Below are positions 1 to 64,000 of a stretch of 64,000 nt of DNA, piece after piece. Within the stretch, counting starts at the first letter, position 1. Each line of letters starts with the position of its first letter. The notes beneath the pieces were generated by a model. That model was not told where the DNA came from and searched no databases. It worked only from the letters and a program-made list of their open reading frames with translations. Origin of the DNA: Paraglaciecola sp. L3A3 (GTDB lineage: Bacteria; Pseudomonadota; Gammaproteobacteria; Enterobacterales; Alteromonadaceae); NCBI RefSeq assembly GCF_009796765.1, contig NZ_CP047023.1, positions 4,509,501-4,573,500 on the forward strand. Reading direction: 5' to 3'. The translations under genes were made by a program, and so were the position numbers.

Positions 1-735
1 TGTTTGATAAAGTCAGTGCATGCTAAATATATTCACGGATTTACGGCAACACCTAAACGCCAAGATGGTTTAGAAAAATTAATGCACTTCCAAATAGGCG
101 CGGTTGTATATAAGGCAGCAAGCTCCATCAGTAGCTTTGAACAACATGTGAAGGTGGTTAAGACTGATACTAGTTTTCCTTTAGAATGGTTAATCCCTGA
201 TACTAAACCACATATATCTCAAGTGTATAAACACTTAGTTTGTGATCAAGCTAGAAATGAAATGATTGTTAACAGCATCAAGCAGTCCGTAAATAATGAC
301 AGATCAGTGATGGTGCTTACCGAAAGAAAAGAGCATATTGAATTACTTGCTAAATTGATGGCTGATAAGGGAATAAAGGTTGTTGAACTGCATGGCGGTA
401 TTTCAACAAAGCAAAGGCAAGAACGAATAACTTTCTTATCCAGTAAACCAAGTAATGATGAAGCTGTTGTTATCTTAGCTACAGGAAAATACGTTGGTGA
501 AGGTTTTGATTTACCACATTTAGATACTTTATTTATAACATTACCAATAGCTTGGAAAGGCATTTTAGCGCAATACGCTGGACGAATTCAGCGAGAATGG
601 AGTAGTAAAACTGTAATTCAAGTTTACGACTTTATTGATGATTTTCCGACATTACACCGTATGTGGAAGAAACGAGAAAAAGGTTATAAAGCACTAGGAT
701 ATAAATTTAATGAACAGAAAAACTTAGATCTTTGA
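1..735 (+). CDS. SF2 DEAD/DEAH-box helicase, C-terminal part (5' end outside window)
   Basis: This is the last 244 codons of a superfamily 2 helicase; the frame is open to the left edge, so the start lies outside. A motif III-like GFTATPKR is visible near the left edge, followed by a second RecA domain with VLTERKEH, ELHGG, the motif V region ATGKYVGEGFDLP and the motif VI region QYAGRIQRE. This wording resembles the helicases found in bacterial TOTE-type conflict systems, but the Walker A and DEAD box regions and any partner genes are not in view, so a defence role is only a guess. ATP-dependent nucleic-acid translocation is the safe call. A diverged copy of the 3' third lies about 9.3 kb downstream. 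Confidence 0.85.
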   Translation, partial: CLIKSVHAKYIHGFTATPKRQDGLEKLMHFQIGAVVYKAASSISSFEQHVKVVKTDTSFPLEWLIPDTKPHISQVYKHLVCDQARNEMIVNSIKQSVNNDRSVMVLTERKEHIELLAKLMADKGIKVVELHGGISTKQRQERITFLSSKPSNDEAVVILATGKYVGEGFDLPHLDTLFITLPIAWKGILAQYAGRIQREWSSKTVIQVYDFIDDFPTLHRMWKKREKGYKALGYKFNEQKNLDL

Positions 736-1074
736 TTTTATATTGAACATTACTCTTCAGTGTATGCAAAAAAACATAATTTCATTTAATTCAATAGGTT
801 AGGTTGTACGCTGATTTCTAGGGGTATAAAATGGGGTATCACTACTAATACCCATATAACTAACCCAATAAAAACAAGTAGATATCTATCGGATGGGCAG
901 CATGATGTAATTTATGCTAGTTTAAATTGCCTACTTCATCGTTGCTTTATAACTCGTTTAAGAAACACTAAACGTCCTCATAAAGCGCCTTGAACTAAAC
1001 AATTTATCCTGCGCCTAAATAAGTCTAATCCCTTATTAAAGAAAAGCCCGAATAGCAATATTCGGGCTTTTTTT
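371..1074 (+). repeat. Direct repeat copy 1: helicase 3' end, downstream region and terminator
   Basis: This segment aligns with the stretch near 9.7-10.4 kb. The coding part is clearly homologous, the non-coding stretch after the stop is weaker but alignable (shared ATAAAAACAAGTA and ATGATGTAA), and the terminal hairpin is identical. The two copies bracket the hmu operon. The non-coding 736-1042 part holds no gene that I can see. Confidence 0.7.
1043..1074. terminator. Bidirectional rho-independent terminator
   Basis: A perfect 12-bp stem (AAAGCCCGAATA / TATTCGGGCTTT) closes a GCAA tetraloop and is followed by T's. The A-rich other side lets it also end transcripts of the minus-strand hmu operon, whose last gene stops 90 bp to the right. 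The same 28-bp hairpin recurs at 10340. Confidence 0.9.
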
Positions 1075-1163
1075 AGATTGCACTTACTTCAAAAGCTGAT
1101 TTATCTGTATCGTTAGATCAGCCCCCATTAGGGCGGTTTGTTGAAGTAACAATAATCCAATTT

Positions 1164-4100
1164 TTATTTTGATAATTGCACAACTTCCGCTAATTTTTTG
1201 GCGTTACGCTGGCGGGCTCTGCTTTGATATACCATGCCAATTAACATAATAATGAGCATTGCTGCGAGTGCTTTCCAGATAAAATAATCTTCCTTGCCTT
1301 GTTGTTGTTCTTGCTTTTGTTGCTTTTCAAGTTTTTGGCCTTCAACTGGTTGTTCAGCACTTTGTTTAGAAGCTGCTTTTTGCAGAATTTTTTGAGCTGC
1401 CATATCTTCCATGGTTTTAGCTTGTTGCATGGGTTGTAATCCAAAACCTTTGGCTAATTCATTAGCATGTTCTCGTACTGCATCATTCATCACAATTAAG
1501 TCATATTTCTCAACCATTTCAATGTACTTTTCAACTATAGATTTTAAACGTTGCTCATCAGTGTCCCAATAATCTTTACGCTCGGCTTCTAACATACGTT
1601 CCATCATTTGCGCTAATGCGCCTGGGTTTACTTCTTTAAACCAGTCGTCTAAACCAATCTCTAGTTCATCGTTAATGTAGATATCAACAAATTCATCCCA
1701 TTGGTCATTACGCACAACATTTGGATCAACGACTTGCCAGCCCCAAAAGTTATTGAGGTTACCAGCCATGGTGACTGCGCCACTGTAACCTTCTTTTTGC
1801 ATCTCAGTTATCCAACGTTTATGGAAGTTACGGGTACGTAATTCTTTTGCAAGCATCTCTGCCGCCATTTCCATTTTAGCTTTTTTGACATTACGTAAAT
1901 TACTGATCATCATTTCGGGACTCTTACCATCGATATTACGCACAGCTAACGCCAAAGAACCGAAATACTCAAATGGGTCGTCAGAGGTGATCATGCCGTA
2001 AAGATTAGAAGAGCGAGCAAATACCGCAACATCAGTACCCGATAACTGCTTGGCGTAAAGGTTATCGATTTTTTGACCCCAGCGGGATTTATCTGCACCA
2101 AAATAATGCCCCATGTTAGCCAAATAGTTATTGGCAATCTTTTTATCGGTTTCCCATGTGTTGCTGTTCATAATAGGTTCGTCAACACCAGAGCCATAGT
2201 CACCAAAGGTGTTTGAGAAAATACGCACACTTGATAAGTATTCTGCTTCTTCTTCATCTAGGCCTTCAGCCACTAATTCCGCTCTCACTTTTTGGCTGTT
2301 TTCTTTGATATGATTAGCCCAAATAGAGTTACTGTCTTCTTTAAGTTGAGACAATTCTTGAATCGCCTTAGCGAGTAATTCCATGACATTTGGAAATGCA
2401 TCTCGATAAAGACCTGTTGCCGATAAGACAACATCAACACGTGGACGTTTCAGCTCGCTGTAAGGAATAATTTCAGTGCCTACTACCCGTCCATCAGGAC
2501 TCCATTTCGGACGAAGCCCCATAGCATAAAGCGCCTGACTTTCTAACACGCCATAATGTCGCATAGCTTCAACTGACCATAATGAGAACGCCAGCTTGTC
2601 GGGATACTGCCCATGTTTTTTGTAGTAGTTGGCGATGATTTCTTCGACTAATTCACTACCTTGTTCAAACGCAGCTTTTGTTGGTAAACGTGATGGATCA
2701 AAACCAATTAGATTATAACCTGTGGGTAAGGATTCAGGATTACGCACAGGATCACCACCGTTTTTCGGCGCGATAAATTGGGAGTTTAAACCAGCCACTA
2801 AATTGTCTAACTCTTTAATGCCTATGAGGTTGTTATAGTAAGCTTGCGCTTTTTCAATGTAAGGCTTTATTTCATCACTTAGCTCGTCCATATCCGCTTT
2901 TCCAGCATTCACTACAAAGTCATGTAAGGTTTTATAGCCTGCGGTATTTTCTAAGTCTTCATTGATAAAGTGCATTAAACCGTCAGAAATATCATCGTGC
3001 GATTTAAGTTGTTCTCCTTCTTTTTCATCATGATTTTTTTCTTCATCACCGTGTTCATCATGATGGTGGTGATCTTCTAATTCGTAGTGTTCCTTTTCAA
3101 AATCAGAGGCAATACTTAAAAAATCTGTGCCTAACATTTGGCCTAAAGTTGAAATAACTAAGCGTTGCTCAGGCAATTCACCAAAACTATGCAAACCAAG
3201 GGGTTGATTTGAAGCGGCTAACTCTTCCAAGTAGCTGTGTAAGTCTTGTAAAAAGCGATCAAAGTCTTGATTGATTGTCGCTAAGTCGTAATTTAAGTCT
3301 TTACATAAGTTTTCTTTAATACAAAAGTCGATGATTTGCTGCTTAGTTTTTTCTTTTACGCCACCAGTATCAATGTGACGATACTGATCGACCAAGGTAT
3401 GCATATCAGCCGTTACTCCTTGTAAACCTGCTGCCGCAAACGGTGGTGTCATATGACCGACAGTAATGGCGTTACCTCGACGTTTCGCCTGCATGGCTTC
3501 GCCAACATCATCAACTATATATGGATACATAATAGGCAGTGTGCCTGTTGACAAATTTGCACCATCGTACCGAGATAAGCCACGATCTTTACCCGGTAAA
3601 TATTCATGTGTACCGTGCGTTCCTAAATGAATAAATGCATCACTCTGCCAATATTCACGCGCATAAAAATAAGCGGCTAAATAATAATGATTCATTGGAA
3701 CTTTAGTGTCGTGATATAAACCTTGCTCTTTATCGGCACTGTCGCCGCGCGGCGGCTGGCGTAATACCAACATATTGCCATTTCTAATACGCGGAATAAT
3801 AAAATAGTGCTTACCATCGCGAATAGTCACCATAAAGTTATCTTCTGGCTGTCCCCATTTTTCATTGATGCTAGCAACGGTTGCTTGTGGCGCAGACGCT
3901 AACCAATTTTTATAATCGGCAACAGGTAGCAACTCGGCTAAGTCATCCTTTAATAAGGCTTCTAATTCAAAATCGCGATAAAAAGGATTAAGAATACGGT
4001 CGACACGGTCAATAAAGTACTGAGCATCAACTTTGTCAATGGCATACCCTTCGTCGTTTAAGCGGTGGCTGATGGCCTGTAAACTTTCAGGTACGTTTAA

Positions 4101-5315
4101 AAAAGATGCGCCCATGTCTCGGTCCCCCCAAAACATAGTGGTGAGTTTTTTATCGGCGTTATTCATGTTGGCTAATTTGGCATAGTTGAGAGAGCGTTCG
4201 ATAAGAAAATCTAGTTGATAATCAATCACCTCAACTTTTTGTTCACGGTGATTCATCGCGGCAACAATAGTTGGGTCGATGGCACCAGCCGACTCAGGTA
4301 GTACTAACATAAAAGACATCATGCCTGATGAAATACCTTCGGAGCTTGCTTCCCAGGCTTTTTGGTCGCCATCGTAATACGTTAAAGCCTGCACCACTGG
4401 CACACCAAAAGCTTCAAACTCGGCTTTGCGTTTACTTGCCCAGTGAATATTACGAAAGTTAATGATTAAGTCGACTTCGGTTTGCTTGCTACCATCGCCA
4501 CGTTCTAATTGTAATAGGTGTGAATAATCGCCACTGCGCGGACTTAGTTCAAAAAAGAAGGGCACAACATAAGCGCCTTTGGCTTCTAATCGATTGATGG
4601 TTTCATCAATAACGGTAGTTTGCTCGGTTTCAATTGAGGCGCGTTGCATTAATAAGGCTATTTTAGTTTGCCCAGCAGATGGTGCCGACCATTTATGATA
4701 ACTAGTTAATGAAGGACTCATTAAGTCGGGCTGTTTAGGATGATATATTCCTTGAGTTGGAAAAATAAGTGGCTTGACTACGGCTATTTTCTTGGGGTTT
4801 TCACGCTTTAATATATCAAAAGCAATAAAATTTAACATGTTCGTTAAATTTTTACGGCCGGCATTTTTCCAATAACTTTGCAATGCTTGTTGCTGTGGTT
4901 GTGACAAACCTTGTTGCGCGGCTTGGTTTTCTAGCCAATTAAGCGCTATGAACTTAGTCGAGAGCTCAGCAGACACTTTACTAATTGAAGGTATGTATCC
5001 TTCAAATGTTTGTTTGGCAAATCGGCTCGACACTGCGTCAAGCACCACTAAATCATATTCAGAAAATAGCTTTTCTGCTATCACCATATCTTTTATGTCT
5101 TTGGCTGATTTTTGCTCAACAGTAAAATGTACATTATTTTGTTGTGTGGTGCTTTCTGCCGCGACTGTTTTTAAAAGCTTAACTTTGGCTTTATTCGAGT
5201 GCGCAGCACTAATAAATAGGATTTTATTATCTTGGGTGTTTTTTTGTGTTTCAGCCATTATAGCGTAAGGTAAACAAGTGCTTAGCAAGGCAATGACAGT
5301 TAAAAATAGTTTCAT
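1164..5315 (-). CDS. hmuS: HmuS-like, membrane-anchored CobN/BchH-family tetrapyrrole (de)chelatase
   Basis: A 1383-residue CobN/magnesium-chelatase H-type protein. Unlike cytoplasmic CobN it has an N-terminal signal peptide (about residues 1-21) and one C-terminal transmembrane segment (about 1343-1365) followed by a basic tail, so the catalytic body should sit in the periplasm or outside the inner membrane. CobN-like stretches such as HLGTHGTHEYLPGK are plain. A His/Asp/Glu-rich insertion (about 742-772, with EDHHHHDEHGDEE) looks metal-binding. Being last in an operon with a TonB receptor, HmuY-like lipoprotein, ExbB-like and DUF2149 proteins matches HmuS of Bacteroidota hmu operons, which acts in removing iron from heme. 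No CobS/CobT partners are present, which argues against cobalamin synthesis. The reaction itself is inferred from the family. Confidence 0.85.
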   Translation of the reverse strand: MKLFLTVIALLSTCLPYAIMAETQKNTQDNKILFISAAHSNKAKVKLLKTVAAESTTQQNNVHFTVEQKSAKDIKDMVIAEKLFSEYDLVVLDAVSSRFAKQTFEGYIPSISKVSAELSTKFIALNWLENQAAQQGLSQPQQQALQSYWKNAGRKNLTNMLNFIAFDILKRENPKKIAVVKPLIFPTQGIYHPKQPDLMSPSLTSYHKWSAPSAGQTKIALLMQRASIETEQTTVIDETINRLEAKGAYVVPFFFELSPRSGDYSHLLQLERGDGSKQTEVDLIINFRNIHWASKRKAEFEAFGVPVVQALTYYDGDQKAWEASSEGISSGMMSFMLVLPESAGAIDPTIVAAMNHREQKVEVIDYQLDFLIERSLNYAKLANMNNADKKLTTMFWGDRDMGASFLNVPESLQAISHRLNDEGYAIDKVDAQYFIDRVDRILNPFYRDFELEALLKDDLAELLPVADYKNWLASAPQATVASINEKWGQPEDNFMVTIRDGKHYFIIPRIRNGNMLVLRQPPRGDSADKEQGLYHDTKVPMNHYYLAAYFYAREYWQSDAFIHLGTHGTHEYLPGKDRGLSRYDGANLSTGTLPIMYPYIVDDVGEAMQAKRRGNAITVGHMTPPFAAAGLQGVTADMHTLVDQYRHIDTGGVKEKTKQQIIDFCIKENLCKDLNYDLATINQDFDRFLQDLHSYLEELAASNQPLGLHSFGELPEQRLVISTLGQMLGTDFLSIASDFEKEHYELEDHHHHDEHGDEEKNHDEKEGEQLKSHDDISDGLMHFINEDLENTAGYKTLHDFVVNAGKADMDELSDEIKPYIEKAQAYYNNLIGIKELDNLVAGLNSQFIAPKNGGDPVRNPESLPTGYNLIGFDPSRLPTKAAFEQGSELVEEIIANYYKKHGQYPDKLAFSLWSVEAMRHYGVLESQALYAMGLRPKWSPDGRVVGTEIIPYSELKRPRVDVVLSATGLYRDAFPNVMELLAKAIQELSQLKEDSNSIWANHIKENSQKVRAELVAEGLDEEEAEYLSSVRIFSNTFGDYGSGVDEPIMNSNTWETDKKIANNYLANMGHYFGADKSRWGQKIDNLYAKQLSGTDVAVFARSSNLYGMITSDDPFEYFGSLALAVRNIDGKSPEMMISNLRNVKKAKMEMAAEMLAKELRTRNFHKRWITEMQKEGYSGAVTMAGNLNNFWGWQVVDPNVVRNDQWDEFVDIYINDELEIGLDDWFKEVNPGALAQMMERMLEAERKDYWDTDEQRLKSIVEKYIEMVEKYDLIVMNDAVREHANELAKGFGLQPMQQAKTMEDMAAQKILQKAASKQSAEQPVEGQKLEKQQKQEQQQGKEDYFIWKALAAMLIIMLIGMVYQSRARQRNAKKLAEVVQLSK

Positions 5316-5399
5316 TTTGAGTTTTATAACCTATACATTTAAGATGATATTTTGTTAGAGCAACAGTAACTGTGCGTAAAACCAAGTTGTTAAATCTTT

Positions 5400-5705
5400 T
5401 TATTCTGCTACGTAGATGATTGAACCGTCTGTCATCTCATAAGCTGTTCCTGCTTTTTTACCTGAACCGCTACCGGTTTGGCCTTGGCTTTTAAAGCTTT
5501 CAATTTTATTGCCTTTTTTCACGATAATTTCCATATTCTCTTTGCCTTCGTTTTTGATAACAGTCACATCTTCAGTCATAAAAGGGTTAAGGGGATTTTG
5601 TGCGATGGTAATAAGCAAGGCAGCAACTAGCACCAAGAATACGTCAACCAAATTCACCACTGAAAGCGCAGGGTTGATGCCTTCATCTTCATCAAGCAGC
5701 TTCAT
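5400..5705 (-). CDS. hmuV: HmuV-like DUF2149 membrane protein
   Basis: A 101-residue protein of the DUF2149 family: a short acidic N-terminus (LLDEDEGINP), one transmembrane helix (VVNLVDVFLVLVAALLITIA) and a small soluble domain with a glycine/serine-rich loop, an arrangement reminiscent of ExbD/TolR. I chose the ATG at 5705 because AAAAGG lies 8 nt upstream; the frame is open further, to 5765, but that would overlap the preceding gene by 74 bp without a ribosome site. With the chosen start the overlap is 14 bp, typical of translational coupling. It probably partners the MotA/ExbB-like protein just upstream. The symbol follows the hmuYRSTUV naming of Bacteroidota. Confidence 0.8.
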   Translation of the reverse strand: MKLLDEDEGINPALSVVNLVDVFLVLVAALLITIAQNPLNPFMTEDVTVIKNEGKENMEIIVKKGNKIESFKSQGQTGSGSGKKAGTAYEMTDGSIIYVAE

Positions 5706-6291
5706 TCTGTTGACCTTTTGCATATTCAAATTGAGCTTTGATTTGTGCTTGCTTAGACTCTTCAAGTAAAGGCGTTAACGCTACCAACTCCTCAGCTAAC
5801 CAACGCTTTTTCACTGAAGCGATCCAAAATGTAATTGAGGCGATAACCAAGCCAAAAATTACTGCAGAGAAAGCAACAATTAGGTTTTCACTGATACCTT
5901 GAATGTTGCCGTCGGCTAAGCCTTTAAGTGCAGGTCCCATTGGCACCATTGTGGCGATTAAACCTAACATGGGTGCTAAACGGCTGACGTTACGCACCCC
6001 TTCTAGTTCACCTAAAGCGGCAACATCTAGTTGGTCTTTGCTGACTTTAGGATGGTGGTTGGCTAATTCAGCTAATGGATAACCAGCTAAGTTTAATGAC
6101 TGATTATCCACAAGCTCGCTATTTAATAACTGATAAAAATGCGATTTGTTATTTTTACGCTGGACGATTTGCATTACATACTGACCGGTAGCAAATAATG
6201 CGTAAATGAATAATGCGGCGATTAAAATAAGTACCGGAGCCATAAAAAAATCAGACAATTGATACATTAAAAATTCGAGTTGCTGGATCAC
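5692..6291 (-). CDS. hmuU: HmuU-like MotA/TolQ/ExbB proton-channel family protein
   Basis: A 199-residue inner-membrane protein with an N-terminal helix (about 17-40), a middle hydrophobic segment (LAPMLGLIATMVPMGPALKGL) and a third helix (LIVAFSAVIFGLVIASITFW), the layout of MotA/TolQ/ExbB proteins. The GLIATMVPMGPAL core is the family signature. It starts with GTG preceded by AGG. It overlaps the DUF2149 gene by 14 bp, so the two are probably made together as a small energising complex, by analogy to ExbB/ExbD, for the heme receptor or for HmuS. That coupling is inferred. A separate TonB gene is not in the window. Confidence 0.82.
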   Translation of the reverse strand: MIQQLEFLMYQLSDFFMAPVLILIAALFIYALFATGQYVMQIVQRKNNKSHFYQLLNSELVDNQSLNLAGYPLAELANHHPKVSKDQLDVAALGELEGVRNVSRLAPMLGLIATMVPMGPALKGLADGNIQGISENLIVAFSAVIFGLVIASITFWIASVKKRWLAEELVALTPLLEESKQAQIKAQFEYAKGQQNEAA

Positions 6292-6356
6292 TGTGTGCCT
6301 ACTTAAAATATTGATTAAGAAACGCTTACCTCCCTGTAAGCGAATTTAAAATTAAA

Positions 6357-7457
6357 TTATTGAGCTACTAAAGCTTCTGTACGGAAGGAAATGCTGCCTG
6401 AAGTGCTTTCTTCGTCGTAATAACTGAGCATTTGCAATTTATATGTAGCGCTATCTGTTTTAATTAAATAGATACCGTATTGTGAATATATCCCATGAGG
6501 AATGCCGCCTTCGATGTTATAGGCGTACCAAGGCGTTGCATCGAAAGCCTTTTCTGTATAAGTGTTTGCTTTAAAGCTATGGTAGGGTAATGCTTCCGCT
6601 GAAATACCTGTAATTTCGTTAGTGAAATCTTGCAGTGCTGTTGCATCATCAGCAATATCCATTTCAAAATCTGAGCCGGTATTAGCTTCATTACATATAA
6701 ATGAAAGATCCCAATTATCGTTTTCTGTCACAACGGTTGCGGTGCCAAAATCAACATATACCATGTCACCTAAACCACATTCTGTTACTAAATCAACCAG
6801 TAATGGACTTTCGGCACCGAACAAATCAGCGTCATCTTGATTGGCTATTTGCAAAGTAATGTCGCTCATAGCGAAACCAACTTGTGTTAATGCTGACACT
6901 CGGTATTTAGTTAACTGGTCGTCTGAGTTAACAATAAAGTATTTATCATCTGCGGCGCTTACTTGATGAGTAACGGGATCATAGTTGTAAAAATCACTAA
7001 TAATGTTAAACATTTCATCGGCGATAAACATGCTAGTATCCGCAGGTACATCGGTTATGCTCACACTGTCAAATGCCGCTAGTTCTGTTTCAGGAGTGGC
7101 ATTTAAAAATTTATCTGCAACGGGCGTTTCACCGTCCCAAAAGTCGGTATTATTTCCGGTAAAATAGGCTGTAACAGGACTGTCGTTATTTGCGTTATTT
7201 AAATAAACACCGGTGCGTTTGAAAGCTATATCCCAGCTAGTATCTGTAGCGGCTTGCTCTTCAGTTAAACTCACTACAGTCATGGTCTCTAAATCAAAAT
7301 AAGCATAGTTTGGCTCAGCAACACTGCCTGTAGCTAAAGGGCCGTACACATTACTTGGTTCTTCAGGGATAACATTTGTATCATCTGAAGAGCTTCCACC
7401 ACACGCGGTGAGTAACATTGAGCCAGATAACACAGCGATCGCAAATTTATTGTTCAT
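6357..7457 (-). CDS. hmuY: HmuY-family heme-binding lipoprotein
   Basis: A 366-residue lipoprotein. Signal peptide and lipobox LLTAC give Cys19, followed by a Gly/Ser/Asp linker. The segment YFDLETMTVV...SWDIAFKRTGVYLN is the characteristic opening of the HmuY family, and later beta-rich segments (NDNWDLSF, TYKLQMLSYY) fit the fold. I start at the ATG at 7457, which has GGAG 7 nt upstream; the TTG 12 nt earlier lies within that site. HmuY proteins bind heme at the cell surface and pass it to the TonB receptor encoded just upstream. The protein is longer than the P. gingivalis version, and the heme ligands cannot be assigned by eye. Confidence 0.82.
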   Translation of the reverse strand: MNNKFAIAVLSGSMLLTACGGSSSDDTNVIPEEPSNVYGPLATGSVAEPNYAYFDLETMTVVSLTEEQAATDTSWDIAFKRTGVYLNNANNDSPVTAYFTGNNTDFWDGETPVADKFLNATPETELAAFDSVSITDVPADTSMFIADEMFNIISDFYNYDPVTHQVSAADDKYFIVNSDDQLTKYRVSALTQVGFAMSDITLQIANQDDADLFGAESPLLVDLVTECGLGDMVYVDFGTATVVTENDNWDLSFICNEANTGSDFEMDIADDATALQDFTNEITGISAEALPYHSFKANTYTEKAFDATPWYAYNIEGGIPHGIYSQYGIYLIKTDSATYKLQMLSYYDEESTSGSISFRTEALVAQ

Positions 7458-7531
7458 TATTTTCTCCAAGAATTTAATATTTTTTAGCCGCTAAGTAATG
7501 CGACATATTGATAAGGGTTAAGGTTTAAGGT

Positions 7532-9574
7532 TTAAAACTGGTAACTTGCGCCTATTGAAATAAAGCGGCTAGAAATAGGTCGGGCGTCAAACTTTAGTGC
7601 TTGCTGTGCTGATAAGTTCGCATGTTGATCAAAAATGTTTTCAATGGAAAAGCGTAAAGTTAATTGCTCTGTGTATTGCCAGGAAGATTTAAAATCTATG
7701 GTTAACCAGCTGTTGTTTTCTTCACCATTGGTAAATTGCTCGTTATCAAATGCTTCGTCTATTTGGTAAACAGCGTAAAGAACGGCATCGATACCTGCAT
7801 TAATATCGCTATAACCTAGGTTAGTTTTTATTTGGTGATATGGGCGAGTTTCTAATCGTTTGTCGTTACCATCACGTGCATCTAAATAGCTGTAGTTTAT
7901 TTGACTGAACCAGTAATCAAATTGTGTCTCAAAGCTGAGTTCAAACCCTTGCAGGGTCGCTTCTTTGATATTCCCATAAACAGAAATATCTAAGTCTTCG
8001 TCTATTGATTTTTCTAGGTCGGTAAATAAGTCAATTAAGTTGTCAGCTTTGGTATAATGAACGTTCAACTCGCTTCTCAACTCAAAATTACCCAGCCAAT
8101 TAGAATCAATGGTTGATTGATAAGTAAGGGTTGAATTGAATGACAATGACTCTTCAGGTTTTAAGTCTTCGTTACCATAAACTTTGTAACCTAGTGCACT
8201 GTGATCAAATTGGTAAAAACGTTCTTTTAAGGTAGGTACTCGATAACCTTGACCGACACCTAATCTCCATTTTAGGCTGTCTGTTTTTTCGTTGAGTAAA
8301 TCGTACATTGCGCTTAAACGTAATGCACCATGGCCGCCAAAATCTGAATCGTCTTGAACGCGAATGCCAAATAAGTATTGTTCGTCGTCGTAGATCCAAT
8401 TTAATTGACTGAATGCCTCAACGCTGCGACGTGATTTATTATCAATTTCAGCGACATCAGATTTTAAGTTAATTTGCGCAAGCGTGTCGAAGTGTATAAG
8501 CCCACCCGCCACTAATTCTAAGCCGGCATCATCTGTTACTTTAGGAGCGGACCATACATATTGACCATTAACTTCATATAAACCAATATCGGCTTTGCGT
8601 AATGTCGATGACCCACTTGTTTCTTCATGTTCGACTAAACGAGTATTTAGTTTCCAGCTGGTATCGGCAATTTCATGCTTATGCTTGTTAAAAACGGCTT
8701 TACCTATGCCTAAGTCAACTTGGTAGCGTTCAACATCAGAGATGTAATAGTTATTTATATTTTGACCGGGAATAATTCCAACCGCTTTTTGTTTTTCTTC
8801 TTTGAAATACTGCGTTTCTGCATTAATCGTTAGGTTATTAAAGGCTCCATTAGTACCAAGATTTAAAAATATTTTATCTAATTTGCCTGCAGGTGTGCTG
8901 GTATGATCGTTATCGTAATCAAAACTTGGTGAATGTTTTAGCGACAGGTTAAGATGATTATTCCAATCGCCAGTCATCACATTACCGTTGATGGTCACTA
9001 AATGGCTTAATGATTCATCGTCAACAGTGTTGTTAGTAAAACGGCCTATTTCAACACCAATTTTTAAACGGTTTTCGTTAAATTTGCGGGTGATGATATT
9101 AATCACCCCGCCCATTGCGGAACTCCCGTACATGACTGACGCGGCACCACGTATAACTTCAATTTGTTGAATATCTTGAGCGCTGATCTGATCCAAATCA
9201 ACTGCAGCACCAGTAGGTGCAACTAGTGGTTGGCCATTTAACAATACTAATACGTTATCACCATCAAACCCTTGCATTTGCACGCTATAACCATCTTTTT
9301 CATTGCGTACAACTACTACTCCGGGCACAAAGTTTAACGCTTGTGCGACAGTACCTTGGGATAATAATCCAACTACGGCACCGTCGATAACATCAACTGA
9401 AATAGGCGAGTTAGATAAAAGTTTAGGGGTTCGGGTACCTGTAACAACAATTGTTTCACTATGTGAGAACTCTCTGCTGTCAACCTCTGTTTTCGTATTG
9501 TTGGCATTAACCAAGTTACTGAAAAGTCCTAAATTCAGCACGGTAACAATGGCTAAATAATAATGTGTTTTCAC
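7532..9574 (-). CDS. hmuR: HmuR-like TonB-dependent heme receptor
   Basis: A 680-residue outer-membrane receptor. A signal peptide (about 1-24) is followed by a TonB box region (SETIVVTGTR, about 39-48), a plug domain with LVLLNGQPL and IEVIRGAASVMYGSSAMGGVINI, and a beta barrel ending in the aromatic C-terminus ASYQF. A GNEDLKPEES motif near residue 470 corresponds to the NPNL-type motif of heme receptors. The start is GTG with AGGTAG about 10 nt upstream. It is the first gene of the operon and lies directly behind a paired Fur box, so it should be induced by iron limitation. The heme specificity rests mainly on the HmuY and HmuS neighbours. Confidence 0.88.
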   Translation of the reverse strand: MKTHYYLAIVTVLNLGLFSNLVNANNTKTEVDSREFSHSETIVVTGTRTPKLLSNSPISVDVIDGAVVGLLSQGTVAQALNFVPGVVVVRNEKDGYSVQMQGFDGDNVLVLLNGQPLVAPTGAAVDLDQISAQDIQQIEVIRGAASVMYGSSAMGGVINIITRKFNENRLKIGVEIGRFTNNTVDDESLSHLVTINGNVMTGDWNNHLNLSLKHSPSFDYDNDHTSTPAGKLDKIFLNLGTNGAFNNLTINAETQYFKEEKQKAVGIIPGQNINNYYISDVERYQVDLGIGKAVFNKHKHEIADTSWKLNTRLVEHEETSGSSTLRKADIGLYEVNGQYVWSAPKVTDDAGLELVAGGLIHFDTLAQINLKSDVAEIDNKSRRSVEAFSQLNWIYDDEQYLFGIRVQDDSDFGGHGALRLSAMYDLLNEKTDSLKWRLGVGQGYRVPTLKERFYQFDHSALGYKVYGNEDLKPEESLSFNSTLTYQSTIDSNWLGNFELRSELNVHYTKADNLIDLFTDLEKSIDEDLDISVYGNIKEATLQGFELSFETQFDYWFSQINYSYLDARDGNDKRLETRPYHQIKTNLGYSDINAGIDAVLYAVYQIDEAFDNEQFTNGEENNSWLTIDFKSSWQYTEQLTLRFSIENIFDQHANLSAQQALKFDARPISSRFISIGASYQF

Positions 9575-9595
9575 TTAATATACACTACCTGTAAA

Positions 9596-9664
9596 TGATA
9601 ATTATTCGCAATTGAAACAGTGTACAATGAGGAGCTCCTTAATTGCAAGTGCGAATCATTATCA
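9596..9664 (-). promoter_or_regulatory. hmu operon promoter with two Fur boxes
   Basis: Two 15-mers match the Fur 7-1-7 consensus TGATAATnATTATCA at 13 of 15 positions: TGATAATTATTCGCA (9596-9610) and TGCGAATCATTATCA (9650-9664). They are near-perfect inverted copies of each other. Between them lies a possible minus-strand promoter, -35 TTGCAA (9643-9648) and -10 TACACT (9619-9624, read on the minus strand), spacing 18. Fur bound at both boxes would block it when iron is ample. Confidence 0.75.
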
Positions 9665-9679
9665 TTTGCTTTGGTGCGA

Positions 9680-10042
9680 AATAAAGGTTTTGAACTACAG
9701 ACGTAATTTCGACAAAATAAAGACAAGAACGAATCCCCCCTCCTATCCAGTAAACCAAACAATGATGAGCCTGTTGTTATCTTAGCTACAGGGAAATATG
9801 TTGGCGAAAGTTTTGATTTACCCCATTTAGACACTTTATTTATAACGCTGCCAATAGCTTGGAAAGGATTTTTAGCGCAATATGCTGGACGAATTCAGCG
9901 AGAATAGAGCAGTAAAACTGTTATTCAAGTTTACGATTTCATTGATGATTTCTCGACGCTACAACGTATGTGGAAGAAACAAGGAAAAGGTTACAAAGCG
10001 TTAGGATATGAATTTAATGAACAGAATACTTTGGAGTTTTGA
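9680..10042 (+). pseudogene. Decayed copy of the helicase 3' end
   Basis: Translating the plus strand gives a closely related copy of the helicase C-terminus (ATGKYVGESFDLPHLDTL, then QYAGRIQRE followed by an in-frame TAG where the first copy has Trp, then SSKTVIQVYDFIDDF). The first 40 bases also contain indels relative to copy 1. No upstream helicase sequence is present: similarity begins about 15 bp beyond the outer Fur box of hmuR. A 5'-truncated, stop-containing fragment that cannot make a helicase. Confidence 0.88.
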
Positions 10043-10339
10043 TCTTGTTTCCAAATACAATCGTTATCACATTAACTCATTAAAATTCAATGAGTTAAAT
10101 AGAACTCTTGGTGGTTAGTGGTACAAAGTGGATTGTCATTACTTTACCCCATACAAATAACTTTATAAAAACAAGTACTTACACTGCACATGTCGGAATG
10201 ATGTAACTGGTCTAAAACGTCGATTACTGCGTTGTTATTTCGCTCACGTACATACAACAATACGCTACGCTCATAACACTTTTACTAAACGTTTTATTCT
10301 GCGTAAAACATAACGCTTTTTTACCCACGTAAAAATCGA

Positions 10340-10369
10340 AAAGCCCGAATAGCAATATTCGGGCTTTTT
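10340..10369. terminator. Bidirectional terminator, identical hairpin to the one at 1043
   Basis: Same 12-bp stem and GCAA loop as at 1043, with T's on one side and A's on the other. On the minus strand it lies 23 bp past the mesD stop and should end the mesX-mesD transcript. Confidence 0.9.
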
Positions 10370-10391
10370 ATTCGTTTTCATCAATATACAG

Positions 10392-11465
10392 CTAACTAGT
10401 TAATTCTTTTCGGATTATTGCTGCGCCTGCACTTAAAGCCTGTAACTTTCTCCTTGCTACATCACGAGATAACGGAGCCATGCCACAGTTAGTGCATGGG
10501 TAGAGCTTATCTGCATCAACATACTTAAGAGCTTCTCGTAGGGTATTGGCGACTTCCTCTGGTGTTTCAATAGTATCGGTTGCCACATCAATGGCACCTA
10601 CCATTACTTTTTTACCGCGGATCAGTTCAAGTAATTCGATTGGCACGTGAGAGTTATGACATTCTAGGGAAATAATATCGATATTAGATTTTTGCAGTTT
10701 TGGAAAAGCTTGCTCGTATTGTCGCCATTCAGATCCCAGTGTTTTTTTCCAATCGGTATTGGCTTTAATGCCATAACCATAACAAATATGTACTGCTGTT
10801 TCACACTTAAGTCCTTGAATAGCTCGCTCTAAACAAGCAATCCCCCAATCATTCACCTCATCAAAAAACACATTAAAGGCAGGCTCATCAAATTGGATAA
10901 TATCAACCCCTACTGCCTCTAATTCTTTGGCTTCTTGATTCAGGATTTTAGCAAATTCCCACGCAAGTTTTTCGCGACTATGATAATGGTCATCATAAAG
11001 GGTATCTATCATTGTCATAGGGCCTGGTAGTGCCCATTTAATCGGCTGCTTGGTTTGCTGCCGTAAAAGCTTAGCATCTGCCACAAAAACCGACTTAGGC
11101 CGAGAAACTGGGCCAACCACTGTTGGGACATTGGCATCGTAACGATCACGGATCTTAACGGTTTTACGCTTTTCAAAATCAACACCGCTCAGGTGCTCAA
11201 CAAATGTCGTCACAAAATGTTGCCGGGTTTGCTCGCCGTCACTGACAATATCAATGCCCGCTTGTTGTTGTTCTTGCAATGACACACGTAAGGCATCGTG
11301 TTTACCGTCAATTAATTCCTGTCCCTGCAATTTCCATGGTGACCAAAGCGCTTTGGGTTGTGCCAGCCACGAAGGCTTAGGTAAACTGCCTGCCGTTGAT
11401 GTAGATAGAATATTTTTCGAAATATGGGGCTTCACCCTGTGTTTCTCTATAGTCGATGTGTTCAT
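10392..11465 (-). CDS. mesD: MesD-type folate-independent methionine synthase
   Basis: A 357-residue protein equivalent to the C-terminal catalytic half of MetE, lacking the N-terminal folate-binding half. The zinc ligands of the family are visible: His226 and Cys228 (AVHICYGYG), Glu268 (SLECHNSH) and Cys327 (PCTNCGM). QFDEPAF (191-197) and the DGEQTRQHF segment are typical. The gene directly upstream, 62 bp away, encodes a DUF1852 protein. This pairing defines the MesD class of methionine synthases, which require MesX (DUF1852) and oxygen; the methyl donor was not settled as far as I know. It makes methionine from homocysteine in the cytoplasm. Assignment rests on domain content plus neighbour. 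Confidence 0.85.
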   Translation of the reverse strand: MNTSTIEKHRVKPHISKNILSTSTAGSLPKPSWLAQPKALWSPWKLQGQELIDGKHDALRVSLQEQQQAGIDIVSDGEQTRQHFVTTFVEHLSGVDFEKRKTVKIRDRYDANVPTVVGPVSRPKSVFVADAKLLRQQTKQPIKWALPGPMTMIDTLYDDHYHSREKLAWEFAKILNQEAKELEAVGVDIIQFDEPAFNVFFDEVNDWGIACLERAIQGLKCETAVHICYGYGIKANTDWKKTLGSEWRQYEQAFPKLQKSNIDIISLECHNSHVPIELLELIRGKKVMVGAIDVATDTIETPEEVANTLREALKYVDADKLYPCTNCGMAPLSRDVARRKLQALSAGAAIIRKELTS

Positions 11466-11527
11466 AATAAATGCTGCTATACCTGTGTATTCATTAAAGA
11501 TTGCTGATTAATCCGAGTAATGGATAA

Positions 11528-12511
11528 TTAAATAGCGTAATTGGCTGACCACTGCTCAAGTACTTTTTGATAGGGTTTGATGAAATGCTCTTCAGCAAAT
11601 TTACCCTGCTTAATTGCCAATTTACCACGCTCTTCTCGGTCATAAACAATTTGAGTGAGTGAATGATCTTGATTCTGCAAATTGGGCTGATAGCAATTTC
11701 CAGCCACCGCATTCGCATTATAAATTTCAGGCCGGTAAATTTTTTGAAAGGTTTCCATAGTGCTAATGGTGCTGATCAATTCAAGGTTAGTGTAATCATT
11801 CAGCAGATCACCAAAGAAATAAAAAGCCAAAGGCGCAACACTATTTAACGGCATAAAATAACGCACTTGTAAGCCCATTTTTTTGAAATACTGCTCGGTC
11901 AACGATGACTCATTCGGCTTATATTCAACGCCCAAAACAGGATGTTGATTATCTGTTCTAAAATAGGTTTTGTTATGTGACACGCTCAAGCATATTACTG
12001 GTAGCTTTTTAAAATGCTGCTTATATGCCTGTGAGCTGACAAAATGTTGAAAGAGCTTGCCATGCAATTCACCAAAATTAGCGGGTACACTAAACTGGCT
12101 TTGTCCCTTGTTATACTCCCCCAGCAATACGCTAAAGTCATAATCTCGCAGATAAGAAGAAAAGTTATTGCCGACTATGCCTTCAATGCACTCTTGCGTT
12201 TGATGATCAACAATATTGGTTTTCAAGACTTCAATCGACGGAAAAGTCTCACCACTACCTTGGATATCCATTTCGACAGAGATAATTTCAAGCTCAACCG
12301 AATAACGTTCCCCTTTGGGGTTATCCCAATGTGCTAAGGCATTAAAACTGTTGTCGATCATCTTTAAGGCATTACGCAAGTTCTGTTGACGGCTTTCGCC
12401 TCTGGCCAAATTAGCAAAATTAGTGGTAATTCGTGTATTGTCTGAAGGCTGGTAATTTTCATCAAGACAAATACTCTTAATAGTAAATGTTAAATCTTTT
12501 TTCATGATCAT
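11528..12511 (-). CDS. mesX: MesX, DUF1852 family partner of MesD
   Basis: A 327-residue soluble protein with no signal peptide. It has the DUF1852 features FTIKSICLDENYQPSDNTRITTNFANLARG at the start (shown here as two adjoining stretches, FTIKSICLDENYQ and TRITTNFANLARG) and AVAGNCYQPNLQNQDHSLTQI near the end. It is co-directional with and just upstream of mesD, so the two are one operon. DUF1852 proteins are needed for MesD activity; the chemical role is not established. The ATG at 12511 has GGAT 5 nt upstream, and a second ATG lies 6 bp later. Confidence 0.85.
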   Translation of the reverse strand: MIMKKDLTFTIKSICLDENYQPSDNTRITTNFANLARGESRQQNLRNALKMIDNSFNALAHWDNPKGERYSVELEIISVEMDIQGSGETFPSIEVLKTNIVDHQTQECIEGIVGNNFSSYLRDYDFSVLLGEYNKGQSQFSVPANFGELHGKLFQHFVSSQAYKQHFKKLPVICLSVSHNKTYFRTDNQHPVLGVEYKPNESSLTEQYFKKMGLQVRYFMPLNSVAPLAFYFFGDLLNDYTNLELISTISTMETFQKIYRPEIYNANAVAGNCYQPNLQNQDHSLTQIVYDREERGKLAIKQGKFAEEHFIKPYQKVLEQWSANYAI

Positions 12512-12686
12512 CTGGTATCCAATTTGCTGTACTAAAACCTGAATTTATTCTTTTTACTTCGCTTTTTATTTGACTATTTTTTATTTATGCCTAATCAAGA
12601 ATTAACTAGAGCCTAGTAAAAAGTGAAGAGCTGAGGATGTTATACGCGGTAGGTTCAATGAATAAAATTGATTTTATTTCATTAAT

Positions 12687-12941
12687 TCATGAATATAATT
12701 CATGCTTTATATGAATCATTAAAAAAGGATAAATTACGGCTAATCCAATATTTAGGTTAAGAGATACTTTAGGGAAGCTGGTGTGAATAGCAAAAGCGAG
12801 CAACTGATTATATGCACTCAGTGAAATTAGGATTAATGACGTAGCGCGCCCTTCAATAAGCCCAAGAGAAAAATAACACTCTCTTGATACTGTAGCTAAA
12901 TATATAAGGTTTATTATAAATATAACTTGACTTTCCCCCAT
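12687..12941 (-). CDS. Doubtful small hydrophobic protein
   Basis: An 84-codon open frame encoding a hydrophobic sequence with perhaps two membrane segments (VIFIINLIYLATV and NIGLAVIYPFLMIHI). No family is recognised. The ribosome site is weak, and the frame overlaps the candidate MetR box of the mesX promoter region. It may be chance coding in an AT-rich gap. The rest of the 12512-13138 gap holds only the mesX promoter region and the leader of the cold-shock gene. Confidence 0.2.
   Translation of the reverse strand: MGESQVIFIINLIYLATVSRECYFSLGLIEGRATSLILISLSAYNQLLAFAIHTSFPKVSLNLNIGLAVIYPFLMIHIKHELYS
12690..12702. promoter_or_regulatory. Possible MetR-type operator upstream of mesX-mesD
   Basis: TGAATATAATTCA exactly fits the MetR consensus TGAAnnTnnTTCA, about 180 bp before the mesX start. 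MetR activates homocysteine methylation genes in gammaproteobacteria, so the position makes sense. A 13-bp AT-rich match can arise by chance. Confidence 0.4.
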
Positions 12942-13138
12942 CTTACCCGTAAATTTGCTGCAGGTTTGAGAAAAGGCCTGTTTTTGTGAATCCCACGATG
13001 TTTGTTATTTGTAGTACTCTAGTTATAATAGTTTATTTGTAATACTTCGCGTTATCCTCAGTACAATCTCAATTTTTTCATACTTAAATCGCCAATTTTT
13101 TTGGTACAAATTATTTAATTATTTCTAGGATATCTATT

Positions 13139-13348
13139 ATGTCTAATACAACTACTGGTTCAGTCAAATGGTTTAACGAAGCTAAAGGTTTTGGTTTCAT
13201 CGAGCAAGAATCTGGTCCTGACGTTTTTGCACATTTCAGTGCCATCGTAAGCGAAGGCTTTAAAACTTTAGCTGAAGGTCAACGCGTACAATTCGTAGTG
13301 ACTCAAGGTCAAAAAGGCCCTCAAGCAGAAAATATTGTTTGCATCTAA
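13139..13348 (+). CDS. CspA-family cold-shock protein
   Basis: A 69-residue single cold-shock domain. RNP1 (KGFGFI) and RNP2 (VFAHFSAI) are intact and the protein opens with [15 protein letters not shown], so it should bind single-stranded RNA and DNA as an RNA chaperone. AGGA lies about 10 nt before the ATG. The AT-rich stretch upstream could be the long leader typical of cold-inducible csp genes, though no cold box was identified. Which of several paralogues this is cannot be told. Confidence 0.95.
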
Positions 13349-13383
13349 TTCGTTTTAAATAACGCATTATAGTAAATCATAAG

Positions 13384-13413
13384 GTTTCACTCATATACCA
13401 ATATGAGTGAAAC
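13384..13413. terminator. Hairpin after the cold-shock gene
   Basis: A perfect 13-bp stem (GTTTCACTCATAT / ATATGAGTGAAAC) with an ACCA loop begins 35 bp after the stop codon. It is not followed by a clear T-run, so it may be a weak terminator or an mRNA-stabilising hairpin. Confidence 0.6.
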
Positions 13414-13762
13414 ACTTTGAATAAATCACCCTTTCACCGATCAGCAACACCTTAATTTCTGCATACAAGTCATTCAATTTCCGAGTCACCTCCTACAATA
13501 ATCAGTGACACGATTAACAATACTTTTAAAGCAAGTTAATCCTGAGCTAATCGAGCTCCTTTATACTGACATTTTTATGATTCTTCTTTACACCATGCGA
13601 GCTAAATTAGTAGTCACTCACTTATCATGTGGATTGGTATAAGATGTTCTGAAAGAATAGTGGTTAAATTCTGCCAATCCTTTTCAGATAGAGCACAATG
13701 TTCTTTAGTGGATAAAGAAGCACTATCTATGACTAGTAAATCACAAAACTTAAAAGACAAAA

Positions 13763-14035
13763 AACGCTCTTTTTGTTTCTAGCGACGTTGGATTGTCTTG
13801 GGGTTGTTGACCTTTTCTGTATTTTTTTGCAGCGAGTTGTGCGGTATTTATACTGAAAAAGTTAACAGCCCCTATTAACACGTTATAACGTACGACAATC
13901 CGCCTTGCTATACACGAAAAATTTCGTCATCGGGTGAGCATTGAAGAGAGGTTATTTGGGCGAATGTGATTAAGCTATTGAATTCTATTGTTAATATTTA
14001 GCTTGAACTATACTTCTTATCCAGAACTCAGGTTA
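13763..14035. mobile_element. MITE-like element copy A, left end missing
   Basis: Shares with copies B and C the block from AACGCTCTTTTTG through ACAATCCGCCTTGCTAT to the terminal CTTATCCAGAACTCAGGTT. The first about 35 bp, including one inverted terminal repeat, are absent. Relative to copy B it also lacks a 318-bp internal segment bounded by the 8-bp direct repeat ATTTATAC. No coding capacity. The rest of the 13.4-14.1 kb gap shows no gene. Confidence 0.75.
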
Positions 14036-14108
14036 AACAACTTCATTTGAATTAGTCTAATTCTTAGGCCTACAGAAATAGACCTCAAAAATAATTAATA
14101 CCAATGCG

Positions 14109-15113
14109 TTAATACTGACTAACGTAATTATCAACTTGTAACAAATAGTCAGCCTTAGTTTTTTCGTCTAACCAAGCAACCTTGAAAGCATTACTGACCA
14201 AGGTCGTCATTTGCGCCTGATCAAACTCGCCTTCCTTTTGTAACTCAAATAAATTTTCATTGAGATAAGCTCTAAAATAAGCAGGGTCGTCAGAATTAAT
14301 TGTCACTAACATGTCTTTTTCGAGCATAGAGTGGATTTCATTTGATGTCAGTGATTGCACTACAAAACGATTAGAAACTGGGCATACAGTTAGCCCTAAT
14401 TTTTTATCTTTAATAAGTTCACAAAGTTTATCACTTTCGAGAGAATTTATCCCGTGATCGATTCGATCCACTTCGATGGTTCTAATACACTGTTCTATAT
14501 GGGTTAACGTATTTTGTTGATTCACATCACAATGCATAGTCAACTTTAAGCCCATTTTTTTAGCTTTAGCAAAAACGTCAGCAAATTTAACTGGTGGGTT
14601 GTTTCTTTCATCAGAATCAAGGCCCACCCCCACTAGCCATCCTAGATAAGGTTCAGCCATATCTAAATGTTGCATCGCCGATTCAGCACTCATATCTCGC
14701 AAGAAACATAAAATCAGTTGGCTTTTAATCCCTAGGCTTTCCTCAGCATCAAGCTGGGCTTTATGAATACCCGTGATCACAGTTTCAAAGCTAACCCCTC
14801 GACTGGTATGTGCTTGAGGGTCAAAAAATAACTCTGCATACAGCACTTGCTGGCTGCGAGCCTTACTTAAGTATGCATAGGTCAGTTGATAAAAGTCATA
14901 TTCATCTCGCAGAACATTCATGCCTGCATAGTAAATTTTCAAAAACGAGGGTAAATCATGAAAATCATAAGCCGCGACTAATGCCTCGGTAGAGTCATAT
15001 TCTAGGGCGACATCATTTTTTTTAGCTAAGACAAAACTAAGTTCCGGTTCAAGTGTTCCTTCTAGATGAACATGTAACTCTGCTTTAGGGATATTCTCAA
15101 TAAAGGTATGCAT
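14109..15113 (-). CDS. Adenosine/adenine deaminase-family amidohydrolase with altered HAGE motif
   Basis: A 334-residue TIM-barrel deaminase most like the adenine deaminase branch (KAELHVHLEGTLEPELSF, FFDPQAHTSRGVSFE). Metal ligands His14 and His16 are present, as are DHG (219-221) and the SDDP motif (274-277) carrying the catalytic aspartate. The usual HAGE motif, whose Glu assists protonation, reads HCDV at 194-197. Related proteins with a HCDxxQ-type sequence exist in other bacteria as I recall, so this may be a subfamily with another substrate. Purine base or nucleoside deamination in the cytoplasm is likely but the substrate is open. Stand-alone gene. Confidence 0.75.
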   Translation of the reverse strand: MHTFIENIPKAELHVHLEGTLEPELSFVLAKKNDVALEYDSTEALVAAYDFHDLPSFLKIYYAGMNVLRDEYDFYQLTYAYLSKARSQQVLYAELFFDPQAHTSRGVSFETVITGIHKAQLDAEESLGIKSQLILCFLRDMSAESAMQHLDMAEPYLGWLVGVGLDSDERNNPPVKFADVFAKAKKMGLKLTMHCDVNQQNTLTHIEQCIRTIEVDRIDHGINSLESDKLCELIKDKKLGLTVCPVSNRFVVQSLTSNEIHSMLEKDMLVTINSDDPAYFRAYLNENLFELQKEGEFDQAQMTTLVSNAFKVAWLDEKTKADYLLQVDNYVSQY

Positions 15114-15292
15114 ACTCGACTCAAATTGTTTTTATTTGGCTTGAATAAGCAAATTTAATACCTAGACTTATAACCCTCGTATCTAATGGCCTAGACGAGT
15201 TTTTTGATAATCAATATATACAAGCCCCTGCACAAATTTCTTGGAAAAAGGTAGAAACCGCACTAACTAAGTGCACTATCCTTAGGTCAGGC

Positions 15293-18200
15293 TCACAATG
15301 TTTCTTTCAATAAATTCAGCATATCATCAACAGATAGCTTAGTGGCCGCCTCGTTACCTGAAAGTAGTTTGTCTGCTAGATCTCGCTTATGCTGGTGTAG
15401 GGCGACTATTTTTTCTTCAATTGTATTTTGCGTGATCAACCTATAAATAGTCACTGGGCGTTTTTGACCCATGCGATGAGCACGGTCTGACGCTTGTTCT
15501 TCGACTGCTGGGTTCCACCAAGGATCCATGTGTATCACGTAATCTGCGGCGGTTAGATTTAGCCCAGAACCACCAGCTTTAAGACTGATTAAAAAGATAT
15601 CCCCTTCACCACTTTGAAAGGCATTGACGCGTTTTTGTCTTTCTTTTTGTGGCGTTGAACCATCTAAGTATTGATAACTAAATCCTTTACTTTCAATATG
15701 TTGCTTGATCAATTGTAAATGGCCAACAAACTGACTAAAGATAAGGGCTTTATGGTTGTTAAGTTTCAGCTCGACTAATAACTCCTCCAAAGCAGCAAGC
15801 TTAGCGCTAGGTATCTCACTTTCTGCCATCACTAATTTGGGATGACAACAGGCTTGGCGTAGTTTCATCAATTCAGCCAACATTCTAATACGCTGTTCGC
15901 CAACATGGCCTTGTTGATCATTTTGGCTAATATTGTCTAATGCGTTGAGTCGTAATGCTTCGTAAAAATCACGCTCTTTAGGAGTCATTTCAACCTGTAT
16001 ATTAATTTCTGTACGTGGCGGTAACTCAGTTAATACTTGGTTTTTCATGCGCCGTAAAATAAAAGGTTGGATCAAGGCTTTTAAACTTTGACTGGCTTTT
16101 TGGGCAGCCAATTTATCTTCTTTGGCGTTTTCTATGGGCAGAGAGAAGCGTTCACCAAAGCGCTTTAAATTGCCCAATAACCCAGGATTAATAAAACGAA
16201 ATAAACTCCACAGCTCAGTTAAATCATTCTCAATGGGCGTACCTGTGGTGATCATTTTAAAGTCGCCTTTTAAAGCAAAGGCAGCTTTAGTCCGTTTGGC
16301 CAAAGGATTTTTTAATGCTTGGGCTTCGTCAGCCACTATGCTGTGCCACTGTACATTTTTTAATAAATCACTTTCTCGCTGTAATAGGCCATAACTGATG
16401 ATCACGCAGTCAAAAGGGTTTAATTCATTTAATAACTCTTCCCTTTGCGAGGTGCCCGTTGAGTCGGCAAATAACTTAATATTAAGAGTCGGGGCAAACT
16501 TCAAGGCTTCTTGTTGCCAGTTAAAACAAACCGAGGTGGGGGCAATTACTAAACTGGGCCCGCCACCAGCACGAGACAACAAAACAGCTAGGGCTTGTAA
16601 GGTTTTACCCAGGCCCATATCGTCAGCTAAACAAGCGCCAGCGCCCCAATGGGCTAAGCGCGATGCCCAATCAAAGCCCACTACTTGATAGTCACGTAGT
16701 TGTGCTTGAAAGGTAGAAGGAATTTGCGGGTCGATGCCATTAGCTTGATGCATTTTTTTAGTTTGCTGATCCCAAGCATGAATGGTTTTCATGCGCATAC
16801 CCGTTGTGGCTTCTTCAAGTTGCAGACTGGCTAAAGGGTGAAATTTACCATCGTCTGTAACTTGGTTAATTTGCTCAAGCTTGTGGCGCAAATCTTCAGA
16901 TAGTGCCAATATTTGCTCACTGCCCATTTCGATAAAACGACCGTTGCTAGTTTTGACTAATTCTAATAACTTGCGCAGTTCTATCACTTGCTCGTTATCG
17001 ACTTGTAAGTCACCACTGATATCAAACCATTCGCTTTTTTTACTCATGGCCAGTTGTAAGTGTTGGCTTTCTAATTTTTTGCTTATGTTGAGTTTTTTTC
17101 CTTTCGGCCAGCGTAGTAACAACTCAAATTTAGCCTGTGATACTGCCATCTCTAATTGTTCTAAAACCGTTAATGCTGATTGCCAATCATCTAGCACTAA
17201 TTCATTGCCTGACATATCTAAAAAGGCTGGGCAGGCTTTGTCCAGCTCATCTAATAATGTTTCTTCTCGCACTAGGTCTCGTTGAGTCGCCACCCGTTTG
17301 CCTTTGATGTCACAGGTTAAGCTGGCATTACCAATGCCTGGTTTAAAGGCAGGTCCATCTTCGCCAAATGGCATCACCACACAAGTAAACACTAAACCAC
17401 TTTGGGCTGGCTGAATGTTGATCACCAAGTTTGGGTCACATTCATGGTTAGCTAATCCTGTGTCTAGCTCTGCCACATCAGATTGAATATTGAGAAATGG
17501 GGCGATAGCCGCTATACCATCTAAGGCTTTTTGTTTGGCGCTATTAGGAATTAGCAAACCACTTTCACCAATAATCTCAGCGACTTTAAGATGTTCGGGA
17601 GAAAATTCGGTTAATTGCAGCTTATTATCTGACACCTCTCTCAGATCATAAATGTTGCCCAGCTCTTCATCGCTGTTTATGCCTGATAAATTAGCGATAC
17701 TTAAACAAAGCTGCTCTCCTTGCTGACTGACTAATAACTCAGGCTCACTTTTAATCAGCTCTATGGCTTGGTTTAAATTATCTGCATAATATAGATTATC
17801 AATACCCACAGCTGCATTTAAGGCTGGTAAACCTTGCAGTACATATTCTGTTTTGCCGTAATAGCCCCAAGATTGATACACTTTGATGGTACGGCAAAGT
17901 ACTTTGTCGCTGTCAGTTAAATAGTCGAAAGTCTCAGTTTCTTCTTTTAGGCGTTTCAATGAAATGACTCGCCCTTTACTCCAACCCGATTTACTGAGTT
18001 TTTGTTCTCGCGCTTTCAATGAATCGTAATAGTCATGCTCTAGCTCCCAAATTAAGCGCACCGGCTTTAAGGCTTTTGGTTTATCGGTAGCAGAGTTGTT
18101 AGGGGTTTTGGGGTTAAGGGCGATGAGTTTATCAAGGGCGAGATCCCACTGGGCTTTGGTTTCTACCAATGAACAAATATCAACTAGCTTAGATTCACTT

Positions 18201-19570
18201 TTGTAATCTTTATTGGCGATATTTACTCCTATCTGTGCACATAATTCAGCAAATGCAGAGTAAGAAAGTTGCGAAAAGTTAGCTTGGTATTGAGTAGCTA
18301 GCTCAACAAACTGAGGATCTTTAGATTGATTACACCACACTTGACCAATTAAATAGGTGAGATAACAAAGTTGATGACAAAAGAAATCAGCTGCTTGGTC
18401 AATCGCACTAAATTCAATAAGCACAGAGTACTTTTCAGCCGTAGATAAACTTTGAATTGGCCGCAAAAAAACGCGACCTAATGCGTAAAAGTCACTATTA
18501 ATTTTGCGATCGCTATCTTCAAACTCTACTTGTTGTTTGGCACTAGCAAAACAACTGACGTCATGTCGGTTGCCCTCAACCATTAAAGCCAATTTGTAGA
18601 AATAGCCCAAAACTTCGTTCAAATACTGCTTTTTACGTTTAGTTAGTTTGTTTTTAGCTTTAATGGCTTGTTCAAAACAATCGATAGCCTGCTGATTTTC
18701 ACCTGTCAAAAAGTAATAGGCTCCCCACAACTGCAATCCGTAACTGCTAGTATCTTCGGGCTTTATAATGCGCTCAAAATCAGCAAAACGCATTTGATAC
18801 AAATATTGTTCAGCTAATAGATGTTGGCAATCAATGTTATATAAAAAGTCTTCTGGATCTGAATGGGCGAGACAAACCTGCTCTAATAGTTGGATTGCAT
18901 AAGCACAACTTTGCCCTGTTATTTGACACTCCCTAAACAAAGTCGCAAACGCTTGGTATTGCAATATATTAGGTAAGGTTAAAAAGGTGTCTAAATTAAA
19001 AGGCACAAAAAACAGCTTCACCAAAATAGTATTTTGCTGATGATCAATGATTTGTGGATTTTTATTAAAGGTTAAGCCTGTAACCAGTTTCTCGATAGGA
19101 TACAAATAATAAAGGTCACGAATCACTCTTTGTTCATCAACCTTCTTCTTTTGCCAATCATAGATGTTCACCACAGGCACAATTTCTTCAGCCGCCATGA
19201 TGATCTCAAGTAACTTATCCTTGCCACTCATCTGCGAACAGGTAGTTAATTGACCGAGCTCAGAGATTAAACGATTAGCCAGTAAGATATTAATTTGTAA
19301 ACCATCTTTATTAGTCATTAATAAAGAAAGCTCGCTCAGTTGCTCTTTATGCTGAATAGCTAAGCGATAAGCCTTTTTGTTGAGTGGTAGAAAATCTCTA
19401 TCCGCTAATATATCTGTGACATGCCCTAACTTCGCAATACCAATTGGCTTATAAATAACAGCCAAAATCATCAGCATTGCTTGTTGGTTCTGCTCTAAAT
19501 TCAGAAAAGCTTGATACAAGGCTTCAATTTGTTGCTCGATTTGAGGCTGGATAGCAGGGGTAAAATTCAT
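15293..19570 (-). CDS. Large SNF2-family DNA-dependent ATPase/helicase
   Basis: A 1425-residue protein. The N-terminal 500 or so residues are helical and look repeat-like (LQLWGAYYFLTGENQQAIDCFEQA resembles a TPR; given here only as the two stretches LWGAYYFLTGENQQ and AIDCFEQA). A central SNF2-associated region follows. The ATPase core has motif I (ADDMGLGKT, about 977-990), motif II DEAQ (about 1079), TGTPIENDLTELWSL, and a helicase C domain with FSQFVGHL, LKAGGSGLNLTAAD and DRAHRMGQKRPVTIYRL. It acts as a double-stranded-DNA translocase. The target in bacteria is unknown for this type, and the neighbours give no hint; no methylase or nuclease is adjacent, so a defence role is not supported. 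Confidence 0.9.
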   Translation of the reverse strand: MNFTPAIQPQIEQQIEALYQAFLNLEQNQQAMLMILAVIYKPIGIAKLGHVTDILADRDFLPLNKKAYRLAIQHKEQLSELSLLMTNKDGLQINILLANRLISELGQLTTCSQMSGKDKLLEIIMAAEEIVPVVNIYDWQKKKVDEQRVIRDLYYLYPIEKLVTGLTFNKNPQIIDHQQNTILVKLFFVPFNLDTFLTLPNILQYQAFATLFRECQITGQSCAYAIQLLEQVCLAHSDPEDFLYNIDCQHLLAEQYLYQMRFADFERIIKPEDTSSYGLQLWGAYYFLTGENQQAIDCFEQAIKAKNKLTKRKKQYLNEVLGYFYKLALMVEGNRHDVSCFASAKQQVEFEDSDRKINSDFYALGRVFLRPIQSLSTAEKYSVLIEFSAIDQAADFFCHQLCYLTYLIGQVWCNQSKDPQFVELATQYQANFSQLSYSAFAELCAQIGVNIANKDYKSESKLVDICSLVETKAQWDLALDKLIALNPKTPNNSATDKPKALKPVRLIWELEHDYYDSLKAREQKLSKSGWSKGRVISLKRLKEETETFDYLTDSDKVLCRTIKVYQSWGYYGKTEYVLQGLPALNAAVGIDNLYYADNLNQAIELIKSEPELLVSQQGEQLCLSIANLSGINSDEELGNIYDLREVSDNKLQLTEFSPEHLKVAEIIGESGLLIPNSAKQKALDGIAAIAPFLNIQSDVAELDTGLANHECDPNLVINIQPAQSGLVFTCVVMPFGEDGPAFKPGIGNASLTCDIKGKRVATQRDLVREETLLDELDKACPAFLDMSGNELVLDDWQSALTVLEQLEMAVSQAKFELLLRWPKGKKLNISKKLESQHLQLAMSKKSEWFDISGDLQVDNEQVIELRKLLELVKTSNGRFIEMGSEQILALSEDLRHKLEQINQVTDDGKFHPLASLQLEEATTGMRMKTIHAWDQQTKKMHQANGIDPQIPSTFQAQLRDYQVVGFDWASRLAHWGAGACLADDMGLGKTLQALAVLLSRAGGGPSLVIAPTSVCFNWQQEALKFAPTLNIKLFADSTGTSQREELLNELNPFDCVIISYGLLQRESDLLKNVQWHSIVADEAQALKNPLAKRTKAAFALKGDFKMITTGTPIENDLTELWSLFRFINPGLLGNLKRFGERFSLPIENAKEDKLAAQKASQSLKALIQPFILRRMKNQVLTELPPRTEINIQVEMTPKERDFYEALRLNALDNISQNDQQGHVGEQRIRMLAELMKLRQACCHPKLVMAESEIPSAKLAALEELLVELKLNNHKALIFSQFVGHLQLIKQHIESKGFSYQYLDGSTPQKERQKRVNAFQSGEGDIFLISLKAGGSGLNLTAADYVIHMDPWWNPAVEEQASDRAHRMGQKRPVTIYRLITQNTIEEKIVALHQHKRDLADKLLSGNEAATKLSVDDMLNLLKETL

Positions 19571-19780
19571 AGAAGATAATTTATTGGTTATTCATTTTTT
19601 AGTAGAGCGAAACTAACAAATATCCACCAGCTAAACAACGCCCTTAACCCTTTCTTAACCATCACCCAGTTATGATGTTTTACAACATAGGCTTTTCAAC
19701 TGCTTCATTTGTGCATAACACAAATTAAAAGTTGCTTAGTTTTACCTTTATCTCTCAGTTTTTAATTAGGAATGCTTACC

Positions 19781-20971
19781 ATGAAATCTACAATTTATAT
19801 CGGAGGACTGATAATAGCCGCCACTATATTCAGTAGCTGCCAACAAGACACTGCACCAGCTCCAAGCAAGCAAACTCCTGCGGTTTCCTACATAAAAGTG
19901 ACAACTGCTGAGCATAATATTGACACAAAAATGCAAGGGCGAGTCGTAGCATCATTAAGTGCCGAAATCCGTCCTCAAGTTGGGGGGATTATTCAAACTC
20001 GCTTGTTTAAAGAAGGCAGCACAGTCAAACAAGGTGAACTTCTCTATCAAATCGATCCCGCGACTTATCAATCGGCTTATAATGAAGCCAAAGCTAATTT
20101 AAACAGCGCAAAAGCATCCTTAGCAACAGCTAAATTAAAAGATGAACGTTATGCCAATTTATTAAAGTTTGAAGGTGTATCGCAACAAGAAGCAGATGAT
20201 GCCCATGCCACTTACCTTGAAGCTCAAGCCGATATTGAAAAATATGAGGCAGCTTTAGCCACTGCAGCTATCAACTTAGAATTTACAAAAATCAAAGCGC
20301 CCATATCTGGGCATATTGGAATTTCTAGCATTACATCTGGGGCATTAGTCACTGCCCAACAAACCAGTGCTTTAGCTACTATACGTACCTTAGACCCTAT
20401 CTATGTAGATATGAAAAAGAGCAGCAAAGAACTATTAAAGCTGCGCAAATTAATCAACGAAAGTGGTATATCTCAAGGAAATGCACAAGTTACTCTGACC
20501 TTAGAAGATGGCAGTCAATATAGTCATAAAGGCCAGCTAACAATGCAAGAAGTGTCGGTGGATGCATCAACAGGCAACGTCACATTACGGGCTGAATTTC
20601 CTAATCCTGACGGCATATTACTTCCCGGCATGTTTGTCCGTACTGAAGTCAACGAAGCCATCAATAAAAATGCAATTTTAGTACCTCAACAAGGCATTTT
20701 CCGCACTGCCACGGGGGAAGCTTTTGCATACGTAATCAATGATAACAACCTAGTAGAAAGACGAGTAGTACAAACACTTGATGCCTTTGAGAACCAATGG
20801 GTTATCGCCGCTGGTTTATCGGTAAATGACAAATTATTAGTTGAAGGTTCGGGAAAAATACGCCCAGGCAGTGAAGTAACGCCAGTCCAAGTTGAAATGA
20901 ATAATAAAGGCATAATGGTCACTGTAGTTGATCAAAATAGCAATTCAGCTTCTGCACAAGGAGGCGTGTAA
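19781..20971 (+). CDS. RND efflux periplasmic adaptor lipoprotein (MexA/AcrA type)
   Basis: A 396-residue membrane-fusion protein. The lipobox FSSC gives Cys20, so it is anchored to the inner membrane by lipid. The barrel-sandwich halves (VVASLSAEIRPQVGGII and IKAPISGHIGIS) flank an alpha-hairpin (about 100-160), and the beta-barrel domain follows. AGGA lies 9 nt before the ATG at 19781; the ATG 9 nt earlier has no spacing from that site. It is the first gene of a three-gene efflux operon and bridges the pump to the outer-membrane channel. Confidence 0.95.
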   Translation: MKSTIYIGGLIIAATIFSSCQQDTAPAPSKQTPAVSYIKVTTAEHNIDTKMQGRVVASLSAEIRPQVGGIIQTRLFKEGSTVKQGELLYQIDPATYQSAYNEAKANLNSAKASLATAKLKDERYANLLKFEGVSQQEADDAHATYLEAQADIEKYEAALATAAINLEFTKIKAPISGHIGISSITSGALVTAQQTSALATIRTLDPIYVDMKKSSKELLKLRKLINESGISQGNAQVTLTLEDGSQYSHKGQLTMQEVSVDASTGNVTLRAEFPNPDGILLPGMFVRTEVNEAINKNAILVPQQGIFRTATGEAFAYVINDNNLVERRVVQTLDAFENQWVIAAGLSVNDKLLVEGSGKIRPGSEVTPVQVEMNNKGIMVTVVDQNSNSASAQGGV

Positions 20972-20974
20972 ATT

Positions 20975-23900
20975 ATGTTTGCTCGCTTTTTTATCGATCG
21001 CCCTGTTTTTGCATGGGTTATATCAATCATTATTATGCTTACCGGCTTAGCGTCTATTTTGTCGTTACCTATAGCTCAATACCCAAGTATTGCTCCACCT
21101 GTCATTAGTATAAGTACTAACTATACGGGAGCTGATGCCCAAACCGTTGAAAATAGCGTAACCCAAATTCTCGAACAGCAGCTAACAGGATTAGATGGAC
21201 TATTGTATTTTTCTTCTTCTAGTACATCAGATGGTGGAGCATCGGTAAACATCACCTTTGAAGAAGGAACAGATCCAGACTATGCACAAGTACAAGTGCA
21301 AAACAAAGTACAACAAGTTAACTCTCGATTTCCAGAATCCGTACAGGCTCAAGGGGTAACAGTTAAAAAATCCAATTCAGACTTTTTATTGGTCACTGCA
21401 CTTTACGATACAACTGACCAATCTTCTGCTTTTGATATTTCTGATTATATTGCTTCAAATATTGAAGATGCCTTAGCACGTATTGAAGGGGTAGGAGATG
21501 TACGTGTATTTGGTTCACAATACGCCATGCGGATCTGGTTAGATCCAACCAAACTGGCAGCATATGAGCTTATGCCTTCTGATATCAGCAGTGCACTGAA
21601 AGCACAAAATATACAAGTACCCGCCGGAAAATTAGGGGCATTACCCACTTTAGATAGCCAAGAACTCAATGCCACAGTGACAGCACAGTCAATGATGTCT
21701 AGCCCTGAGGAATTTAACAACATCATAATAAAATATGCCGCAGATGGTGCTAACGTTCTATTAAAAGATGTGGCCCAGGTAGAAATTGGTAGTGAAAGTT
21801 ATAATGCAATCGCCCGCCTCAATGGCCATCCAGCCTCAGGTATAGCGGTGATGTTATCCCCTGGTGCTAATGCTTTAGATACAGCCACACGAGTGAAAGA
21901 AAGAGTCGCTGAGCTCGCTAAAAGCCTACCAGATGGCTACGAGGTCACTTTTCCACGTGACAGTACCGCTTTTATTAAAATATCTATCAGCGAAGTAGTC
22001 AAAACCCTGATTGAAGCCATAGTTTTAGTGGTATTAGTGATGTGGCTATTCTTGCAAAATTGGCGGGCAACACTGATCCCTGCTATAGCAGTGCCTATAG
22101 TGTTATTAGGCACCTTTGGCGTGTTATCTGCTTTTGGTTTTTCTATCAATACTCTGACAATGTTTGGCATAGTGTTGTCGATCGGCTTGCTGGTAGACGA
22201 TGCCATAGTGGTAGTAGAAAATGTCGAACGCTTAATGCGTGAGAAAAACCTATCCCCCCGAGATGCCACCATAGAATCCATGTCAGAAATTAGCACCGCG
22301 CTAGTCGGTATTGCAGTGGTGTTGTCTGCGGTATTTTTACCTATGGCATTTTTTGGTGGTTCAACTGGTGTTATTTATCAACAGTTTTCTATTGCCATCG
22401 TTTCATCTATGACCTTGTCAGTAATTGTAGCTTTAACCCTTAGCCCAACACTTTGTGCAAGCATGTTAACTAAAACCGAACATAGCGCGGAGGGCAAAGG
22501 ATTTTTTGCTCGATTCAACCGCGGATTCGATCGTATGACGGCCTCATACACAGGAAAAGTACAAAGTGTGATTACCCGTAAAATACGCTGGGTATTAGGC
22601 TATGGCCTGATTGTTGTCATATTAGGAGTTTTGATAGCACGTATGCCTAGTGGTTTTTTACCCCAAGAAGACCAAGGTAGTGCGATGTTTCAGGTTAGCT
22701 TACCTGAAGGTGCATCCATCAAAAGAACACAAGCTGTGGCTGAAAAAGTTGATCAATACTTAGCTGAACAAGAGTCTGATCTTGTTATTCGCCGTTTTAC
22801 TATTGCTGGCTTTAATTTCTCAGGTAGTGGACAAAACGCGGGAATGGGCTTTGTAGCACTAACTCCCTGGGACGAGCGTACTAGCGAAGAACAAAGTGTT
22901 AACGCTTTGATTGGACGCATGAATAAAAATTTAGCCAGCATACGTGATGCTAATATCTTTGCTTTATCTCAACCTGTTATCCGCGGCTTAGGCCAAAGTA
23001 ATGGCTTTACTTTTGAGTTACAAGCCTCTGCAGGTACCAGTCGAGAAGAGCTGACAGCCTTAAAAAATGAAATAATCAATAAAGCCCGTCAAAGTGACAT
23101 GCTTATTGGTATTAGAGAAGGGGCACTAAGCGAAACCCCACAACTTAAAATTGATATAGATAATGGCAAAGCCACATCACTTGGCTTGTCGTTAAGCGAT
23201 GTGGCCAGTACCTTAACCTATGCTTGGGCAGGGGCTTATATCAATGATTTTCTTGACGATGGTCTAGTGAAAAAAGTCTATATCGCTGGTGATGCTGAAT
23301 ATCGTTCAAAACCTGAAAACTTAGATGACTGGCATATTCGCGGCCAAAATGCCGAGGGTGAAACCACCATGACACCTTTTTCTGCGTTTAGTAGTACTAA
23401 ATGGTCGAGTGCACCGCAAAGCTTATCTCGCTTTAATGGTATTGCCTCTTATCAAATCCAAGGAGCAGGTGCCGATGGTGTCAGCTCTGGACAGGCAATG
23501 GCCGAAATGGAACGATTAACTGCGGAAGTAGGCCAAGGCAAACTGACTTACTCTTGGAGTGGTTTGTCATATCAAGAAAAAATATCCAGTGGACAATCAA
23601 CTGCCCTGTATGTGATATCCATTTTGGTGGTGTTTCTTGCTTTAGCCGCATTATACGAAAGTTGGTCAGTGCCCTTATCTGTGATTACCGTTATTCCATT
23701 GGGTGTGATTGGTGCGGCATTAGCCACCACCTTAAGAGGCTTAGAAAATGATATTTATTTCCAAGTCGCCTTGTTAACCACCATTGGCTTGGCTTCAAAA
23801 AATGCCATTTTGATTGTTGAATTTGCTGAAGCGTCTTACCAACGTGGTTTATCTTTGGTGGATTCTGCAGTTAACGCCGCTAAGTTACGTTTACGCCCGA

Positions 23901-24136
23901 TCATTATGACCTCATTGGCCTTCATGTTTGGCATATTGCCTCTCGCTTTGTCGTCTGGCGCGGGTGCCAATAGTCGTATATCAATTGGTACAGGTATTGT
24001 GGGTGGTACGTTAACGGCAACGGTTTTGGGTATCTTCTTTGTACCTCTGTTCTTTGTATTAATTCGTGGCCTATTTCCAAAAAGAAAGCATGTTACTGAT
24101 GAAACCCCTAAAGCATTGGAGAATAATCATGAGTAA
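20975..24136 (+). CDS. RND multidrug efflux transporter, HAE-1 family (MexB/AcrB type)
   Basis: A 1053-residue inner-membrane pump starting MFARFFIDRPVFAWV. The duplicated RND layout is visible: a transmembrane helix, a large periplasmic domain, a helix bundle with the proton-relay signature LLVDDAIVVVENVER in the first half, and a second half with ALYESWSVPLSVITV and ASKNAILIVEFAE. AGGAGG precedes the start 3 bp after the adaptor stop. Such pumps export antibiotics, bile-like compounds, dyes or solvents using the proton gradient; the substrate range cannot be read from sequence. Confidence 0.97.
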   Translation: MFARFFIDRPVFAWVISIIIMLTGLASILSLPIAQYPSIAPPVISISTNYTGADAQTVENSVTQILEQQLTGLDGLLYFSSSSTSDGGASVNITFEEGTDPDYAQVQVQNKVQQVNSRFPESVQAQGVTVKKSNSDFLLVTALYDTTDQSSAFDISDYIASNIEDALARIEGVGDVRVFGSQYAMRIWLDPTKLAAYELMPSDISSALKAQNIQVPAGKLGALPTLDSQELNATVTAQSMMSSPEEFNNIIIKYAADGANVLLKDVAQVEIGSESYNAIARLNGHPASGIAVMLSPGANALDTATRVKERVAELAKSLPDGYEVTFPRDSTAFIKISISEVVKTLIEAIVLVVLVMWLFLQNWRATLIPAIAVPIVLLGTFGVLSAFGFSINTLTMFGIVLSIGLLVDDAIVVVENVERLMREKNLSPRDATIESMSEISTALVGIAVVLSAVFLPMAFFGGSTGVIYQQFSIAIVSSMTLSVIVALTLSPTLCASMLTKTEHSAEGKGFFARFNRGFDRMTASYTGKVQSVITRKIRWVLGYGLIVVILGVLIARMPSGFLPQEDQGSAMFQVSLPEGASIKRTQAVAEKVDQYLAEQESDLVIRRFTIAGFNFSGSGQNAGMGFVALTPWDERTSEEQSVNALIGRMNKNLASIRDANIFALSQPVIRGLGQSNGFTFELQASAGTSREELTALKNEIINKARQSDMLIGIREGALSETPQLKIDIDNGKATSLGLSLSDVASTLTYAWAGAYINDFLDDGLVKKVYIAGDAEYRSKPENLDDWHIRGQNAEGETTMTPFSAFSSTKWSSAPQSLSRFNGIASYQIQGAGADGVSSGQAMAEMERLTAEVGQGKLTYSWSGLSYQEKISSGQSTALYVISILVVFLALAALYESWSVPLSVITVIPLGVIGAALATTLRGLENDIYFQVALLTTIGLASKNAILIVEFAEASYQRGLSLVDSAVNAAKLRLRPIIMTSLAFMFGILPLALSSGAGANSRISIGTGIVGGTLTATVLGIFFVPLFFVLIRGLFPKRKHVTDETPKALENNHE

Positions 24137-25574
24137 ATCATTATTAGCAAACAAACTCAGCGCTAGGTTATTACCTATCGCTGGGGCGTTAATTTTAGTG
24201 GGTTGTAGCACCTTAGCCCCTGATTATTCTCGCTCTGAATTAGCTGAAGAAAAAGCCTTAGATGAAAGTTTGCAATTGCAGTATCAAGCAGAGCAATATT
24301 CAGGAGTATCGTCACAACAAGCCAATCAAGTACCTTGGCAAAGCTTTATTCAAGACTCACGTTTAACCCAAGTGATTGAATTAGCTTTAAACAACAATCG
24401 AAGTTTGCGTCAAACCCTTGCTGATGTTGAAGCAGCACGAGCCACCTACGGTATTCAAAAAGCGGAGTTATATCCAAATATAAACCTTGGTCTTGGCGGT
24501 AGTCGTAGCAAAACATCATCGGGAAATATCAGTACAGTCTATACAGCAGACGCTAGCCTTAGCGGCTACGAGATTGATTTATTTGGTAAACTTCGTAGTT
24601 TGAATACAGTACAAATGGAAGCCTATTTAGCCACAGAAGACACGGCTAAGGCCGCGCAAATTGCTCTAATTGGCGAGATAGCCGACGCTTGGTTAACCTT
24701 GGCCGCTGATAGCAATCAACTCAGTTTAGCTAGAGCGACTCAAGCAAATGCACAAAAAACATTAGATATCACTCTTAAACGTTTAGAACTTGGGGTAGAT
24801 TCAAGAATAGATCTTGCCAGCGCTGAAACTGTTTTTTATGGTGCAAATTCAGACATCGCTGTGTACACCACCCAAGTAAGCCAAGACCTTAACGCCTTGC
24901 GCTTATTGGTAGGTGAGCAATTAGATAGTAGCTTATTGCCAGATAGCTTACCTGACGCAGCTGAATTAGTAGCTGATGTGCCAGCTGGATTGTCATCGTC
25001 GGTATTGTTACAGCGTCCCGATGTGTTAGCGGCAGAGCACCAATTAAAATCGGCCAATGCCAATATAGGCGCAGCAAGAGCCGCGTTTTTTCCTAGCTTG
25101 TCTTTAACTGCCACAGGTGGTTTAGCCAGTGCCGTGTTAGCCGATATTTTTACTGGTGGCGCTAGCTCAATTTGGACCATTGCCCCTAGTTTAACCCTGC
25201 CAATATTTGATGGCGGCGCTAACGAGGCAAACTTAGCTTATAGCCAAGCCCAACAAACTAAGTATCTAGCCTCCTATGAATACGCTATTCAAAACGCTTT
25301 TGCCGAAGTAGCTGATGCCTTGGCCCGAAGAGCGACTATACAAGCACAGCTCAATGCAGAACAAGCCTTAGTGATAGCGGCAACGCGTAGTTATGAACTA
25401 TCCCTTGCTCGTTATAAAGGAGGGGTGGATAGTTTTCAAAATGCATTAACAGCACAGCGTATTCTGTATCAAGCGCAACAATCACTGATCTTGACCAAGC
25501 AAGTCGACTTAGCTAACCGTATTAGTTTATATCGAGTATTGGGTGGTGGGATTACAGAGAACGGGGCCATATAA
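24129..25574 (+). CDS. RND outer-membrane factor lipoprotein (OprM/NodT type)
   Basis: A 481-residue TolC-like channel subunit. Signal peptide with lipobox LVGC (Cys26), then two OEP repeats with the family segments QVPWQSFIQDSRL, GYEIDLFGKLRSLN, QRPDVLAAEHQLKSANANIGAARAAFFPS (given as QRPDVLAAEHQLKSA and IGAARAAFFPS) and LARYKGGVDSFQNAL. I start at the ATG at 24129, which has GGAG upstream and overlaps the pump stop by 8 bp; the frame is open further upstream inside the pump gene. It completes a tripartite pump encoded in one operon. Confidence 0.95.
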   Translation: MSKSLLANKLSARLLPIAGALILVGCSTLAPDYSRSELAEEKALDESLQLQYQAEQYSGVSSQQANQVPWQSFIQDSRLTQVIELALNNNRSLRQTLADVEAARATYGIQKAELYPNINLGLGGSRSKTSSGNISTVYTADASLSGYEIDLFGKLRSLNTVQMEAYLATEDTAKAAQIALIGEIADAWLTLAADSNQLSLARATQANAQKTLDITLKRLELGVDSRIDLASAETVFYGANSDIAVYTTQVSQDLNALRLLVGEQLDSSLLPDSLPDAAELVADVPAGLSSSVLLQRPDVLAAEHQLKSANANIGAARAAFFPSLSLTATGGLASAVLADIFTGGASSIWTIAPSLTLPIFDGGANEANLAYSQAQQTKYLASYEYAIQNAFAEVADALARRATIQAQLNAEQALVIAATRSYELSLARYKGGVDSFQNALTAQRILYQAQQSLILTKQVDLANRISLYRVLGGGITENGAI

Positions 25575-25694
25575 AAGGAGCTCCCCCTGTATGAAAGTCA
25601 CCCTATATGTTAGCTTTAAAAATTAGTAAATTACGGCTCCAAAGCTCATAAGCTAGGGGCTAATGTCCAAGAAGTATCTAGGAACAAAGCCTGA

Positions 25695-26378
25695 ATGATA
25701 AATGTACTACTGGTTGAAGACGATATTGACCTTGCTACCACCATTGTCGATTATCTCGAAATTGAGTCTATTCAATGTGACCATGCTAGTAACGGATTAA
25801 TGGGCTTGCACTTAATTGAATTGAATCATTACCAAATGATCATACTAGATATCAATATGCCGAAAATGGACGGTCTCACTCTTTGTCACACCTTACGAGA
25901 ACGAGGCATGGACATGCCCATTTTAATGTTAACTGCCAGAGATAGCCTAGAAAATAAATTACAAGGTTTTGAAGCAGGCAGTGACGATTATTTAGTCAAA
26001 CCTTTTGCTATGAAAGAACTGGTTGCACGGGTACAAGTGCTGGCTAAACGTCGTAGCGGTGAAGCCAAACGTTTAGTGTTGGGAGAGTTGATCTTAGATT
26101 TAACCCAGACCAGAGCCTTATTAAACAATCAACAGTTAAAGCTCTCGCCTATTGCATTTAAATTGCTAGAGGTATTAGTGCGCAGTGCGCCGCAAGCGGT
26201 AAGTCGCGAACAGATTATGCAATTTGTTTGGGGCGATGACCAACCCGACAGTAACAGCCTTAAAGTTCACGTTCATCACCTACGTAAACAACTTGAAGCA
26301 ATCACTGCCAATATAAAATTGACCACAGTGTCTGGGGTAGGCTTTGCCATCACACAGCAAAATGAAGGAGCCTTATAG
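25695..26378 (+). CDS. OmpR-family response regulator
   Basis: A 227-residue two-domain regulator. The receiver has the acidic pair ED (8-9), the phospho-acceptor Asp52 (MIILDINMPKMDG), TA(RD) and Lys (LVKPF). A winged-helix DNA-binding domain follows (LSPIAFKLLEVLV, SREQIMQFVW, LKVHVHHLRKQLE). It ends in TAG, whose last base is the first base of the kinase GTG. It lies 120 bp after the efflux operon in the same direction, so it may control that pump; this is an inference from position. Confidence 0.95.
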   Translation: MINVLLVEDDIDLATTIVDYLEIESIQCDHASNGLMGLHLIELNHYQMIILDINMPKMDGLTLCHTLRERGMDMPILMLTARDSLENKLQGFEAGSDDYLVKPFAMKELVARVQVLAKRRSGEAKRLVLGELILDLTQTRALLNNQQLKLSPIAFKLLEVLVRSAPQAVSREQIMQFVWGDDQPDSNSLKVHVHHLRKQLEAITANIKLTTVSGVGFAITQQNEGAL

Positions 26379-27715
26379 TGAAAATCAGGCCGAGTCTTAA
26401 ACTTTACTTTTTTATCAGTGTGGTATTTCTTGGCTCTGTCATGGCTATAGGTTTTTCATTTTTAAGTGTCAATTATTATATAGATGGATTAGACAGAGGA
26501 ATTAACAGCACCATGTTTGATCTCGCTAAGACAACTAATGTGGAGGATGGTCAGCCACAAACTATCGCCAACTTTGGCATTGCCAAGCGTTGGCAAGACA
26601 CGCCTAAAATTATTCAACAACGTTTTAAATCCCCCCCTACGAAAGAAGGTGAGTTACAAAAGATAAAAGATCAATCAAATATTTTCGCTCTTCCTAAAAA
26701 CGTCTTTTTTGTGGTTTTATATAAGACCTCACAAGGTGAGCCAATATACATTTCGAAAGTCTTCCTTGAAAAAGATATCTCTTTAAAAGTCAAAAAAAGT
26801 AAACCCAAGAACCGTTTAGTATGGGCACTAATTGTAGCCATCATTGCCATATCATTATTTGCTTTTTTTCTACGTATGATCATGCAAAAAATTGCGAAAC
26901 CTGTGGAGTCATTAAAAGACTGGGCCAAGTCCTTAGATCAAAAAACGGTACAAAATTCCCCCCCTGATTTTAACTACAATGAATTAAATGTGCTGGCATC
27001 ATTAATACAAAGCAGTTTAATTTCAGTGCACCAAAGTTTGGAGCGTGAACAACGTTTTTTAAGTTACGCCAGTCATGAATTACGTACACCTATTGCGGTG
27101 GTGCGAAGTAGTGTTGATTTATTGCAGCGACTCAATGAAAAGCAACCAGTAACTGAAAAACAGCAACAGACACTCGAACGTATTCAACGAGCGAGTTTAA
27201 CCATGAGTAACTTAACCGACACCTTTCTTTGGTTGAGCCGCAATGACGATTTAGCCATAGCCCCAGAGCTAGTCAAAATAGATGAAGTCATTCATCAAGC
27301 TTGTAACGATTTAAGCTACTTATTAGCCGCTAAAGATGTGGAGATTAAAATTGAATGCCAAGCAGCTAGTGTCAACGTGGTTGCCCTTGCCTGTCACATT
27401 GTTCTAAACAACCTAATTCGAAATGCCTATCAGCACACACAAAAAGGCTATGTACATATCAACCAACAAGGTAGTCGTGTCACTATTACCAATAGCAACG
27501 CCAAAGACGATGCGGTTAAACAGTTGCCGAGCACTAATCACACATCTAACACAAATCCCCCTTCCTCAGCATTTGGTTATGGTTACGGCTTAGGACTAGA
27601 GTTAAGTGAAAAAATAATAGAACACCACAATTGGTTTTATGAAAAAAGTGACAGCCAAGGCTGTTATCAAGTGATAGTGGATTTTGGTAGTGAAAAATCT
27701 AATCCTACAGATTAA
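26378..27715 (+). CDS. Sensor histidine kinase
   Basis: A 445-residue membrane kinase with transmembrane helices at about 9-30 and 146-168 enclosing a short periplasmic region of roughly 115 residues. The H-box SHELRTPIAVVRSS carries the phosphorylated His near 232. The N-box reads NNLIRNAYQHT and the G-box FGYGYGLGLELSEKII. Start GTG has AAGGAG 7 nt upstream and overlaps the regulator stop by one base, so the pair is translationally coupled. The periplasmic sensor has no recognised domain. The stop overlaps the convergent polB stop by 4 bp. Confidence 0.93.
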   Translation: MKIRPSLKLYFFISVVFLGSVMAIGFSFLSVNYYIDGLDRGINSTMFDLAKTTNVEDGQPQTIANFGIAKRWQDTPKIIQQRFKSPPTKEGELQKIKDQSNIFALPKNVFFVVLYKTSQGEPIYISKVFLEKDISLKVKKSKPKNRLVWALIVAIIAISLFAFFLRMIMQKIAKPVESLKDWAKSLDQKTVQNSPPDFNYNELNVLASLIQSSLISVHQSLEREQRFLSYASHELRTPIAVVRSSVDLLQRLNEKQPVTEKQQQTLERIQRASLTMSNLTDTFLWLSRNDDLAIAPELVKIDEVIHQACNDLSYLLAAKDVEIKIECQAASVNVVALACHIVLNNLIRNAYQHTQKGYVHINQQGSRVTITNSNAKDDAVKQLPSTNHTSNTNPPSSAFGYGYGLGLELSEKIIEHHNWFYEKSDSQGCYQVIVDFGSEKSNPTD

Positions 27716-30081
27716 AACAAGCCCATTTGCCTGCTGGTTATGTTTTCAAAAGACAGATCAATAAAAGGCAAAATGCCTTCGGCTATGGGTTGTATTTGTT
27801 TCTCAATATAATGTTCGTAGTCGATTAGGCTGGTTAAATATTCTATTGGCTCTGGGCCATTTATGGTCATGACATATTCAATCCAGCTTTTATCTTGATA
27901 TCTTAATGCCTTACCCAAACTGGCATTTTTTTCATCGGCTAAACGGGCAGCCCTTACATGGGGCGGGATGTTTTTCACGTACAAACTTAATTTACGGCGA
28001 ATCCGTTTACGGTAAACCAATAAGTCGTCTAACTTACCCAAACGGGTGTCGTTAATTAGATCACAAAGATAAGTTTCAACACTCTGCTGGGCAAAGACCA
28101 TTTGATAGAGCTTTAATTGAAAGGTTTTGGCAAGCGGTGTCCAGTCTGAGCGCACTGTTTCTAACCCTTTAAATATAAGTTGTTCACCGTCCTCGACTAC
28201 TTTTAGTCCGGCATAACGCTTTTTACTGCCGAGCTCAGAACCGCGAATAGTAGGCATTAAAAATTGACTAAAGTGGGTTTCGAATTCAATTTCTAAGTCA
28301 CTGTCTAATTGATGTTCTGTGGTGATTTTTTCAGTCCATTTTAGATTAATTTTTTTAGCAAGCTCATCCCCAATGGTTTGCACCTGTTGATTGGTAAACT
28401 CACCGTCTAACCAAACAAAGGTGGAATCGGTATCACCATAAATCACTTGATAACCCGCTTGTTCTATCCACAATGCCGTTTGTTGCATAATGTCGTGGCC
28501 ACGCATCGTAATAGAGCTGGCTAAGCGGGTATCGTAAAACGGACAGCCCCCCGACCCTAATACCCCGTAAAATGAGTTCATTAATATTTTAATCGCTTGG
28601 CTACGGGCGTCATCTCGTTTTAGTTTGGCTTGATCTCTTTGTTGCCACAGTGAAGTAATAATGTCCGGCAGAAAATGCTTGTCTCTACTAAATTTTGCGC
28701 CTTTAAAGCCCTGTATTGCATTGTCTGGAGTTTTCAGCCCTTCAACTAACCCTAGCGGATCAATTTTGAATGTACGAATAATAGATGGATATAGGCTCTT
28801 AAAATCTAGCACTAATACATGTTTATAAAGACCAGGCTTAGAACTCATCACATAGCCACCTGGGCTAGCTAAGCCGCCATCTTGAGGGCGATTAGGCGCG
28901 ACATATCCGGCACGATGTAATTTAGGTAAATATAAATTGATAAAGGCTGCCACCGAGCCACCCATCCGATCTAGCTCTAACCCAGTCAGTTGACTACGTA
29001 ACACTAAAAAATCCAGCACCTTAGTGTGAGCAAATATTTCTAACACTAAATCACAATCTTGCAGATTATATTTTGCTAGCTTGATTTTGTTATGGATAAA
29101 GTCGTATTGAATTTGCGCTAACCTATCGTCAACGCTCTCTGTGGCTTTACCTTTTCCCAGCAGACTTTGAGCAACATTTTCTAGGCTAAAACTATCGAAT
29201 TGATAAGTGGCGGTTTTTAAAGCATCAATGCCGTCAATCACCATGCGACCCGGTATAGACACAAATCCTAAATTACTTTCGTTGCGCGCATCACGCCAAC
29301 TTATTACTCGCTGTTCACGGCCTAAATTTAATGCAACATTGTGTAAAGCGGCGCGTTTGATCAATAACCGAAAATCAAAATTTACCACGTTCCAGCCAAT
29401 GATTAGATCAGGATCTTGCTGATTAAATTGTTGGATAAAGGTTTCTAATAAAGCTTTTTCATCTGCTATCCAAATAATCCAATCAGCGTCAGGTCCGGTT
29501 TTGAGCTCTGACTCTCCAATCATGATGACACATTTAAATGTATCGCTGGCTAAACCAATAGAATACAACTCTCCTTTTTCGCTACATTCTAAATCCACAG
29601 ACAACAGACTAAATTTAGGAATATATTGACTAGGTTTACACTGTAAATTGTCTAATTGTAAGTACTTGCTATCAGCATCTACATTATTACCTGTAAATTT
29701 CGCGCTACCATAAATAAAACGCTCCATTAAATAACGTTCGGGTAAACGAATGTCATCTTCAAAACCGACAACACCCGCTTGTTTCAATGATTGTTTGGCG
29801 AGATAAAAATGACTTTGTTTTTGAAAATAGATAGCCCCCACACTCACATGCTCAAATGTGCTGAGTGTCAAAGGTTTATAGGTAAAAACTAGATTAGCTT
29901 GGGTTAAGCGCTGGGTGACAATTTGTTGGTCATCCTGCTCAATAAAAAACACTAACTCTTGGGCAGGGCTAATACCTTTAGCCGGCCCTTGTTCGGTTAA
30001 AAACCAGAATTCTAGAAATGTTTGATGCTGATGTTCAAATGAATTAACGGTAAGAATAAAGCCTTCGGCAGTGCATCTCAT
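27712..30081 (-). CDS. polB: DNA polymerase II (family B)
   Basis: A 789-residue family-B polymerase of normal Pol II length. The 3'-5' exonuclease shows the DLE motif in SVDLECSEKGE (about 162) and NVVNFDFRLL. Polymerase motif A is DFKSLYPSIIRTF (about 425-437), motif B is in KILMNSFYGVLG and motif C is YGDTDST (about 546-552). Pol II works in replication restart and translesion bypass. The gene starts one base after the stop of the diguanylate cyclase, so it is translated from the same mRNA. No LexA-type CTGT-N8-ACAG box was seen before the upstream gene. Confidence 0.95.
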   Translation of the reverse strand: MRCTAEGFILTVNSFEHQHQTFLEFWFLTEQGPAKGISPAQELVFFIEQDDQQIVTQRLTQANLVFTYKPLTLSTFEHVSVGAIYFQKQSHFYLAKQSLKQAGVVGFEDDIRLPERYLMERFIYGSAKFTGNNVDADSKYLQLDNLQCKPSQYIPKFSLLSVDLECSEKGELYSIGLASDTFKCVIMIGESELKTGPDADWIIWIADEKALLETFIQQFNQQDPDLIIGWNVVNFDFRLLIKRAALHNVALNLGREQRVISWRDARNESNLGFVSIPGRMVIDGIDALKTATYQFDSFSLENVAQSLLGKGKATESVDDRLAQIQYDFIHNKIKLAKYNLQDCDLVLEIFAHTKVLDFLVLRSQLTGLELDRMGGSVAAFINLYLPKLHRAGYVAPNRPQDGGLASPGGYVMSSKPGLYKHVLVLDFKSLYPSIIRTFKIDPLGLVEGLKTPDNAIQGFKGAKFSRDKHFLPDIITSLWQQRDQAKLKRDDARSQAIKILMNSFYGVLGSGGCPFYDTRLASSITMRGHDIMQQTALWIEQAGYQVIYGDTDSTFVWLDGEFTNQQVQTIGDELAKKINLKWTEKITTEHQLDSDLEIEFETHFSQFLMPTIRGSELGSKKRYAGLKVVEDGEQLIFKGLETVRSDWTPLAKTFQLKLYQMVFAQQSVETYLCDLINDTRLGKLDDLLVYRKRIRRKLSLYVKNIPPHVRAARLADEKNASLGKALRYQDKSWIEYVMTINGPEPIEYLTSLIDYEHYIEKQIQPIAEGILPFIDLSFENITSRQMGLF

Positions 30082-30082
30082 A

Positions 30083-30928
30083 TTATTCGACTATCGAGCT
30101 TTCTCGCCTATCACCGACAACCACTTGATTTCGACCATTTTGTTTAGCTCTAAATAATGCTGTATCTGCTATATTCATGATATCTTCAACATTGTCACCT
30201 ACTTGAAACTGACATATACCTACTGAAATCGTGACATTTAGATCGGGCAAATTTATCTCAGCTGTCAGTTCTGTCATCTTAAGTCGTAAATTTTCCATCA
30301 CTTGATAAGCCCCTTCACTTTCAGTGCAAGGCAAGATAAATAAAAACTCTTCACCACCCAATCGGCCGACAAAATCAGCTTGCCGTAAATTTTCTTCGCA
30401 TGAGTTAGCAAACAACTTTAAGACTTTATCTCCAGTAAAATAACCATACTTATCATTCAGTTGTTTAAACCAATCTAAATCCAACAAAGCAATACTGAGC
30501 TGTGTTTTATAACTTTGGCTCTGCTCGAGTTCATTATCTAACTGCTGCAATATTTGACGCCTATTTGCCAAACCAGTTAGTTCATCTGTGCTGGTTAATA
30601 ATACCATCTCTCGTTTATATTTGACTCCTTTGTAGATGATTATCACTACCAAGGCACAAACACTAAAAGCTAGTAAGATTATAAGGAATAAGTGCATGTT
30701 CAGACTTTGCTGATTTTCTTGTAGTTGTTCTACTACCAGAACAGGTGTTTTGGCTATTTCTGTCGAATAACTAACAACTGATTGTTCAGCTTCAGTGATA
30801 TTTTTATTTGCTGTGTTGGCAAATAACAACGAACAATAAAGATTAAGAAATAAAGCGGCTAATACTAAGAAAAATTTTAATTTGTATTTTACTAGACAAG
30901 CTTTTAATTGGTATTCACTCAACAACAA
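30083..30928 (-). CDS. Membrane-bound diguanylate cyclase (GGDEF family)
   Basis: A 281-residue protein with two transmembrane helices (about 16-37 and 78-100) around a short periplasmic loop with no recognised sensor, then a complete GGDEF domain. The active-site motif is GGEEF (191-195), an accepted active variant. An inhibitory I-site RQAD (182-185) lies five residues before it. It should make cyclic di-GMP and be feedback-controlled. The likely start is a TTG with AGGG upstream; no ATG exists near the N-terminus. It is first in a two-gene unit with polB. Confidence 0.9.
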   Translation of the reverse strand: MLLSEYQLKACLVKYKLKFFLVLAALFLNLYCSLLFANTANKNITEAEQSVVSYSTEIAKTPVLVVEQLQENQQSLNMHLFLIILLAFSVCALVVIIIYKGVKYKREMVLLTSTDELTGLANRRQILQQLDNELEQSQSYKTQLSIALLDLDWFKQLNDKYGYFTGDKVLKLFANSCEENLRQADFVGRLGGEEFLFILPCTESEGAYQVMENLRLKMTELTAEINLPDLNVTISVGICQFQVGDNVEDIMNIADTALFRAKQNGRNQVVVGDRRESSIVE

Positions 30929-31008
30929 GATCCCTAAAAATAGATAATAAAAAAAGAATGCATAGATTTTACGCTAACTATGCATTGTATCATGAATATA
31001 TTTTTAGC

Positions 31009-32838
31009 TTAATTTTTAGTTATCACTGCCAACCAATCCTCTTGTACATCAAGTGGCGGCATGCCAAAGTTATTAGCCTCTGTTGATATTACAGTTACTG
31101 TTCCTTCGGCTAACTCGCCTCCTTCTCTGGGATTAAACCAAGCCACTTGATAGTTTCCAGCGGGTAAATTCAACTTGTTTTCTCCTGCTGCTTTAGCAAG
31201 GTAAATTAAGTAGGTTTTACCTTCTTCAGCTAAAACGTAATCATCATTTCTAACGGTTAGCTGATCATTCGGTTGCATATCAGCTAAGGAGTAAGACGTG
31301 AGTAACTGCTCGGCAATAGAAGTTTGTTGCCACATATTATGGCGAGTATGCCAATCTTCTGAATTTAGATCGTTATTAGGAAATTTATAACCAAAGTACC
31401 ATTCAGTGCCAGACGCCCCAGCCATCAAACTGCCCCATAGTACTTGTTGACGCAAAATATTATGCTGGGGATCATCTACATCTGGTTTTAGGCCATCATA
31501 CCAAATACCAATTTCATCCATGCTAACTTGAATATTATTACCTTTTTGCTGCGCCTTTTTACGCCACTTTAAAATGGCGTCGTGCACAGTTCCAGGCTTA
31601 TCCACTTGAAACGACAAGCCCATAATAGCGGTTTCTGATAACACTTCAGGCAAGGTTTCTTCTCTGTGATGTTCACTCGCATGGGTATGTAAATAAACAG
31701 GATGAGTGTAAGGATCGTTTTCTACAAAATAGCGCGCCATCGCTCTACGTTGTTCCGGCGTTTGACCAATAGGAGAGAAATCAACTGGGCCATTTTCTTC
31801 TCCTAAATTCCATATTAGCGCCAAGTGGTGAGCAAAACGAGCAATCAGCTCTTGGTAATATAATTGCCGATAAAAGCCTGTATCACCATCGTCCAACATA
31901 GTTTCATTTTCAGTTTCTTGGGTGACAATGTGTAGAGCCAGACCTTTTTTTTGCATGTGTTCGAACAATAGATTCCATTGCTCTAATTTGCTCACATCAA
32001 AGCGTTTTCTTTCATCATAATCTGTGTACGGCCACACATCTTTGCCATCCCCCCCAATATTCAGAGTTAAAAAGTACACGCTATTCATGCCCATGCTAGC
32101 TAAGTAATTAGTGGCACCGACAATGTTTTTACCTTTACCATTAGCCCAAGTGACGTCACCTTCTGACCAATCATTGGCGTGAGGTGCATACATATGTAAT
32201 TTATCTGCCTGAGGTGCGTCCTCGTGTTGATGATTTAAGTCACCACGGTAAGTATCATCAAAATCTACATAGCCTAAAAAATTTTCAGGGCTATTAGTAC
32301 CGACTTTTAACCAAGGTTTATCCTGCTCTGTAAAACCCAAATAACGACCTTTCCCCACTAATTTACCTTTAGCTCTAAAATCACGTCCCTCTTTATCAGA
32401 AGGGACCACAATAAACTGGCCAGAGTCATTCGCTAATGGTTGTAATTGCCCTATATCTAATGACCGACTAACTGCAACTTTATCCCCCGTATGTAAATAG
32501 GCTTGATACTGCCAATCACCTAACTGATCTGGGGAAAATCTGACTTGCCAAACTGAGCCGCTATCAGCACTGGTATTGGCGGCATCACCGTCAGCTGCAT
32601 AAAAGCCGCGAACCAAATAACTTTTATCTTTGTGACTAAAACGAACCAACAAACGGCTGTTAGTAAATGGATTAACTTCGGCATCTTCGCTGGTTGTTTG
32701 ACCATTAAATGACATAGATACTGTATGCCACTGCTGGTAAATAGGTATGGCTTGACTGTTAGCCTTATTTGTATCACAGGAAATTAACACTAGTGATACG
32801 AGGATTAATATGGCCAAACTACTAATGCTTTTTTTCAT
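31009..32838 (-). CDS. DUF5060-type glycoside hydrolase lipoprotein
   Basis: A 609-residue lipoprotein (lipobox LISC, Cys21). An N-terminal beta-sandwich of DUF5060 type (about 35-140, WQVRFSPDQLGDWQYQAYL in the middle) precedes a TIM-barrel with ALIWNLGEENGP (candidate acid/base Glu near 346) and IQVSMDEIGIWYDG (candidate nucleophile Glu), the spacing of clan GH-A glycosidases. A short C-terminal beta domain (LPAGNYQVAWFNPREGGE) resembles the putative collagen-binding domains often annotated in such proteins. The substrate is unknown; the xylanase and TonB receptor upstream suggest side-chain or backbone cleavage of hemicellulose or an algal glycan. Confidence 0.75.
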   Translation of the reverse strand: MKKSISSLAILILVSLVLISCDTNKANSQAIPIYQQWHTVSMSFNGQTTSEDAEVNPFTNSRLLVRFSHKDKSYLVRGFYAADGDAANTSADSGSVWQVRFSPDQLGDWQYQAYLHTGDKVAVSRSLDIGQLQPLANDSGQFIVVPSDKEGRDFRAKGKLVGKGRYLGFTEQDKPWLKVGTNSPENFLGYVDFDDTYRGDLNHQHEDAPQADKLHMYAPHANDWSEGDVTWANGKGKNIVGATNYLASMGMNSVYFLTLNIGGDGKDVWPYTDYDERKRFDVSKLEQWNLLFEHMQKKGLALHIVTQETENETMLDDGDTGFYRQLYYQELIARFAHHLALIWNLGEENGPVDFSPIGQTPEQRRAMARYFVENDPYTHPVYLHTHASEHHREETLPEVLSETAIMGLSFQVDKPGTVHDAILKWRKKAQQKGNNIQVSMDEIGIWYDGLKPDVDDPQHNILRQQVLWGSLMAGASGTEWYFGYKFPNNDLNSEDWHTRHNMWQQTSIAEQLLTSYSLADMQPNDQLTVRNDDYVLAEEGKTYLIYLAKAAGENKLNLPAGNYQVAWFNPREGGELAEGTVTVISTEANNFGMPPLDVQEDWLAVITKN

Positions 32839-32979
32839 AATTTCATTCCAAACTATTAATTATTCTTATTGTTAAAATGAACACGTTGCATTCATATCCT
32901 ATTTACCAATTCTATGATGCTTTCATAAAGAAGCCCACTTTATGTCAGAGTATTTCAGAGGAACAGACCAAAACCAGAA

Positions 32980-32999
32980 GGGAGAGGTTAACCTCTCCC
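32980..32999. terminator. Palindromic hairpin GGGAGAGGTTAACCTCTCCC, copy 1
   Basis: A perfect 20-bp palindrome followed by six T's on the plus strand. It is nearly the same hairpin as at 35547 and sits in the same place relative to receptor 3'-end sequence, so it belongs to a duplicated segment. The gap 32839-33269 otherwise holds the receptor relic, the xylanase terminator and the promoter region of the DUF5060 gene. Confidence 0.7.
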
Positions 33000-33033
33000 T
33001 TTTTTAAGTAAATATGCTTAAGAAAAGCTCAAG

Positions 33034-33090
33034 TTAGAATTTGTAACTTAGGCATACTTACATACGATGGTCCTTCAATAAGCTAAAAGG
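33034..33090 (-). pseudogene. Relic of a TonB-dependent receptor 3' end
   Basis: On the minus strand this reads FSLLKDHRM, an in-frame stop, then VCLSYKF and the stop codon. The intact receptor at 35602 ends SSFLNDRRVQVGLSYKF. Nucleotide similarity continues past the stop into ATATGCTTAAGAA and the shared palindromic terminator. Only about 60 bp of coding sequence survives. Confidence 0.75.
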
Positions 33091-33158
33091 TTAATATTTC
33101 CTAATAATGCATTGGCTTTATGAATTGTCAGCGTTTAACGACTAAATTTAGAGCTAAA

Positions 33159-33192
33159 AAAAGAGCTAAAAGATAAATCTGTTAGCTCTTTT
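33159..33192 (-). terminator. Terminator of the xylanase gene
   Basis: An 11-bp stem (AAAAGAGCTAA / TTAGCTCTTTT) with a 12-nt loop, followed on the minus strand by a run of T's, starting 77 bp after the xylanase stop. Confidence 0.8.
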
Positions 33193-33269
33193 CATTAATA
33201 GCATTTAACTATAATTTAACATTAAAGTAGATATAAATCCTTAATGAATAATCATAGTTAATATTTATA

Positions 33270-35429
33270 TTATTCCGCCAATGTTACCGAAATATCATCA
33301 ACATAAAAATCAACTGTGGTTTCACTTGCTTCAACATAAAGGTTAGCAGAATTTGCTACCGTTGTTATCGTATGGGTATAAGTACCTGTTAGTTCCACCC
33401 AATCACCTGCAGTTACTGTTACCGGGGCCGTCATTTCAAGGTATTCAGTGGTACCGTCACCTGCACCGTGATTGATTTCTAACGTTAGCTTCATGTTAGG
33501 TGTAACTGTACTAGCATCATCAGATAACTTAACCCATGCAGCAACGTTATAACTTTCATCCGCTGTGAATAAGCCTACTACACTTTTTGATATACCTTGC
33601 CAATTAGCCGTCCGTCCTACAACTAAAGCGCTATTATTACCTGCGTGTGCTTCGGTAGTTTCTAATGTTACTGTTGCATCTCCTCGCGGTCCCCATGCAC
33701 CAATACCATCTTCAAAATCACCATCAACTATAAGTTCAGCTGGACCCATAGGCTCTTCAACAACAGGCGTAGACGGTACTATAGAAATATCATCAACATA
33801 AAAATCAACTGTGGTTTCACTTGCTTCAACATAAAGGTTAGCAGAGTTTGCTACAGTTGATATCGTATGCGTATAAGTACCTGTTAGTTCTACCCAATCA
33901 CCTGCAGTTACTGTTACCGGAGCCGTCATTTCAAGGTATTCAGTGGTACCGTCACCTGCACCGTGATTGATTTCTAACGTTAGCTTCATGTTAGGTGTAA
34001 CTGTACTAGCATCATCAGATAACTTAACCCATGCAGAAACATTATAACTTTCATCCACGGTGAATAAGTCTACAACACTTTTTGATACACCTTGCCAAGT
34101 AGCCGTGCGTCCTGCAACTAAAGCACTATTATTACCAGTGTGTGCTTCGGTGGTTTCTAACGTTACTGTTGCATCTCCTCGTGGTTCCCATGAATCAAGA
34201 TCAGTTTCAAAACCTGTATTAAAGAATGCTGCAGGTGTTTCTGTATCATCAGGATTAACAAGGTTTGCAGCTTCTAATGCGTCAGCGAAACCTTGTAAAG
34301 AAGGTTTAGGCGTAAAATCATCATTAAACAATAATGGCCATTCTACTGTAGGTGCAGGAAAGTTTTGTAACCAACTATCTCCATCATTAGTTCCCCAAAC
34401 AGTAATACCGCCACGTTGATCTTCAGGAACAATGTCTAAGTATGCTTGGACAATATCAAAATAATATTGCTTTTGCACTTCAGCTCTAGCAGCTGTAAAA
34501 GTAGTTAAAGCTGCACCACCTTCATTGTTCATACGCACATCAAGTTCGGTGATTTTCAGTTTGATTTTTGGGCGAATATCTACCACTTTCTGAAATTGGG
34601 CTCTGATTGTCGAAATATCAGGGCTATTAACTGTAATATGAGATTGGAAGCCTATTCCATCAATAGGTACGCCATCAGCTTGCATATCATTGACCATATT
34701 AATAACACCATCTAATTTATCATTATTCCAAATCAGATTATAATCGTTGTAGTATAAATCTACATCAGCATCAGCAGCTCGAGCGGCAGTAAAGGCTTTC
34801 GGTATAAATGACTCTCCTATATTTGTATACCATACAGAATCATCACCTGCAGCCGAGCCTCTATATGTGCCATCTTCATTGAATGCTTCATTAACAACAT
34901 CCCACGTTTCAAGCCGACCAGCGTATCGTGTTGCGATTGTTGTTACATGATTTTCCATCATGGCAACCCAAGCATTTGTGTCTCCGGAAAAATTTCTCAT
35001 CCAATCAGGTATTTGACTATGCCAAACTAATACATGGCCATGCACAGTTAAATTATTAGCGTCAGCAAAGCTAAGTAATGCATCGGCTTTAGTAAAGTTA
35101 AAAGTAGTTTCAGATGGGTGCATAGCATCCATTTTCATATCGTTTTCAGACGATAGTTGGCTAAAGTGCTGTATTACAACGTCTTGATGTGCAGTATCAC
35201 TTAATAGACTCTCTGGCACCGCAACGCCTATTGGAAAGTTTGCCAATGCTTTTAAACTGGTCACAGTAACGTCAGAAAATTCTTCTGGCACTTCAGGATC
35301 TGGATCTTCAGGCACTGAAGATTCGTTATCTGGAAACTCTACATCTTTTGGATGTTCCTCTATCCCACATGCTGCCAATAATGACATGATTGTCACTATA
35401 CTTGCCGAACGAATTAATAATTTTTTCAT
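33270..35429 (-). CDS. GH10 endo-1,4-beta-xylanase with two CBM4/9-like modules, lipoprotein
   Basis: A 719-residue lipoprotein (lipobox LLAAC, Cys21) with an acidic Pro-rich linker, then a GH10 domain (about 65-390). The acid/base is Glu181 (WDVVNEAF) and the nucleophile Glu295 (ITELDVR); HGHVLVWHSQIPDW and WGTNDGDSWL are further GH10 motifs. Two jelly-roll carbohydrate-binding modules follow (about 406-550 and 568-716), nearly identical to each other. It should cut xylan backbones at the cell surface or in the periplasm. AGAGGA precedes the ATG. It is downstream of the TonB receptor in the same direction, with the receptor terminator between them. Confidence 0.95.
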   Translation of the reverse strand: MKKLLIRSASIVTIMSLLAACGIEEHPKDVEFPDNESSVPEDPDPEVPEEFSDVTVTSLKALANFPIGVAVPESLLSDTAHQDVVIQHFSQLSSENDMKMDAMHPSETTFNFTKADALLSFADANNLTVHGHVLVWHSQIPDWMRNFSGDTNAWVAMMENHVTTIATRYAGRLETWDVVNEAFNEDGTYRGSAAGDDSVWYTNIGESFIPKAFTAARAADADVDLYYNDYNLIWNNDKLDGVINMVNDMQADGVPIDGIGFQSHITVNSPDISTIRAQFQKVVDIRPKIKLKITELDVRMNNEGGAALTTFTAARAEVQKQYYFDIVQAYLDIVPEDQRGGITVWGTNDGDSWLQNFPAPTVEWPLLFNDDFTPKPSLQGFADALEAANLVNPDDTETPAAFFNTGFETDLDSWEPRGDATVTLETTEAHTGNNSALVAGRTATWQGVSKSVVDLFTVDESYNVSAWVKLSDDASTVTPNMKLTLEINHGAGDGTTEYLEMTAPVTVTAGDWVELTGTYTHTISTVANSANLYVEASETTVDFYVDDISIVPSTPVVEEPMGPAELIVDGDFEDGIGAWGPRGDATVTLETTEAHAGNNSALVVGRTANWQGISKSVVGLFTADESYNVAAWVKLSDDASTVTPNMKLTLEINHGAGDGTTEYLEMTAPVTVTAGDWVELTGTYTHTITTVANSANLYVEASETTVDFYVDDISVTLAE
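33282..33728 (-). repeat. CBM-coding direct repeat, distal copy
   Basis: Nearly identical at DNA level to 33780-34214, with only scattered substitutions. Encodes the second carbohydrate-binding module of the xylanase. Confidence 0.85.
33780..34214 (-). repeat. CBM-coding direct repeat, proximal copy
   Basis: Encodes the first carbohydrate-binding module; the two copies are separated by a linker (VPSTPVVEEPMGPAE) of about 17 residues. Confidence 0.85.
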
Positions 35430-35546
35430 TTTACTTTTCCTCTTAAGTTAGCAAGAAAATCGGTCGTTAAATACGAAATTCCATTTAGTTGACTTCATTT
35501 TTACTAGTAGAAAATACGTGAGTTAATGAACTAACTAAAACAAAAA

Positions 35547-35566
35547 GGAAGAGGTTAACCTCTCCC
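35547..35566 (-). terminator. Terminator of TonB receptor 1 (hairpin copy 2)
   Basis: Near-perfect palindrome GGAAGAGGTTAACCTCTCCC. On the minus strand it is followed by a T-rich tail and lies 36 bp after the receptor stop, which separates the receptor from the xylanase transcript. Confidence 0.75.
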
Positions 35567-35601
35567 TTTATTACTAAAAATATGCTTAAGAACAACTCAG
35601 G

Positions 35602-38600
35602 TTAGAATTTGTAACTTAGGCCTACTTGCACACGACGATCATTCAAGAAGCTAGAGCGTTGGTAACGTGTACCCGCTTCGTCAACCTGCGTTTCTGACTG
35701 GTTCTTCTCATCGGTGATGTTGGCAATTAAGAAATTCGCCGTTAGATGGTCAGTAAAGTGATATCTAACAGACGCATCCAAAAATCCAGTGGGTTTTTGG
35801 AAAACGGGGTTACCCGTGACAAAGTCTCGATATGAATTCAGATACTCTGAACGATAGTTATAAATTAAACGCACTTCTAACGCATCATCTTGATAAATAC
35901 CAATTAGGTTACCTGTGTGCTCTGATTGCCCAAGCAGATTATCTAAACCGAAACGGAAAGTAGTATCAGCCGAATCAGGTACTCCATCGTCATCAGCATC
36001 TAGAAACTGTGGCGGTGGTGTTGCCGACGCGTCAACAAAAGTGTAGTTAGCTTGAATACCCAAATTTGACCAAATGCCCGGTAACTCAGTAAAGAAATCT
36101 TGATAAGCGATTTCAAAACCTGAAATTTCGGCTTCGGCTAAATTAAGTTGACCGTTAAAGTTAACATTAACTTGTGTGTTGTCTAAGGTAATACTACCAA
36201 CTGGTTTAACACCATATTGCACTATGTTTTTAATATCTTTTTTAAACACACCAAAAGTAACAAAGCCAGTTTCGAAGTACCATTCATATGAAATATCAAA
36301 ACTGTTCGCTGTAGTGGCTACAAGGTCTGGATTACCGCCATTTATGCGGATGTTTGATAAGGTGCCATTTACTAAACCACGAGGAGTAAAATTACTCGGG
36401 TCAGTGGGATCATAATCCGGGTCAGAGGGATCAATATTCACGAAACGTTCAACACTCGTTTTGGCACTTATTGACTGAGTGGCATTAAGGTCTGACATGT
36501 TTGGACGAGTCACACCTTTACTTGCACCAAAACGGATGAGCATATCGTCGTTAAGGTTCAATTTAATATTTAATGAAGGTAACCAATGCTCATCTTTTAC
36601 GTCAACTCTTCGAACAGAGTTTGCTGTTTGTAAATATGCTTCTGTTTCAGGCAAAAAGTCATTTATTTCATCTGTAGCTTCCACTTCTGTTGGGTAAGGT
36701 AGAGTAAACTCCTCTCCATCTATCTCGAAAGTATAGTCAACCTCCTGTTCATCTACGCCGAATTCGTTATAGCTGAGCACCCCATTTGAACCCAATGTGT
36801 TTTTAACATAACGTAAACCTACATTACCTTCTAGCCACATCCCATTATCAAATTCTTGCGCAAATTTGACCATGGCATACAAATTAATGGTCTCTTCAAC
36901 AACATCTGAAATACCGCTTGGCTGATAAATTTTAGTATAGTTACCATCGTCTGTGCGACGCAGTTGGTCCGCATTAGCTGGATCCGCAGGGTTAAGATCA
37001 GTAGTAGCGAATGGCGAATAGAATGATGTTTCGAAATCAGGCTCAGCCTGTAAGTAATCATAAAATAACTCTGGATTACGCAACAAGTCAGCACTGGCAT
37101 AAAGTAGTGTGGTATTTTCACCACCTACTACACCACCACGGAAGAAATCACTAAAATCCACTTCATCGTAAATATTTTTATCTAACGAATTTAAAGGCGC
37201 TACGCCCCCGCCCCATAATGGAGTGACGCCTTTCCAGTTGCCACCAGCTTCTTTGTTGATTTGTTCACGTTCAGAGTAGCGTGCGCCCATTTTAACAGAC
37301 TGAAACCAACCGTCTGAGTTGTCAAATTCATATTCAACGTCAAGCTTGGCTGCATGTAAATCGCCTTCGCCTTCACGGAATGAGTCGTTTGCAAAACCAA
37401 CATAAGAACCAGCAGGATCTGCCGGACTAGTAGGCGCTTCATACGGAACTTGAACCGTGCCACTGTCTTGGCGGTTACCCGCAGCTATGTTAGTACGCGG
37501 ATCAACAGAAAATTCTAAATATGGGTTATCTAAATCTGGACGAGAAAACACGTTTAAGAATGTATTTACACCAATCCATTGTTCTTCAAAAGACGCTTCG
37601 GCCGTTGTTTTATGAGCATCAAATTCAACAGTCAATTGATCACTAGCACGCCATTTTATGTTAACACTGACATCATCGGTTTTTGAATATTCTTGCTTAC
37701 CTATGCCTAGATTCGACACACGCAATCCGTACGCGCCAGCCCAGCTTCTAAAATCATCTGTTATCAGCCCTTCTTCCATTAAACCACCTGAAACAGGGAT
37801 TAGCTCGTCACATTCACCAGCAGGTACTTCGTTGCTGCCATTACATTTGGGGATACCGTCTGAGGTAAATGGCGATACAACTAAATCACTAACCTCTACC
37901 CCTCCTGATCTCACCGTTTCTGCGTCAGCATACCACTCAGAGGTGCGTTCAAGACCATTGGTTTCATTTTCTACGGTTACGTATTTAACTAATACTTCAA
38001 CGTTATCGTCAGCACTGCGCCATTGCCCAGCAAGGTAGTAACTCTCTCTTTCGCGATCAACTTCGTTGGTACGTAAATTAAAACCAGGTGTCAGGGCAAC
38101 AGTGCCTACAGGATCACTTACCTCTTGCCCCTCAGCAAAGCTCTCGGCCGGTACATTATCACGAGGAACAACCATTCCTGCTTGGTAACCATTGATGTCT
38201 GACTGTAATTGAGATGAAGAAAATGAGCCTACAAATCCAAATCTGCCGTTATCAGAGGTAAAGTTTTTGCCAAACACACCGCTATATGTTGGGCTGTATT
38301 CTTCCCGTATATCAGTGTAAACAGTATCAACAGAAATTTGTGCTATACCGTCTTCATTATCAAAAGGAGCAAGTGTTTGTAGGTTAATTGTTCCACCAAT
38401 ACCACCTTCTATAAGGTCGGCTTGTTGGTTTTTGAAAACATCAACACGGCCGATAAGTTGTGGAGGTACAGCAGACCAATCTAACGCTCTGCCACCATTT
38501 GCTGAAAACGCATCCCGTCCATTAAATTCTGAACGAATAAATCCAAGACCGCGAATTAAGTTGCCTGAACCTTCAGGAGAAGGAAAGTCGCCAGCTGTTC

Positions 38601-38922
38601 CACCCGCAGTAAAACGAGAAACAGTCAAGCCTGGTATACGCGAAAGAGCCTCAGCAACAGACAAATCAGGAATCGCTGCTGCGTCAGATGCAGTAATCGA
38701 GTCAACAAATGTTGATGCTTCACGTTTGATTTCAGCTGCGTTAGCTAATGCACCACGGATCCCCGTAACGCTGATAATTTCAACATCGTCTTCAGTGACG
38801 GCTTCTCCATCAACGCTTTGTGCGACCGCATATTGACTTGAGGCAGCTGCGAGAAGAGCTGAAGTACCAAACATCGCTGCTCTTACTGAAGTGCATAGAA
38901 AAGTTTTTCTTTGCAAGCTCAT
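35602..38922 (-). CDS. Large TonB-dependent receptor, xylan locus
   Basis: A 1106-residue outer-membrane receptor of the large carbohydrate-type class. Signal peptide (cleavage near YAVAQS, about 35), a TonB-box region EIISVTGIRGALANA, a plug with DLSVAEALSRIPGLTVSR and IEGGIGGTINLQT, then a barrel ending VGLSYKF. AGGAG lies 9 nt before the ATG. It is divergent from a four-gene halogenase-like operon, sharing an intergenic region that has a LacI-type palindrome, and it precedes a GH10 xylanase. Uptake of xylo-oligosaccharide is the likely role; the ligand is inferred from neighbours only. Confidence 0.92.
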   Translation of the reverse strand: MSLQRKTFLCTSVRAAMFGTSALLAAASSQYAVAQSVDGEAVTEDDVEIISVTGIRGALANAAEIKREASTFVDSITASDAAAIPDLSVAEALSRIPGLTVSRFTAGGTAGDFPSPEGSGNLIRGLGFIRSEFNGRDAFSANGGRALDWSAVPPQLIGRVDVFKNQQADLIEGGIGGTINLQTLAPFDNEDGIAQISVDTVYTDIREEYSPTYSGVFGKNFTSDNGRFGFVGSFSSSQLQSDINGYQAGMVVPRDNVPAESFAEGQEVSDPVGTVALTPGFNLRTNEVDRERESYYLAGQWRSADDNVEVLVKYVTVENETNGLERTSEWYADAETVRSGGVEVSDLVVSPFTSDGIPKCNGSNEVPAGECDELIPVSGGLMEEGLITDDFRSWAGAYGLRVSNLGIGKQEYSKTDDVSVNIKWRASDQLTVEFDAHKTTAEASFEEQWIGVNTFLNVFSRPDLDNPYLEFSVDPRTNIAAGNRQDSGTVQVPYEAPTSPADPAGSYVGFANDSFREGEGDLHAAKLDVEYEFDNSDGWFQSVKMGARYSEREQINKEAGGNWKGVTPLWGGGVAPLNSLDKNIYDEVDFSDFFRGGVVGGENTTLLYASADLLRNPELFYDYLQAEPDFETSFYSPFATTDLNPADPANADQLRRTDDGNYTKIYQPSGISDVVEETINLYAMVKFAQEFDNGMWLEGNVGLRYVKNTLGSNGVLSYNEFGVDEQEVDYTFEIDGEEFTLPYPTEVEATDEINDFLPETEAYLQTANSVRRVDVKDEHWLPSLNIKLNLNDDMLIRFGASKGVTRPNMSDLNATQSISAKTSVERFVNIDPSDPDYDPTDPSNFTPRGLVNGTLSNIRINGGNPDLVATTANSFDISYEWYFETGFVTFGVFKKDIKNIVQYGVKPVGSITLDNTQVNVNFNGQLNLAEAEISGFEIAYQDFFTELPGIWSNLGIQANYTFVDASATPPPQFLDADDDGVPDSADTTFRFGLDNLLGQSEHTGNLIGIYQDDALEVRLIYNYRSEYLNSYRDFVTGNPVFQKPTGFLDASVRYHFTDHLTANFLIANITDEKNQSETQVDEAGTRYQRSSFLNDRRVQVGLSYKF

Positions 38923-39088
38923 AGTGTGTTCTCCTAGTGAGTGGTTTACTACGCCTAATTCAGCGCATTCTTAGTTATATTCTTTCTAGTTAGCGGTCAA
39001 AAAAACATCAACAATTGACCCGATTATAAAAACGTGTTGTTTATTAACTAGTGATTTTATTTACAAAATATTATATGTTAATGCCATA

Positions 39089-39104
39089 ATGTTAGCGCTA
39101 ACAT
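39089..39104. promoter_or_regulatory. LacI-family-type operator ATGTTAGCGCTAACAT
   Basis: A perfect 16-bp palindrome with central CG, 167 bp before TonB receptor 1 and 104 bp before the first halogenase-like gene, in the 285-bp gap between these divergent genes. Form and place fit a LacI/GalR-type sugar-responsive repressor controlling both directions. No regulator gene is in the window. Confidence 0.7.
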
Positions 39105-39207
39105 GTCTTTTTTTAACATAACGTCACATTTATTAACAACGTTTTTTTAAATTTGCGGTATTTATGAAAACAAAAATGAAATTTAGTAATAAAAAACAGG
39201 TCGAAGT

Positions 39208-40719
39208 ATGCATTTATGTATAGTGGGAGGTGGCTCTGCTGGATGGATGACAGCGGCAGCCCTAGCAAAGAAATTCTCAAGGCAAAAGCTGCAAATTACC
39301 CTTATTGAATCTGCAGAAATTGGCACCGTTGGGGTCGGTGAAGCCACTTTGCCACATATTAGATTTTTCAATCAGGCCCTAGGCATAGACGAACGCGATT
39401 TTATGCGTAAAACCAAAGCTACATTTAAACTGGGGATAGAGTTTGTTAACTGGGGCGGCAAGGGACAACGCTATATGCATCCTTTTGGTGATTTTGGCGA
39501 AAAAATAAATTCAGTCGACTTTTATCAGTATTGGTTATTAGCTCAAAAAGATAATGGCATTGGTAAATTAGAGGACTACGCCTTTGGTATTGCCGCGGCA
39601 AAATCTAACAAATTCAAGATACCAGAAGTGGGCACACTAGATCTGAAAAACTCTTTTGGTTATGCCTATCAATTTGACTCTAGCCTGTATGCCCAATACT
39701 TACGGGAGTTTTCATGCAAACTTGGAGTAAATAAAATAGAAGGAAAAGTTGTTAACACTTCAATAAACGAAACAAATGGCAACATTTCAGAATTAAGCAT
39801 GGAGAATGGCCAACTTATAAGTGCCGATTTATTTGTTGATTGTTCAGGCTTTCGTGGTTTGCTGATTGAGCAAAGTCTAAAATCTGGCTACCAAGATTGG
39901 TCCACTTGGTTACCCTGTGACCGAGCCATTGCTGTACCTTGTGAAAGTACAGAACAGTTAACTCCTTTTACCCGCGCAACAGCTAAAAACGCAGGTTGGA
40001 TTTGGCGAATTCCGTTACAGCATCGTACTGGCAATGGTCATGTATATTGCAGTCAGTTTATTAGTGACGACGCTGCACAACACTCACTTTTAGATCAATT
40101 GGATGGCAAAGTGTTGGCTGAGCCTCGCAAGCTTAGATTTAAAACAGGCCGTAGAAATCACTTTTGGAAAAACAATGTTGTTGCTATCGGCTTGTCAGCA
40201 GGATTTTTAGAGCCACTCGAATCTACCTCTATTCATTTAATTCAAGAAGGCATTACTAAGTTAATCGAACTATTTCCAGCCTTAGATGATCAACAAACCT
40301 GCTCGATTCCACTCACAATAGATGCACTAGATATTACAGAATACAATACTCAGATGGGCTTAGAATATGAGCGTATTCGAGATTTTCTATTATTACACTA
40401 TGTTGCAAACGACCGTAATGATAGCCCTATGTGGGCATATTTTAAAAATATGACACTACCTGATAGCCTGCAAGAAAAACTAGATTTGTGGATGCATCGC
40501 GCCTACATTCAGCGCTATGAAATAGGCGCATTTTTACCACCAAGTTGGGTTGCAGTTTTGCTTGGACAAAACTTGATACCGCATAATGTCGATCCTAGGG
40601 TGCAAGCGTTTGTTGGTGATCATATACGCGCTAGAGCAAATGCGATGCGCGAAGATATCAAGCTAGGTTTACATCAGGCTGAAGAACACCGGGCCTTTTT
40701 GAATCGCTATATATCATGA
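39208..40719 (+). CDS. Tryptophan-halogenase-like flavoprotein, H1
   Basis: A 503-residue flavin-dependent halogenase-family protein. FAD-binding GGGSAGW starts near residue 7, the catalytic-lysine motif TFKLG gives Lys74, the signature WIWRIP starts at Trp264 and FLEPLESTS supplies the catalytic-Glu region. All signature residues of the family are kept. These enzymes use FADH2 and O2 to make hypohalous acid that halogenates an aromatic substrate; here the substrate is unknown, and no flavin reductase gene is nearby. First gene of a four-gene run, divergent from TonB receptor 1. Confidence 0.9.
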   Translation: MHLCIVGGGSAGWMTAAALAKKFSRQKLQITLIESAEIGTVGVGEATLPHIRFFNQALGIDERDFMRKTKATFKLGIEFVNWGGKGQRYMHPFGDFGEKINSVDFYQYWLLAQKDNGIGKLEDYAFGIAAAKSNKFKIPEVGTLDLKNSFGYAYQFDSSLYAQYLREFSCKLGVNKIEGKVVNTSINETNGNISELSMENGQLISADLFVDCSGFRGLLIEQSLKSGYQDWSTWLPCDRAIAVPCESTEQLTPFTRATAKNAGWIWRIPLQHRTGNGHVYCSQFISDDAAQHSLLDQLDGKVLAEPRKLRFKTGRRNHFWKNNVVAIGLSAGFLEPLESTSIHLIQEGITKLIELFPALDDQQTCSIPLTIDALDITEYNTQMGLEYERIRDFLLLHYVANDRNDSPMWAYFKNMTLPDSLQEKLDLWMHRAYIQRYEIGAFLPPSWVAVLLGQNLIPHNVDPRVQAFVGDHIRARANAMREDIKLGLHQAEEHRAFLNRYIS

Positions 40720-40762
40720 CTTTGCCTATGTATCGTATAGATTGTAGTAAGGAATGTTGTAT

Positions 40763-42277
40763 ATGAATAAAAATGAAGTGCACAAGGCCAACTCCGTTAA
40801 TAAAGTGAATCCGAAAAAGCTAGATATCGTGATATATGGTCATAGCATTGCTGCTTTTATATCCGCTTTGACAATCCATAACACACTGGCAGATCAAGTG
40901 TCGCTTTCACTGATATTACCTGCTGAACAGGCGCCCAGCGATGTCTTGTATGGGGGGACAAGCACGCCTGATGCTTATAACCTGCATTTGGCAATGGATA
41001 TTTCTGAGGCGGAGTTACTGCAACAAACCAATTCAAGTTTTTCCTTTGGAACCCATTATCAAAATTGGACAGAAGCAAAATTTAACTGGGTACAAGCCTT
41101 TAGTTTGCCATTTACCTCTATGTACGGCGTTGACTTCCACCAAGTTTTGTTAAAACACAAACAAGACTTACAAACATACTTAGCGGGCGCCCAGTGCGCT
41201 TTACATGAGAAGTTTGCTCATCCACCGCAAAATCAACCAGCATCGCCATTGTCTAGGGCTGAATATGGCTATAATTTTGACTATCAAAGTTACGCACTAT
41301 TCCTACTCAATACAATTAAGCAGAGAAAGATAAAACTGATCCAATCAGATCTTTTAAAAGTCGAAGCCGCAGATGAGCATATTACTAACTTGCGACTAAA
41401 TGACGGTTCCTGCATTGAGGCCGATTTATTCATTGACTGTTCGGGTACTGACGCTAAATTAATCAGCGCTTTGGCTAGCAAAAAACGCGTAGATTCTAAA
41501 ATAAACGTGTCGCTCTTAACTAACGAAAATGACACCCAGATGAAACCGTGTAACCTAGTATCGGGACATGGAAATTCTTGGCAGTCGACGCTTTATTTAC
41601 AAGATTCTAGCCAGATATTGCAAGCTGTTAATGTTAAAGATACGCCTGCAGAAAATATAATGTCTACCAACACAATTGCATCAATTAGCGCTGATATTGG
41701 TGAAAAAAAACGAGCTTGGGTAGGTAATTGTGTAGCTATCAGCCTCAGTGCAGCTGTGCTTGAGCCATTTTCAAATGCGTCCTTTAGATTGCTTAAGCTA
41801 GATATAGAACGCCTTCTAGCGCTAATTCCCATCTCGAATAATATGACCATGGAACAAAAAGAATACAATCGGCGCTATAGATTGGACGTTCAGCACGCCA
41901 AACTATTTAACTTGGCATTGACCGATACCAGACATTTTTCGCAACATGAGCACACTGTTCAAATTAAGAGTCAAAATCCGGTTCTTGATAGTGATACACA
42001 AGCATTGCTCGATAGAAAACTAGCACAATATTTGCACCGTGGATTAATCGTTTCCTACGACTTTGAACCCTTCTACGCCGAAGATTGGATAATACTTCAT
42101 TTTGGTATGCAGCGTTTTCCAAGGCGCCTAAATTGTCTATGTGACAACATAGACAATACACATGTTAAACAGCACTTACTGCAAACCCAAAATACAATAG
42201 TGACCATGGTGCCTAAAATCCCCCCCTGTTCACTCTACACAGAAAAGTTTTTGAATTATTTAAAGAGACAATCATGA
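40763..42277 (+). CDS. Divergent halogenase-like paralogue lacking signature residues, H2
   Basis: A 504-residue protein aligned in length and plan with its neighbours (ADLFIDCSGTDAKL, GNCVAISLSAAVLEPF, DFHQVLLKHKQ) but degenerate at each key place. The glycine-rich FAD motif reads IYGHSIAAF, the catalytic lysine is Ser94 (SFSFG), WxWxIP is absent and PLES is PFSN. The reading frame is intact, so it is not simply a pseudogene. The start at 40763 has AGGA 9 nt upstream; an ATG at 40754 lies directly on that site. It ends in a 4-bp ATGA overlap with H3. A non-catalytic subunit or binding protein is possible but untested. Confidence 0.75.
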   Translation: MNKNEVHKANSVNKVNPKKLDIVIYGHSIAAFISALTIHNTLADQVSLSLILPAEQAPSDVLYGGTSTPDAYNLHLAMDISEAELLQQTNSSFSFGTHYQNWTEAKFNWVQAFSLPFTSMYGVDFHQVLLKHKQDLQTYLAGAQCALHEKFAHPPQNQPASPLSRAEYGYNFDYQSYALFLLNTIKQRKIKLIQSDLLKVEAADEHITNLRLNDGSCIEADLFIDCSGTDAKLISALASKKRVDSKINVSLLTNENDTQMKPCNLVSGHGNSWQSTLYLQDSSQILQAVNVKDTPAENIMSTNTIASISADIGEKKRAWVGNCVAISLSAAVLEPFSNASFRLLKLDIERLLALIPISNNMTMEQKEYNRRYRLDVQHAKLFNLALTDTRHFSQHEHTVQIKSQNPVLDSDTQALLDRKLAQYLHRGLIVSYDFEPFYAEDWIILHFGMQRFPRRLNCLCDNIDNTHVKQHLLQTQNTIVTMVPKIPPCSLYTEKFLNYLKRQS

Positions 42278-43791
42278 ATCAATCATCTACCAATCGCATC
42301 CGAAAAATTGTTATCGCTGGCGGCGGAACCGCGGGTTGGATGTCTGCGGCTGCACTATCAAGCATGCTAAGACCTGATGACGTACAAATTGTACTAGTAG
42401 AATCTGAAGAAATTGGCACGGTTGGAGTGGGTGAAGCAACCATTCCCGATATTATAAGCTTCAATCGCATGTTGGGCATTGATGAAGCTGAATTTTTAAA
42501 GGCAACCAAGGGTACTTTTAAGCTGGGCATAGAGTTTAGTGATTGGGGTAAACTTAGCGATAAATACTTTCATCCATTTGGTAACCATGGTGCAGACATG
42601 AACGGTATTGATTTCCATCAATATTGGCTACATACAAGGCAAGCTGGTAACACCAATGGTTTAGAAGAATACAGCATGTGCGCGGTGGCCGCTAAAAGTA
42701 TGAAGTTTGCCCTACCTAACGATAATCCTCGCTCGCTCTTATCGCAAATTGGTTATGCCTACCATTTTGATGCCACTGCATACGCTTTGTTTCTAAGAAA
42801 CTACGCCCAAAAGCGCGGCGTGATACGAATCGAAGGGCGTATCGAGCAGATATTGCTTAATGAGAAAACTGAAAATATTTCTACACTTATTATGCAAAAC
42901 AATCAGCGTGTTGAGGGTGATTTCTTTTTTGATTGTACTGGGTTTCAATCAAAATTATTAGGCCAAACACTTGGCGTGCCTTTTCACGATTGGACAAAAT
43001 GGCTGCCATGTAACAGTGCTCAAGCAGTTGCAAGCGAACGTCAAGGTGAGTTACTGCCTTACACTAAATCCATGGCCAAAACCGCTGGTTGGCAATGGCG
43101 CATTCCGACTCAGCATAGGACTGGCAACGGCCATATTTACAGCACTAATTTTATGGATGATCAGCAAGCTACAGATATACTTATGCAAGGACTTGATGCC
43201 CCAGCTCTTTCTGACCCACGTACCATAAGATTTACCACTGGCTGCCGAGATAAATTCTGGCATAAAAACTGTGTGGCAATTGGTCTTGCTAGCGGTTTTC
43301 TAGAACCATTGGAGTCGACTTCTATTTTCTTAATACAACAGGGGATCAGCCGCTTTATTTCGTTATATCCGTCTTTAACGCCCCCCGCTAAAGTAGTAGA
43401 AGAATATAACCGTTTAATGACCCGTGAATTTCATCAAGTCAGAGATTTTATTATATTGCATTACAAAGCCACACAACGCACAGATAGCGAATTTTGGCGC
43501 TATTGTAAAAACATGTCGATACCTGACTCTTTGCAACACAAAATGGAGTTATTTCAGTGCGCTGGACGAGTATTCAGAGACGACCACGAGTTATTCTCAA
43601 CTTCTAGCTGGGTAGCCGTAATGATGGGTCAAAACATTTACCCTGAAACAGCAGAGCCAATGTTGCTTGGTGTGCCTATACAAAACATTGAACAGAGCTT
43701 ACAAAGTATGCAACGCGCAATGCAACAAACAAGCTTGCAAATGCCAACCCATGCCGAGTTTATAAAAAACTATGCAGGCTCTTCGATTTAA
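42274..43791 (+). CDS. Tryptophan-halogenase-like flavoprotein, H3
   Basis: A 505-residue family member with an intact FAD motif (AGGGTAGW), Lys83 in TFKLG, WQWRIP from Trp273 and FLEPLESTS. The ATG overlaps the stop of H2 by 4 bp (ATGA), which implies translational coupling with the degenerate paralogue and so similar amounts of the two proteins. HPFGNHGADMNGIDFHQYWL-type wording is shared with H1 (given as HPFGNHG and GIDFHQYWL). Halide preference and substrate are not predictable by eye. Confidence 0.9.
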   Translation: MNQSSTNRIRKIVIAGGGTAGWMSAAALSSMLRPDDVQIVLVESEEIGTVGVGEATIPDIISFNRMLGIDEAEFLKATKGTFKLGIEFSDWGKLSDKYFHPFGNHGADMNGIDFHQYWLHTRQAGNTNGLEEYSMCAVAAKSMKFALPNDNPRSLLSQIGYAYHFDATAYALFLRNYAQKRGVIRIEGRIEQILLNEKTENISTLIMQNNQRVEGDFFFDCTGFQSKLLGQTLGVPFHDWTKWLPCNSAQAVASERQGELLPYTKSMAKTAGWQWRIPTQHRTGNGHIYSTNFMDDQQATDILMQGLDAPALSDPRTIRFTTGCRDKFWHKNCVAIGLASGFLEPLESTSIFLIQQGISRFISLYPSLTPPAKVVEEYNRLMTREFHQVRDFIILHYKATQRTDSEFWRYCKNMSIPDSLQHKMELFQCAGRVFRDDHELFSTSSWVAVMMGQNIYPETAEPMLLGVPIQNIEQSLQSMQRAMQQTSLQMPTHAEFIKNYAGSSI

Positions 43792-43816
43792 ATTCTAATT
43801 TTAAGCAGGTAATTTT

Positions 43817-45316
43817 ATGCAAGGTATGGACGTTAAAGATATCGTCATAGTCGGTGGTGGAACTGCTGGCTGGATGTCAGCTGCAGGCATGTCGAAACTG
43901 CTGGGTAGTAAAAAAATCAATATCCGAATAATTGAATCTGAATCGATAGGCACAGTAGGCGTAGGTGAAGCCACCGTCCCGCATATTCAGTACTTTAATC
44001 GGCTGTTAGGCATTGATGAAAATAGCTTTATTAAAAAAACCAATGCGACCTTCAAACTCGGTATCGAGTTTGTTGACTGGCATAAAATTGGTGAGTCTTA
44101 TTTTCATTCATTTGGCCCTTATGGTCTGGATATGGAAGGCATTCATTTTCATCATATGTGGTTACGCCAACAGAAAATGGGTACTGCCAAACCTATCGAC
44201 GAATTTAACCTACAGGTTCAAGCAGCCAAGGCAGGAAAATTCATGCGTGCACGTCCAGAGTTGCAGGGAAGTCCTCTAAGTGCACTCTCGTACGCATATC
44301 AATTTGACGCGGCATTGTATGCAGCCTTTTTACGAGATTTTTCTGAGAAAAATGGCGTGACTAGAACCGAAGGTAAAATTGTTAAGGTCACCCAAGCAAC
44401 AAACACCGGCCACATTGAATCGGTCACATTGGAAGATGGCGAATGTATTAAAGGTGACTTGTTTATTGATTGTTCAGGCTTTAAGGGCTTACTCATCGAA
44501 GAGACGTTAAAGACGGGATATGAAGATTGGTCACATTACTTGCCCTGCGATAGTGCTGTTACGCGCCTCAGCAAACGTATGACCGATCTTCCTCCATACA
44601 CCCGAGCGACGGCTAAAACGGCAGGTTGGCAGTGGCGTATTCCACTACAGTCAAGAACCGGAAATGGCTATGTGTACTCAAGTCAATTTTTAAGTGACCA
44701 GGATGCAATCGAAAGCCTCAACAAAGACCTTGATACGGCCCCCATCTCAGCCCCTCGTCAGTTAAGGTTTAAAACAGGTATTAGAAAGCAGCCGTGGAAC
44801 AAAAATGTGGTTTCCATAGGTCTTGCTTCGGGTTTTTTAGAGCCGCTTGAATCAACATCGATACACTTAATACAAACCGCTATTGCCAGGCTAATGACTA
44901 ACTTCCCAGATAAGTTATTTAATCAAGCCGATATTGATTTCTATAACGAGTCCACTCATAAGGAATACGTGCAAGTTAGAGATTTATTGATCCTGCACTA
45001 TAAAGCGACTACGCGTCACGATAGCCCGTTCTGGAATTATGTGCGGGAAATGGATATACCGGTGTCGTTAGAGAAGCGTATCGCTATTTATAAAGAAAAT
45101 GCGCGCTTATACAGTGAAGACAAAGAGTTTTTTAATCATAGTAGTTGGTTTGCAATATTCAATGGTCAAAGCATTCACCCACAACGTTATCATCCTATCG
45201 CCAATTTTTTAGACGAAAAAGAAATGGAGAGGCGTATGACAGAAATTCATACCGTGACACAAAAATGCTTAAGCATCATGCCGTCCCATGAGGAATTTTT
45301 GGCGAAACAGCTTTAG
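43817..45316 (+). CDS. Tryptophan-halogenase-like flavoprotein, H4
   Basis: A 499-residue family member: GGGTAGW near residue 13, Lys80 in TFKLG, WQWRIP from Trp271, FLEPLESTS present. It begins 25 bp after H3, with AGG before the ATG, and ends the four-gene run, which is closed by a bidirectional terminator. It is more like H5 of the second locus in several stretches than a chance family member would be (GIDEN, GYEDWSHYLPCD versus GYEDWSHWLPCD), which suggests the two arrays share origin. Confidence 0.9.
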   Translation: MQGMDVKDIVIVGGGTAGWMSAAGMSKLLGSKKINIRIIESESIGTVGVGEATVPHIQYFNRLLGIDENSFIKKTNATFKLGIEFVDWHKIGESYFHSFGPYGLDMEGIHFHHMWLRQQKMGTAKPIDEFNLQVQAAKAGKFMRARPELQGSPLSALSYAYQFDAALYAAFLRDFSEKNGVTRTEGKIVKVTQATNTGHIESVTLEDGECIKGDLFIDCSGFKGLLIEETLKTGYEDWSHYLPCDSAVTRLSKRMTDLPPYTRATAKTAGWQWRIPLQSRTGNGYVYSSQFLSDQDAIESLNKDLDTAPISAPRQLRFKTGIRKQPWNKNVVSIGLASGFLEPLESTSIHLIQTAIARLMTNFPDKLFNQADIDFYNESTHKEYVQVRDLLILHYKATTRHDSPFWNYVREMDIPVSLEKRIAIYKENARLYSEDKEFFNHSSWFAIFNGQSIHPQRYHPIANFLDEKEMERRMTEIHTVTQKCLSIMPSHEEFLAKQL

Positions 45317-45346
45317 ATAAACTAGGGACTGTGAGTCATAAAAAAA

Positions 45347-45369
45347 TAGCGGCATAAGCCGCTACTTTT
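45347..45369. terminator. Bidirectional terminator between H4 and the GH3 gene
   Basis: A 7-bp stem (TAGCGGC / GCCGCTA) with an ATAA loop, A-run on the left and T-run on the right. The convergent genes H4 and GH3 both end here. Confidence 0.85.
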
Positions 45370-45434
45370 TATCTATTCATTAAGCCCAGTGTTGTTGGCC
45401 AATTTAGCTAACCACACTCGTTTAATTCATAATA

Positions 45435-47966
45435 TTAAAATGAACAAACCGCGCCCATATCGTTATCGACTATTTTAATTGCACTGAGTTGAATTGACAG
45501 TCCGGCATCTGAGTGTAATGTAAAGGGCGAAGTCACAGCTTGTAAATTGCCAGCAGATTCAACAAAACAGCTCAGTTTAATATTGGCTTGTTGCCAGCCT
45601 TTACCTACCTTGTTTTTCAAGGCTTGAGTGACATTAATAGTACCATTACAACCCTGCTCACAACCCATAGCTAATGAAACATTACTGGCTGAATGTTGTA
45701 GCAAATTATAATCAAACTGCAGTACTTTACCTGCTTCCATCAAGGCCACTAGATTTACTGGGTTGCCTTGGATTGAAAGATTAGCATCACCGCTCCAAGT
45801 GGCTTCAATAATATCTTCTTGGGCTTGATAATCCGCAGCTTTTACTTGTAATTTAGACATAGAGCTGACTTGAACATTAGAGCTCACTTGAGTATTACCA
45901 CCGGCATCATTTAACACTAAACGCCAAGGTTGCACTGGGTCACCGGCAAACATAAATCGGCTATTATTTTCTTTCACTATGGCCGGATCTAATGTTTCAT
46001 CAATCAGCTGAATATCTTTTTTATCTTCAACTGACAAACCATATCCATAAGCAAACAATGGTTGATAAGGTGCACTGCCATGATTCAGTTCAACATCTAA
46101 AGGATTATTCGGCCAAGAAAATGATAAACGACCGACAAAGTCATATTGGATATTTTCATCTTTATCTCTAAATAACACATCAGCAACTCCTGATCCCTCA
46201 CTACCCGGCAACCAAGCAGCAACAAAGGCATTAGAAGCATTCAACTCTGGATTAACCCACATAGGGCGACCGGATAAAAATACACTGACAGTAGGAATAC
46301 CTGCTGCTTGTAAATCACGTAATACTTGTAAGCTTTGTTCTGGTTTAAAGTCTAAGTCAGTCACATCACCTTGAAATTCAGCATAAGGTTGCTCACCAAA
46401 AATCACAATCGCTACATCAGGTTTCTCTTCATATTCGCCGGTGGCATTAAGGCTTACCTGTCCACCAGCAGCATTAACAGCAGCGGATATCCCCTGGTAA
46501 ATGGACTGGCCATTAGGGAAATCTGAATTTTTGTTACCTGTGCCTTGCCAAGTTAAGGTCCAGCCCCCTGATTGTTGTCCAATATTATCCGCAGCATCCC
46601 CCGCCACTAACACTTTTGATTTAGCCGAGAGAGGCAACAAATTTTTATTGTTTTTTAATAAAACCAGTGATTTACGTACAGCTTCTCGAGCTACTTCTCT
46701 GTGCTGGGCTGAGCCTAATAATTCGAATTTTCCGGCATATGGACGACTAGAGGGTAAACCCGCTTCAAATAAGCCGGCACGCATTTTAACCCGCAAAATT
46801 CGAGATACGGCTTGGTCTAATCTAGCCATGCTGATTTCACCTGATTTAACTTGCGCTAAGGTATTTTCATATAAGCCTTTCCAGCTATCAGGGGCCATAA
46901 ACATATCTAAACCGGCATTAAAGGCTTTGGCACAAGAAGTGTTTGAACAACCTTTGACTTGACCATGACCGTTCCAGTCACCCACAACAAATCCATCAAA
47001 ACCCATTCGCCCCACTAACACATCAGTCAATAGAGGTTTGTGACCATGCATTTTTTCGCCATACCAACTATTAAATGACGCCATCACAACTAATGCGCCA
47101 CTTTGAATAGCAGGAGGATAACCTGCGGCATGTATATCTCTTAACTGTGCTTCGCTAGCTAAGGTTTCACCTTGGTCGACACCATCTGTTGTGCCACCGT
47201 CACCTACATAGTGTTTAACATTAGCTAACAAATGCCCATTAGTTAAAAAGTCTGCAGAATTTACTGCACCTTGAATACCTTCCACCACTTTACCTGCGTA
47301 ACTGGCAACTATTTCTGGCTTTTCAGAATAACTTTCAAAGGTACGACCCCATCTATCATTTTGTACCACCGCAATTGTTGGGGCAAAAGTCCAATCAATA
47401 CCAGTCACTAACACTTCTTTAGCCGTTACCTCGCCAATCTTTTCCATTAACTCAGGGGAATTAGCCGCACCTAAACCTATATTGTGAGGAAAGATAGTGG
47501 CCCCTGACACGTTATTATTGCCATGTACTGCATCTATGCCCCATAAGGCCGGAATACCAAGATTACCATCAGAGGTGTCAGTAGAGGCTAACCAAAATTC
47601 ATCGGCCAGTTGCAGCCAATCTTTGGCTGGAGAACGGTTATCACCATTAGGCGCTGAGTTCCCCCCATTTAGAATTGAACCTAAATGATATTTTTTAACA
47701 TCTTCTGGGGTCACAGAGGCAATATCCCCTTGAATGACCTGCCCTACTTTTTCTTCCAAGGTCATTTTAGCGAGTAGCTCTGCAATTTTTGCCTCTTGAG
47801 CAGGATCACGAGCAATGGGTGACGATTGTTTAGGCCATAATTCAGGATGGATTACACCTGCAGCATTATTATCAATTTGATCATGCTGAGATGACTTAGA
47901 AACAGTTGTTGGATTACAACTAATAAATACAGCCACTAAAGGTAAAACAAGTAATTTTTTTTGCAT
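45435..47966 (-). CDS. GH3 family exo-acting beta-glycosidase, lipoprotein
   Basis: An 843-residue protein with a lipoprotein signal (VFISC, Cys17), a GH3 N-terminal barrel (about 55-400) with FAPTIAVVQNDRWGRTFESY and the nucleophile Asp in GFDGFVVGDWNGHG, then the GH3 C-terminal alpha/beta-sandwich (VLLKNNKNLLPL, VSVFLSGRPMWVNPE) and an extra beta domain of about 170 residues as in the ExoP-type glucan hydrolases. It probably releases glucose or xylose from oligosaccharides; beta-glucan is my preferred substrate. AGGA precedes the ATG. Last gene of the second glycan locus, with its own upstream palindrome. Confidence 0.93.
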   Translation of the reverse strand: MQKKLLVLPLVAVFISCNPTTVSKSSQHDQIDNNAAGVIHPELWPKQSSPIARDPAQEAKIAELLAKMTLEEKVGQVIQGDIASVTPEDVKKYHLGSILNGGNSAPNGDNRSPAKDWLQLADEFWLASTDTSDGNLGIPALWGIDAVHGNNNVSGATIFPHNIGLGAANSPELMEKIGEVTAKEVLVTGIDWTFAPTIAVVQNDRWGRTFESYSEKPEIVASYAGKVVEGIQGAVNSADFLTNGHLLANVKHYVGDGGTTDGVDQGETLASEAQLRDIHAAGYPPAIQSGALVVMASFNSWYGEKMHGHKPLLTDVLVGRMGFDGFVVGDWNGHGQVKGCSNTSCAKAFNAGLDMFMAPDSWKGLYENTLAQVKSGEISMARLDQAVSRILRVKMRAGLFEAGLPSSRPYAGKFELLGSAQHREVAREAVRKSLVLLKNNKNLLPLSAKSKVLVAGDAADNIGQQSGGWTLTWQGTGNKNSDFPNGQSIYQGISAAVNAAGGQVSLNATGEYEEKPDVAIVIFGEQPYAEFQGDVTDLDFKPEQSLQVLRDLQAAGIPTVSVFLSGRPMWVNPELNASNAFVAAWLPGSEGSGVADVLFRDKDENIQYDFVGRLSFSWPNNPLDVELNHGSAPYQPLFAYGYGLSVEDKKDIQLIDETLDPAIVKENNSRFMFAGDPVQPWRLVLNDAGGNTQVSSNVQVSSMSKLQVKAADYQAQEDIIEATWSGDANLSIQGNPVNLVALMEAGKVLQFDYNLLQHSASNVSLAMGCEQGCNGTINVTQALKNKVGKGWQQANIKLSCFVESAGNLQAVTSPFTLHSDAGLSIQLSAIKIVDNDMGAVCSF

Positions 47967-48153
47967 TTTACATCCTGCTTATAGTTAACTTTTAGTGTCA
48001 CCACAATTAACTATATATAAAAGAAGCGATCATGAAACGCTCTGTATATGGATTCATGTCAAATTTATAATTCGCGGAAATATCCCCCGAATGTAAACTG
48101 GAGCATCGATAGATAACTGCTCGGTTAAATATTACTGCCACGGATATGGCACG

Positions 48154-48579
48154 TTAAAAGAAAACGTTTTCAATTTTAATATAACACGATTTACAAGGCA
48201 TTCCATATTGTGGAATTTCACCTTTTAGATCAATCTGATATGAACGAATACGTGATTCACCAATAAACTCAAAACCACTATCTCGATGATGGTAAAAATA
48301 GCTACCACCATGTTCGGCATCACACAAATAATGACGAATAACTATCAACTTTATCCAGTTGCTGCGCTTCTATATACAAAACCGAACACAACAATGCAGA
48401 TAAGTCTTTTTTAGCATAACCCCATAATATTTAAGGGCGACAGAACGTAGTCCAGGATAATGACTAACAGAAGGTGCCACATCATTTTTTGTCATGGCAT
48501 AATCAATTGAACTACTGGTATCCTGAACAACGTTATCTATCACTAAAATAGGTTGCTGTTCTTGGCCTATATGCAGCAC
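48154..48579 (-). pseudogene. Broken DUF6445-family gene
   Basis: Two open fragments in different frames resemble the ends of a DUF6445 protein: an N-terminal part (QQPILVIDNVVQDTSS, SHYPGLRSVALKYYG) and a C-terminal part (EHGGSYFYHHRDSGFEF, RIRSYQIDLKGEIPQYG). The central half of a normal protein of roughly 230-250 residues is missing. The frame upstream of the first fragment also has a stop, so the N-terminus is damaged too. DUF6445 genes commonly accompany halogenase-like genes and TonB receptors, and this one follows H5 directly in the same direction. Confidence 0.65.
48160..48171. promoter_or_regulatory. Possible LacI-type operator before GH3
   Basis: Perfect 12-bp palindrome GAAAACGTTTTC, 194 bp before the GH3 start. 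The 14-mer AGAAAACGTTTTCA matches the 14-mer before TonB receptor 2 at 12 of 14 bases. It overlaps the last codons of the DUF6445 remnant, so part of the pattern could be inherited coding sequence. Confidence 0.45.
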
Positions 48580-48634
48580 TTCTTAACTCAATTTATTGCT
48601 CAACATATTCTTCGATCGTTGTTAGTAACAACAC

Positions 48635-50137
48635 CTATTTTGCCTTGCAATTTTGATTAATAAATTCTTGGTGTGAAGGCATATAGTTTTTTGATTTATT
48701 AACCACTGACTTTATTCCTTCCATTCGATTATGTAGCTCTTCCTCGCTAAAAATATCTACCAGCGCGTGATAAGAGTCAGGAACGATCCCCTGTCCATAC
48801 ATCACTTCAAACCAACTAAGATCATTGAACATCTCATTATTGAAACGAGCAATACGGCCATTTCGTTTAAATTGTTCAATCTTTTGGGTGAGCTCAACAG
48901 GCACGTCCATAGTTCGGCAATATTTCCAAAAAGGGGAGTCATCTCGTTCTGTTACGTAATAGTGTAAAATCAGAAAATCACGAATACGTTCATACTCAAA
49001 ATCGATTTGGCGGTTATATTCGTCGATATCTTCTTGATCAAAGTTTTTATTTGGGAAGAAACTAAACAGTTTAGACAACGCAGACTGAACTAAGTGAATA
49101 CTAGTAGATTCCAAGGGCTCCATAAAACCGCCAGCCAACCCTAATGCCAAACAATTTTTATTCCAACTTTTACGTCGCTTACCTGTCACAAATTTCAATA
49201 TTCTAGGCTCAGCTAAAGGTTCGCCATCCAAATTATCTAACAAAATTTGGGTAGCTTCTTCATCCGACATGAATTGACTGCAATACACATGCCCATTGCC
49301 AATACGGTTTTGTAAAGGAATACGCCATTGCCAACCAGCTTTGTGTGCAGTAGAACGAGTAAATGGCCAAGGTTCACCAGCACTGGCACAAGGTACTGCA
49401 ACAGCTCTATCACAAGGTAACCAATGTGACCAATCTTCGTATCCTGTATGCAGAGCCTCTTCAATTAGCACGCCTCGAAAACCTGAACAATCAATGAAAA
49501 AGTCAGCCTGATACTCTTGGCCATCATCAAGCTGCACAGAGTGAATAAATCCACTATCACGCAAATTAGTTTTCACTACTTTGCCTTCTGTACGGATCAC
49601 TCCATTACTCTCAGATAATTCACGTAGATATTTAGCATATAAGCCAGCATCGAAGTGAAAAGCATAAGCAATATTAGACAGCGGTGAATTACCCGCATCG
49701 ATAGAGCGCATAAAACGGTTTTCATGGCATGCAGAAGCAGTTAATGTATATTCATCTATGTCGGCAGCTTTGCCTAATGCACGCATTTTCAACCAATATT
49801 GATAGAAATGTACCCCTTCCATATCTTTACCTACATCACCAAAAGCATGGAAATAACTACTGCCTTTTTTATTCCAATTAACAAATTGAATACCTAATTT
49901 AAAGGTAGCCTGAGTTTTACGAACAAAATCATTTTCATCCAAACCGAGAAGTTGATTATAAAGTTGAATTTGCGGGATGGTGGCTTCCCCTACACCAACA
50001 GTACCAATTTGCTCTGACTCCACTAAACGTATCTCACAAAACTCTTGACGTAAAACTTTAGACAGTGCCGCAGCAGCCATCCAGCCGGCGGTTCCGCCGC
50101 CCAAAATTAATATTTTTTTTATCTTATTATTTTGCAT
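48635..50137 (-). CDS. Tryptophan-halogenase-like flavoprotein, H5
   Basis: A 500-residue family member with GGGTAGW near residue 13, Lys80 in TFKLG, the WQWRIP signature, and FMEPLESTS. I chose ATG 50137, 12 nt after GGAG; a GTG at 50155 has no ribosome site. It lies 45 bp after H6 and is the last intact halogenase-like gene of the second array. Like the others it should be a soluble cytoplasmic FADH2-dependent enzyme; the substrate is unknown. Confidence 0.9.
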   Translation of the reverse strand: MQNNKIKKILILGGGTAGWMAAAALSKVLRQEFCEIRLVESEQIGTVGVGEATIPQIQLYNQLLGLDENDFVRKTQATFKLGIQFVNWNKKGSSYFHAFGDVGKDMEGVHFYQYWLKMRALGKAADIDEYTLTASACHENRFMRSIDAGNSPLSNIAYAFHFDAGLYAKYLRELSESNGVIRTEGKVVKTNLRDSGFIHSVQLDDGQEYQADFFIDCSGFRGVLIEEALHTGYEDWSHWLPCDRAVAVPCASAGEPWPFTRSTAHKAGWQWRIPLQNRIGNGHVYCSQFMSDEEATQILLDNLDGEPLAEPRILKFVTGKRRKSWNKNCLALGLAGGFMEPLESTSIHLVQSALSKLFSFFPNKNFDQEDIDEYNRQIDFEYERIRDFLILHYYVTERDDSPFWKYCRTMDVPVELTQKIEQFKRNGRIARFNNEMFNDLSWFEVMYGQGIVPDSYHALVDIFSEEELHNRMEGIKSVVNKSKNYMPSHQEFINQNCKAK

Positions 50138-50182
50138 ATTTAATACATGCTCCACATCATGGGTTGCATAACACTAATCGAC

Positions 50183-51661
50183 TTATGAACGATTAAACTG
50201 ATGATAAAAATCTCGATAATGGGGCATTCCGGCCACAAGTTTATCGATTGATAATTTAATTTTATTCAATGAGTCATGAAGTTGCTCATTACTCATATTC
50301 GATAAATATAAGCTCGATAATTGAGGAATAATCCCCATTCCAGCCAACAATCCATTCCAAGCAACATCACTAACAGCATCAGTATTTGACGTGGTCAAAC
50401 GCCCTAAGCGCTGGAACAAATCCAATCGCTGTTGCAATTTTTTTGAGCGTATCGAAGCGCTAACAAGAGATCCTTGCTCTAAAAACGCATAATGGCACTG
50501 CACATAATCATTTGCCTCAGCAATAAATTGCAGCCATTGATTATTAAACCAAATTTTACTGACATTATTATCGCCAAGTGAAGGATATACTCCCAAAAAC
50601 TGCACCAATGCAGCTTGCACGAAATACAGTTCCGAAAAAAACAACTTACTCATGCTTACATTGCTATTGCCAACTGATAAGCAGTTGCCCTGCCAAGCTT
50701 TGGCGTTCATTTTAAACTTATTTTTTCGATGTACGATTAACTCAACTTTTGAGTCCGACAACGATAAATAATCAGCAAGCCATTGATTGATTTCAACCTC
50801 ACTCACTTGTTGGCTATTATACTCGAGCTGGACACAAGCCTGCTCTGCTAACGGGAGTATTTTCAACCACCCCCAATGTGTAACATGCAACTGATTATAT
50901 GGTTGATCGAGACAAGTTTTATCATCTACCAGACACTCTGCGTATTTATCCCAACAAGAGTCATTACTCTGAGTAGTCACCTCATCATGATTAGCCATAA
51001 AACGAGTCAAATCACCACTACAGTCAATCCAAAAATCAGCAGTTAGCTCATGTTGTCCATCGAGTGTAATTGCTTCAATATCAAAGTCAGCCCCACAGTT
51101 AACAGAAAAACTATTAGCTTTTATAAAAGTGACCTTACGTGCTAAAGCAAATTCTTTTAGCTGCTTTTCATAGTTATTTGCTTCTAAATTAACAGCAAAA
51201 TCTAAAGCTTGTTGTAAATCAGGTCTACTAGCTGGGGGAATAGCAAACTTTCCTTGTTTTGCAGCATGGGCCGCAATACTCGCAGATTCCAATTGTATGG
51301 ACGGGTCACTTCGCTTAAGCCTCAATAAACCTTGTACAAATTCATTATCTTCACCTTGAATCCCAAAATGACCATAGGAAACAAACCAATCACGTTGCTG
51401 GTTGATATACCGCTGCCCAAGGCTAAATGTTCCCTTACACTGCTGCATTATATTTTTAAATGGCAATTTTAATATATTGCACAATGACATAAATTCACTA
51501 CCAGTGGATTCAACCTGTCCAGTATCACCCCCTTTAATTTCAACAGCAGTTATCCGCACTGGTTGGTCTGCAAGTTGTGAGGATAAGATCACAGCTGACA
51601 TCATCAAAGGTAAATGTTGACCGACTAACACAATATGTTTGATTGACATAGATTCATTCAT
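50183..51661 (-). CDS. Divergent halogenase-like paralogue lacking signature residues, H6
   Basis: A 492-residue relative of the neighbouring halogenase-like proteins. The FAD glycine motif reads LVGQHLPLMM, the catalytic lysine is Ser80 (TFSLG), WxWxIP is replaced by GWLKILPL and the PLES segment is lost. The scaffold is kept (ADFWIDCSGDLTRFM, WQGNCLSVGNSN, YVQCHYAFLEQ). The frame is intact. The start overlaps the H7 stop by 4 bp (ATGA), with GGAGG 7 nt upstream, so it is coupled to a canonical partner just as H2 is coupled to H3. Confidence 0.78.
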   Translation of the reverse strand: MNESMSIKHIVLVGQHLPLMMSAVILSSQLADQPVRITAVEIKGGDTGQVESTGSEFMSLCNILKLPFKNIMQQCKGTFSLGQRYINQQRDWFVSYGHFGIQGEDNEFVQGLLRLKRSDPSIQLESASIAAHAAKQGKFAIPPASRPDLQQALDFAVNLEANNYEKQLKEFALARKVTFIKANSFSVNCGADFDIEAITLDGQHELTADFWIDCSGDLTRFMANHDEVTTQSNDSCWDKYAECLVDDKTCLDQPYNQLHVTHWGWLKILPLAEQACVQLEYNSQQVSEVEINQWLADYLSLSDSKVELIVHRKNKFKMNAKAWQGNCLSVGNSNVSMSKLFFSELYFVQAALVQFLGVYPSLGDNNVSKIWFNNQWLQFIAEANDYVQCHYAFLEQGSLVSASIRSKKLQQRLDLFQRLGRLTTSNTDAVSDVAWNGLLAGMGIIPQLSSLYLSNMSNEQLHDSLNKIKLSIDKLVAGMPHYRDFYHQFNRS

Positions 51662-53208
51662 ATTCTGCCTCCATATAAACTTAGTGCAGCATTAGGGTAA
51701 GCACTAAAACCAATTCGCTGAATGTTTTGAATCGCTATGTTGTGGTTTTGCATTTCGCTAGCTGTTTGAGAAACCTGCTCGGCCATTTTATTTAAATAAT
51801 ACTGCAGCTTTTCAACGGGGTAAGTCAACACTCGAGGATCATAATGGAGAGGTAAACTATCTTGACCTAAATACACAGCCAACCAACTCGCAGGCATGAA
51901 TAAACCTTGGCGGTAAGTGGAGATATGAGCACTATGTTGAAAAAGTGTCATCTGTTGCTGCAAAGAATCGGGTATAGGCATATTTTGGCAATAACGCCAA
52001 AATTCTGAATCATTACGTCGATTTAGTTTGTAATGTAAAATTAGAAAATCTCTAACCCGTTCATATTCAGTGTCCAAGTGTCGATTAAAAGCGTTTCTCT
52101 CAACATCGTTAATTTTGTCAGCAGGAAAAAATTCGATCAGTTTTTGAATAGCTATTTGCGTCAAATACAAACTTGTAGACTCGAGTGGCTCTAAAAAACC
52201 GGCTGATAACCCAATCGCAATACAGTTTTTAGACCATGACTTATTACGTTTGCCTGTAGTAAAGCGTAACAACCTTGGGTCGGATAATGCCGGTTCTTCA
52301 AGACCATCGAGCAAAATTGCATGTGCTTCATCATCAGATAAATAATCACCACAAAATACTAATCCATTACCGGTTCGATGCTGAACAGGTACCCGCCATT
52401 GCCAACCCACTTTTTTGGCAGCAGAACGAGTATAAGGAGGTGGATCGATTGTTTTTTCACTGGCAACAGCTAATGCTTTATTGCAAGGCAACCAATGAGT
52501 CCAATCTTGATAACCTGTTTTAAGCGCCTCTTCAATTAATAATCCTCGAAACCCAGAGCAGTCGATAAATAAATCGCCTTCTATCTTTTGTCCCGACTCC
52601 AGCTGAACAGACTGAATATCACCACTATCATCAGCAAGGTTAACCACTGTAACTTTACCCTCGATTGTCCTGACACCTCGTTTAATAGAGTAAGATTTAA
52701 GATATTTAGCATATAAGGTGGCATCTAGGTGAAACGCGTAACTGTAGTCATCTAACAACGCATTTTGATTTTGTTGTTGGTATTGAAATTTTTTCTTTTG
52801 TGCCGCAACTACAGCTATAGAATACTGATCAAATTCAGCTAATTTAAGCCCCTGTTGTTGCTGTAAATGCAACCAATAATGATGAAAATTAATTCCATTA
52901 ATATCATGGCCACTATGGCCAAAGGGATGCATATAGCTACTATCTTTACTACCCCAACCGGTAAACTGAATCGCTAATTTATAGGTTGCTCCGGTAGCAC
53001 GCATAAATTCATTTTCATCAATACCAAGCATCTGATTAAATTGACGAATATGTGGAATAGTTGCTTCACCCACACCAACAGTGCCAATCATATTTGATTC
53101 TATTTGGGTTATTTCAAATTGCATTTTAGGTAAAAATTGAGACAGTCCAGCTGCGGTCATCCAACCTGCAGAACCACCTCCTACAATAACTATTTTCTTT
53201 TTTTTCAT
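51658..53208 (-). CDS. Tryptophan-halogenase-like flavoprotein, H7
   Basis: A 516-residue family member with GGGSAGW near residue 10, Lys77 (TYKLA rather than TFKLG), WQWRVP in place of WQWRIP, and FLEPLESTS. The frame is open to 53289, but that extension runs into a terminator-like hairpin; the ATG at 53208 (MKKKKIVIVGGG) matches the family start. Its ribosome site is weak. First gene of the second halogenase-like run, 131 bp after TonB receptor 2. Confidence 0.88.
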   Translation of the reverse strand: MKKKKIVIVGGGSAGWMTAAGLSQFLPKMQFEITQIESNMIGTVGVGEATIPHIRQFNQMLGIDENEFMRATGATYKLAIQFTGWGSKDSSYMHPFGHSGHDINGINFHHYWLHLQQQQGLKLAEFDQYSIAVVAAQKKKFQYQQQNQNALLDDYSYAFHLDATLYAKYLKSYSIKRGVRTIEGKVTVVNLADDSGDIQSVQLESGQKIEGDLFIDCSGFRGLLIEEALKTGYQDWTHWLPCNKALAVASEKTIDPPPYTRSAAKKVGWQWRVPVQHRTGNGLVFCGDYLSDDEAHAILLDGLEEPALSDPRLLRFTTGKRNKSWSKNCIAIGLSAGFLEPLESTSLYLTQIAIQKLIEFFPADKINDVERNAFNRHLDTEYERVRDFLILHYKLNRRNDSEFWRYCQNMPIPDSLQQQMTLFQHSAHISTYRQGLFMPASWLAVYLGQDSLPLHYDPRVLTYPVEKLQYYLNKMAEQVSQTASEMQNHNIAIQNIQRIGFSAYPNAALSLYGGRI

Positions 53209-53288
53209 ATTAATGAGAATTAACCTTCGAGCACAGAAATTAACACTGTATAACAAATTACTGAGGCAAATATTGATTGATATAAACA

Positions 53289-53320
53289 AAAATGCGCTCT
53301 GATCACCCAGAGCGCATTTT
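53289..53320 (-). terminator. Terminator or attenuator between TonB receptor 2 and H7
   Basis: A perfect 13-bp stem (AAAATGCGCTCTG / CAGAGCGCATTTT) with a 6-nt loop. On the minus strand it starts 19 bp after the receptor stop and is followed by TTTTTGTTT. It would end most receptor transcripts and lower expression of the downstream halogenase-like genes unless they have their own promoter. Confidence 0.85.
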
Positions 53321-53338
53321 ATATAGGTAACTACCTAT

Positions 53339-56300
53339 TTAGAAATTACCACGTACCACCAAAGCAACGCGGCGATCCGATTCAAACCATGACCGACCAG
53401 CTTCTAATCCCTCATTGGAAAGTTGCATGATAGTTTCAGATACCGAGTTAGTCATATTGGTCCCTTGAATGCCCACAGTAATATTATCCGAGACCTTATA
53501 AAAAACAGATCCATCTAACTGACCATGATCGTCATACCATAATGGTACTTTACTAATGACATCACGAGTAGTTAACAAGTACTTAGAGCGCCAGTTATAT
53601 GCTAAACGTGCATTCCACCCATTTTTTTCATACATAGCCACAAAATTAGCAGTATGCTTAGATTGTCCTTGTAATGGCACATTATCTAAGGTGATACGCA
53701 CACCAGGATCTTCATCTGGCTTACCTGCCCAAGATTCGTCCTCGTATTCAATTTCGTTATTCGGCACACCGCTAGCATCAATATAGGTATAAGTCGCTTG
53801 TACACCTAGGCCATCAAATGGTGCAGGTAACTTATCAAAGAATTGTTGATAGGCTAGTTCTAAACCATCCATAGTTCCTTTACCACCGTTTGTTGTTGTC
53901 GAAACCAACACAGTTTGTACCTCTCCATTAGACGGATTAGTAAAAGAACGAGGGAAACCACCTTGAATAAAATAATTACTTAAATCTTTATGGAACAAGG
54001 TTGCACTCAACTGCCCGACATCAGCAAAATACCACTCTAACCCAATATCATATTGAACCGATTCCATAGGCTCCAATAATGGGTTTCCACCACTGCCTGT
54101 CCATGAACCAACATAAGTTTCTAGCAGTAAATTATCTTCAGGTTCTGGTGGATTCTCTGGATCGATAGGTCCTCCAGCTCTTACAGTAGTAATATCACTG
54201 GCACCAAGCGAAGAATAGTTAGTAATATCGCCAATATCAGGTAATGCTACAGCCTTCGATAGAGCAAAACGCGCGATTAACTCATCGCTTAACTCCAGTT
54301 TAAGATTAAAGCTAGGTAAAAACATTTTGAATGTTTTTTCGGCAGCTAAAGCTTCTCTATAATTGTTACCAAAAGCTCTTGATGCGTCAGGTAAATAATT
54401 ATTTTGTTCGCTAATCCAAGCATTGGCTTCAATTACGTTAGCAACAGTTAAACTAGGATCTGCGGTAATTTGTTGAATAATAAAATTAGTTACAATTTCA
54501 GGAGTTAGTTGCACATCACCAATAGATGCCGGCGGTGCGAGCCCTTCTCCAGGAACTAAATCAGGAAAACTAACAAAACCAGATGCATCACGTTTTAATT
54601 CTACATAACGTAAACCAATGTTACCGCTATAACGAATATCGTCATCACTCTCAAAGTTTAATTTTACATAGAGAGCCTTATTGGTTTCTATGGTATTGCT
54701 CACATCACTAGGTGAAAACAAGCCAAATTCAGCGTCTACATCGTCATAATCGGGATAAGGTACCCAGTCACCAGCAGCAGATTGATAAGGTCTAGCACCA
54801 GCGATCACTGAACGAACATAATCTTCCGTTAGATGAATAGTTTTATTACCTGGAATATTTGCAGCATCTCCGCCCATGAAATCAGACCAATCAACACTTT
54901 CATATGAATCTGCCGAAATTTCAGGTGTTGTCGCTAACCAAGATGCGGGTGCTGCACCACTAAACTCAGGACCTAAAGCTCCCCAGTTCCAACCAGTTTT
55001 ACGGATAGTTTGTTCACGTTTTGCGTAACGAACCCCCATCTCAACAGAACTAAGAATACCGGCATCCTCTAGAAAATATTTTCCGTCTAAACGTGCTGCA
55101 ATAGAATCACCTTCAGACCGCTCGTAATGATCCATCGCCGACCGCAAAAAGTATGAATTGGGGTCGTTAAAGTAGTTACTATCACCGGCAGGATCATCTG
55201 AGAAACCAGGATAACCTGTTGCAAAGGCATCAGGATCTGCATCACGAGCACCTAACCAAGGCTCTAAAAAGGCTACGGTAGGACTACCACCTGTTAAATC
55301 ATATTCTTGAGCAATGAAGGTAGCCGTGCTAATCAACACGTCATCATCTTGGGTATCGGCTTTGATATACTGTACATCGCCTGTTAACGTTAAATTATCA
55401 GTCGCCAACCAACGCACATTAAATGAATAATCTTCTACTAGATTACTGGTGTCTTTTACACGGCTTTCAAATTGGTTTATATGTCCCCATTGATTAGCTG
55501 CGTTATCTCCCCATGCTCTAGGTACATGATCAACATTACCATCAGCAACTCTCCAGCCACCAGCGCCCTGAGTGATGGTGCCAGATTCAAAACGTCCCAT
55601 ATCATCAAAGGCAAACTGAGTTCCTTCTAATGGTCGGGAAGCATTTTCTCCAGCTAAATTTTGCTTATAGCCACCTTGATATTTAATTGCTTGTTCATGC
55701 CAAGATAAAGTGGCATCAGAACGAATATACTGGAAGCTAGCTAAAACTGTATCATCAGCACTCTCAAACTGCATCGCTGTAGAAAAACCTTCACGTTCAC
55801 GATGGTCTGTTTTTTGGAGTAAGTTAGCCCCATTTGGCATCCATACTTTACCAGAACCATCACCTACAAAATCTTCTGCGCCAGCAAGCTCACTAGCGTT
55901 ATATTGTACATAGGCATCAGATTGAATACCCTCAGAAGCGCCGTTTAAAGTAGACTTTGCATAATTGATTAGCAAACCAAATTCTGCGCCGCTATCCAAT
56001 TCCCAGCGATCACTATAAAGAACTGAAAATGTAGGGCTCCCTTCTTCTGCAATATCTCCATAAGAGTAATCAGCATTAAACGCAAACACTCGGCCTTGCG
56101 CATCAAATGGTTTACGAGTTCGTAAACTAATGGTACCGCCAATACCACCTTCAATCATATCGGCAGTTTGGCTCTTATATACATCAACCCCCCCCATCAA
56201 CTCAGGGGATACGTCTTGGAAAGACAAACCTCGACCTGAGTTTGCAGTGAAAGAGTCACGACCATTAAATTCAGAGCGAGTTTGGGTCATACCACGTATA

Positions 56301-56650
56301 ATGGCACCTGAACCTTCAACACTAAAATGATCTGGATCATCAGGACCAGAAAAACGCTCAATTGACACACCAGGTAGTCTTTGAATGGCTTCTAAAACAC
56401 TCCGATCTGGTAAAGAACCAATATCAGCAGCGGTAATAGAATCAACAACAGTTTCAGCATTACGTTTTAAATTTTGAGCATTTAAAAGATTGGCACGTGT
56501 GCCCGAAACTTGAATTACCTCTAGTTCAGCATCTTCATCTGTAGCTTCGACCTCTTGTCCTGTGGCAGTCGCACAAATTCCCATAATAGCCAAAGCCATT
56601 AGAGATTTTTTGAAGACTGGAGTGTAATTCTTTTTATTGTGTGCAGTCAT
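53339..56650 (-). CDS. Large TonB-dependent receptor, second glycan locus
   Basis: A 1103-residue outer-membrane receptor of the same class as receptor 1. Signal peptide (LMALAIMGICATATGQ), TonB-box region LEVIQVSGTRANLLNA, plug with SVLEAIQRLPGVSIERF and IEGGIGGTISLRT, barrel with an aromatic final residue (VVRGNF). The frame is open to 56761, but the ATG at 56650 has AAGAGGT upstream and begins directly before a signal peptide. It shares motifs (SEFNGRDSFTANSGRGL versus SEFNGRDAFSANGGRAL in receptor 1), so both come from one subfamily. Substrate probably a beta-glucan or related oligosaccharide, judged from GH3 downstream. Confidence 0.92.
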   Translation of the reverse strand: MTAHNKKNYTPVFKKSLMALAIMGICATATGQEVEATDEDAELEVIQVSGTRANLLNAQNLKRNAETVVDSITAADIGSLPDRSVLEAIQRLPGVSIERFSGPDDPDHFSVEGSGAIIRGMTQTRSEFNGRDSFTANSGRGLSFQDVSPELMGGVDVYKSQTADMIEGGIGGTISLRTRKPFDAQGRVFAFNADYSYGDIAEEGSPTFSVLYSDRWELDSGAEFGLLINYAKSTLNGASEGIQSDAYVQYNASELAGAEDFVGDGSGKVWMPNGANLLQKTDHREREGFSTAMQFESADDTVLASFQYIRSDATLSWHEQAIKYQGGYKQNLAGENASRPLEGTQFAFDDMGRFESGTITQGAGGWRVADGNVDHVPRAWGDNAANQWGHINQFESRVKDTSNLVEDYSFNVRWLATDNLTLTGDVQYIKADTQDDDVLISTATFIAQEYDLTGGSPTVAFLEPWLGARDADPDAFATGYPGFSDDPAGDSNYFNDPNSYFLRSAMDHYERSEGDSIAARLDGKYFLEDAGILSSVEMGVRYAKREQTIRKTGWNWGALGPEFSGAAPASWLATTPEISADSYESVDWSDFMGGDAANIPGNKTIHLTEDYVRSVIAGARPYQSAAGDWVPYPDYDDVDAEFGLFSPSDVSNTIETNKALYVKLNFESDDDIRYSGNIGLRYVELKRDASGFVSFPDLVPGEGLAPPASIGDVQLTPEIVTNFIIQQITADPSLTVANVIEANAWISEQNNYLPDASRAFGNNYREALAAEKTFKMFLPSFNLKLELSDELIARFALSKAVALPDIGDITNYSSLGASDITTVRAGGPIDPENPPEPEDNLLLETYVGSWTGSGGNPLLEPMESVQYDIGLEWYFADVGQLSATLFHKDLSNYFIQGGFPRSFTNPSNGEVQTVLVSTTTNGGKGTMDGLELAYQQFFDKLPAPFDGLGVQATYTYIDASGVPNNEIEYEDESWAGKPDEDPGVRITLDNVPLQGQSKHTANFVAMYEKNGWNARLAYNWRSKYLLTTRDVISKVPLWYDDHGQLDGSVFYKVSDNITVGIQGTNMTNSVSETIMQLSNEGLEAGRSWFESDRRVALVVRGNF

Positions 56651-56838
56651 AAATGTTACCTCTTGTATGTTAAGAGTTACATCCAACCAATCAGCTGTAA
56701 CTCTAGTAGAAATGTTTCCAACAACCTTTATATCGATGGAACTGTGTTCAATTAGCGTCAAATAAAACGGTTACAAATGAACAGATGTTTTTATAAATAG
56801 TTTGCATTGTTATTATCTTAGTTTGACTACTATGCCAA

Positions 56839-56852
56839 TGAAAACGATTTCA
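56839..56852. promoter_or_regulatory. Possible LacI-type operator before TonB receptor 2
   Basis: TGAAAACGATTTCA, a near-palindrome with central CG, 189 bp before the receptor start and 12 of 14 bases like the site before GH3. Suggests one repressor for both transcription units of this locus. Nothing else is seen between 56651 and the mobile element at 56996. Confidence 0.5.
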
Positions 56853-56995
56853 GTCAAACATTTGCAACAACTAGTTAACATTTATTTCCATCTTATTTGC
56901 AGAATAATTAACTACAAGCCTAGTTAATAAAAACTTAATTGAATCAAAGTGGTAATAATATTTCTCATGAATAAACTCATAAAGATTTATTAAAT

Positions 56996-57616
56996 AACCT
57001 GAATACTGGATAAGCCGAACCTCTCGATAACGCTCTTTTTGTGCCTAGCGGCGTTGGATTGTCCTGGGGCTATTGACCTTCTCTATATTTTTTACAGTGA
57101 GTTGTGCGCTATTTATACAATGAATCACGATTGTGAAGTAGAAATACCGCACAAACGCTGCTTGTTATGTTTTAAAGAAAGTAGGTCGTCCTATACACAT
57201 AGGACTCTTTATTCACTACATCCATGTAGTTCACCTGCAAGCAGGCTAGCTAAAGCTATTCAAAAATGTTCCATACATTATTTGTGTTGTTGATTTTTGA
57301 CTTAATCCACCATTAGGCCTAAACAAAAACATCGGGAGTGTTTTTAAACAGCTTTGCTGGCTTTAGCGTAAGGCAGGATGCCTAGAGTAAACCAGCGCCG
57401 CGATTAAAAAGCGTTTAGTTACAACAAAATTTATACTGAAAAGATTAACAGTCCCTGATAACACGTTATGACGTAAGACAATCCGCCTTGCTATCCACGA
57501 AAAATTTCGTCACCGAGTGAGCATTCGGGTCAGGGATATGGACGAATGTGATTAAGCTATTGAACTATATTGTTAATATTTAGCTTGAACGATACTTCTT
57601 ATCCAGAACTCAGGTT
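56996..57616. mobile_element. MITE-like element copy B (complete, with 318-bp extra segment)
   Basis: Ends are 19-bp inverted repeats, AACCTGAATACTGGATAAG on the left and CTTATCCAGAACTCAGGTT on the right, differing at two places. TA flanks the inner ACCTGA...TCAGGT on both sides. The internal sequence aligns with copies A and C. A segment of 318 bp between two ATTTATAC octamers (57111-57118, 57429-57436) is absent from A. No transposase gene; short frames inside look accidental. The stretch 57617-57847 shows no gene. Confidence 0.8.
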
Positions 57617-57847
57617 ATGTAAAGTGTGAGTTATATTGTTGGGATTGGCCAATGCCTTTTTAATACTGTCAACAGGGGTGAAAATATGGCCACAGCAAGC
57701 TTAGTAGGGAGTCCAAATACACGAAATATATTGAAAGAAAGCATAGTCACCTCAAATTGATTTTTGTTTTTCATAACACTTGCTAACAAAGTATTATGGC
57801 TCAATTTTGATAATGCCGATTGAATGAGCCAAACAATAAGTACCAGT

Positions 57848-58624
57848 CTATTTCTGCTCGTCACGAGTAAAGACTAATTCACTACCTTGGCTTTTTTCTG
57901 CTGAGAATTGATAGCCTGCACTATTGAAGCGTTTTAATTCACTGATATCAGTGACGCGATTTTGAATGATATACCTAGCCATCAACCCACGGGCTTTTTT
58001 TGCAAAAAAACTAATCACTTTGTACTGGCCATTTTTACAATCTTGAAAAACGGGCGTATAAATCTCGGCATTTAATAATTTGGATTTTACTGATTTAAAA
58101 TATTCAGTTGAAGCAAGATTAACCAAAACATTATCACCTTGCTCTTCAATCGCTTGATTCAATTTGTTGGTTATTCTGTCATCCCAAAATTGATACAAGT
58201 TTTTGTGTTGCTCTACGTCTAAGCGAGTGCCCATCTCTAACCGATAGGCCTGCATTAAATCTAAAGGGCGTAATACACCATACAAACCAGACAAAATACG
58301 TAAATGTTGCTGGGCATACTCAAAATCGTTTTCTGTAAAACTACTGGCATCTAAGCCAGAATACACATCACCATTAAATGCTAGTACCGCTTGTTTGGCA
58401 TTTTCGGAGGTAAAAGGTAGTTGCCAACTGGCATATCGATCAGCATTTAAGCCCGCGAGTTTGTCACTGATTTTCATCAAAGATGAAATATTCGCAGGGG
58501 TCAGTTTTCTACAACGTTCAATCAAGGTTTCAGAATCAGCTAACATAGTTGGCTGAGTAAAGAGGTTAGTTGCTGGCGGGGTATCATAATCAAGGTTTTT
58601 GGCGGGTGAAATCACAACTAACAT
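57848..58624 (-). CDS. yaaA: YaaA family peroxide-stress protein (DUF328)
   Basis: A 258-residue protein that opens [13 protein letters not shown] and contains the YaaA stretches [39 protein letters not shown] (given as [13 protein letters not shown] and YRLEMGT), [11 protein letters not shown] and [14 protein letters not shown]. Length is normal. YaaA of E. coli lowers free iron and protects from hydrogen peroxide; it is cytoplasmic and binds DNA. AGGA lies 10 nt before the ATG. Divergent from tal; the 318-bp gap between them has only promoters, no further gene. Confidence 0.93.
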
Positions 58625-58942
58625 TTAAATAAATCCTATCTAGGTAAATTAACAATAACTAATATGAGGTAGCTACTGGCGAATACAAGCAAATCTATTA
58701 AAGTTTTAGTTAAATTACCTAAAAACCGTTACGTCTTATCATTTTACTGTTATTTTTGTTGCCGATTGTGCGAGTTTTACTGGCAAGCATTTTTTAACAG
58801 TTATACCCTGTACAGATACCATAATTTAATTTTCAATTAGCTAAGCTTGATAAGACATAAGATAGTTGCCTTATTTCTTTGAGATTGCATACAAGTTTGC
58901 CAAGCTATAGCCTACAAAAATGCCACTAACATAGAGGATTAT

Positions 58943-59896
58943 ATGTCTAACCAATTACAAGCTTTACGCGAAATCACTACAGTTGTAGCGGATACAGGCG
59001 ATATCGAAGCCATTAAAAAGTATCAACCTGTTGATGCGACCACTAACCCATCTTTGTTATTAAAAGCCGCTGAAATGCCACAATATAAGTCGCATTTAGA
59101 AGCAGCTGTTGCTTGGGCAAAAGAGCAATCTTCTGATCCAGCACAACAAATCATCGATGCTGGCGACAAGCTATCTGTCACTATTGGTACAGACATAGTG
59201 AATATCGTACCTGGCCGTATCTCAACTGAAGTTGATGCACGTTTATCTTTCGACACTGCTGCAAGCATCGAAAAAGCACATAAACTAGTAGCGCTATATG
59301 ATGAAGCCGGCGTCAGTAAAGACCGAATTTTGATCAAATTAGCTTCTACTTGGGAAGGTATTCGCGCAGCAGAAGTTTTAGAAAAAGAAGGCATCAACTG
59401 TAACCTAACCTTATTATTTGGTTTTGCTCAAGCACAAGCTTGTGCCGAAGCTGGTGCATTTTTAATCTCGCCATTTGTTGGTCGTATTTTAGATTGGTAC
59501 AAAGCTAAAACAGGTAAAGACAGCTACGCTCCTGCTGAAGATCCAGGTGTGGTTTCTGTTACTAAGATTTATAACTACTACAAAGAACACGGTTATAAAA
59601 CAGTAGTAATGGGCGCAAGCTTCCGTAACACTGATGAAATCACAGAATTAGCTGGTTGTGACCGTTTAACAATTGGCCCTGGTTTATTAGAAGATTTGTC
59701 TCAAGCTGAAGGGGCATTACCTCTTAAGTTAAAAGACACAGGCGCAACTAAAACACCTGGTGCTCCTTTAACTGAAGCTCAGTTCCGTTGGGACATGAAC
59801 CAAGATGCGATGGCTACTGAAAAGTTATCTGAAGGTATCCGTAACTTCGCTATCGACCAAGTTAAATTAGAAACGCTACTAAAAAGCTATTTATAA
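58943..59896 (+). CDS. tal: Transaldolase
   Basis: A 317-residue TalB-type transaldolase of the pentose phosphate pathway, cytoplasmic, moving dihydroxyacetone between sedoheptulose-7-phosphate and glyceraldehyde-3-phosphate. The [13 protein letters not shown] segment and the Schiff-base lysine in [16 protein letters not shown] are intact, as is [18 protein letters not shown] precedes the ATG. A strong terminator follows. It is next to pgi, a common sugar-phosphate pairing in this group. Confidence 0.97.
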
Positions 59897-59908
59897 GCTC
59901 AATTAGTT

Positions 59909-59938
59909 AAAAAAAGCGTCGTTCTGCGGCGCTTTTTT
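59909..59938 (+). terminator. Terminator of tal
   Basis: Hairpin AAAAAAGCGTCG / CGGCGCTTTTTT with loop TTCTG, 13 bp after the stop, ending in a T-run. Confidence 0.9.
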
Positions 59939-59952
59939 GTCATTATAATTGT

Positions 59953-60110
59953 ATATACCCAAAATCATTTGAGTTACACGCCGGCGAATGGGCAAAATCC
60001 CATGAGACATGACGGCTTAAATACCGACCTACATTCAACCTATGTAGGTCTGGCTTCAGCCCGTCAGCATCGCAGCCAATAAACGTGTAGTTTCAAGGAT
60101 AAAGATTATG
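59953..60110. repeat. Palindromic repeat unit in the pgi leader region
   Basis: Nested inverted repeats: inner GACCTACAT / ATGTAGGTC (60026-60034, 60042-60050), middle TGACGGCT / AGCCCGTCA, and outer ends TTGAGTTACACG and CGTGTAGTTTCAA that pair imperfectly. The form is that of a dispersed intergenic palindrome (REP/IRU type); a second copy is not in this window. It precedes the pgi ribosome site AAGGAAA. Confidence 0.5.
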
Positions 60111-60143
60111 TCCTTACAACCGCCCTACATTTAAGGAAACCTC

Positions 60144-61787
60144 ATGACAGCACTGACTGAATCTCCAGCTTGGCAACAATTAGCAAGCCTAGCAGAACAA
60201 GTAAAAACGCAACATATGCGAGATTGGTTTGCTGCCGATCCTAAAAGAGCAGAAAAATACACCCAATCAGCTTGTGGTATCGAATTAGATTTTTCAAAAA
60301 ACCTAGTAACTGATGAAGTTATTTCAGCACTACAATCACTTGCGACTGATTGTCAGGTAGCTGAAAAACGTGATGCAATGTTTGCTGGTGAAATTATCAA
60401 TCACACCGAAAAACGAGCAGTATTACACACCGCATTACGTAATTTTTCTGGTAAGCCTGTTTTGGTTGATGGCGAAGACGTGATGCCAGAAGTGTTAGCC
60501 TGTCAGCAAAAAATTGAAAAGTTTGTGGCCAGTGTTCACAACGGCGAGCTAAAAGGTTATACCGGAAAACCTCTTAAAGAAATTGTCGCAATCGGTATTG
60601 GTGGCTCATTTTTAGGCCCTAAAATTATGTCTGAAGCCCTTAAACCTTATTGGTTTAAAGGTGTAAAAGTGCACTATGTAGCCAACGTCGATGGCTGTCA
60701 TATCCAAGATGTTTTAGCGTCTGTTGATCACGAAGAAACCTTAGTGGTGATGTCGTCTAAATCTTTTAGCACCCAAGAAACATTACAAAATACCTTAACC
60801 GCTAAAGCTTGGTTCTTAAAAGCCGGTGGTAAACAAGAAGACATAGCGAAACACTTTATTGCTGTTTCTTCAAATATCAAAGCCGCAACCGAATTTGGTA
60901 TGGCTGAAGACAATATTTTTCCTATGTGGGATTGGGTTGGCGGTCGTTATTCTCTTTGGTCTGCGATTGGTTTACCTGTCGCCCTTACTATTGGTTATGA
61001 CAACTACCGTGCTTTGTTACAAGGTGCGTTTGAAATGGATGAACATTTTCAAAAAGCCCCTGCTGAACAGAACTTACCTATGATTTTAGCTAGTCTAGGT
61101 GTTTGGTATATCAACTTCTTTGGCGCACAAAGTCATGTGTTGCTACCTTATTATCATTATCTACGCGGCTTTCCAGCCTACGTACAACAGTTAGACATGG
61201 AAAGTAATGGTAAGCGTGTCTCTGGCGATAAAACAGTCACAGACTACGAAACAGGCCCAGTTATTTGGGGTAGTGAAGGCACGAACGGCCAACATTCATT
61301 CCACCAACTAATTCACCAAGGTACAGTATTAATTCCTGCTGATTTTATGTTGCCTTTAAATGTGCCTAATCAAGATGATACGCATCATGCCATGTTAGCC
61401 TCTAATTGTTTTGGTCAAACTCAAGCCTTAATGCAAGGTAAAACCTTTGACGAGTGTAAAGCTGACTTAGCCTCAAAAGGCCTAAGCGATGATGAGCTAG
61501 AATCATTAGCCACACACAAAACTATGCCAGGCAACAAACCTAGCAATACCTTCTTGTTCGATAAGCTTGATCCAAAAACCCTTGGTTCTTTGATTGCTTT
61601 ATATGAACATAAAGTGTTTGTGCAAGGTGCTATTTGGGGTGTGAACTCATTTGATCAATGGGGTGTAGAGCTTGGTAAAGAATTAGGCAACCAAGTATTA
61701 AACAAGCTAGTTAACACAGATGCAGAACTAAACTTTGATGCATCAACTAATCAACTTATCGCTAAATTTAGAAAAGCGAATAGCTAA
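60144..61787 (+). CDS. pgi: Glucose-6-phosphate isomerase
   Basis: A 547-residue enzyme of normal bacterial length, interconverting glucose-6-phosphate and fructose-6-phosphate in the cytoplasm. Family signatures are visible: [43 protein letters not shown] (with catalytic Glu and His region) and the C-terminal signature [20 protein letters not shown] is 7 nt before the ATG. The stop is followed at once by a 7-bp tandem repeat and then a terminator. Confidence 0.98.
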
Positions 61788-61856
61788 GATTCGAGATTCG
61801 AGATTCGAGATTCGAGATTCGAGATTCGAGATTCGAGATTCGAGATTCGAGATTCG
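61788..61856. repeat. 7-bp tandem repeat GATTCGA, 9.9 units
   Basis: Nine perfect GATTCGA units and a six-base partial unit, beginning at the base after the pgi stop codon. The units show no change. Not a CRISPR: there are no spacers. Confidence 0.95.
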
Positions 61857-61894
61857 TAAAGATGTTGCTTTAACAGTTTAGCTTGTCAATCAAT

Positions 61895-61929
61895 ACGGCG
61901 TTATTCTTATGAATGTCGCCGTTTTTTTA
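61895..61929 (+). terminator. Terminator of pgi
   Basis: Stem ACGGCG / CGCCGT extended by an inner ATTC / GAAT pairing, followed by seven T's; about 110 bp after the stop because the tandem repeat lies between. Confidence 0.85.
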
Positions 61930-62145
61930 TGCTGTTATATTATGATTTTCTCTCGAAACCCTAAATCAATCATTTCAAACCTTCAGCAAGTGTCACATTA
62001 AGTTCACATTTTATTAATAAATAATTCAAATACTTGTTCTATTTTTAAGCCTCTTATGGTACATATTTAAACCGTCTTTAGATGAAAACCTAAAGATTTC
62101 AATAATATGTTAACGCTGCGCTAAAAAATAATACTGGAGTTCATC

Positions 62146-62316
62146 ATGAATAAGTCCGAATTATTGTCAACTATAGATTCAGAAACCCGTAACTCAAAAT
62201 CTAAAACCAGCAAACGCAAGTGGAGAGAAATCGAAGCCATCCATGACAGACACAGACTTAGGCAAGAATTACGTGAGCTAGGTATGTCACCGGAAGATCA
62301 ATTAGAATTTATCTAA
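62146..62316 (+). CDS. DUF3545 family small protein
   Basis: A 56-residue basic protein, MNKSELLSTIDSET at the start and KRKWREIEAIHDRHRLRQEL in the centre, the wording of DUF3545 proteins found in Alteromonadales, Vibrionales and relatives. GGAG lies 7 nt before the ATG. Function unknown; the Lys/Arg-rich helix suggests nucleic-acid or ribosome contact, a guess. The stop codon TAA is formed by the TA flank plus the first base of the mobile element that starts here, so the original C-terminus may have been longer. Confidence 0.85.
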   Translation: MNKSELLSTIDSETRNSKSKTSKRKWREIEAIHDRHRLRQELRELGMSPEDQLEFI

Positions 62317-62566
62317 CCTGAGTTCTGGATAAGAAGTATCGTCTAATCTGGATTTTTCATTAAAATTCAATGGCTTAATAATATCCAGCCAAATCACCTC
62401 ACCTGGATGCTAACTCGGTGACGAAATTTTGGTGTATAGCAAGGCGGATTGTCGTACGTAATAACGTGTAATTGCTAGACTCTCCTCCATCGCGGCTAGG
62501 CAGCCCAACGCCGCTAGGCACAAAAAGAGCGTTATCGAGAGGTTCGGCTTATCCAGTATTCAGGTT
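62315..62566. mobile_element. MITE-like element copy C (complete, opposite orientation)
   Basis: A 252-bp element bounded by AACCTGAGTTCTGGATAAG and CTTATCCAGTATTCAGGTT, flanked by TA on both sides of ACCTGA...TCAGGT. Its reverse complement aligns with both ends of copy B. It is short, with no coding capacity. Confidence 0.82.
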
Positions 62567-62589
62567 ATCTAATCAATCGCTACAAAAAA

Positions 62590-62606
62590 GCCCTGATATT
62601 CAGGGC
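62590..62606 (-). terminator. Terminator of the glutamate-synthase-domain gene
   Basis: Stem GCCCTGA / TCAGGGC with a TAT loop; on the minus strand it is followed by six T's, 27 bp after the gene stop. Confidence 0.88.
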
Positions 62607-62633
62607 GTTTTAGTTTTTATAACATTACCAACT

Positions 62634-64000
62634 TCAGCTTTCGGTTACTTCTTCTAAACCACTGTAACATTGCACCACAAAATTGGTGGGCATAAAACAC
62701 TTAGATGAAGATTCTTTCATTTCATGGGCAAATCGCTCTGGATAATCGTCGCCTAATAAACTACCTTGCACTAAACCTATGTAAATTTGATCCAAACGCT
62801 TAATTTTAGTTTCGCTGACTCTACGATATATATGTGAACGCGTGATTTGATTGGGATCTCGCAAACCAGCAGAGGCAACCAAGTCCATAGTGGCCCGTAC
62901 TGTTTCTTTTTGATATCGAGCAATCCGAGTCGCTTTATCGTTAACCACTAAGCCAGCGGCTAATATGGGGTCTTGCGTGGCAATACCTGTTGGACATTCA
63001 TTGGTATTGCACACCAAAGACTGCACACAACCTAACGCGACCATCATACCTCTAGCACTATTACATAGATCGGCACCTAAAGATAAATTCTTAACTATGT
63101 CAAAACCAGTGAACACTTTACCACTGGCGATCACTTTGATTTCCTTACGTAAATTAAAACCAGTAAGCACGTCAGTAATAAACACTATGGCTTCTCTTAG
63201 TGGCATACCAACCGAATTAGAATATTCTAAGGGTGCTGCGCCTGTGCCACCTTCGCCCCCATCTACTGTGATAAAATCGGGTTTAATATTGGTTTCAACC
63301 ATGGCTTTACAAAGAGCAATAAATTCACTTTTTCGGCCGACTGCCAATTTGAAACCTATAGGTTTTCCACCAGATAAATCTCGTAATTGTTGAATAAAAT
63401 CCATCATCTCTAGCGGCGTTTTAAATACACTATGTGCTGGCGGGGAATCCACTCTAGTAGCGGGTTCAACATGACGAATTTGCGCGATCTCTAAGGTGTT
63501 TTTATCTGCTGGTAAAATGCCACCGTGCCCAGGTTTAGCACCTTGGCTTAATTTAATTTCAATCATCTTGATATTAAATTTAGTAGCAGTTTCGGTAAAC
63601 CTTTCTGCACTGAATTTGCCCCGCACATCACGACAACCAAAATAGCCTGTACCAATTTGCCAAACGAGATCTCCGCCATGTTGCAGGTGATAAGGGCTGA
63701 CGCTGCCCTCTCCAGTATTATGATAAAAACCACCGAGTTTAGCGCCTTTATTCAAGGCTAAAATTGCATTCGCACTTAACGAACCGAAACTCATAGCTGA
63801 GACATTAAAAATACTCGCCTCATAGGGTTGCTTACAAGCTTGGCCACCAATTTTCACTCTAGGTTCGATAGCATTTTCATCTAGATGAATAGCCGCCATA
63901 GAGTGGCCAATCCATTCATAGCCTACCCTTTGAGTATCCACTTTGGTGCCATAGGGAATGGTATCTTGCTGACCTTTAGCCCTTTGATAAATCACCGAAC
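62634..64000 (-). CDS. FMN-binding glutamate synthase-domain protein, 5' end outside window
   Basis: The C-terminal 455 or so residues of a GltB-like FMN-binding domain protein; the frame is open to the right edge. Visible are ASIFNVSAMSFGSLSANAI, GEGSVSPYHLQHGGDLVWQI (given as two parts, GEGSVSPYHLQ and HGGDLVWQIG), KLSQGAKPGHGGILPA, DGGEGGTGAAPLEYSNSVG and the Cys-containing NTNECPTGIATQDP. Stand-alone proteins of this type, without the amidotransferase domain, are widespread and often have an N-terminal membrane segment; whether they make glutamate is not established. The gene ends in a good terminator. Confidence 0.9.
   Translation of the reverse strand, partial: SVIYQRAKGQQDTIPYGTKVDTQRVGYEWIGHSMAAIHLDENAIEPRVKIGGQACKQPYEASIFNVSAMSFGSLSANAILALNKGAKLGGFYHNTGEGSVSPYHLQHGGDLVWQIGTGYFGCRDVRGKFSAERFTETATKFNIKMIEIKLSQGAKPGHGGILPADKNTLEIAQIRHVEPATRVDSPPAHSVFKTPLEMMDFIQQLRDLSGGKPIGFKLAVGRKSEFIALCKAMVETNIKPDFITVDGGEGGTGAAPLEYSNSVGMPLREAIVFITDVLTGFNLRKEIKVIASGKVFTGFDIVKNLSLGADLCNSARGMMVALGCVQSLVCNTNECPTGIATQDPILAAGLVVNDKATRIARYQKETVRATMDLVASAGLRDPNQITRSHIYRRVSETKIKRLDQIYIGLVQGSLLGDDYPERFAHEMKESSSKCFMPTNFVVQCYSGLEEVTES

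What the first reader, a model, noticed from the sequence alone, without database searches (positions are those of the whole stretch)
39208..53208. Seven halogenase-like flavoproteins in two arrays, each tied to a TonB receptor and a glycan hydrolase
Four genes (H1-H4) run divergently from a receptor/xylanase unit and three (H7, H6, H5) follow a second receptor, with GH3 downstream. Five carry every signature of flavin-dependent halogenases (GGGxAGW, TFK/TYK lysine, WxWR(I/V)P, EPLES). Similar genes near TonB receptors are known in marine bacteria and a few have been shown to brominate indoles, but why a glycan locus needs so many is not explained. Possibilities are halogenation of phenolic or aromatic groups linked to hemicellulose, defence compounds made while feeding, or a non-halogenating oxidation.
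Basis: partly seen in the sequence, partly recalled or inferred. Interest (0 to 1): 0.75.

Follow-up and report, generated by a model that had tools for sequence, protein, structure and literature searches.

The report
Receptor-linked halogenase arrays with silent member
Next to two nutrient-uptake receptors this marine bacterium carries ordered rows of halogen-adding enzymes in which the second gene has lost its halogenation machinery, and similar rows with a silent second gene recur in many other bacteria, which hints at a multi-part machine whose target is unknown.

Summary
In detail: seven PF04820 genes in two arrays, five with all halogenase signatures (H1, H3, H4, H5, H7), two without (H2, H6). 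The arrays are conserved modules. H1 and H7 belong to one first-position clade; H2, H3, H4, H5 and H6 each group with same-position genes of other genomes; so the two arrays are not recent tandem copies, though a common origin of all second-position genes is unresolved. Receptors beside arrays form one receptor clade; receptor and halogenase distances correlate (r 0.84-0.96). The 4-gene promoter carries a xyl-box-like operator; two alphaproteobacterial 4-gene arrays carry the exact published xyl-box. All 20 full-length halogenases of this genome lie within 5.1 kb of a TonB receptor, one at a glycerol-like locus, so aryl groups on hemicellulose are an unlikely general target. Best reading: a receptor-dedicated machine in which BrvH-type halogenases plus a non-halogenating paralog modify an aromatic, probably peptidyl, target. 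Substrate, halide and complex are untested, and a simple prediction (one aromatic residue shared by paired receptors) failed.

The parts
35602..38922 (-). TonB-dependent receptor 1 (TIGR01782 type), beside the 4-gene array
   Evidence: 526.9 bits, cut-off 310; array-receptor set
33270..35429 (-). GH10 xylanase with two CBM4_9 stretches, downstream of receptor 1
39090..39103 (.). perfect palindrome TGTTAGCGCTAACA (xyl-box-like, LacI-type operator) in the divergent receptor-1/H1 promoter
   Evidence: published xyl-box sequence in PMC10380989 (passage)
39208..40719 (+). H1, active-type halogenase, array position 1
   Evidence: position-1 set
40754..42277 (+). H2, degenerate (non-halogenating) halogenase paralog, array position 2
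   Evidence: AF2 model, fold match
42274..43791 (+). H3, active-type halogenase, position 3 of the 4-gene array
43817..45316 (+). H4, active-type halogenase, last position of the 4-gene array
45435..47966 (-). GH3 glycosidase with Exop_C domain
48016..48567 (-). traces of a DUF6445 (PF20043) gene after H5, with no open frame of 150 aa; intact relatives lie by other halogenases
48159..48172 (.). LacI-type near-palindrome AGAAAACGTTTTCA upstream of GH3 (weak evidence)
48635..50155 (-). H5, active-type halogenase, last position of the 3-gene array
50183..51661 (-). H6, degenerate (non-halogenating) halogenase paralog, position 2
51658..53208 (-). H7, active-type halogenase, position 1 (start codon probably at 53208)
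53339..56761 (-). TonB-dependent receptor 2 (TIGR01782 type), upstream of and co-directional with H7-H6-H5
   Evidence: 627.2 bits; array-receptor set
56839..56852 (.). LacI-type near-palindrome TGAAAACGATTTCA upstream of receptor 2 (weak evidence)

Best explanation
The two arrays are versions of one conserved module: a TonB receptor plus three or four position-specific halogenase paralogs. The active-type members (H1/H7 first, H3 third, H4 and H5 last) are BrvH/Xcc4156-type flavin enzymes with the catalytic Lys and Glu and a short, open substrate loop, presumably cytoplasmic. The second member (H2, H6) belongs to the same fold family but has lost the flavin motif, catalytic Lys and the other halogenase motifs, and is kept by selection; it most likely acts as a non-halogenating partner that binds or presents the substrate or holds the active enzymes together. 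The module is switched on with its receptor by sugar-sensing LacI-type regulators (XylR-like for the 4-gene array) and most likely halogenates or oxidises an aromatic side chain in a receptor-associated, probably peptidyl target (the receptor itself or a partner) before export. Shown by computation: anatomy, conserved order, lost motifs, purifying selection, co-inheritance with the receptor, operator sequence. Inferred: location, complex formation, peptidyl target, halogenation as the reaction, the regulator.
For: Tree: first genes of the degenerate-type arrays, H1 and H7 included, in one set of 23 rows; H3 with four other third genes, H4 with four other fourth genes, H5 with two other last genes, H2 with four other second genes, H6 with one. 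Selection: dN/dS 0.16 vs 0.04-0.05, 0.31 vs 0.14-0.18, 0.35 vs 0.25-0.29 for position 2 vs the active genes of the same genome pair; the H2 family has its own invariant residues. Receptors beside arrays lie in one set of 26 of 97 (20 array, 6 single-gene; 100) with 0 of 19 unpaired receptors of this genome inside; Mantel r 0.84-0.96 of receptor against each halogenase position. 13 of 13 halogenase clusters of the genome within 5 kb of a receptor, at most 7 in 20,000 random placements. Operator. Open pocket compared by its authors with the peptide halogenase MibH: BrvH paper PMC5945002 (passages); H5 aligns to BrvH without gaps through that loop.
Against: No aromatic residue is common to halogenase-paired receptors and absent from unpaired ones (77 vs 19 receptors), so a single shared receptor target is not supported; array receptors do share clade-specific Trp (W563 of receptor 1 / W593 of receptor 2 in 20 of 20; 19% of other paired, 5% of unpaired), but these may be sugar-binding residues. 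13 of 80 relative loci show no receptor in the DNA held. The distance correlations have no species-tree control, so shared descent alone could produce much of them, and co-inheritance does not prove contact. Lys is kept in degenerate genes of L054 (position 4), L061, L098 and L116. Third and last genes of distant arrays scatter (3 and 4 label changes) and one third gene (L060) falls among last-position genes. 2 of 33 arrays (L126, L127) break the rule. H2-type genes are patchy: 3 of 21 other same-genus genomes. The sites upstream of receptor 2 and GH3 belong to a pattern no more frequent than its reversed control (9 and 10 vs 8 and 9). Three-gene arrays of the nine relatives tested showed no TG...CA palindrome. 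BrvH brominates free indole in vitro (PMC5945002), so a small-molecule target remains possible.
Confidence: 0.45

Rival explanations
1. The arrays make halogenated (mainly brominated) small aromatic compounds, such as bromo-indoles or phenolics, used as signals, defence compounds or to tag plant or algal aromatics taken in with the glycan; the position-2 gene is an accessory subunit.
For: The closest characterised homologue type, BrvH, brominates free indole in vitro (PMC5945002, passages); all five active members are nearest to 9luq, BrvH and Xcc4156 among solved structures.
Against: Indole turnover by BrvH is so low that the authors doubt it is the natural substrate (same paper). Among the ORFs of at least 150 aa scanned between 31 and 62 kb no biosynthetic partner gene was seen. 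Halogenases are spread over 13 clusters, each by a receptor, which a shared signal or defence product would not need.
Confidence: 0.25
2. The enzymes are not halogenases in the cell but flavin monooxygenases that oxidise or hydroxylate a receptor-linked substrate, alongside the Cupin_8, SapC and DUF6445 proteins found at sister loci.
For: Weak matches to the peptidyl-Trp monooxygenase QhpG and to the LodB/GoxB maturases, far below their cut-offs (7ctq); Cupin_8 genes at 18 of 80 relative loci and 3 of the 4 in this genome beside a halogenase.
Against: The halogenase Lys, Glu and WxWR(I/V)P are intact in all five active members, and homologues halogenate in vitro.
Confidence: 0.2
3. Position 2 is simply a decaying duplicate with no role.
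For: Faster evolution than its neighbours (dN/dS 1.2 to 3.7 times higher) and many broken motifs; patchy within the genus.
Against: Long open frames (at least 380 aa matched, 330 aa) at the same position in 29 of 33 arrays across alpha- and gammaproteobacteria (two more only as weak matches), dN/dS well below 1, own invariant motifs, confident halogenase fold for H2 (pLDDT 89.3).
Confidence: 0.05

Closest known systems
BrvH (6frl), Xcc4156 (6y1w) and Pseudoalteromonas L11 halogenase (9luq): group C flavin-dependent halogenases
   Same: H1, H3, H4, H5 and H7 match these three best of all solved structures (421-558 bits), with the same catalytic motifs and short open substrate loop; BrvH also had a second halogenase gene next to it (PMC5945002, passage).
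   Different: The passages seen describe single enzymes; word searches for TonB returned 0 in PMC5945002, PMC7336383 and PMC8269204. I saw no positional array and no non-halogenating member described there.
MibH and other RiPP halogenases
   Same: Open pocket, Trp within a peptide as target (the BrvH paper compares BrvH with MibH, passage).
   Different: Similarity is low (MibH 5uao 197 bits with H5) and no precursor peptide gene was identified here.
CUT systems / xyl-box regulon of Xanthomonas and Caulobacter
   Same: TonB receptor, GH10 and a xyl-box-like operator (PMC10380989, passages).
   Different: The CUT paper PMC1790865 has no occurrence of halogenase, SapC or tryptophan in its main text (word search).
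QhpG, LodB and GoxB flavoprotein maturases
   Same: Related flavoproteins that act on protein side chains (role recalled; family names).
   Different: Only weak matches, far below the NCBIfam cut-offs.

Membership tests
Flavin-dependent halogenase, group C (BrvH type): H1, H3, H4, H5, H7 | Trp_halogenase domain over full length | tested here: met
   E 1.3e-179 to 4.5e-198
Flavin-dependent halogenase, group C (BrvH type): H1, H3, H4, H5, H7 | GGGxAGW, catalytic Lys, WxWR(I/V)P, EPLES Glu | tested here: met
Flavin-dependent halogenase, group C (BrvH type): H1, H3, H4, H5, H7 | short substrate loop in place of the Trp-halogenase lid | tested here: met
   H5 aligns gap-free to BrvH there; the others have no insertion there relative to H5; BrvH loop described in PMC5945002 (passage)
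Flavin-dependent halogenase, group C (BrvH type): H1, H3, H4, H5, H7 | halide transfer to an aromatic substrate with FADH2 | not testable with these tools
   needs an enzyme assay
Flavin-dependent halogenase: H2 and H6 | catalytic Lys, flavin motif, WxWxIP and EPLES | tested here: not met
   in the H2 family 20 of the 21 rows shown have Ser and one Thr at the Lys position
Flavin-dependent halogenase: H2 and H6 | halogenase fold | tested here: met
   H2 only: AF2 pLDDT 89.3, pTM 0.89, best match BrvH TM 0.83; H6 by sequence match only
XylR (LacI-type) regulon | xyl-box operator in the promoter | tested here: inconclusive
   TGTTAGCGCTAACA is one base from the published TGGTAGCGCTAACA; the only other exact copy in the genome lies by a LacI-type gene and an MFS_2 + GH43 operon; the one-mismatch count is not above its control (3 and 3 vs 4 and 4)
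XylR (LacI-type) regulon | binding and derepression by xylose | not testable with these tools
   needs expression data
TonB-dependent receptor, Xanth-Caul subfamily | TIGR01782 above cut-off | tested here: met
   526.9 and 627.2 bits, cut-off 310
RiPP halogenase cluster (MibH type) | precursor peptide gene in the cluster | tested here: inconclusive
   genes are spaced by 34 bp or less, leaving no room inside the arrays; small ORFs elsewhere were not searched

The most novel reading that the evidence does not exclude
Proteobacteria carry receptor-dedicated, multi-subunit halogenase machines, several active flavin halogenases plus an obligate non-halogenating paralog, which install halogen (bromine in sea water) on aromatic side chains of an outer-membrane nutrient receptor or its partner, giving a first physiological role to the large BrvH/Xcc4156 group.
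Probability: 0.2. Interest if true: 0.92.

Novelty: new variant of a known kind. Interest (0 to 1): 0.72.

Why it matters
The native substrates of BrvH and of three Xanthomonas halogenases are stated to remain unknown (PMC7336383, passage). The fixed gene order, the conserved non-halogenating member and the co-inheritance with one receptor clade turn that open question into concrete tests: a named receptor, a likely inducer (xylan/xylose), a named partner protein and a few candidate residues.
Full report
OBSERVATION. All seven genes are present and match Trp_halogenase over its length. H1, H3, H4, H5 and H7 carry GGGxAGW, TFK/TYK, WxWR(I/V)P and EPLES; H2 and H6 carry none of them in full. The two receptors are TIGR01782 TonB receptors above the curated cut-off; the neighbours are GH10+CBM4_9 and GH3. 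Spacing within arrays is 34 bp or less, with two 4-bp overlaps.

GENOME. The window lies in a 5.31 Mb single-contig genome. The genome has 20 full-length PF04820 genes, one broken one, and one more distant gene. The 20 form 13 clusters, 13 of 13 within 5 kb of one of 34 TIGR01782 receptors (largest distance of a single gene 5,060 bp); 20,000 random placements reached at most 7. One such locus has GH94, an MFS_2 symporter and a LacI gene nearby; one, receptor-halogenase-SapC beside an FGGY kinase and a DAO-type dehydrogenase, looks like a glycerol locus; for most others the nutrient is unclear. SapC (7 copies, 6 by a receptor and halogenase) and Cupin_8 (4 copies, 3 beside a halogenase) recur at these loci.

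ARRAYS ELSEWHERE. A receptor is found in 67 of 80, within 1 kb of a halogenase in 60; Cupin_8 in 18, SapC in 3. 22 of the 80 loci hold three or more halogenases in tandem. In order of transcription they repeat the window: Hal - degenerate - Hal - Hal (11 loci: sphingomonads, Oceanicaulis, Aestuariibacter, Asticcacaulis, Erythrobacter and others) or receptor - Hal - degenerate - Hal (8 loci: Gilvimarinus, Glaciecola, Aliiglaciecola, Caulobacter, Parvularcula, Aquisalinus and others), plus a 5-gene version in Cellvibrio mixtus; L126 and L127 are the exceptions. At least two of four motifs are broken in 20 of 22 recovered position-2 genes (window included) and in 1 of 1 position-4 gene of the 5-gene array, against 1 of 61 at the other array positions and 1 of 85 non-array genes. 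Total: 31 of 33 arrays, 2 of them (L081, L131) by weak profile match only.

TREES. In a 114-row tree the first genes of the degenerate-type arrays, H1 and H7 among them, form one supported set of 23 (97). H3, H4, H5, H2 and H6 group with same-position genes of other genomes (97-100). Third and last genes of more distant arrays scatter, and one third gene (L060) falls among last-position genes. All degenerate position-2 genes fall outside the 92-row active set (98), but many have long branches, H2 and H6 do not join, and their joint origin is not shown. Receptors beside arrays lie in one set of 26 of 97 receptors (20 array, 6 single-gene; 100) containing none of 19 unpaired receptors of this genome. 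Receptor distances correlate with those of every halogenase position (r 0.89-0.96 for 10 four-gene loci, 0.84-0.90 for 8 three-gene loci), without a species-tree control. The window's 4-gene module groups with that of Asticcacaulis, an alphaproteobacterium, for the receptor and for H1, H2, H3 and H4 alike, which suggests transfer as a unit.

POSITION 2. dN/dS in three pairs of genomes is 0.16, 0.31 and 0.35 against 0.04-0.05, 0.14-0.18 and 0.25-0.29 for the active genes; two further pairs were saturated. H2 has 170 homologues at E <= 0.001 (120 listed), 76-84% identical in Colwellia relatives, Thalassotalea and Paraglaciecola aquimarina, with their own invariant residues (42 aligned). Within the genus it is patchy: 3 of 21 other genomes, at 36-39% identity; beyond the genus 0 of the other 38 genomes searched at E <= 1e-60. 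The AF2 model is confident and nearest to BrvH (TM 0.83). H6 has a small family, eight others at 34% identity or more. So position 2 is a maintained protein without the halogenation equipment; whether it binds flavin or a partner was not tested.

REGULATION. The receptor-1/H1 promoter holds the perfect palindrome TGTTAGCGCTAACA. The only other exact copy in the genome is next to a LacI-type gene, upstream of an MFS_2 symporter and a GH43 beta-xylosidase. The count with one mismatch (3 and 3) is not above its control (4 and 4), so the case rests on exact copies and on place. The published xyl-box is TGGTAGCGCTAACA (PMC10380989, passage); its exact reverse complement lies in the same promoter of two alphaproteobacterial 4-gene arrays (L057, L061), and no other of the 80 relative loci has a match. 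L062, L063, L081, L085, L104 and L131 carry other TG...CA palindromes near the receptor or array; L060, L111, L123 and the nine 3-gene or 5-gene relatives showed none. The receptor-2/GH3 sites are weaker evidence.

MECHANISM. BrvH and Xcc4156 relatives act on indoles in vitro, native substrates unknown (PMC5945002, PMC7336383, passages), and BrvH's open pocket was compared by its authors with MibH, which needs a peptide-borne Trp (passage). With the receptor as the most constant partner, I judge a receptor-associated, probably peptidyl, target most likely. Against it: no residue common to all paired receptors; clade-specific Trp exist but may bind sugar.

LITERATURE. Ten full-text searches were made. 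Four returned no paper; of the rest I saw the listed part only (for example 15 of 123 papers, 25 of 184). I saw no paper on halogenases tied to TonB receptors or on halogenase pseudoenzymes; the library holds only open-licence papers, so this is not proof of absence. PMC11337851 (passages) reports halogenase transcripts assigned to Colwellia and phages, with a speculation on virus-receptor redox but no link to TonB receptor genes in the passages seen.

Noticed in passing
window 48016-48567 (minus): Traces of a DUF6445 gene after H5 with no open frame of 150 aa; DUF6445-like genes lie at 9 of 80 and 2 of 20 relative loci and once beside a halogenase in the stretches of this genome that were fetched (3168275-3168976); L194 has one directly after its 3-gene array.
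   Followed up: partly
L066:1851-2552; own genome loci: SapC (PF07277) by receptors and halogenases: a confident AF2 model (pLDDT 93.3) with no significant match to a solved structure, possibly an undescribed fold.
   Followed up: partly
own genome 3161777-3168272 and 4430386-4436923; L201, L203: A recurring order receptor - (halogenase) - SapC - Cupin_8 - halogenase, a second type of receptor-linked locus.
   Followed up: partly
own genome 3453031-3456194: A receptor followed by a broken halogenase fragment with two stops.
   Followed up: no
own genome 4755676-4756935: A distant PF04820-matching flavoprotein in a cluster with ketosynthase-like genes, perhaps aryl polyene (recalled, from sequence only).
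   Followed up: no
L192, L193: A two-gene halogenase pair with Cupin_8 facing a second pair whose second member is strongly degenerate, a further array type.
   Followed up: no
window TBDR1 W563 and W570, TBDR2 W593: Trp conserved in 20 of 20 (W563/W593) and 90% (W570) of array receptors but rare in other receptors; candidate targets or sugar-binding residues.
   Followed up: partly
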